DNA from: a virus
Strand: one strand, 5' to 3'
Length of the DNA: 25,822 bases
Virus record (IMG/VR): IMGVR_UViG_3300035698_008243
Location: 1 to 25,822 of that record
Position 1 is the first letter of the stretch. Each line of letters begins with the position of its first letter. Made by a program: the position numbers and the translations under genes. Below are positions 1-25,822 of this stretch, piece after piece. The notes under the pieces are model-generated. The model had not been told where the DNA came from. It saw only the letters and a list, made by a program, of their open reading frames with translations, and ran no database searches.

Positions 1-2892
1 ACGTTTGAGATTTTCTCCGCCTAAGCGAGTCATCCAATCCTTATCATGTTGTGTAAAATCCTGAGCACGAACGACAAACGGTTCAAAGGGAGGTGGTTTA
101 GGATGCGTTGCAACCAGTCCTACTCCGTTACTCCTCAGTTCCTTAGATACCTTCGGCGTAATTCGTGTCCCTATACTATAATGTAAATAGGGTTTCTCTA
201 GATATAAATTACTTGCACTTGTGACTGATTTCAACTTAGAACCCTCTCTAGGTTGCCATCTGGATGCTAAATAATCATAATCCACAACGTCACCTACCAT
301 ATGGCCATTGTAACCCTCGGGATCATTTATCTTAATTTTGGATATGAAACTACGGGCAAAGAGTTCCAGATTGCGCCTGTTAGTACCTGCTCCATTCTTC
401 TTTAATATTTTATGATACTGTTCCATGAAGTAACGTCTGCCACTGCCTATACCTTTATACTTTACAATCTCTGAAGGGTTGGGTACTCCGTTGCTAAGGA
501 CATCACCTGCTTCTACATTATCGCCTATCTTTACTGCTGTGTGGAGTTCTCGTGGAATATGATACTGCTTACCGCTGACCATGATGTATTTACCACCCTG
601 AGGGGCGTCTTGTATCTTTGCCACCTTACCATCAGCTTCTGATAATATTGCACCACCTACAAACTCTTTAGGGACTTGTACAAATTGATTTACTTCTTTG
701 AAACCTGTTAGACCTACTTCCTCTTCGTCTTTACCGCCTACTCCGCCTATGTGCTTCGAACCAAGACCGGATTGTGTTAGTGCCTCTACAAAGGAACGTA
801 CAGCATTGATGCCCACAGCCTCGCCTATATCAGGTAAGGTACCTTTCTCTCTTACACCTGTGCACTGTTGGCATACGCCTTCTGGTGCTTCACATGTTAA
901 AGGGCTACGTACTGTTACTTTCTTGTCGGTCATAAGGGGTAAGTGTTCTGCTTGTATAATTGTACCGGCTTTAAGGGTACCGACAGGCTGCAGTAGTATA
1001 CTGCCTACATTGTCAGAGTCGTCACCTTCTACTTTAAGGCCTTGTGTAACTCCGCAGTCGGGCATAGTTACTATATTACGATGGGCTACGTTTGTTAATT
1101 GTTTGCTTAAATAGCCTGACTCAGCTGTACTGAATTGTGTATCGGAGTTAGATACTACCATTCCATTAGCTAGTACAAATAGATGATCAGGGTGGTTCAC
1201 TGATAAATCATACGTATTTATTTTATAGGAGTCTGATTTACCTGTATACCCGAAAACAAGACTATCGTCCCTGTTATTAGGGGTATGCTTACTAAGTAGT
1301 TCTCTAAATTCATCTGATTTTCTTCCATACGCCAGTAGTTTATTAAATTTATAAATAGAAGACTCATTAGTTACTCTAAGGGTGTACATATCAAGTCTGT
1401 GTATTATCTCTTTTCCACTCTTATTAAAGGATCTGGTCTTTGAAAGTTTAACAGGGCTTACAGTTGTTGTGTAGATGCCAAACCTGGTTTGTAACAGTTC
1501 TTTTAGTTGGTTCAATAATATTTCTGAAGACATCGACCAGCCTACACCTGGTAAGTTAGATGTATTACTACCTTTGCGGCACCAACCGTCCGACTCATAT
1601 AACCCATGTATCAAATTAGCTATATCAGCATTTGACCATCTCTTACTCTCCTCTGGTATAAACTTAGTATGGGAATGTGTGCCCAGTAATCCAAAGGTAT
1701 CAAGCCATCTTTTTATAGGGTTTCTGTGTTTTGCTTGGTCTCTAATCCCTTTTCCAATTACTACGTACTCTAAGGAGGGCTCTCCGGACGTTCTATTCCT
1801 CTTTATATGTTTAAGCTGAACATTGTTTAGATCCTTGTTAAGCTTCTCTATTAGATCAACATCTATTGAAGATAACGTAACACTATATTTCTCGCTTAAA
1901 TGTCCATCGCCTAATAATAAGCCCAATAAACGAGCATACGGCTGTGAGGTTTCTGCCTTACATTGATAGGTGCCGGCCGGTGTCATGCCAAAACAACGCC
2001 ATGCCTGGCTGAGAGGTAGCTTAGAAGGGATTCTTAGATGAGGTGTTGCCTGTCCATTCTTAATGACAGAGAGGACTTTATGGTTTTCTGTAGCTGTTAG
2101 TGTTACAAGATTATCCATCCTTCCTACCCTGAACGTGTAATCATTAACTTTTCGTTCCCCATTATCAAAAGTGTCGATAACCTCTACCGGAAAAGTATTT
2201 CCTTCAGTATCGGCTCCTATTACCCTCTCACCTTTGGTTATGTCTTTTATAGCTTTAACGGAGAAATCAGCCATTCTAACCAATGTGCTTCCTGCGAGGC
2301 ACATGCCCTTTCTGGAGGATTGAGCACCAAGCCAATAAGGTAAAGGAGATACACCACTACCATAGGAGTCCAGTCCTGGGAATGGTATTGTCTTGCCTGT
2401 AGAATCTGCCATAAGCATATCACCGAAGACAGTCTGCATAAGCTGTGTCTTATTCCCTCTGGAGCCACTTTCTATTTGTCTGGCCATAGAGTTGTTACGG
2501 GCCAAGAGATCCCTATATACTGTTTCGGATAAGTTCTTGGAGGCTTTATTGGTTACCTTCGTAATCTCATCAAGCTTCTGCTCAGATGTAAGGCCTGTGC
2601 TATTTGTTATAAGGTGTATTCTTTGCTTGAGTTCTTGCTTCTTATTCCTGATGGAGGCAGGGACTGTTAAATCTTTGAGACTAATACTAGCTTCACGGCC
2701 ATATGTAGTTGCTACATTACGACCTATGTTATTAAGTTTTTGGAGGGTGTCGTTATACTTACCTGGATCTTTCTTAGCAAGATCAGTCATAAGATCACCG
2801 ATCCGCTTACCATCTATAGCCTCTTCGGCATAAGAACGATAAGCAGCAGGTAAAGCATCTTTAACTAGTTCTTTGCCTACTGTCGTGATCAT
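1..2892 (-). CDS. RNA polymerase beta-prime subunit, C-terminal part, with intein (partial at left edge)
   Basis: This gene encodes the second half of a bacterial-type beta-prime subunit. The frame is open from the ATG at 2892 to the window edge (964 codons), so the C-terminus lies outside. Residues 1-60 match the E. coli region that begins at TTVGRAI (here ITTVGKELV). SGSRGNKTQL matches SGARGSAAQI. The bridge helix reads SSRKGM, then an intein (198-582), then SDTQFSTAESGYLSKQL. The second zinc site is intact: C613, C667, C674 and C677, with E. coli spacing between the last three. The trigger helix/loop follows (GEAVGINAVRSF, His714, IGG). The NADFDGD catalytic loop is absent here because it lies in the gene at 4502-11239, so the two products must assemble. 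The start follows the preceding gene (stop at 2895) directly. Homology is read by eye from remembered E. coli sequence but is dense and collinear. Confidence 0.93.
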   Translation of the reverse strand, partial: MITTVGKELVKDALPAAYRSYAEEAIDGKRIGDLMTDLAKKDPGKYNDTLQKLNNIGRNVATTYGREASISLKDLTVPASIRNKKQELKQRIHLITNSTGLTSEQKLDEITKVTNKASKNLSETVYRDLLARNNSMARQIESGSRGNKTQLMQTVFGDMLMADSTGKTIPFPGLDSYGSGVSPLPYWLGAQSSRKGMCLAGSTLVRMADFSVKAIKDITKGERVIGADTEGNTFPVEVIDTFDNGERKVNDYTFRVGRMDNLVTLTATENHKVLSVIKNGQATPHLRIPSKLPLSQAWRCFGMTPAGTYQCKAETSQPYARLLGLLLGDGHLSEKYSVTLSSIDVDLIEKLNKDLNNVQLKHIKRNRTSGEPSLEYVVIGKGIRDQAKHRNPIKRWLDTFGLLGTHSHTKFIPEESKRWSNADIANLIHGLYESDGWCRKGSNTSNLPGVGWSMSSEILLNQLKELLQTRFGIYTTTVSPVKLSKTRSFNKSGKEIIHRLDMYTLRVTNESSIYKFNKLLAYGRKSDEFRELLSKHTPNNRDDSLVFGYTGKSDSYKINTYDLSVNHPDHLFVLANGMVVSNSDTQFSTAESGYLSKQLTNVAHRNIVTMPDCGVTQGLKVEGDDSDNVGSILLQPVGTLKAGTIIQAEHLPLMTDKKVTVRSPLTCEAPEGVCQQCTGVREKGTLPDIGEAVGINAVRSFVEALTQSGLGSKHIGGVGGKDEEEVGLTGFKEVNQFVQVPKEFVGGAILSEADGKVAKIQDAPQGGKYIMVSGKQYHIPRELHTAVKIGDNVEAGDVLSNGVPNPSEIVKYKGIGSGRRYFMEQYHKILKKNGAGTNRRNLELFARSFISKIKINDPEGYNGHMVGDVVDYDYLASRWQPREGSKLKSVTSASNLYLEKPYLHYSIGTRITPKVSKELRSNGVGLVATHPKPPPFEPFVVRAQDFTQHDKDWMTRLGGENLKR
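1147..2301 (-). mobile_element. Intein 3 with LAGLIDADG domain, in the beta-prime bridge helix
   Basis: A 385-residue intein occupies residues 198-582 of the beta-prime C-terminal protein. It starts with Cys198 (CLAGSTLVRM, block A). It has a TENH block B motif (LVTLTATENHKVL) and two LAGLIDADG-type motifs (ARLLGLLLGDGHLS and ANLIHGLYESDGWCR), each with an acidic residue. It ends with NTYDLSVN...GMVVSN followed by Ser583 of the extein. The flanking exteins join as SSRKGM/SDTQFSTAESGYL, matching E. coli ARKGL/ADTALKTANSGYL, so the insertion is inside the bridge helix. The residue before the terminal Asn is Ser rather than the usual His. Both endonuclease acidic positions are present, so homing activity is plausible. 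Confidence 0.92.
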
Positions 2893-2894
2893 GT

Positions 2895-3692
2895 TTATTC
2901 AGGGGGTAGTTTTGAAAGACGTTTATGCCTTGCCTGGCCTCTGTACTCATTGATGCCGATTTGTGCACCTATACCCATTAGTGCAAACAAAGCGGCCTTC
3001 TTCGCTCCTCCCTGGAGGTTTTTATAGATACTAGCACCATTAATGCTACCTTTACTGCCACCTTTCACGTACTTACCGGCGTTAGCACCCATTTGTAGAT
3101 TACCAGGTTTAAGATTGGGTTTAGAGAAACTAGGCATCTTGAATTTTTTAAAGTTAGGCATCTTGAAGAGTTTAGGTACCTTTTTTAAGGCCCCAGGTAT
3201 CTTGGTTACAGCCCCGGGCACCTTGTTTAAAGATCCACTACTTAACATTTGGGCAGCTACGCCTGTTCCGGCTCCTAATGCTGCCGCACTTGGAGTGCTT
3301 TCTAGTAAACCACCTTCCCCTAAGTTCCAGCTTCTATTCATAAGCTCTGTCCCTGCTCCTTGTTCGCGCGCTGCAGAGTGTTCTCTGATTCTACGAGCGT
3401 TCAAAGCCATTACTCCAAGTAAAGATCCGCCTGCTAGGCCTGCGATGCCGCCGCCTGCTATCGCGCCGACATTATCCATACCACCTGTTACAGCGCCTAG
3501 ACCTGCGCCGAGTGCTGCACCTCCGCCACCATAGAGAAGCATAAACTTAATAATCTCACCCTTGCTAAGCTCACGTGTTACAGGAGCAGCACCTACTGGT
3601 GCTGGGGCGTCCCCTTCAGCTGCTTCTTTCTGTAGCTTGGTCACTTGTATATTGGCTAGTTTATGTAATTCATCTCTAAGTTTCTGGCTCAT
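2895..3692 (-). CDS. Glycine-zipper membrane protein with basic KxP repeats (unknown function)
   Basis: This 265-residue protein matches no family I recognise. It lies between the two polymerase genes; its ATG overlaps the previous stop by 4 bases (ATGA) and the beta-prime C-terminal gene follows within 3 bases. The N-terminus carries two short motifs of the type shared across this cluster (HKLAN near residue 12, QKEAAEG near 23). Residues about 49-97 form two Gly/Ala-rich hydrophobic segments, probably a glycine-zipper membrane hairpin. Residues about 157-198 are a run of Lys-hydrophobic-Pro units (KVPG, KIPG, KVPK, KMPN, KMPS, KPNL), giving a strongly basic, proline-spaced region. A last hydrophobic stretch (ALFALMGIGAQIG) precedes a basic tail. 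A virion-internal or membrane-inserting role is inference from composition and position only. Confidence 0.85.
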   Translation of the reverse strand: MSQKLRDELHKLANIQVTKLQKEAAEGDAPAPVGAAPVTRELSKGEIIKFMLLYGGGGAALGAGLGAVTGGMDNVGAIAGGGIAGLAGGSLLGVMALNARRIREHSAAREQGAGTELMNRSWNLGEGGLLESTPSAAALGAGTGVAAQMLSSGSLNKVPGAVTKIPGALKKVPKLFKMPNFKKFKMPSFSKPNLKPGNLQMGANAGKYVKGGSKGSINGASIYKNLQGGAKKAALFALMGIGAQIGINEYRGQARHKRLSKLPPE

Positions 3693-4426
3693 CTCTGTTT
3701 CTCCTTTAAAGAGCTAACTAGGCTAGCAATAGTGTTAGACTTGGCTGCTGCTTGTACAGGCATTCCTGGAGGCATAGGTGGAGCTGCTCCTTCTGGGGGC
3801 ATTCCCATTCCTGTGCTCTGTAGTAATGCTGAGATTTCTTCAGGGGATCCTGGAGGCATTGGTGCGCCCTCTAATTCAGGAGGCATCATACCTGTATCAG
3901 CTGGAGTCGGTTCTCCGCCCACGAGGGCCGAAAGTGACGTTTCCAACTCTGTTAATTTGTCCATGATCTCTGCATTGGTTGCACGACGTGGTTTTTCAGC
4001 GTCGCCTGCTTTGGCGCCTGCTACTTCTTCCATCAGTGCTTTAAGATCATCCATACTTACTTTAACGACATCGTCACCTTCTTCTTCCGGGGGCATTGGA
4101 GGTGCTCCGCCCAGCATAGCTGGGTCCATCGGCATTCCTGTTGCTGGGTCTATTGGCATTCCTGTTGCTGGGTCTATTGGAGGCATTCCGCCCATCATAG
4201 CTGGATCCATTGGAGGGGCTCCGCCCATAGCTGCTGGGTCCATTGGTGGCATTGGAGGTGCTCCACCCATCATAGCTGGGTCCATTGGAGGTGCTCCGCC
4301 CATCATAGCTGGGTCCATTGGAGGTGCTCCGCCGGCTGCTGCCGCTTGTGCTTCTGGTGTGAGGGGTACGAAGGCTTCTTTTTTGAGGCTTTCTCGCGCT
4401 CCTTTAAGCAGTTTTCTATCAATCAT
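3689..4426 (-). CDS. Met/Pro/Gly-rich repeat protein (unknown function)
   Basis: This 245-residue protein of unknown function sits directly after the beta/beta-prime fusion gene. The start has a good ribosome site (CAGGAG, 7 bases upstream of the ATG). After an N-terminal basic helix with the motif LKKEAF (residues 15-19), residues 32-113 are near-identical copies of GGAPPMDPAMM and variants (PIDPATGM). An acidic middle region (about 114-145, EEEGDD...MDDLKALMEEV) and a predicted helix (ATNAEIMDKLTELETSLSAL) follow, then another Met/Pro/Gly-rich stretch and a basic C-terminal helix. Similar Met/Pro/Gly-rich sequence occurs in the tail of the portal at 14718-16589. Low-complexity composition makes homology unreliable. 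A scaffold-like or disordered linker role is possible but not shown. Confidence 0.82.
   Translation of the reverse strand: MIDRKLLKGARESLKKEAFVPLTPEAQAAAAGGAPPMDPAMMGGAPPMDPAMMGGAPPMPPMDPAAMGGAPPMDPAMMGGMPPIDPATGMPIDPATGMPMDPAMLGGAPPMPPEEEGDDVVKVSMDDLKALMEEVAGAKAGDAEKPRRATNAEIMDKLTELETSLSALVGGEPTPADTGMMPPELEGAPMPPGSPEEISALLQSTGMGMPPEGAAPPMPPGMPVQAAAKSNTIASLVSSLKEKQR
4088..4333 (-). repeat. In-frame minisatellite coding for PPMDPAMMGGA-type repeats
   Basis: Tandem units of about 33 bases (shorter 21-base variants in the middle) encode GGAPPMDPAMM and PIDPATGM repeats, residues 32-113 of the gene at 3689-4426. The units are nearly identical at DNA level (recurring core GGTGCTCCGCCCATCATAG on the plus strand), suggesting recent expansion by slippage or recombination. 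Because the repeats are in frame, copy number could vary without breaking the gene. Confidence 0.9.
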
Positions 4427-4452
4427 TGTATTCTCCTGTTTATATTTGAAAT

Positions 4453-4468
4453 GTCTAACGCGTTAGAC
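4453..4468. repeat. 16-bp perfect palindrome, copy 1 (GTCTAACGCGTTAGAC)
   Basis: This perfect palindrome lies in the 75-base gap between the polymerase fusion gene (ends 4502) and the next gene (starts 4426). On the plus strand it is followed by TTTTT, so it looks like a small hairpin plus T-run pointing against the local minus-strand genes. An identical copy with TTTT on the opposite strand lies at 22107-22122. It could be an operator-like protein binding site or an antisense terminator; the 6-bp stem with CGCG loop is weak for a terminator. Confidence 0.75.
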
Positions 4469-4501
4469 TTTTTAGATACATCCTTAAATATACGTGGGTA
4501 T

Positions 4502-7500
4502 TTAGCTTTTGTCCACTATACGAATAGGATCATCTACGTCTATCTCGCCTTTCCTGTAAGCTTCTTTGGCGTCTGCCTTACTCTTAAAAACTTTAACAGG
4601 TGGACCTGGTTTTTGTCTTGTTGCTATGTTAAGGCCCTGCAAATATTCCCTCATTGGTTTATAATGAGCTTTAAAGTCTTTTATATCCAAAAGGTTCTGT
4701 TCGGGCATCATCTTGCTCGCAACTTCTTGTGCCGCCTTACGTGATACAGGTACGTGGAAGTTTGCTGCATCTCCATCAAAATCCATATTGAATGGTCCTA
4801 CAATACTAGGACTAACCTGTATAGTGCTACCCTTTGTCAGTACTGGCCAGAAACCCATTAAGCTAAACTTATGGAGTGAAGGTGCTCTGTTCAGAATTAC
4901 AGGACGTTCCTCAACTGCCTTTTGTAGTAGAGAATAAGCCGCTGGGTGTTTCTCAGCTGTCATCTTAACTGCGTCTGTTGCTTTATATCCACCCTGTATG
5001 AGTGCTTTAACAACAAATGGTTCATAGATGTTCCAAGCCTGTTCCTCTGGGAGTCCGATCTGATTAAGCTTTAATGCTGGGTTAGGTGTGACTGTTCCTC
5101 TGCCCACCATGTCAACAGCAGATCCTACAACACGGCGTTGGAAGGCACCATACTTAGGGGAACTCTTACCGAATACCCACTTAAGTAATCCACCTACATT
5201 CTTCTGCTGTAGCTTAATTCCATCTGGGTCGTGTAATCCTGTTATTGCTTTAAAGCCTCTATAGATCTGAGCTCTAGCATCTCCCAGCATATCATCAGGT
5301 AGTTGTTCTCTGGCGTCTTTAAAATCTTTGTTAGCATCTATCAGTGCTTTATAGAGGTAGTTAGCATCAGCAACCATTGTCATACCATCTACAGATGTAA
5401 TAGGTCTGTACTTAGGTGGTAGGACTGGTATTCTATCAAGCATGAAGTCTTTAGGGTGCATCTTCTGCAGTTTGATGCTGGCTAATGCTCTATACTTCTT
5501 AATCGCATTGTCCCTACGCGTACCCGTGCTACGCTTTATATCTTCCATGGCATACTTGACCTCTCTGGTAAGGTCGATCTTACCTAGGGCTTTCTTTAAT
5601 GCGTTACCCCCTGTATCACCATTCAACTCTTTACGGCCCTCTGCTACTGCTTCGAAATCTTTTAATGTCATATCTAAGGATCTGCGTAAGCTATCAGCCA
5701 TTACAGGATTAGGGATAGGTTCATCTAATGGGATATAACCCCACTGGTTACCGTCCGGTCCAAATACATCTTTACCGAACAAGCCACCATCAATTGGTCT
5801 GTATGTGTTAGTCTCAAATGTATCAGCTGACTTAACCTGTCGACCCTGGCTGAGACGGCCTACATCATCATTGTTCATGCCGAAGATATCAATACTGCTT
5901 TTGCCTTTACGTACATTAATACCAGCACCCTTTAGGTGTTCAAAGAACTTGCTATGTACTAAAGGTGTACCAGGCATAGTAGGAGTCTTACCAAATTTAA
6001 ATGCACGCCAGAACTCATCGTTGGCCTGCCCTTTAACTATCTTAGCATCTTTAAGGACTTCCATAACAGAGTGACCTATTAAAGCTGAGGTTTCTAAGCC
6101 ACCAAGCCGTTTGCTACCTTCATAGCCACCTGACGCTGGGACGTTATCCATTGTATATCCAGCTGTACCACGGCCTGACTCTTTAGATTCAGCTGTATGT
6201 TTTAATTTATAATAGTAAGCCATCCCGTTAAATACCTTAGGAATAGTCTTACCAGTTTCAGGATCAAGCAGATCATCTGTATCTGATAGTCCGTTTTCTT
6301 TTAGATCAGCCATCGCCTTCTCCGCCGCATCTTCAGTCATAAAGGCCGGTAGATCTATGGCTTTACCTCTTTTCTGGGCTATCTTACCATAGGCAACTTC
6401 AATTAACTGGGCCGGATTAGTACGGGAAACGACGCTTAGAGGACTCATTAATATTTCGAATGGTTTACCCTTCTTATCTAAAGGCATTTGGTTATCAGGT
6501 ACAACCTCTGCTACTACTCCCTTTGAACCATATCTATTTGAATTACCGGACCACACTGTTTTACCATTACGTCTCGTATAGACTATGTGATTAAAAGGCA
6601 TCTCAGGGCAATAGACCTTTCCTGAATAGTTTTCATCCCAGTATTCCGTCTGACCCTTCTGTGTCTTGGCATGCCCGTGGTTGATCGTGGGTTGGTTTTT
6701 ATATCGGTATGTGCTTACCGTGTAGGATGGTTTAGCAAAACAATTTCGTCCGCATATAATGCGTGGTCCACCTTTATCTGTAAGTCTTACAGTGGCGGAC
6801 ATTCCCATATGAAGACATAATCTTTGCCAATCCCCTGCGAGACGGCTGGAGACTGTAGTTATTCCGTGTCCTGCTTGGGTTCTGTGCCCGTCGCCGAACA
6901 TGAACCACTCATAAAAAATGGCCAAAAGATCAGGTGACAGGGTCAGTATGTTATCAGGTATGTACTTTTCGGGTGCTTTTCCAAATTGTTTGAGATAAGA
7001 AGCCCAGTGCTTACTATACACTCTTATTTTTTCAGAATGAGACCCTTCACACCACTTCACACCTAATCTGGTAAAGGCCTTTTGCAGTATATATTTATTA
7101 TTACCTTTTGTTTGGCTTATATCAAAACCATAAGAACCACTACTAGGCTGCCACACTGAATTGCCGTCGGATAGGTAGATGCCCATTATAGTCAGATAAG
7201 CCTCTATCGAAACCTCAGGCCCCTCAACAAGTTTCATGGTTCTACCTACACCCATAACAACGGGTGGTAATTTGAACGTATCCTGGTGTATGCCTTTCCA
7301 CTTACCCGTTTTTTCCAGCCTGTACTTTTTACCATATAAATCAGAGGCCTTATGAAGACCATATTCCCACCTTGCTTCTTTACCCTTTCTAAGGGCTGCA
7401 TAATGTTTATGCTCCTCAGTAACACACAGGCTGACCTGTGTTGTTTCTACTACATGCATACTACCAGAGTGGTCGTAGCTATGCAATGCTGAAGGGTTGA

Positions 7501-10500
7501 TGTATTGTATGTTTTTTGTATCAGGATCTAGGGTGGCCAATTCATCAGCCAGTGTTACAGTCGTAATATTCTTCCACCCCTTTGAGGTTAGCAGATCTGT
7601 ATCCTCAGAGTAACACATCTTATCGCCTACCTTCATAGGTACATTGGCTCTGGAGAAGACTGTGTGATTCTCGCGACCTGTAACTACATCTGTTATAACT
7701 CCCGGGTAATCATGTTCCCACTTCTCGGAGACATCTGTAAATGTACGACGACCCGCGGTACCGGGGGATGGCTGGTTCTCTCTGATACCTAGTATAAGTG
7801 GATCACCTTTGTCAACAACTGAACCCGTTTTAATCATACCGTTAGGATCCATCTTATCAAATTGATCTGCCGTATACTTGCCCGGGAACATGTTAACATA
7901 TCGTTTGGTATCTGTGGATAGATGTTTTTCTTTAGGTAGCTTTGTATTGTACATATACTCGGATGTTAATCTCTTAGCTGCTGCCTCTGATATTACGATA
8001 GCATCCTCATAGTTAGAGCCTTTAAAGTTCATGAAAGCTGTACGAAGATTCAAACCACCCGCGAACACACCATCATTAGCTGTGTAGTTGCTTGAGGCTA
8101 GTGCTTGACCTTTCTTAAACGTATCACCAGCTTTAACTTCAGCATGGCTCCTTAGGTAACCCTTCTGGTTGGCCGGGAAGTTATCATAAAGCTCATGCTC
8201 TGCTTGTTCCCCGTCTATATATTCAACGATTATTTTATCTTTACGTACTTGTTTTACGACACCTGCTTTAGGTGCCTGGACCGCTCCTGTGTATTTACCT
8301 GCTAATCTTTCTACAGAACCGGTACCTGTACCATCTGCGCTACGTGTTAGTGCTGCTTCTCTATTAACTAAGGGTAAAGCCTGTGTAGCGTATTTACTAT
8401 TATGTACAAATATACCTTGACCTACTGAGAATGTGTGGTCATTGAGATCCAGATCATATGTAATGGCTACAGGGTCTACGTCCTTTATACCAACCACGCT
8501 ATCCCACCTTATCTCACTATCTAACCAGATGCATTCCTCGGAGGATATGCGCTCTTGTAATGATTGTTTCGTATGTTGATTAACATATGCGCGATGTCTA
8601 AAGTGCTCCTTACGGGTAGATCGCTGTAGTACGCTGGCATGAAGATCTTTATACATAGGTATGTAATCTATATTCTTTTTACCGGACCACAGTTTCAGCG
8701 TAGACATCCTCTTAGCTTTTTCGTTATGAGTAAGCACCGGGACTTTATGTAAATGCTGGGACCTTACTTCGAGTAAGTAGATAGGTTTATCGAGGGCTGT
8801 GGTTTCTCTAACCACTGTATCAATCTGTAGTGTGCTGAATAGGTTCGACAAACCCTCTATAAGGTCATAACTTCTCACACCTGTAATTAGCCTGGCGTAG
8901 CCTCTTCTATCCATCACAGTACCATCTCCGTCAAAAAATCCAGCTATAAAACCTTCCCTACACCCTAAGGGGGCCTGCAGGATCAGTCCCGCAACCTTCT
9001 TCTTGTAAGAACCCGTTTCCAAATTAGCATGTAACCAACGTGCAAACCCTGAGTGATTGACCACTACCTTCTTATGAGGGTCGGCACCATTGCGTCTTAT
9101 TTTATACTTAAGATCCAAGTCATCTAATACAGCACATAATCTCTTCTGCAATTCCGGTCTATCAACTGCCCAGCTTGTTGTACCATATCCATGGCCCCTA
9201 TCTCCTTGTAACCAGCCCTCTGCAGTATATAAACCCAGCATGTATCCCACGCCCTCTGTGAGCTCCATCTCAAAGCCCGAAAAACTATTATGCTTGGCCC
9301 CCTTCCCTATGGTCACAGATGTGATGCCTTCTTCCATGGGGAAGTCTAACCAACCTTCTCTGGGGATGGGTGTACCCATAACTAGATTCTGAGCTGTGAT
9401 CTTTTCTAAAGTTCCTTGTTCACTCATAGTCACCCATTTATGATTAACAGTTGTAGTTAGTTTTCTACCACTTTTTAATTTAACTTCTAACATATCTATT
9501 TTATTATAATTAGGCACCAATCGCTCAACCCCTCTCCAGGTTGTCTTTCCAGTAGTCTGATCAACTGAGTGCGCTTGGTCTCCTTGGTGCCATTCGTAAT
9601 TCTCTATATGACCATAAAATATACTATTATCAGCTTTTTTAATTATAATATTAGTATCAGGAGCCAGGCACCCCATCAATAATCTCATACCTTTAACACC
9701 GCCCTTGAATGGTACCATGTTAGAACCCAATGAGAACATGTTATTATCATCACTAAGATAGTAGTCCACATCTTTACGGGGTGCTATATGTACACCACGC
9801 TCTCCACCCACTAGAGGGATATAAGGGTCTTTAGTATCCATGTACTCCGAAGTAGCTATATTGGCTGTTGCTGCTGTCTTAGAGTCTACCCATTCTTTCT
9901 TACCTGTGCGTGGGTTGAATAACTGTGTATATAGTAGGCCATCATGTCCTTTACGTGTATTCTGTGTCATGAACATTTGTAGTCCCACGGCGAGAGACTC
10001 TGGTGATCTGATCGGGTCTATGTATCCTTTAAAGGAGTTCTGTACCAATCTCATCTCATCAGATGCTAAACGTTGGCTGCTCAAGCCTCCCTCGCCTAGA
10101 CGTGTAATACGTGTAGCTGAGTCAATAGCATCAAAAGGGCTTGACCCGTCAATGTACTGTGCTAATTTTGATTCATTAAAGACTCCGTCAACATGTGCAT
10201 TAAGTGCACCAGATGACATAAAGTCCAGGTTCTTTTTGTTTGTAGCCTTCCATAAGAGGGCACGGCCTAGTCGGCCACCATCTTTGACAATACGTTCTGC
10301 AAAAATCTCAGCAGGTCCATATACTTTCTGAAACTGCATGCTATCCCTATTATCTGCCTTTGATGTGCCTTTAGCTAATCTTAATAGTTTATCCGATGTA
10401 CCTAACAGCATATCAGGTGATACTCTGTCATAAGGCTTGCCAAGAGTGGCTTCTGTGGATACAGGGTCTAGTCGCATCGTTCCAAACGATTCTAAGAGCG

Positions 10501-11239
10501 CTTTAGCATCATCCGGACTCAGAGTCACGTAATTGGCTTTCGTGCCGTCAGAGGCTTCCTTGGGTAGTAGCTTTTGAAGATTACGTGTTACCATAGTTCC
10601 GGAACTTGCCAGCCTGTTGGTATTGAGCAATTCAGTGCCCCACATCTCCTCTATTTTCTTATCAGGGATACCCATGGATCTGAGAATAGGATAAAGCCTT
10701 GCATTGACATTACCCTTACGAATATTAAATACACCAGTCTCTGGGTCGATCTCCATCTTAAACTGGGAACCTGTACCTTGTTCTACATTAACATGGGCCT
10801 CATATAATCCATTAGCCTTTACCCGCGAGTAAACACCCGGGTTTAGGCGCAGCACGTGTCCAATAGTCATCTCATGGCCATTACGGATATAAGTACCACG
10901 TGGAGTAATATAAGGAACATTAAGTAAAGTAACTTTCTTAGTCTGGCTTACTGGTTTGCCTGTGAGTTTATCGGTAAGTGTCCATCTACCCTTAAGTCTA
11001 CGACCTAGGCTTCTACCTTTTAGGATTGCTTCTTTCTGCTCCTTTAGGGAATAACTATCCGGGCCATCGTAATCCACTTCATCTACAGCTAGAGTATAAT
11101 CATCATTCTCTAAAGGGAAACGTTGCGATACAGCAGCTTTGACATTATCCATTGTGGCGTTTCTTATGCCATCAAAATCTAAAATGTCATACCTGTACGT
11201 AGGTTGCTTCTTTAATTCCGATAAAAATGTTTGGGTCAT
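4502..11239 (-). CDS. RNA polymerase beta subunit fused to beta-prime N-terminal part, with two inteins
   Basis: The 2245-residue product becomes about 1463 residues after removal of two inteins (524-947 and 1209-1566). The beta part (to about residue 1787, roughly 1000 residues without inteins) shows VPYITPRGTYIRNGHE, the ESLAVGL segment matching ETPEGPNIGL, GSNMVPF...MRLLMG, VGDKM/SNRYGSKGVV containing both catalytic lysines (K1207, K1573), and a GGLETSALIGHSVMEVL end region. Beta-prime begins without a gap (YRPIDGGLFGKDVFGP) but lacks the N-terminal zinc ribbon expected after FGP. It continues through RPVILNRAPSLHK to the catalytic NMDFDGD loop (2151-2157) and stops shortly after, at about E. 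coli residue 530. The start overlaps the upstream stop (ATGA). Beta is short because it lacks the lineage-specific insertions of E. coli. The fusion plus the split of beta-prime is the most notable feature of the window. Confidence 0.95.
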   Translation of the reverse strand: MTQTFLSELKKQPTYRYDILDFDGIRNATMDNVKAAVSQRFPLENDDYTLAVDEVDYDGPDSYSLKEQKEAILKGRSLGRRLKGRWTLTDKLTGKPVSQTKKVTLLNVPYITPRGTYIRNGHEMTIGHVLRLNPGVYSRVKANGLYEAHVNVEQGTGSQFKMEIDPETGVFNIRKGNVNARLYPILRSMGIPDKKIEEMWGTELLNTNRLASSGTMVTRNLQKLLPKEASDGTKANYVTLSPDDAKALLESFGTMRLDPVSTEATLGKPYDRVSPDMLLGTSDKLLRLAKGTSKADNRDSMQFQKVYGPAEIFAERIVKDGGRLGRALLWKATNKKNLDFMSSGALNAHVDGVFNESKLAQYIDGSSPFDAIDSATRITRLGEGGLSSQRLASDEMRLVQNSFKGYIDPIRSPESLAVGLQMFMTQNTRKGHDGLLYTQLFNPRTGKKEWVDSKTAATANIATSEYMDTKDPYIPLVGGERGVHIAPRKDVDYYLSDDNNMFSLGSNMVPFKGGVKGMRLLMGCLAPDTNIIIKKADNSIFYGHIENYEWHQGDQAHSVDQTTGKTTWRGVERLVPNYNKIDMLEVKLKSGRKLTTTVNHKWVTMSEQGTLEKITAQNLVMGTPIPREGWLDFPMEEGITSVTIGKGAKHNSFSGFEMELTEGVGYMLGLYTAEGWLQGDRGHGYGTTSWAVDRPELQKRLCAVLDDLDLKYKIRRNGADPHKKVVVNHSGFARWLHANLETGSYKKKVAGLILQAPLGCREGFIAGFFDGDGTVMDRRGYARLITGVRSYDLIEGLSNLFSTLQIDTVVRETTALDKPIYLLEVRSQHLHKVPVLTHNEKAKRMSTLKLWSGKKNIDYIPMYKDLHASVLQRSTRKEHFRHRAYVNQHTKQSLQERISSEECIWLDSEIRWDSVVGIKDVDPVAITYDLDLNDHTFSVGQGIFVHNSKYATQALPLVNREAALTRSADGTGTGSVERLAGKYTGAVQAPKAGVVKQVRKDKIIVEYIDGEQAEHELYDNFPANQKGYLRSHAEVKAGDTFKKGQALASSNYTANDGVFAGGLNLRTAFMNFKGSNYEDAIVISEAAAKRLTSEYMYNTKLPKEKHLSTDTKRYVNMFPGKYTADQFDKMDPNGMIKTGSVVDKGDPLILGIRENQPSPGTAGRRTFTDVSEKWEHDYPGVITDVVTGRENHTVFSRANVPMKVGDKMCYSEDTDLLTSKGWKNITTVTLADELATLDPDTKNIQYINPSALHSYDHSGSMHVVETTQVSLCVTEEHKHYAALRKGKEARWEYGLHKASDLYGKKYRLEKTGKWKGIHQDTFKLPPVVMGVGRTMKLVEGPEVSIEAYLTIMGIYLSDGNSVWQPSSGSYGFDISQTKGNNKYILQKAFTRLGVKWCEGSHSEKIRVYSKHWASYLKQFGKAPEKYIPDNILTLSPDLLAIFYEWFMFGDGHRTQAGHGITTVSSRLAGDWQRLCLHMGMSATVRLTDKGGPRIICGRNCFAKPSYTVSTYRYKNQPTINHGHAKTQKGQTEYWDENYSGKVYCPEMPFNHIVYTRRNGKTVWSGNSNRYGSKGVVAEVVPDNQMPLDKKGKPFEILMSPLSVVSRTNPAQLIEVAYGKIAQKRGKAIDLPAFMTEDAAEKAMADLKENGLSDTDDLLDPETGKTIPKVFNGMAYYYKLKHTAESKESGRGTAGYTMDNVPASGGYEGSKRLGGLETSALIGHSVMEVLKDAKIVKGQANDEFWRAFKFGKTPTMPGTPLVHSKFFEHLKGAGINVRKGKSSIDIFGMNNDDVGRLSQGRQVKSADTFETNTYRPIDGGLFGKDVFGPDGNQWGYIPLDEPIPNPVMADSLRRSLDMTLKDFEAVAEGRKELNGDTGGNALKKALGKIDLTREVKYAMEDIKRSTGTRRDNAIKKYRALASIKLQKMHPKDFMLDRIPVLPPKYRPITSVDGMTMVADANYLYKALIDANKDFKDAREQLPDDMLGDARAQIYRGFKAITGLHDPDGIKLQQKNVGGLLKWVFGKSSPKYGAFQRRVVGSAVDMVGRGTVTPNPALKLNQIGLPEEQAWNIYEPFVVKALIQGGYKATDAVKMTAEKHPAAYSLLQKAVEERPVILNRAPSLHKFSLMGFWPVLTKGSTIQVSPSIVGPFNMDFDGDAANFHVPVSRKAAQEVASKMMPEQNLLDIKDFKAHYKPMREYLQGLNIATRQKPGPPVKVFKSKADAKEAYRKGEIDVDDPIRIVDKS
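6542..7615 (-). mobile_element. Intein 2 with LAGLIDADG domain, in the beta VGDKM/GNKG site
   Basis: A 358-residue intein spans residues 1209-1566 of the fusion protein. It starts CYSEDTDLLTSKGW and has a TEEH block B motif. Two LAGLIDADG-like motifs follow (YLTIMGIYLSDGNS and YEWFMFGDGHRT). It ends VYCPEMPFNHIVYTRRNGK...WSGN before Ser1567. The exteins join as KVGDKM/SNRYGSKGV, equivalent to E. coli KVGDKM/AGRHGNKGV, so it separates two lysines that line the active centre. The residue before the final Asn is Gly, not His; the RRNGK...W-x-GN ending is an alternative C-terminus I associate with some phage inteins. Confidence 0.93.
8399..9670 (-). mobile_element. Intein 1 with LAGLIDADG domain, in beta after the LMG motif
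   Basis: A 424-residue intein spans residues 524-947 of the fusion protein. It starts CLAPDTNIIIKK (block A). It has TVNH in block B (KLTTTVNHKWVTM) and two LAGLIDADG motifs (GYMLGLYTAEGW and EGFIAGFFDGDGTV). It ends ITYDLDLNDHTFSVGQGIFVHN with the canonical His-Asn pair before Ser948. The exteins rejoin as MRLLMG/SKYATQALPLV, matching E. coli RALMG/ANMQRQAVPTL. All splicing and endonuclease landmarks are present. Confidence 0.94.
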
Positions 11240-12324
11240 AGTAATGCCATTGTTCTGTCCGACTTATCTTTGTTGAGACCTGAGACAGGCATGTCTACAG
11301 GGGTCTCTTCGATTTTGGACGGTAAACTATGGCTTACTGCTGATTGTGGGCTACCCAGGTGTTTGTTAAGGTTCTGTTCGAGCGCTGGTGCTATTGGAGC
11401 TATTGATATAGGAGTTTTACGCTGTTCTCTCATCTTTAACTCTTTAAGAGCCTGCTGCATTTCGCTGTACTCTGCTCTCTGTGGATCTTCTCCGTCGAAA
11501 TATCGTTTCGTAAGTACACCACTACTCGCTGCAACACTTAGCATAACTAATGCTGCCATAGATTTAATTGCATTTTTAGCTGAATCCTCAAGGGCTTGTT
11601 TAGGTATAGGAGATACCTGCCCGTCTGCGCTCATCTCTTGTCCAGGTGGTACAGGAGGTGGTAGCTCATCTGGATCTAGGCCCCGTGCTCTCATTAATTT
11701 AGTATAGTTGGCCTTATCTAATTTATTACTAAGCTCATCAATGTCAGTGTCTAGTTCACTTTTACGATTACGCTCTAATATTTTATCAACACCTTGATAT
11801 CCTATCATACCGCCGCCTATCATCATGGATAAAGGAACTATAGCTTTGAGCCATGGGCTGATATCGACGCCGCCTGTATCAGGCTTGGGTTCTTCTTTGA
11901 CAGCTTCTTCCGCAGACTTATCGATGCCTATGCCCTGCTGGGCCTGCTCTTCTGCTAAATCATCTAAGTAGGGGTCTGGTGAGAATATAGGATTAGTAGC
12001 GCCTACGGTCGCCTCACGTGAGTCTGTTCTAAGTGTTTTGTCTAGCTCTTTATCCTGCGATGTATGCATGATGTACCGAGCCAATGCTGCTAGAGCCATA
12101 GCTGTACCACCTGTTGCCATACCATGAAACAGATTCTTATCAAAAGATGCATTACCTGTAAAGGGTATTGGAGGGTTATCCCTATACTTAGCCTTCATAT
12201 TCTCAATAAACTCGGGTATAAAGTATTTAGAACCCGGCAGTACTGATGCCCACGGATTCAGTGCGAGATTCGCGAGTGTACCGGGAGTCATCTCTGATGT
12301 GGACTCGGCTTGTTTCTTTATCAT
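11236..12324 (-). CDS. Multi-pass membrane protein with N-terminal KKQA motif (unknown function)
   Basis: This 362-residue protein is not recognised. It starts MIKKQAEST, so the K-[E/Q]-A motif shared by neighbouring proteins sits at residues 4-6. Three hydrophobic segments rich in Gly/Ala/Met are visible at about 65-86, 158-177 and 251-272. They are separated by acidic, polar regions (121-150 is Glu/Asp-rich) and a charged helical stretch (about 180-215). The C-terminal third is polar and Pro-rich. It overlaps both neighbours by 4 bases (ATGA), so it is translationally coupled to the polymerase gene downstream. Position suggests a late or structural protein; a function in the virion or host membrane is inference. 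Confidence 0.85.
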   Translation of the reverse strand: MIKKQAESTSEMTPGTLANLALNPWASVLPGSKYFIPEFIENMKAKYRDNPPIPFTGNASFDKNLFHGMATGGTAMALAALARYIMHTSQDKELDKTLRTDSREATVGATNPIFSPDPYLDDLAEEQAQQGIGIDKSAEEAVKEEPKPDTGGVDISPWLKAIVPLSMMIGGGMIGYQGVDKILERNRKSELDTDIDELSNKLDKANYTKLMRARGLDPDELPPPVPPGQEMSADGQVSPIPKQALEDSAKNAIKSMAALVMLSVAASSGVLTKRYFDGEDPQRAEYSEMQQALKELKMREQRKTPISIAPIAPALEQNLNKHLGSPQSAVSHSLPSKIEETPVDMPVSGLNKDKSDRTMALL

Positions 12325-12656
12325 TTTTCAGGTTCTCCCAGTGGACTGTACCAGTAGTCTATCCATCGTACTAAAGCTACCCAATGCTTTTCATCAGGTA
12401 TGTACTCCATTTTCTCATAGGATTGTTGTGCGTGGCCATCCTGTATTTTTTGACATACTTCTTCATATTCTTTAAGCTGTTTCTCATCAGACAGCTCAAA
12501 CCGTTTGACGTATAATACCGTGTTCAACTTCATGAAGTCTTCGGGCTTATCCGTCTTCTTCAGATTGATTGGAACACCTCTATATGGTATTCCCTCGAAG
12601 TCCCCTGTTATCTTGATAGATGTGGGTTCTTCTACCTCCTTAATTGTGTCACTCAT
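12321..12656 (-). CDS. Small soluble hypothetical protein
   Basis: This 111-residue protein has no membrane segment and no family I recognise. The first half is beta-like (SIKITGDFEGIPYRGVPINL). Next comes a charged helix (LSDEKQLKEYEEVCQKIQDG), then an aromatic-rich C-terminus (HWVALVRWIDYWYSPLGEPEK). Both ends overlap neighbours by ATGA, so it belongs to the same operon as the membrane proteins on each side. Unlike them it lacks the K-[E/Q]-A motif and looks cytoplasmic, so it may be a partner or assembly factor; that is a guess. Confidence 0.8.
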   Translation of the reverse strand: MSDTIKEVEEPTSIKITGDFEGIPYRGVPINLKKTDKPEDFMKLNTVLYVKRFELSDEKQLKEYEEVCQKIQDGHAQQSYEKMEYIPDEKHWVALVRWIDYWYSPLGEPEK

Positions 12657-12988
12657 ATATGTAAACTCTTAGGTTTGGGAGCCCCAGGTAAACTCTGTTC
12701 TTTTAACTGAGAGAGCTGTTCCTCGCGATTAGACCTCGACAGTTCACTCTGCAATTTATCCCGAAGGAAAGCTTTTTGTACGTTCTTAACATCTCTCTTA
12801 CCTGGAGAGGTGAGTTTAGACGCGACATAACCTCCGGTTCCTCCTGCTAGTGCAGCTAGAGCGAGCCCCATGGACATAGCCTGTCCTGAGAGTGCTTCTC
12901 CAGATGTATAAGCTATATATAAGGCTGCTAATGGATTAACCGCCTCTTTATGCATATAGTTACAATATTGTTCTATTGGTTTTGACAT
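12653..12988 (-). CDS. Small membrane protein with KEA motif (unknown function)
   Basis: This 111-residue protein carries HKEAV at residues 13-17. An Ala/Gly-rich hydrophobic region follows (about 17-57), probably one or two membrane passes with Gly-x3-Gly spacing near 41-53. The C-terminal half is charged and helical (KRDVKNVQKAFLRDKLQSEL). A CAGGAG ribosome site lies 8 bases upstream of the ATG, and the previous gene stops immediately before. The motif-then-hydrophobic layout repeats in adjacent genes and suggests a shared route, for example packaging or membrane insertion; this is inference. Confidence 0.82.
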   Translation of the reverse strand: MSKPIEQYCNYMHKEAVNPLAALYIAYTSGEALSGQAMSMGLALAALAGGTGGYVASKLTSPGKRDVKNVQKAFLRDKLQSELSRSNREEQLSQLKEQSLPGAPKPKSLHI

Positions 12989-13828
12989 TTAAATTACTCC
13001 TGTATTCTTTAACATACCTGCTAAGGCACCTGTTGCTGACAGTGTTTGGGTGACTGCCTGTGGTGCACTTAATACTTTACCCATTGTATTGGCTAGAAGA
13101 TAACCTGCGCCTGCTCCGAACCCGGCCCGTAGTGCGCCTCGTGCGAGATCCCCTGTGGAGATCATACCTGATTTACCTTCCCCAGCATTCTCAAATGGTT
13201 TGCTGGCATTGATCTTCTCTTTACCATTAAGATACTTGTCTCCCCATATAAGGTCAAGCGAGTAATCAACAGGAATACCAGGATGGTCGTGTAAAGGATT
13301 CATATAAGCTGCATTGTAGCCTGCTTCTTTAGCCATCTGTTGCTTCTGAAGATAGTTAGGCGGTATCTTTGGGATAGCGTCCTTCCTCTTATTAAACTCG
13401 TCTGGAGACATCGTACCATCGTCAGGCCACTTGTGATCCCAGGTTAGAAGGCTCTTAAGCCCTCCACTGTCTGGCTGCACTGACTTAGGTACATAATTGT
13501 GTGCTAAAGACCCACCTGCTGCTAGTAAACCTAAGATAGTAGCTAGGCGACCTCTGAAGTCTCCTGCATTGTTTACCTTAGCTAATTCAGCTTGGATCTG
13601 TTCAGGTGACTGCCTTAGTAGTCTACCTTTTAAATTTGTGAGCCCTCTAGCCATTGGTCTAGCCATGAAGTAAGCAGGCAAAGCAACAGCTGCTCCTGTG
13701 GCAAGTGCGGACCCTAGTGGATTCCCAGTCATCTTGCGCCATGTCTTAGGAATAGATGCTAAGTCGAATTTACCGACTTGGTCCAACATATCATCCACAA
13801 ATGCTTCTTTTGCTAACCTATCATCCAT
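12989..13828 (-). CDS. Multi-pass membrane protein with KEAF motif (unknown function)
   Basis: This 279-residue protein begins MDDRLAKEAFVDDML, so the shared motif is at residues 7-10; AKEAGY occurs again internally near residue 167. Hydrophobic segments are seen at about 38-58, 93-113, 231-249 and near the C-terminus (TLSATGALAGML), with the middle segment polar and Pro-rich (KIPPNYLQKQQ). The start overlaps the preceding stop as TAATG. No enzyme motif was found. Composition resembles the other glycine/alanine-rich membrane proteins in this cluster. Confidence 0.85.
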   Translation of the reverse strand: MDDRLAKEAFVDDMLDQVGKFDLASIPKTWRKMTGNPLGSALATGAAVALPAYFMARPMARGLTNLKGRLLRQSPEQIQAELAKVNNAGDFRGRLATILGLLAAGGSLAHNYVPKSVQPDSGGLKSLLTWDHKWPDDGTMSPDEFNKRKDAIPKIPPNYLQKQQMAKEAGYNAAYMNPLHDHPGIPVDYSLDLIWGDKYLNGKEKINASKPFENAGEGKSGMISTGDLARGALRAGFGAGAGYLLANTMGKVLSAPQAVTQTLSATGALAGMLKNTGVI

Positions 13829-14652
13829 TATGCTCTACCTCTGAAGTTATAGCCTCTAAAGTTTTTATTAGCCCACCACGGTGAGGGTGCTTGTGGTTGT
13901 TGCTGCTGTTGTTGGGCTTGTTGTTGCCCGCCTGACATCATGAGGGTTGTGAGTAATAGACCTAATCCACCTACGCCGATACCTGCTGCAATTAACCACT
14001 CTTTATTCTTAGCCCAGAAGGCTGCTAAAGCTTCTTGCTGCTGTTGCTTTACAGCGGCTGGTATATTGGCGGCTACTGACTTATCTACAATTCCTCTATT
14101 AATAGCACTTGAACCCCACGTACTGGGATTCCAGAGGGAGCCGGGTGTAAACCCTGCCTGCCGGGCTGCTTCTCCGTCAGGGTTGGCTTTGATATCTTTT
14201 AATAGGGCATCCATTTCCGTTGCTTTCCTATTCTGAGACCCTGTTGCCCATCCTAGAAACTTATCAAACGTGCTGTCTTCTTTTCCTAGGTGCTTGCCCA
14301 TACGACTAGCAACGCCTGATGTGTATCGTGACTGGGCGGGGGTTGTAAGTGAAACTTTGGATTGAGCTCTGAAGGGTTTATCAACACGGGCTACGCGTTC
14401 ACGTTTTGCTTTGAGCTGGTCCATAGAAAGACCTGCATCAGAAGATGATATAAGGTTTCCCTGTTCTCTGGCCTGGGCGGCCGATGGAGCAGCGCGCTGC
14501 ATCTGCCACTGAGCCTTTGCTCTGCCTTTGAGGGCATCCAATGCACCCGGTTTATCATCACCATATATACCCTTAGCGGCTTTTATAGTGTCATCTGTGT
14601 AACCAGGTCCTGCCTGTTTATTCATATATTCAACAAATTGAATGCTGTTCAT
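13828..14652 (-). CDS. Single-pass membrane protein with Gln-rich tail and KQA motif
   Basis: This 274-residue protein has a clear ribosome site (AGGAG, 7 bases before the ATG) and begins MNSIQFVEYMNKQAGPG, with the K-Q-A-G motif at 12-15. The long N-terminal part is basic and helical. A single strong membrane segment lies near residues 219-239 (WLIAAGIGVGGLGLLLTTLMM). A Gln-rich stretch follows, then a short aromatic/basic end (WWANKNFRGYNFRGRA). With only about 35 residues after the membrane segment, it looks tail-anchored. It is first of a run of four translationally coupled genes down to the polymerase. The family is unknown. Confidence 0.84.
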   Translation of the reverse strand: MNSIQFVEYMNKQAGPGYTDDTIKAAKGIYGDDKPGALDALKGRAKAQWQMQRAAPSAAQAREQGNLISSSDAGLSMDQLKAKRERVARVDKPFRAQSKVSLTTPAQSRYTSGVASRMGKHLGKEDSTFDKFLGWATGSQNRKATEMDALLKDIKANPDGEAARQAGFTPGSLWNPSTWGSSAINRGIVDKSVAANIPAAVKQQQQEALAAFWAKNKEWLIAAGIGVGGLGLLLTTLMMSGGQQQAQQQQQQPQAPSPWWANKNFRGYNFRGRA

Positions 14653-14717
14653 AGTTTTACTCCTACATATTTATACTATTAATATAACCTCAGAAAGCAC
14701 TATTGGCCATTCCGTGA

Positions 14718-16589
14718 TTACATAGCACCGCCGCCTTGTGACGCTTGTTGCTTAGCTTGGGCTAGGGCGTTTGATTTAACACCCTGCTCCATGTCTGATA
14801 TCATTTGCTTAACTTGAGCGTGTAATGTAGGATTGCTCTTCTTGAGATTAGTGAGCTCATTACGTCTAGTTGTTGGGTCCATAGACATAATCTGCTGAGC
14901 TGTCTGCTCAGCTTGTGCCATCATATCATCCATAGAAGGTGTACCACCGCCCATAGGAGCTGCTCCTGCTGGAGGCATAGGTGCTGCGCCTACTGGTCCG
15001 CCTGCAGGTGGTGCTCCACCTTCTGCGCCCGGAGGCATACCCATATTCTGAGCTGCTGCGTCTGGAGGAATAGTAGCCATCTGCTCCGTGAGCATCATAG
15101 TCTGTTCATCCTTCTTCTGTTCTTCGCGCATTAACTCGTTCATAATACGGTCTTCTTCGATGATCTGTTCGCGTTCACGGTCCATATCAATACCGAATGC
15201 TTTAAGGGCTGTACGGTTAGAGATGACTTTAGCGCTAGCTAGATTAAGCTTAACTTGTTTACCCATTTCGTCTTCAACAATACTAGTACGTTCAAGTTTT
15301 CCGGTAATGTTACCTTCCCATCCCATGATACGACCGCACTGGACTAGAAACCAACCTAACCAGTCGTCAAGCATAGTGGTATAATGCGTCCAAGTCTTTT
15401 CGAACATACGAAGAGAGATTGGAGGACCACTGCCTCCCATAGTGATAGACCCACGATAGAACTCTTGTGGAACACCCATACTAGTTAACAGTACGTCTTG
15501 TGCTCTGTCAATAAGTTCAACAGGTACCAGTGATTTAGCTTCTCCACCGATTGCCTGATATTCTAGAGGGAATGGTAATGTATGCCAAGAAGTCGGGTCC
15601 TGGCGATGCTGTTTGACCATACGTCTTACAGCTCCCATAAAGTTACCCATGTTATTAGATAACATAGGATCTGTTTTTGAAGCGCCCCCAGTTGTCGGAG
15701 GAGTCAGAACTCTGAATGGTACGATGTAATCCATCGCAATCGCCTCATTAAATCTCTCAAGTATTTGGAGGTGAACAACTTGTGAGAAGTTAGACATAAA
15801 CAGAGGTAAGCCCCAACCCTTCAACATAGGGACAAGATTTGCTGCAGTATTACATTTTAGATGATAAAATGTTTCCTTATTAAACTTAAATGGCCTGTCG
15901 TTCTTAACAGACTCTATAAGTTCCCACGGCATAGAACGTATAAACACAGGGTCACCGTCCTTGATACGTCTTTTCTCTTCCGCCGGGATCTCATAGTAGT
16001 AATCGGATTCACCAGTGATAGAGCAATGTTTAATAGAAACATACTGAGGTGCCCATCTAATGATTTTAATTTTTGAATGCTTACTGACACCGCTGGCATC
16101 AATGCGTCTAAAGGTTTGTGCTTTCATTTTACACTGAGGACAGTCCCCTACAAAGCTATAATCTTTCCACTTGTAGTCTTCATCTAACTTCAGTGTTTCA
16201 AGAGGTCGGGATAGTCCACAATCTTTATTAGGACATACCAAGGACCGCCTTAACGGTACTGATACTGATGTGAAGCTGTTACCATAGGCGATTACATCAT
16301 CACCTACCTGCCCAAGCTGGTCCAGTATATTCATCTGTTCCATTAGGAAGGTTTGGTATTTCTTACGTGTGTCATGGCTTAGGTCGTCCCCTGTCAGGTC
16401 TATGTCGTTAAGGAAGTAACGAACACATTTTTTAATGGCCTGAGAATAGATCCCATTACGTAACCATAGCCTGTCTGCCCAATAGAATACTTCCTGTACT
16501 GTGGATGGGTAGATAATGTTCGAGAAGCTCATGAACGGGTCAGGGAAGTCAATGATCCTGCTGTTCAACGGGAATTTAGTTGAGTACAT
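14718..16589 (-). CDS. Phage portal protein
   Basis: I read this 623-residue protein as the dodecameric portal that forms the DNA channel at the capsid vertex. Support comes from its length, the N-terminal region with a YWADRLWLRNGIYSQAIK helix, the central beta-rich region, and the long-helix region around AQDVLLTSMGVPQEFYRG...SLRMFEKTWTHYTTMLDDWL, with a highly charged Glu/Arg helix after it. An inserted zinc-ribbon-like motif (CPNKDCG at about 119-125, CPQC at about 150-153) is present. The last 100 residues are Met/Pro/Gly/Ala-rich, like the protein at 3689-4426. I chose the ATG at 16589; a GTG at 16616 in the same frame would add 9 residues. Either way the start lies inside the 3' end of the preceding gene. 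Confidence 0.8.
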   Translation of the reverse strand: MYSTKFPLNSRIIDFPDPFMSFSNIIYPSTVQEVFYWADRLWLRNGIYSQAIKKCVRYFLNDIDLTGDDLSHDTRKKYQTFLMEQMNILDQLGQVGDDVIAYGNSFTSVSVPLRRSLVCPNKDCGLSRPLETLKLDEDYKWKDYSFVGDCPQCKMKAQTFRRIDASGVSKHSKIKIIRWAPQYVSIKHCSITGESDYYYEIPAEEKRRIKDGDPVFIRSMPWELIESVKNDRPFKFNKETFYHLKCNTAANLVPMLKGWGLPLFMSNFSQVVHLQILERFNEAIAMDYIVPFRVLTPPTTGGASKTDPMLSNNMGNFMGAVRRMVKQHRQDPTSWHTLPFPLEYQAIGGEAKSLVPVELIDRAQDVLLTSMGVPQEFYRGSITMGGSGPPISLRMFEKTWTHYTTMLDDWLGWFLVQCGRIMGWEGNITGKLERTSIVEDEMGKQVKLNLASAKVISNRTALKAFGIDMDREREQIIEEDRIMNELMREEQKKDEQTMMLTEQMATIPPDAAAQNMGMPPGAEGGAPPAGGPVGAAPMPPAGAAPMGGGTPSMDDMMAQAEQTAQQIMSMDPTTRRNELTNLKKSNPTLHAQVKQMISDMEQGVKSNALAQAKQQASQGGGAM

Positions 16590-16773
16590 CTTTGTTGTGT
16601 CTCCATAATTGTTCACTCATCTCCGCGGCAGCTTTAAGACCGAAGTCCGAGCCACTTGATGCAGTTTTCTCATGGGAGTGCGCATTGCACAGTGGGGGAC
16701 TTGAGTCCTCTTCCGCCTCGTGCGAACAACCAGAGATTGAACAGATAATACGTTGTTTACTTATTTTTTCCAT
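16576..16773 (-). CDS. Small Cys/His protein, possible zinc finger
   Basis: This 65-residue protein has a CSISGCSHEAE...PPLCNAHSHE layout: Cys11-x4-Cys16-x-His, then Cys-x2-His about 12 residues later. This is compatible with binding one zinc ion. The C-terminal half is a short helix (KAAAEMSEQLWRHN). The 3' end overlaps the portal start by about 14 bases (more if the GTG start is used). No clear ribosome site precedes the ATG. A role in portal expression or as a small DNA-binding protein is speculation. Confidence 0.65.
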   Translation of the reverse strand: MEKISKQRIICSISGCSHEAEEDSSPPLCNAHSHEKTASSGSDFGLKAAAEMSEQLWRHNKDVLN

Positions 16774-16778
16774 ACAGT

Positions 16779-16807
16779 ACTATAGTTTAATACTCGGTTG
16801 TATTCAA
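16779..16807 (-). promoter_or_regulatory. Candidate sigma70-type promoter upstream of the Cys/His protein and portal
   Basis: On the minus strand TTGAAT (16807-16802) and TATAGT (16784-16779) are separated by 17 bases, 4/6 and 5/6 matches to the bacterial consensus. Transcription would begin almost at the ATG of the Cys/His gene (16773), so that gene would be leaderless while the portal would have a normal leader. This makes the site doubtful. Confidence 0.3.
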
Positions 16808-17559
16808 CTACCGTCCTTTAATAAGACTATGACCTTCTCGGTCTTAGACAGTTTAAATGAGAGTCCCGCATTAATAACAGGTTGAGTCCGTTTACTGCTC
16901 TTCTCCTGCCACTCCATTAGGATGCTTACATCATCAGCAATAGGTGGGTTATAATTGAAAGCACTGTTAGTATCTTGTACCAGTGCTACACAAAGCTCAC
17001 CATCTACTACTTTCTGGAAAGGAGCGGATACTTCACCAAAGGGACCGGTAAATGTAACCGATGTATATTCGCCTTTGGTATCTGTTATGATACCATCAGT
17101 AGGTATACTGGATGACTTAGGTGGTTCGTTCTGGGGAGGTGCTACACGTTGTTGCATAACCATCTCCTTCATCATCCTCATCATCTCTAAGTTAGGATCA
17201 ATCGGAGTAGTAGCCACTGGGTGCACTGATGAGATTGAGTCAGGCTGCTTAATGCCGGCTCTTGTGGGTGGCACAGGCAATGAGGGGTCCTGAATAGGGT
17301 CACCGCCTAGAGATGGTGCTACAAACCCAATACTTGGTTCTTCTTCTACTAGTTCCGGGTGTTTAATGTTAGTAAGCTCTGATTCCTGTACCAGTCGCTC
17401 GCCTTCAAACTTACGGTACTTGATAGCAGGGTAAGGGTCTTTGACTCCTTCAATGCCTCCAGTACGGCTAGTGTGCGGTAGTATGGTCTCCTTGACCTTA
17501 TCAATGTATTCATATGACTCCGCTTCCTTCTCTTCTACTAATGCTCTGTCATTGGCCAT
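16804..17559 (-). CDS. Hypothetical protein, disordered N-terminal half and beta-rich C-terminus
   Basis: This 251-residue protein is not recognised. Residues 1-110 are polar and Pro-rich with little predicted structure. A Met-rich helix follows (LEMMRMMKEMVMQQR, about 124-138). The C-terminal 90 residues look like a compact beta fold (EYTSVTFTGPFGEVSAPF, GELCVALVQDT). The start overlaps the previous stop as TAATG, with GAGG just upstream. Its place just ahead of the portal suggests a structural or assembly protein, but nothing in the sequence proves it. Confidence 0.8.
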   Translation of the reverse strand: MANDRALVEEKEAESYEYIDKVKETILPHTSRTGGIEGVKDPYPAIKYRKFEGERLVQESELTNIKHPELVEEEPSIGFVAPSLGGDPIQDPSLPVPPTRAGIKQPDSISSVHPVATTPIDPNLEMMRMMKEMVMQQRVAPPQNEPPKSSSIPTDGIITDTKGEYTSVTFTGPFGEVSAPFQKVVDGELCVALVQDTNSAFNYNPPIADDVSILMEWQEKSSKRTQPVINAGLSFKLSKTEKVIVLLKDGS

Positions 17560-18155
17560 TATTTACCTCGTTTTGCTGCTTTCATTATCTTATTAGCACG
17601 TTTGGTATCGTATGTGCACTCAACCCCGTTGGCTACCTCATTACGCTTTTGCTGCATAAGGATGGAGCTTGAGACTATCTTAAGTTCCACACCCAGCGCA
17701 ATATCGTCCGAACGTTCTCCTCTAGAAGGAGCCGGTGGTGGTACTGCTACATCGCCTGTAAAGTGGCTATCCATGTAGTATAGCTTACGGTCCGTGGATA
17801 TTAAGGTCTTCTTTGTCTTAGTATCATAAACCAGGTCATTGACTCTTACCGCGAATAACATGTAATCACGCTTCTCCCACTGATTAAATATATGATACGG
17901 AATAAGATCGACTTGTGCCATAGTATAGTAACCCATGCTACCTTCCTTAAGTGCATTGGGTATCTCTTCGTTCTTCATCATAGCTACATCGTCCTCAAGT
18001 AGTATGTATTCGCCATCAACAGGCTCTGCTGTTAATACATACATACACTTATCACGCGTGCGTCCTAGCATAGGCATGCACCCACCCTCCTGTGTGACCA
18101 AACTGTGTGCTGTTAGATAGAATCCGCTTCTAAATGGTAATGGTACTTCTTTCAT
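17559..18155 (-). CDS. Hypothetical protein between dNMP kinase and portal region
   Basis: This 198-residue protein is not recognised. The first 130 residues alternate hydrophobic and polar positions as in a beta-rich fold (YILLEDDVAMM, YMLFAVRVNDLVYD, KLYYMDSHF). A Pro-rich linker (VPPPAPSRG, about 139-147) and a basic helical end follow (KRANKIMKAAKRGK). A very strong ribosome site (GGAGGAGG) lies 6 bases before the ATG, inside the 3' end of the kinase gene. No catalytic motif was found; a structural role is possible from context. Confidence 0.82.
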   Translation of the reverse strand: MKEVPLPFRSGFYLTAHSLVTQEGGCMPMLGRTRDKCMYVLTAEPVDGEYILLEDDVAMMKNEEIPNALKEGSMGYYTMAQVDLIPYHIFNQWEKRDYMLFAVRVNDLVYDTKTKKTLISTDRKLYYMDSHFTGDVAVPPPAPSRGERSDDIALGVELKIVSSSILMQQKRNEVANGVECTYDTKRANKIMKAAKRGK

Positions 18156-18156
18156 A

Positions 18157-18717
18157 TTAGTCCTCCTCCAGTATCTGCGGTACCCAAAATGTGTTAACCT
18201 GCCAATTAAGGCTACAGATTGTTGAATCGTTTGCTACTACATGGTTAATGAGTTCGTCTGGTATGCCTGCCTCACTGGAATGTTTGATAGCATTCTCAGC
18301 TTCAGGTTGGCCCGGGCGATCTATTCTGATTACTATTCCTCCAAGATCCCGGATGAACTCTGCTTCATTTAGAAATCTTATGTCTGAGATAACTACATGC
18401 TTGTCCTCGTGCTCTCTCATGTGCTTCTCAGCCATCTTAAGCCATACATCCTCTCTGAATACGTCGCGGAACATATCCGTGCCCATGATCTGCAGGAAGC
18501 GTCTAGGAGTGATATCCCAAAACTCGTCTGTAGTCTCCTTAAGGGTGTGGTCTGTTACCTGCTCCTGTGTGAAGCCGAAGACTTCGGTAGCCATCTTCTT
18601 CATGGGTGCTGCCAATGAGTACTTAGTAAACATTTTGCAGTCGTGTGCAATAAGCATGTCCGCGAATGTGTCCTTGCCTGCTGCAATCTTTCCTGTTATT
18701 CCGATTGGTCTTAACAT
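18157..18717 (-). CDS. Deoxynucleoside monophosphate kinase (T4 gp1-like)
   Basis: This 186-residue P-loop kinase would phosphorylate dNMPs to dNDPs to feed phage DNA synthesis. The Walker A motif GKIAAGKDTF (residues 9-18) has the Asp-Thr ending typical of phage dNMP kinases rather than adenylate or thymidylate kinases. TPRRFLQIMGTDMFRDVF (about 70-87) and HVVISDIRFLNEAEFI (about 107-122) match the substrate-side and Walker B-like regions of this family, followed by VIRIDRPG. Length is slightly below T4 gp1. The start has AGGAGG 7 bases upstream and a good promoter candidate ahead of it. It lies in the structural block rather than next to other nucleotide genes. Confidence 0.88.
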   Translation of the reverse strand: MLRPIGITGKIAAGKDTFADMLIAHDCKMFTKYSLAAPMKKMATEVFGFTQEQVTDHTLKETTDEFWDITPRRFLQIMGTDMFRDVFREDVWLKMAEKHMREHEDKHVVISDIRFLNEAEFIRDLGGIVIRIDRPGQPEAENAIKHSSEAGIPDELINHVVANDSTICSLNWQVNTFWVPQILEED

Positions 18718-18757
18718 AATGAATTCCTCCTATCACAATATGTTGTTTTACAATTAC

Positions 18758-18785
18758 AATATAGCAGGGGTCGGGGATAAGTCAA
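18758..18785 (-). promoter_or_regulatory. Candidate sigma70-type promoter for the dNMP kinase operon
   Basis: On the minus strand TTGACT (18785-18780) and TATATT (18763-18758) lie 16 bases apart, each a 5/6 match to the bacterial consensus. They sit in the 81-base gap between the 18799-20058 gene and the kinase, about 40 bases before the start codon. The leader that follows (ATATTGTGATAGGAGGAATTCATT) closely resembles the leader of the plus-strand gene at 20786, suggesting both are recognised by the same, probably host, polymerase. Confidence 0.6.
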
Positions 18786-18798
18786 ACGACGAAACTAA

Positions 18799-20058
18799 TT
18801 ACTTCTGTTGTAATTTATATTGTCTGTTGATGCTAGCCCTAATTGGACTGTCATCTGGAAGACTACTCATGTAGTTATGGACATCTTGATCGGAGATAGG
18901 CGCTGTGCCTTCTCTGTTGATATCTAAGGTACGTGGCATGCTTGGTTTACCTTTGGTAGCTAGGCCACCCCACCAACTACCTGCATCTCTTACTAAGGTT
19001 GCGATAGCCTTTGATTTGGTATCTTTACCTGCTTGGCCTGTTACTAGGTTATACCCCATTCTAGTAGGGTCTAAATAGTTAGTAGTTCTGGCTGCATCTG
19101 CCATATAATCTCCGGGCCATATCCAGGCAGCCGTTTCAGGGGACTTAGTCCCCACGGCTGCTGCACCTAGTCCTCTTACCAACGCTGAAGTTGATCTGCC
19201 TAGTTGGCGTTGTTCATAGGCCTCATTACCTGGGAGGCCTCCTTGTATGGCGAAAGAGCGTTCTCTACCTTTAGACTTATCTCTAGCAGCTCCATGTTCC
19301 TCTGAAAATCTTGCTAATGCGAACTTCTTAGCCTGCTCGGCTAGGAGTAACCCGAGAGTAAGCTTGTTGGCTACGCCCCCTACCTTACTAGCTACGCCAC
19401 TTACGCCGGCGCCTCCTTTAATACGAGAGGCTCCTAATTGTGTTCCTAATGATCCCCAGAAACCCCAGTTCATGATCTTATCCGTGATGTCTTGCTTCTG
19501 TTCAGGACTATCTGGGTTGATTCTTCCTAAACCTAGATCCTCTGATACACCTAAGAGAAAAGAATTGGAAATACCACCACCTGTGCCGGGCATTGAATCT
19601 AATGTTGTTCCTTTAATGGATGCATCTAAATGATCCAGGGAGGGTGGTACCTTCTGGTATTGATCATAATAATCTGCTATTTCATTCTTAATACGTTCGG
19701 GTGTGTATCCTTTACCTTCCATGCCTTTAACCATGTAATCCATATACTGGTCGAAGCGGCTCACTTCTTTAGGGGCTTTAGTAGGTACTGTAGGAGGTGC
19801 TCCACCTTTATCCTTCATAGTAGCAAGCTTATCGTCAGTGGTGGACGTCATGTAGTTGTAGAATTTACCGAGTTGGTCTCTAGCACCTTTATCGGTGGCT
19901 AGATATCCACCAGCACCCGCGGCTGCTCCACCGAGGATACCTGTTGCGCCTGCGCGCCCTCTTATAAGGTATTCAAGAAGACCACCAACGCCGGCGCCTC
20001 CTGCTGAATAACCTAGTAATTTAGTAAGGGCCTTAAGTTGTTGCTCAGTCAATGCCAT
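18799..20058 (-). CDS. Large glycine-rich membrane-associated protein (unknown function)
   Basis: This 419-residue protein has an N-terminal helix (TEQQLKALTKLLGY), then a Gly/Ala-rich zipper region (about 18-55), probably a membrane hairpin. The middle (90-170) is charged and helical. A second Gly/Ala stretch lies around 195-240 (WGFWGSLGTQLGASRIKGGAGV). The last part is basic and polar, ending RASINRQYKLQQK. Its start lies inside the end of the preceding gene (14-base overlap) with only a weak AGG site, so coupling is likely. No enzymatic motif was found. It resembles the other membrane proteins of this block in composition but lacks their N-terminal K-[E/Q]-A motif. Confidence 0.83.
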   Translation of the reverse strand: MALTEQQLKALTKLLGYSAGGAGVGGLLEYLIRGRAGATGILGGAAAGAGGYLATDKGARDQLGKFYNYMTSTTDDKLATMKDKGGAPPTVPTKAPKEVSRFDQYMDYMVKGMEGKGYTPERIKNEIADYYDQYQKVPPSLDHLDASIKGTTLDSMPGTGGGISNSFLLGVSEDLGLGRINPDSPEQKQDITDKIMNWGFWGSLGTQLGASRIKGGAGVSGVASKVGGVANKLTLGLLLAEQAKKFALARFSEEHGAARDKSKGRERSFAIQGGLPGNEAYEQRQLGRSTSALVRGLGAAAVGTKSPETAAWIWPGDYMADAARTTNYLDPTRMGYNLVTGQAGKDTKSKAIATLVRDAGSWWGGLATKGKPSMPRTLDINREGTAPISDQDVHNYMSSLPDDSPIRASINRQYKLQQK

Positions 20059-20680
20059 TAACTTTTTTACCTATGTCGTATTCCTTTGTGTACGCCGCGT
20101 CATTGTCCTGATTAATAGTCTTATCCGTCAGTTCTTTGGGGGTAGGAGCTGGAATACTGGTGTCTGCAGGTTTAGCCTTAGGTAGCTTTGCCAAAGGAAT
20201 ACTAGTATCTCTGGGTATAGGCCCAGGTGCAGGTGTATTGTTAGGCCCCGGTGTGGTTAAAGGGTTTTTCCCGGATGGGGCTACTGGTTTTGGTTTAGAC
20301 CCGCTTAGGTAGGCCAGTAACTTGCTGATATAATCATTCTTACCACTACCTGCCTGCCATCCACCGTAACCACCGGCCAATGCTGTTAGTAAGGCTATTA
20401 AAGGTGTATTCTTTGCACCCATCATCTTACCGCCTATCGCACCGGCTAGACCTGCTCCTATGCCACCGACGCCTGCGCCGATCCATTTCTTATGTTGAGG
20501 TTTCATACCCTGCCATCCTTTATATATGTCCTGCATAAAGCCAGCTTCTTTGCTTATGTAACCACCGTAGTACGCTTTAAGGTAAATATCTGTCTTTTTG
20601 TCTGCACTAGTCTTTTGCATTTTGTTTTGTCCTCTTTGTAGTGTGTCTTCAATTGAGGTGTCCCTCATAATGTTATTCAT
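20045..20680 (-). CDS. Glycine-zipper membrane protein with KEAG motif and DTSI repeats
   Basis: This 211-residue protein is the first gene of the leftward block. SKEAG sits at residues 43-47. Two Gly-rich membrane segments follow (about 66-83 and 92-108), then a Pro/Lys-rich tail. The peptide DTSI occurs three times (residues 7-10 and twice in the tail, RDTSIPLAKL and ADTSIPAPT). Start choice is uncertain: the ATG at 20680 has AAGG too close, a second ATG lies at 20668, and the ATG at 20620 has GAGG at a better distance. I keep the long form because the N-terminal DTSI matches the internal repeats. The family is unknown. Confidence 0.78.
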   Translation of the reverse strand: MNNIMRDTSIEDTLQRGQNKMQKTSADKKTDIYLKAYYGGYISKEAGFMQDIYKGWQGMKPQHKKWIGAGVGGIGAGLAGAIGGKMMGAKNTPLIALLTALAGGYGGWQAGSGKNDYISKLLAYLSGSKPKPVAPSGKNPLTTPGPNNTPAPGPIPRDTSIPLAKLPKAKPADTSIPAPTPKELTDKTINQDNDAAYTKEYDIGKKVNGID

Positions 20681-20785
20681 TCCTTAATATAATACACGCG
20701 CCTGCATAGTACAAATAGGCAGTAACTGTTAAAGATCGCTTGACTTTTCAGGAAAACACTATATGTTGTGTTAGGAGGAATTAAT
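20681..20785. promoter_or_regulatory. Divergent intergenic control region
   Basis: This 105-base non-coding region lies between the leftward block and the rightward block. It carries a candidate plus-strand promoter (20740-20767). On the minus strand, TATATT just before the leftward start is preceded 17 bases upstream by only a poor -35 (TTGTAC). It is the only place in the window where two operons start back to back, so it is a likely control point. Confidence 0.6.
20740..20767 (+). promoter_or_regulatory. Candidate promoter for the rightward small-gene operon
   Basis: TTGACT at 20740-20745 is a 5/6 match to a -35 box. The -10 is less clear: TATGTT at 20762-20767 gives a 16-base spacer, TATATG at 20760-20765 only 14. 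The AGGAGG ribosome site follows at 20773. The TTGACTT and TTGTG-TAGGAGGAATT elements are shared with the leader at 18717-18785. Confidence 0.5.
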
Positions 20786-21427
20786 ATGATAGGAATAGTA
20801 AGTCCACACATGTACCAAGAAAAATATTGGTTTGGGTTAGACGGTAAAAATGAATTCACTACAGTTAAAAGGAGGAGTGATATGATACACTTTGAAGATT
20901 CAGGAGGAAAGAAACACGCGCTTAGACCGGAGGATGTCTCTTCGATTGAGCAGAAAGAAAAGGATGGAAACTTCTTTCTATCCAGTAACATTGAAGGCAC
21001 AGCAGATATAGAAATCAACGAAATCACCTATAATGAGCTTATTAGTTATTTAAGCCAGGACTACGATGGTTATTGGGAACAGAAGATGGAGACGTTTAGT
21101 GGCCTACTTAAGGAAGAGGAAGCGGGAAAGGACACACAAGAAGAGTACGATCTTAGTGGTGACTATAAGTACTCTCAACAGCCTTATGAGATTGGCTCGT
21201 CTGGTACAGGTGATAGTACTTGGAGCACTACTATTACGTCTAATAGTGTCACAGATAATTATCTGAGTGACGCGTCTGCTACAACTGCAACTACGGATAC
21301 AGGTACCACCTATAAACATACCATGACGCCTCAGGAGATAAGAAATGCTTACTCCAATTATGCAACGACAATATCTACTGCACGGAAGCAGGGGCTCGCA
21401 CGGAAACTTCAAGGAGCTATTACATAA
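20786..21427 (+). CDS. Hypothetical protein with a second in-frame start at 20882
   Basis: This 213-residue protein starts at the ATG at 20786, 7 bases after AGGAGG (20773-20778). A second in-frame ATG at 20882 has an equally strong site (AGGAGGAG, about 5 bases upstream) and would give a 181-residue protein starting MIHFEDSGGKKHALRPED. That internal product begins with a small beta-rich domain (ALRPEDVSSIEQKEKDGNFF...EINEITYNELISYL) resembling the start of the next gene. The C-terminal half is Ser/Thr-rich and low complexity (SATTATTDTGTTY), ending in a basic helix. Function unknown. Confidence 0.78.
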   Translation: MIGIVSPHMYQEKYWFGLDGKNEFTTVKRRSDMIHFEDSGGKKHALRPEDVSSIEQKEKDGNFFLSSNIEGTADIEINEITYNELISYLSQDYDGYWEQKMETFSGLLKEEEAGKDTQEEYDLSGDYKYSQQPYEIGSSGTGDSTWSTTITSNSVTDNYLSDASATTATTDTGTTYKHTMTPQEIRNAYSNYATTISTARKQGLARKLQGAIT

Positions 21428-21822
21428 TGTTTATAAAATCAACAAACACCGATGGCTTTGGTGTAATCATCAACACAGATGAAATTACTGTTATTGAGAA
21501 GGATGCTGTAGAGGTTACGGTAAACTTCCGTTCAGGTAGGATAGATGTTCCGACCACAGAATTTGCCTTATTTGAGTCTATTCTGTGTGCTGAGTATAAT
21601 CGTGAAGTTAAAAGTCGTATGGATGACCTCGTTGATAAACTGGATGATGATGCTGCTAAAGGATCGGCCGCTGGACCATACCGGTCTAATGAGGATATAC
21701 AGGCCCTTATAGCTTCATTCATGCAGAAGTATATTGGCCCAGGGCACGAAGAGAGTGAGGAGTCTTGGAGCAATGATAGTTCATCAACAACAGACGATGA
21801 AGAACAAGCTTATTTAACATAG
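21427..21822 (+). CDS. Hypothetical protein, possible paralogue of the upstream gene
   Basis: This 131-residue protein starts in a TAATG overlap with the previous gene. The N-terminal 55 residues (GVIINTDEITVIEKDAVEVTV...PTTEFALFESILCAEY) share the layout of the domain beginning at 20882 in the upstream gene: a short strand, a DEI/EDV turn, paired strands, then a helix. The C-terminus is acidic and Ser-rich (HEESEESWSNDSSSTTDDEEQ). No known family is recognised. Confidence 0.8.
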   Translation: MFIKSTNTDGFGVIINTDEITVIEKDAVEVTVNFRSGRIDVPTTEFALFESILCAEYNREVKSRMDDLVDKLDDDAAKGSAAGPYRSNEDIQALIASFMQKYIGPGHEESEESWSNDSSSTTDDEEQAYLT

Positions 21823-21831
21823 GAGGTAACC

Positions 21832-22182
21832 ATGTTAAAATTTGGATTTGATGAAGAGGACCCAATTCCGGAGGATGCACCAGTATCCTTTAGGGTCTAT
21901 CGCAAGAAACCTGTAACTATCTTTGCATCACCTATCCACGAGGCCTTTGAGGTTATGACGCCTAATGGTGCTGTGCATGCTGAAGCAGGTGAGTATTTAG
22001 TAATGGGAGTCGAAGGAGAACTATATCCTATTAAAGAGTCGATCTTTAAGAAGACCTATGAGTATGCGGATGAAGAGGAGATATCCCTGCACTTCGACGG
22101 GGAAAAGTCTAACGCGTTAGACAAAGAGCCTATCCATCTACGTGAAGAGGTCAAGAGGCTTGAACGGGAGGTCTACAAATGA
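21832..22182 (+). CDS. PGDYG-like phage protein
   Basis: This 116-residue protein contains VYRKKPVTIFA (about residues 22-32) and then AEAGEYLVMGVEGELYPIKESIFKKTYE (about 50-77). This arrangement is typical of a widespread small phage/bacterial family (YRKKPV..., PGDYxV-G-GExYP-x-IFxxTY, PGDYG domain) of unknown function. A TAGGAGG ribosome site precedes the ATG. The C-terminal 35 residues form a charged helix (REEVKRLEREVYK). Codons near residues 92-97 contain the second copy of the 16-bp palindrome. Confidence 0.72.
   Translation: MLKFGFDEEDPIPEDAPVSFRVYRKKPVTIFASPIHEAFEVMTPNGAVHAEAGEYLVMGVEGELYPIKESIFKKTYEYADEEEISLHFDGEKSNALDKEPIHLREEVKRLEREVYK
22107..22122. repeat. 16-bp perfect palindrome, copy 2 (GTCTAACGCGTTAGAC)
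   Basis: This copy is identical to 4453-4468 but lies inside a gene, encoding S-N-A-L-D of the PGDYG-like protein. On the minus strand it is followed by TTTT (22106-22103), so the shared element extends beyond the palindrome and again points against the local gene direction. Confidence 0.75.
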
Positions 22183-22259
22183 GTAAACAAGACTGGAGGC
22201 AAAGTAGTCAATACTTGAAAATGGTTACACAACGCAGTATTGTAGGGGGTAGTACATAA
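22179..22259 (+). CDS. Tiny 26-residue ORF with good ribosome site
   Basis: The ATG overlaps the previous stop (ATGA) and GGGAGG lies 7 bases upstream, so translation starting here is likely. The product is MSKQDWRQSSQYLKMVTQ followed by RSIVGGST and a TAA stop. It may be a real micro-protein or the 5' remnant of a gene interrupted by the HNH gene that follows in the same frame 33 bases later. Confidence 0.45.
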   Translation: MSKQDWRQSSQYLKMVTQRSIVGGST

Positions 22260-22292
22260 TTAACAAGGTATTTTAATATAACAGCACACAAT

Positions 22293-23345
22293 ATGACGAA
22301 TAGAGAGGGAGAGCGCATAGGTACATTAACTGTCCTTGGGCATGCAGGTACAAATAAGCATAGAAAAGCCCTTTGGACCTGCCTCTGTGACTGCGGTAAA
22401 ACTGTTACACTTCCTAGTAATGTTTTGGGGAACAGAGAGTTCTGTTCTAATTCGTGCCCACTCGCTACTGTTTTTACAAAACACGGCATGTATAACACCT
22501 ATGAGTATATAGCGTGGCGTAATATGAAAGCAAGATGCACGAATCCTAAGCATAAATCTTATAAAAGATACGGAGGAAGAGACATAACAGTCTGCCCTCA
22601 TTGGGACACCTTTGAAGGCTTCTTTGAGGACATGGGCTTGCGTCCTAAGGATCACCCGGAGGAGGGTCCTTTTATCCTGAATAGACGGGATAATGACTTA
22701 GGCTATTTTAAATCTAATTGCCACTGGGCTACACAAAGAGAACAGGCGAACAACAGGAGTACAAACAATATGAAAACCTTGAACGGTAAAACCCGGACAA
22801 TGACCCAATGGTGTCGTTATTATAATACATCATACCACCTAGTTAAGGATCGTTTAAAACGAGGATGGGATCTTGAGCGCGCCTTAGTTGCTCCTATTAC
22901 CAAAAAATCAACTGCTGCCTCTGACGACTTTAGAAGAACACCTTCTTATCGAAAATGGAGAGCAGCAGTTATAAGGCGGGATACACGATGTGCAGTATGC
23001 TCAAGCATTAAGAATAGGCAAGCACATCATAAAAACGGTGCTAAGTATTTTAAAGAGCAAAGATATGATGTAGATAACGGTATAACTCTCTGCCGGGACT
23101 GCCACATAGAGTTCCACTGTGATTACAAAAACAGTTATAGAGAAAAATGTACAGAAAAGGATTTTATGAACTTCCAGGCTCTTATGTGTTATGCTATGGC
23201 CCTTGGAGCAGCACAGATTGTACATGAAGGCCGTGAGGAAGCTGATACTATGGAGAGCATGATTAACAATATGAATAACATAGGTAGTTCATTCATGCAG
23301 GATATGGGCCCGGTTGACGACTTCGAAGCACAAGGCTTATTATAA
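22293..23345 (+). CDS. HNH endonuclease with an unrelated C-terminal tail
   Basis: This 350-residue protein is likely a mobile (homing-type) DNA endonuclease. Residues 1-200 match a common phage endonuclease-associated family: WTCLCDCGKTV, TKHGMYNTYEYIAWRNMKARC, YKRYGGRDITVCPHW, NDLGYFKSNCHWATQREQANN, RLKRGWDLERAL. Residues 211-290 are a second HNH module: YRKWRAAVIRRDTRCAVC, AHH (245-246), DNGITLC and CRDCHIEFH, with zinc Cys at 233, 236, 267 and 270. Residues 292-350 (MNFQALMCYAMALGAAQ...) do not look like HNH sequence and have their own AAAAGGA site and ATG at 23166. The start at 22293 lacks a ribosome site. A two-domain fusion into a resident gene is likely. Confidence 0.88.
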   Translation: MTNREGERIGTLTVLGHAGTNKHRKALWTCLCDCGKTVTLPSNVLGNREFCSNSCPLATVFTKHGMYNTYEYIAWRNMKARCTNPKHKSYKRYGGRDITVCPHWDTFEGFFEDMGLRPKDHPEEGPFILNRRDNDLGYFKSNCHWATQREQANNRSTNNMKTLNGKTRTMTQWCRYYNTSYHLVKDRLKRGWDLERALVAPITKKSTAASDDFRRTPSYRKWRAAVIRRDTRCAVCSSIKNRQAHHKNGAKYFKEQRYDVDNGITLCRDCHIEFHCDYKNSYREKCTEKDFMNFQALMCYAMALGAAQIVHEGREEADTMESMINNMNNIGSSFMQDMGPVDDFEAQGLL

Positions 23346-23354
23346 AGGAGGATA

Positions 23355-23717
23355 ATGATGGAAGCTGAAATGTATTACACAAAGGATGAGAAGACCGGTC
23401 GCTATAAGGAGGCCGGCTTCCGTCATGAGGTTATGACAGGTACTGGTATATGGTTGCTACAGCAGCATAAGTCTGGTTGTAGTTACCATAACATAGTAGC
23501 TAGAATGGCTGACCTACCTGAACCAGTTGAGATGGCTGACCTAGCTAAGTGCATTATGCTTGAGGACATTGTAAGTCATGCTGTATTGAGATGGATGGAG
23601 ACAGGTACTTCCATAAGCCCCAGTGATGCTGCTATGCAGATCTGTGCTAATGTCTATGAGAAGATGCAGGAGAATAAAAAGAAACTAGAAGACTTCTCGG
23701 AGGCATTAGAAAGATGA
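23355..23717 (+). CDS. Hypothetical helical protein
   Basis: This 120-residue protein of unknown function has AAAGGAGG at 23344-23351, so the second ATG (23358) is better spaced than the first. The N-terminal 20 residues are polar. Mostly helical sequence follows (MADLAKCIMLEDIVSHAVLRWM, SPSDAAMQICANVYEKMQENKKKLED), suggesting a small soluble helical bundle. RYKEAGF (about 17-23) resembles the K-E-A motif of the leftward cluster but there is no membrane segment, so this may be chance. Confidence 0.78.
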   Translation: MMEAEMYYTKDEKTGRYKEAGFRHEVMTGTGIWLLQQHKSGCSYHNIVARMADLPEPVEMADLAKCIMLEDIVSHAVLRWMETGTSISPSDAAMQICANVYEKMQENKKKLEDFSEALER

Positions 23718-23851
23718 ACATTCTTGCAAAATTACTAAAAGAGGCTATTATGTGGTTATGCGCCGGTTTAATAGTCATAGGCACTGGGGTTATATGTTTA
23801 TGGGTAGTACTACCCTTCTGTATACTTGGTGCTTTATTTGGAGAGGATTAA
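23714..23851 (+). CDS. Small 45-residue membrane protein
   Basis: The ATG overlaps the upstream stop (ATGA) and the stop overlaps the next start (TAATG), so it is tightly coupled on both sides. After MNILAKLLKEAI comes one long hydrophobic stretch (about residues 13-42, WLCAGLIVIGTGVICLWVVL...) and an acidic end (GED). This fits a single-pass inner-membrane micro-protein. No family is assigned. Confidence 0.65.
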   Translation: MNILAKLLKEAIMWLCAGLIVIGTGVICLWVVLPFCILGALFGED

Positions 23852-24012
23852 TGTTAACAGTAGACGCACAGAAGGATTTGTTTATACTTAATGCATATTA
23901 TTTTGATGGTATTATAGATAGTCTTTATATAGGACCATTTGATAGTACTATGTTTAAGTGGGGAACAGGTTCCTTTACAGTAGATTTTTGGATTAACGGC
24001 GTAAAGCAATAG
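23851..24012 (+). CDS. Small 53-residue hypothetical protein
   Basis: I start this at the ATG at 23851, which overlaps the previous stop (TAATG) and has GGAGAGG about 5 bases upstream. A longer reading from 23752 in the same frame would run through the 45-residue membrane ORF in another frame and is unlikely. The product is aromatic-rich (ILNAYYFDGIIDSLYIG, FTVDFWING), probably a small beta protein. Function unknown. Confidence 0.6.
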   Translation: MLTVDAQKDLFILNAYYFDGIIDSLYIGPFDSTMFKWGTGSFTVDFWINGVKQ

Positions 24013-24021
24013 GAGGAGACT

Positions 24022-24435
24022 ATGAATATAGGGTATTTAAGTGGTCCGATGACTGATATTGAAGAGTACAATCATCCGGAGTTTCGTAGAGTAGGAGGCA
24101 TACTGGTTAGGTCCGGTCTGCTTAGGAAGCTTATTAACCCATCAGATATGGATGAAGGTGAACAGGCCTGGAGTTATTACCTTAAAAGGGACCTATGTAT
24201 GATTCTCAATGGTAACGTGGATACTATTATCCTATTACCAGGTTGGCAGGCAAGTAAGGGCGCACGCATTGAAGTACGTGTAGCCATAGAAGTATTAGAC
24301 GCAGAGGTGTACACTTATAGAGACACGGAGGAGGGTTTCTCGTTAACACCACTGCATGTGTATCCAGAGACGATGATCAAGTGTAAAGCCGCTAGATCTA
24401 AAACAATCAACGTACCTTTGGAGGTAGCAGTATGA
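24022..24435 (+). CDS. DUF4406-like (nucleoside 2-deoxyribosyltransferase-related) protein
   Basis: This 137-residue protein begins IGYLSGPMTD...YNHPEFRRVGGILVRSG and continues NPSDMD...WSYYLKRDLCMIL and VDTIILLPGWQASKGARIEVRVAIEV. This is the pattern of a phage family related to nucleoside 2-deoxyribosyltransferases (GPMTG...N-P-F, LPGW-x-S-GA-x-E). The SKGA-x-IE element would carry the catalytic Glu in true transferases. The activity in phages is not established; nucleotide modification or salvage is possible. AGGAGG lies about 5 bases before the ATG. Confidence 0.75.
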   Translation: MNIGYLSGPMTDIEEYNHPEFRRVGGILVRSGLLRKLINPSDMDEGEQAWSYYLKRDLCMILNGNVDTIILLPGWQASKGARIEVRVAIEVLDAEVYTYRDTEEGFSLTPLHVYPETMIKCKAARSKTINVPLEVAV

Positions 24436-24740
24436 AGAAGATATGCCCAAGTAAAGATCTCCTCGCGAAAGAGGGACTCACCGAGGAGTGTTGTGCAGAA
24501 GTATCACTAGAGGAGACCCAGCTAACGGCTCTAGTAGATCAGGCCCATAGCTTGCACATGGTGTCCATGGAAGTAAGAGAGACCACAAACCGCCATGTAG
24601 ACCGTGCATTAGGGGCCACCCCTATGGACGAGTGCGGCCCGGAGTCTGAGCCCTACTCTGACCTGGAGAAGATCAGGGACTCGTTAGATCACATATCAGC
24701 GAATCTCGCAACTATCAATGAACAAGTAACCCGTATATAG
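24432..24740 (+). CDS. Hypothetical protein, possible coiled coil
   Basis: This 102-residue acidic protein starts in an ATGA overlap with the upstream gene, with GGAGG 8 bases before. It is mainly helical. The C-terminal part (YSDLEKIRDSLDHISANLATINEQ) has heptad-like spacing of hydrophobic residues, suggesting dimerisation. Cys residues at the N-terminus (CPSKD..., EECCAEV) do not form an obvious metal site. Function unknown. Confidence 0.75.
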   Translation: MKKICPSKDLLAKEGLTEECCAEVSLEETQLTALVDQAHSLHMVSMEVRETTNRHVDRALGATPMDECGPESEPYSDLEKIRDSLDHISANLATINEQVTRI

Positions 24741-24749
24741 GAGATAACC

Positions 24750-25079
24750 ATGACAGTAATGCAACACAAACTAGAACCCGGTGACTATGTAACAGTCAAG
24801 CCGCTTGATAAGGCGGAATTCGTAATCCAGATCATGCGTATCTCAGAACTCAATGAGGCATGGCAGGGTAAACCAGCTATGATATTTATCCTTGATCCCC
24901 ATGATCCGTCTAAAGAAGGTGCTATCACAATATCCGCTGATGAGTATAAACGCCTTAAGTATATACTGACAGGTGAACTGGATGTTGCTCCTGAAGAGCT
25001 CAAAGAGGCTTATGTAAAGGCCACGGCTTCTAAGAAGAAACCAGCTAAGAGCAAAAAAAAGGAGGCTCTATTAACATGA
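24750..25079 (+). CDS. Hypothetical protein with Lys-rich tail
   Basis: This 109-residue protein has GGAG 7 bases before its ATG. The first 70 residues look like a small beta domain (LEPGDYVTVKPLDKAEFVIQIMRI, MIFILDPHDPSKEGAITISADEYKRL). The end is strongly basic (ATASKKKPAKSKKKEALL), as in nucleic-acid-binding tails. No family is recognised. Confidence 0.75.
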   Translation: MTVMQHKLEPGDYVTVKPLDKAEFVIQIMRISELNEAWQGKPAMIFILDPHDPSKEGAITISADEYKRLKYILTGELDVAPEELKEAYVKATASKKKPAKSKKKEALLT

Positions 25080-25354
25080 GTGATAACCCGGAAGCAATTC
25101 AGTGGAAGGAGCCTAGTTTAGACTTCGACGTAAAGACTGATATGATGCATTTAAACTTAGGGGTAGTAGAGCTACCCCCTCATATCAACCCTGATAACAC
25201 TGAAAGAATACTGGCTATAGTAACCGAACTGGTGAACCAGATGATTGAAGATGATATCCTCCCCGGTATTTTATGCCCGGAAGATGATAGCTTTACCCCT
25301 ATGGTAGAAGGTGTGGCCTTTGAGGATGGCCTTAGGGAAAATGAAGAATACTAA
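25076..25354 (+). CDS. Hypothetical acidic protein, last gene of the rightward operon
   Basis: This 92-residue acidic protein starts in an ATGA overlap, with AAGGAGG about 10 bases upstream. It has a beta-like start, then a helix (TERILAIVTELVNQMIEDDI). No motif identifies it. A hairpin terminator follows within 10 bases of its stop, so it ends the operon that starts at 20786. Confidence 0.75.
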   Translation: MSDNPEAIQWKEPSLDFDVKTDMMHLNLGVVELPPHINPDNTERILAIVTELVNQMIEDDILPGILCPEDDSFTPMVEGVAFEDGLRENEEY

Positions 25355-25360
25355 TCTTAT

Positions 25361-25395
25361 GCCTGGGTCTATCTAGGGCCCGGGCCTCCTTTCTT
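25361..25395 (+). terminator. Rho-independent-type terminator of the rightward operon
   Basis: A 9-bp stem (GCCTGGGTC with GGCCCGGGC, two G-U pairs) and 7-base loop lie 7 bases after the last stop. They are followed by a T-rich but interrupted stretch (CTCCTTTCTT). The stem is strong; the T-run is moderate. Confidence 0.65.
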
Positions 25396-25479
25396 ACACA
25401 TTTCTTTTATACAGAACCATACCATACCTATTATGAATAATACTACAGCTGCCCCTAGTGCGCATCCTACCATATCCAT
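25369..25479 (-). CDS. 36-residue single-pass membrane ORF
   Basis: ATG at 25479 has GGAG 7 bases upstream. The product begins MDMVGCALGAAVVLFIIGM, a clear membrane segment (about 4-24), then a basic end (CIKEMCKKGGPGPR). Its 3' end overlaps the terminator hairpin of the opposite strand. It begins 14 bases after the T-run of an upstream minus-strand terminator, so it would depend on read-through or a hidden promoter. Confidence 0.45.
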   Translation of the reverse strand: MDMVGCALGAAVVLFIIGMVWFCIKEMCKKGGPGPR

Positions 25480-25492
25480 AATGATTCTCCAT

Positions 25493-25523
25493 AAAAAAAG
25501 ACTGGACTGTTAACCAGACCAGC
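25493..25523 (-). terminator. Rho-independent terminator after the minus-strand gene at right edge
   Basis: On the minus strand a 9-bp stem (GCTGGTCTG with CAGTCCAGT, one mismatch and one G-U) with a 5-base loop is followed by CTTTTTTT. It lies 32 bases downstream of the stop of the partial gene at 25555-25822. Confidence 0.75.
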
Positions 25524-25554
25524 CTTCTAAATTTAAAGCATATTCAATGCCAGT

Positions 25555-25822
25555 TTAACGCCCTAGTGGACTCATAGCCTGTGAGGGTAATCTAAGATTG
25601 AATGCACCCTCATTTTTTAGTTTGTAGAGCCTATCAATAAGATAAGGTATTGCTGTCCCTGCTAATGCGCCTGTTCCTGCCCCTATTGCAGTAGATAGGG
25701 TTTTATTACCCTTTCCGCCTGCTAAATAGCCCAAGCCTGCACCTACACCTGCACCTGCTGTGGTTGTTGCGGGGAGATTCTCGAGTATGTTATTCTTTTT
25801 CTGTTCTTCCTCGTTGCTGATA
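25555..25822 (-). CDS. Glycine-zipper membrane protein, partial (N-terminus beyond right edge)
   Basis: The last 88 residues of a minus-strand protein are visible, ending MSPLGR. Two Gly/Ala-rich segments (TTAGAGVGAGLGYLAGG and STAIGAGTGALAGTAIPYLI) form a glycine-zipper hairpin like those of 2895-3692 and 20045-20680. A basic/polar end follows (DRLYKLKNEGAFNLRLPSQ). The N-terminus, where a K-[E/Q]-A motif might lie, is outside the window. Probably another member of the same membrane-protein set. Confidence 0.8.
   Translation of the reverse strand, partial: ISNEEEQKKNNILENLPATTTAGAGVGAGLGYLAGGKGNKTLSTAIGAGTGALAGTAIPYLIDRLYKLKNEGAFNLRLPSQAMSPLGR

What the first reader, a model, noticed from the sequence alone, without database searches (positions are those of the whole stretch)
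1..11239. Phage RNA polymerase with beta fused to beta-prime N-part and beta-prime split after the catalytic loop
One gene carries complete beta plus beta-prime through NMDFDGD; a second gene resumes collinearly at the E. coli TTVGRAI region. The split falls at about E. coli residues 530-560, so the catalytic loop and the bridge helix/trigger loop are on different proteins. Multisubunit phage polymerases of the phiKZ and AR9 type are known to be split, but I do not know of this combined beta-beta-prime fusion plus split. Homology is read directly from motifs; novelty is my inference.
Basis: partly seen in the sequence, partly recalled or inferred. Interest (0 to 1): 0.85.

Follow-up and report, generated by a model that had tools for sequence, protein, structure and literature searches.

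The report
Phage RNA polymerase, fused then split
A group of large bacterial viruses carries an RNA-copying enzyme whose two big parts are joined in one gene while the last part is cut off into a second gene; it is a real, apparently undescribed variant of a known enzyme and is also present in cultured phages.

Summary
Observation confirmed. One minus-strand ORF (4502-11239, 2245 aa) carries beta plus beta' through the catalytic NMDFDGD; a second (1-2892, cut by the window edge; 992 aa in a longer contig) resumes at the TTVGR region. The break lies at E. coli beta' ~559/570. Three inteins (424, 358, 385 aa) sit in catalytic motifs.

The arrangement is not unique. Salmonella phage Arash and Vibrio phage D69 share the fusion and break without inteins. 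Of 58 IMG/VR loci (4 from the window's own phage), 23 have the fusion reaching past the DPBB, 27 have a form in which beta' is cut again before the DPBB, and 8 are unclassified. No ORF in the 58 joins beta'N to beta'C (both parts were seen in 29). Trees nest the three-gene form among two-gene forms. In 17 records (15 possibly fragments) I found no alpha or omega, one Pfam-detectable RNAP locus each, and sigma70 region 2 in 12.

Beta-beta' fusion (Helicobacteraceae, Wolbachia) and the post-DPBB break (phiKZ-type phages, cyanobacteria) are each known; my searches found no description of the combination. New variant of a known kind. Splicing, assembly and activity are inferred.

The parts
4502..11239 (-). 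Fused beta-beta'N gene, 2245 aa with two inteins; extein 1463 aa
5891..11239 (-). beta part (with inteins A and B); the joint to beta' is approximate
   Evidence: HMM boundaries; coordinates checked
4502..5890 (-). beta' N-part, ends at about E. coli beta' 559
8399..9670 (-). Intein A, 424 aa, LLMG^C...HN^S, after E. coli beta G682
   Evidence: Pfam Intein_splicing and LAGLIDADG_3
6542..7615 (-). Intein B, 358 aa, GDKM^C...GN^S, between catalytic K1065 and K1073
   Evidence: no Pfam intein hit; same bounds match inteins inside phage thymidylate synthase genes
4769..4789 (-). NMDFDGD catalytic loop of beta'
   Evidence: DxDxD kept in 22 of 22 phage rows
7619..7621 (-). catalytic Lys (E. coli beta K1065)
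   Evidence: 42 of 42 phage rows
6521..6523 (-). catalytic Lys (E. coli beta K1073)
   Evidence: 42 of 42 phage rows
1..2892 (-). beta' C-part gene, cut by the window edge (992 aa in G001 46022-49000); extein 607 aa, starts at about E. coli beta' 570
1147..2301 (-). Intein C, 385 aa, RKGM^C...SN^S, inside the bridge helix (after E. coli beta' L783)
   Evidence: Pfam Hint and LAGLIDADG_3
751..753 (-). trigger-loop His (E. coli beta' H936)
   Evidence: 22 of 22 phage rows
3689..4426 (-). Gene between the two RNAP genes, Pro/Met-rich, unknown
   Evidence: no Pfam or PHROG hit
2895..3692 (-). Gene between the two RNAP genes, Gly-rich, unknown
   Evidence: no Pfam or PHROG hit
14718..16616 (-). Portal protein gene upstream of the fusion
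   Evidence: phrog_2739; same family upstream of the RNAP in 24 of 26 loci tested

Best explanation
This is the core of a phage-encoded bacterial-type RNA polymerase made of two chains. Chain 1 (beta fused to beta'N) brings both double-psi beta-barrels, the two catalytic lysines and the Mg-binding DxDxD loop into one polypeptide. Chain 2 (beta'C) supplies bridge helix, trigger loop and the rest of beta', and is expected to dock where a continuous beta' chain would run. The three inteins must splice out first. The tether probably stands in for the assembly help of alpha and omega, which these phages do not visibly encode; in the lineages that have one, a phage sigma70-type factor may give promoter choice. 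Fusion and post-DPBB break are shared by the whole clade sampled; one branch (type II) later cut the fused chain again in a variable loop of beta'. Shown: architecture, homology, kept catalytic residues, distribution, tree. Inferred: splicing, docking, activity, role of tether and sigma, and the ancestral state.
For: Open frames with strong homology for all three parts. K1065 and K1073 kept in 42 of 42 phage rows; D460, D462, D464, R425 and H936 in 22 of 22. Same fusion and break in Arash and D69 at 32% and 29% identity and in 23 of 58 IMG/VR loci; beta'C seen as a separate gene in 20 of those 23. Model of the L025 beta'C homologue (pLDDT 78.8) matches bacterial beta' at Z 31.0, 458 aligned, rmsd 7.6. 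Alpha 0/17 (two families), omega 0/17, with 13 to 14 of 14 control genomes ringing; sigma70 region 2 in 12/17. Type II is one clade (SH-aLRT 99.4) sister to Arash-like type I, together 100.
Against: No expression, splicing or activity data. Trigger-loop R933 of E. coli is replaced in 22 of 22 phage rows (Gly, Ser, Asn or Cys) and the first zinc ribbon of beta' is absent in 22 of 22, so the enzyme is not bacterial in every catalytic detail. Inteins B and C end in GN and SN, not the usual HN, so splicing is less sure. The window's own lineage shows no sigma70: none in G001, G002, G008, G014, G015. The chain-1 fragment modelled poorly. Root position rests on a long branch to two bacterial sequences.
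Confidence: 0.75

Rival explanations
1. Virion RNA polymerase: the chains are packed in the head and injected with the DNA to transcribe early genes.
For: The genes lie in the head gene cluster, with a portal gene of one family upstream in 24 of 26 loci tested and a major-head-protein hit about 14 kb downstream in G001. Some Arash neighbours are annotated 'structural protein'.
Against: Neither RNAP chain shows the N-terminal K[EKQ]A leader that 14 of 41 ORFs of at least 100 aa in that region of G001 carry. Sigma70 in 12 of 17 records fits a non-virion enzyme, though it may serve host RNAP.
Confidence: 0.3
2. Pseudogene or decaying genes: fusion, split and inteins are stages of decay.
For: Many insertions: three inteins here, others at other sites in L022, L024, L032, L059 and L069, group I introns in L008 and L075. 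L022 has an extra break in the beta' part near its contig end.
Against: Frames are open, insertions in frame with intein ends, catalytic residues kept over about 30% identity, and the beta' break is at the same place in every locus that shows both sides.
Confidence: 0.05
3. The gene breaks are relics of introns or inteins that inserted and were lost, as proposed for phiKZ-type RNAPs (proposal reported in PMC7598289, section 7).
For: Mobile elements are frequent in these genes.
Against: None of the intein or intron sites seen coincides with the post-DPBB break or the type II break; the type II break lies in a variable loop while the inteins sit in conserved motifs. Lost elements leave no trace, so this is weak.
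Confidence: 0.2

Closest known systems
Salmonella phage Arash (OQ632216, gp206 + gp216) and Vibrio phages D69, D181 (D148 by tblastn rows only)
   Same: Same beta-beta'N fusion and same beta' break; portal gene upstream in Arash and D69
   Different: No inteins in Arash or D69; D181 has a group I intron in beta; 29-32% identity (Arash, D69); motif AADYDGD; sigma70 present in Arash and D69
phiKZ/AR9-type jumbo-phage multisubunit RNAPs
   Same: No alpha or omega; beta' broken after the DPBB (PMC7598289, section 7)
   Different: There beta is also broken and is not fused to beta', two RNAPs per phage, no known initiation factor homologues (PMC7598289); here beta is whole and fused
mReC RNAPs (Weinheimer and Aylward 2020, PMC7481178, abstract and passages)
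   Same: Sequence-recognisable phage beta/beta' in Caudovirales from IMG/VR
   Different: Criteria there: beta and beta' hits of at least 800 aa and NADxDGD; no fusion or split is described for mReC in the passages found. Whether this clade falls inside mReC was not tested
Fused rpoBC of Helicobacteraceae and Wolbachia (PMC7483510, passage)
   Same: beta and beta' joined end to end
   Different: Here beta' is broken, so only its N-part is in the fusion
Cyanobacterial RpoC1/RpoC2
   Same: beta' broken after the DPBB, nearby position
   Different: Phage break lies some tens of residues upstream; no fusion to beta there
crAss-like single-chain phage RNAP
   Same: Both barrels on one chain
   Different: There beta and beta' are fused in one protein with no detectable match to beta/beta' profiles (PMC7481178, passage); here bridge helix and trigger loop are on a second chain

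Membership tests
Bacterial-type multisubunit RNAP (beta/beta') | Homology to beta and beta' over both barrels, bridge helix and trigger loop | tested here: met
Bacterial-type multisubunit RNAP (beta/beta') | Catalytic Lys pair, DxDxD, trigger-loop His | tested here: met
   42/42, 42/42, 22/22, 22/22 phage rows
Bacterial-type multisubunit RNAP (beta/beta') | Own alpha and omega subunits | tested here: not met
   0/17 records, 15 of them possibly fragments
phiKZ/AR9-type jumbo-phage RNAP | beta' broken after the DPBB | tested here: met
   window ~559/570 in E. coli numbers; definition from PMC7598289
phiKZ/AR9-type jumbo-phage RNAP | beta broken into two or more chains | tested here: not met
   beta whole and fused
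phiKZ/AR9-type jumbo-phage RNAP | Two RNAPs, virion and non-virion | tested here: inconclusive
   one RNAP locus in 17/17 by PF00623 and PF00562; a strongly diverged second enzyme would be missed
mReC RNAP | NADxDGD motif | tested here: not met
   NMDFDGD in the window, AADYDGD in Arash and D69; L024 and L029 do have NADxDGD
mReC RNAP | Placement in the mReC clade of the RNAP tree | not tested
Fused rpoBC (Helicobacteraceae/Wolbachia) | Whole beta and whole beta' in one chain | tested here: not met
   beta'C is a separate gene
Cyanobacterial-type RpoC1/RpoC2 break | Same break position | tested here: inconclusive
   profile position 1513 of 1523 aligns to RpoC1 551 of 624; RpoC2 residue 12 aligns to beta'C profile position 29: near, not identical
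Inteins | Splicing-domain homology and Cys...Asn^Ser junctions | tested here: met
   junctions for A, B, C; Pfam for A and C, B only by intein-bearing phage genes
Inteins | Actual splicing | not testable with these tools
   B and C lack the usual penultimate His

The most novel reading that the evidence does not exclude
A separate lineage of phage RNA polymerases in which gene boundaries wander through one beta-beta' continuum: fused at the beta/beta' joint, cut after the DPBB, and in one branch cut again before the DPBB. The tether replaces alpha and omega as assembly platform, giving a two-chain RNAP that still reads as bacterial and exists in cultured Salmonella and Vibrio phages. The cuts fall in variable loops, not where inteins and introns sit, which speaks against their being relics of lost introns.
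Probability: 0.5. Interest if true: 0.68.

Novelty: new variant of a known kind. Interest (0 to 1): 0.55.

Why it matters
How alpha-less phage RNAPs are held together is called unknown in the jumbo-phage RNAP review (PMC7598289, passage). This clade offers a natural fusion plus split, close enough in sequence to bacterial RNAP for residue-by-residue comparison and present in phages of Salmonella and Vibrio, so assembly without alpha could be tested directly. It also gives a tree-ordered series of RNAP gene fusion and fission, and an RNAP whose catalytic motifs are repeatedly invaded by inteins.

Tried and rejected
Uniqueness: rejected. Frameshift or assembly error for the break: rejected. Records L009, L010 and L080 sit in the phage collection but hold ordinary bacterial-type rpoB/rpoC, so I judged them contamination and did not count them as phage relatives; L010 and L080 served as outgroup. 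Dropped from the tree (48 sequence sets, 37 in the tree): L009, L048, L069 by hand; L033, L039, L043, L051, L053, L074 for a short beta' N-part; L011 and L012 for little or no beta. Near-duplicate and short loci were not put in at all. Rhizobium phage RHph_Y65 has an unbroken beta'; YerA41 has beta' in two genes and a separate beta; E. coli phage IME392 and two Acinetobacter phages have only distant, separate RNAP genes. The genome-contig scan gave two loci, L090 (Woesearchaeota MAG, distant beta) and L091 (uncultured bacterium MAG, a phage-type beta fragment), and named no host.

The AlphaFold model of the fused fragment was poor (pLDDT 51) and not used. IQ-TREE failed on threads and timed out; FastTree and IQ-TREE -fast with SH-aLRT were used instead. 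L029's place is unsettled (0.30 and 78.6). PHROGs gave no hit for 7 of 9 proteins, one of which was a 32-aa fragment. Rfam found nothing in the window. Literature searches on the fusion/split: (open-licence PMC papers only); intein and fused-rpoBC searches. Seven papers were opened in part; none describes the combination in the parts seen.

Full report
Observation. The window is a 25,822-bp IMG/VR virus record. On its minus strand a 2245-aa ORF (4502-11239) and a second ORF open at the window's first base (1-2892) carry RNAP domains. A 99.992% identical contig (G001, 96,452 bp) completes the second ORF to 992 aa. The two genes are 1609 nt apart, with two other genes between them, 3689-4426 and 2895-3692.

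Inteins. Alignment with intein-free relatives defines A (residues 524-947 of the first protein), B (1209-1566) and C (198-582 of the second). In E. coli numbering they follow beta G682, beta M1066 and beta' L783: B lies between the two catalytic lysines, C inside the bridge helix. A and C have Pfam intein or homing-endonuclease domains; B has none and is recognised by matching, over the same bounds, inteins in phage thymidylate synthase genes and others. A ends in HN, B in GN, C in SN. Exteins are 1463 and 607 aa.

What the exteins are. Profiles of window exteins, Arash and D69 match solved beta at best 1.2e-108, the beta' N-part at 3.4e-69 and the beta' C-part at 8.3e-80. Against E. coli K-12 the first chain ends at beta' ~559 and the second starts at ~570. 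K1065 and K1073 are kept in 42 of 42 aligned phage rows; R425, D460, D462, D464 and H936 in 22 of 22. Against the reading of a fully bacterial enzyme: R933 of the trigger loop is replaced in 22 of 22, and the first zinc ribbon of beta' is absent in 22 of 22; the second zinc site is kept in 20 of 22 (near-duplicates are among these rows). A model of the L025 beta'C homologue (pLDDT 78.8, pTM 0.61) matches bacterial beta' chains at Z up to 31.0 (458 aligned, rmsd 7.6). A model of the fused fragment failed (pLDDT 51).

Distribution. tblastn of the fusion hits 106 of 50,697 phage records; only Arash, D69, D148 and D181 match over about two thirds of the query (66-69%). Arash gp206 (1525 aa) + gp216 (606 aa) and D69 0261 (1527 aa) + 0264 (609 aa) show the same fusion and break, at 32% (fusion) and 29% (C-part) identity to the window. 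In D181 beta is interrupted by a group I intron with a homing endonuclease; D148 was seen only as tblastn rows. A profile-guided IMG/VR scan gave 58 loci. By HMM on ORFs: type I (fusion reaching past the DPBB) 23 of 58, four of them the window's own phage and several others near-duplicates; type II (beta plus about the first 118 profile positions of beta', then a separate DPBB gene) 27 of 58, with the second gene seen in 20 of 27; unclassified 8 of 58, seven cut off within beta and one (L069) needing TAG read as an amino acid. beta'N and beta'C share an ORF in 0 of 58; both parts were seen in 29 (20 type I, 9 type II).

Order of events. In a tree of 37 concatenated sequences type II (17 tips) is one clade (SH-aLRT 99.4), Arash-like type I (Ia) another (100), the two together 100, and window-like type I (Ib) another (100) (same clades in FastTree). 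With two bacterial sequences as root, type I surrounds type II, so the simplest history is a fused, post-DPBB-broken ancestor and one later cut. The later cut falls in a stretch aligned with about E. coli beta' 150-180 that is long in the Ia and type II rows and short in the window, L023, L024, L029 and L032 rows (loose alignment there). The root rests on a long branch.

Mobile elements. Relatives carry inteins at other sites: after beta E565 in L059 (same region in L022), at beta 1266-1271 in L032 and L059, in the beta' N-part of L024, in the trigger loop of L059, and at several sites in L069 including right after MDFDGD (the last two groups judged by eye). None coincides with either gene break. 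A proposal that RNAP splits arose from intron mobility is reported in PMC7598289 (section 7); the sites seen here do not support it for this clade, though lost elements leave no trace.

Partners. In 17 records (15 IMG/VR contigs, Arash, D69): alpha PF01000 0/17 and PF01193 0/17, omega PF01192 0/17; sigma70 region 2 in 12/17; region 4 in 6/17 at E<=0.001, 5 over the cut-off. Five records show neither sigma region: G001, G002, G008, G014 and G015. PF00623 and PF00562 ring at one RNAP locus in each of 17. IMG/VR records may be fragments and a diverged second RNAP would be missed.

Context. A portal gene of one family lies upstream of the RNAP gene in 24 of 26 loci tested, not found in L023 and L024. 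This leaves open whether the enzyme is packed in the virion.

Mechanism. Shown: two open chains that together cover beta and beta' with the key catalytic residues. Inferred: intein splicing, docking of chain 2 at the post-DPBB break, activity without alpha or omega, tether as assembly aid, sigma use where present.

Literature. PMC7598289 (passages and section 7): phiKZ-type RNAPs. PMC7481178 (abstract, outline and passages): mReC. PMC7824862 and PMC13282480 (passages): jumbo phages. PMC10770324 (passages and section 12): single-chain phage RNAPs. PMC1635734 (passages): inteins near the active site of eukaryotic RPB2-type subunits. PMC7483510 (passages): fused genes in Helicobacteraceae and Wolbachia. 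None describes this combination in the parts seen; searches.

Verdict. Real, reproducible and broader than reported: a new variant of phage multisubunit RNAP, each half of whose oddity is known separately.

Noticed in passing
window 3689-4426, 12653-12988, 12989-13828, 13828-14652, 20045-20680; G001 ORFs at 16469, 16946, 18762, 22862, 48990: Many ORFs share an N-terminal leader ending in K[EKQ]A, often after a GYLxGYL-like stretch: 14 of 41 ORFs of at least 100 aa in G001 16-60 kb within their first 45 aa, against 25 of 487 later 45-aa windows of all listed ORFs. Perhaps a capsid-targeting or prohead-protease site. The RNAP chains lack it.
   Followed up: partly
L069 8354-17119 (106,679-bp contig, G016): This relative reads only if TAG is taken as an amino acid: one 2922-aa frame with 45 TAG codons, several inteins by eye, one right after the catalytic MDFDGD. 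Its beta'C match, about 9 kb further on, also has 7 in-frame TAG.
   Followed up: partly
L008 3691-3898 and 7488-7768; L075 11449-11730: Group I introns: in the beta gene of Vibrio phage D181 and of an IMG/VR phage, and a second one in D181 just upstream of the gene in the portal position.
   Followed up: partly
L033-L039, L043-L054, L061-L063, L068, L070-L072, L074 (27 loci): Type II: the fused chain is cut again before the catalytic DPBB, giving a three-gene RNAP where all parts are seen.
   Followed up: yes
window 18157-18717, 22293-23345, 24022-24435: Deoxynucleotide monophosphate kinase, an HNH endonuclease and a DUF4406 / nucleoside 2-deoxyribosyltransferase-like gene.
   Followed up: no
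L009, L010, L080: Records named as phages (MT836236, 'Staphylococcus phage SA 1306 Kay', 'Acinetobacter phage MD-2021a') hold bacterial-type rpoB/rpoC and look like contamination.
   Followed up: partly
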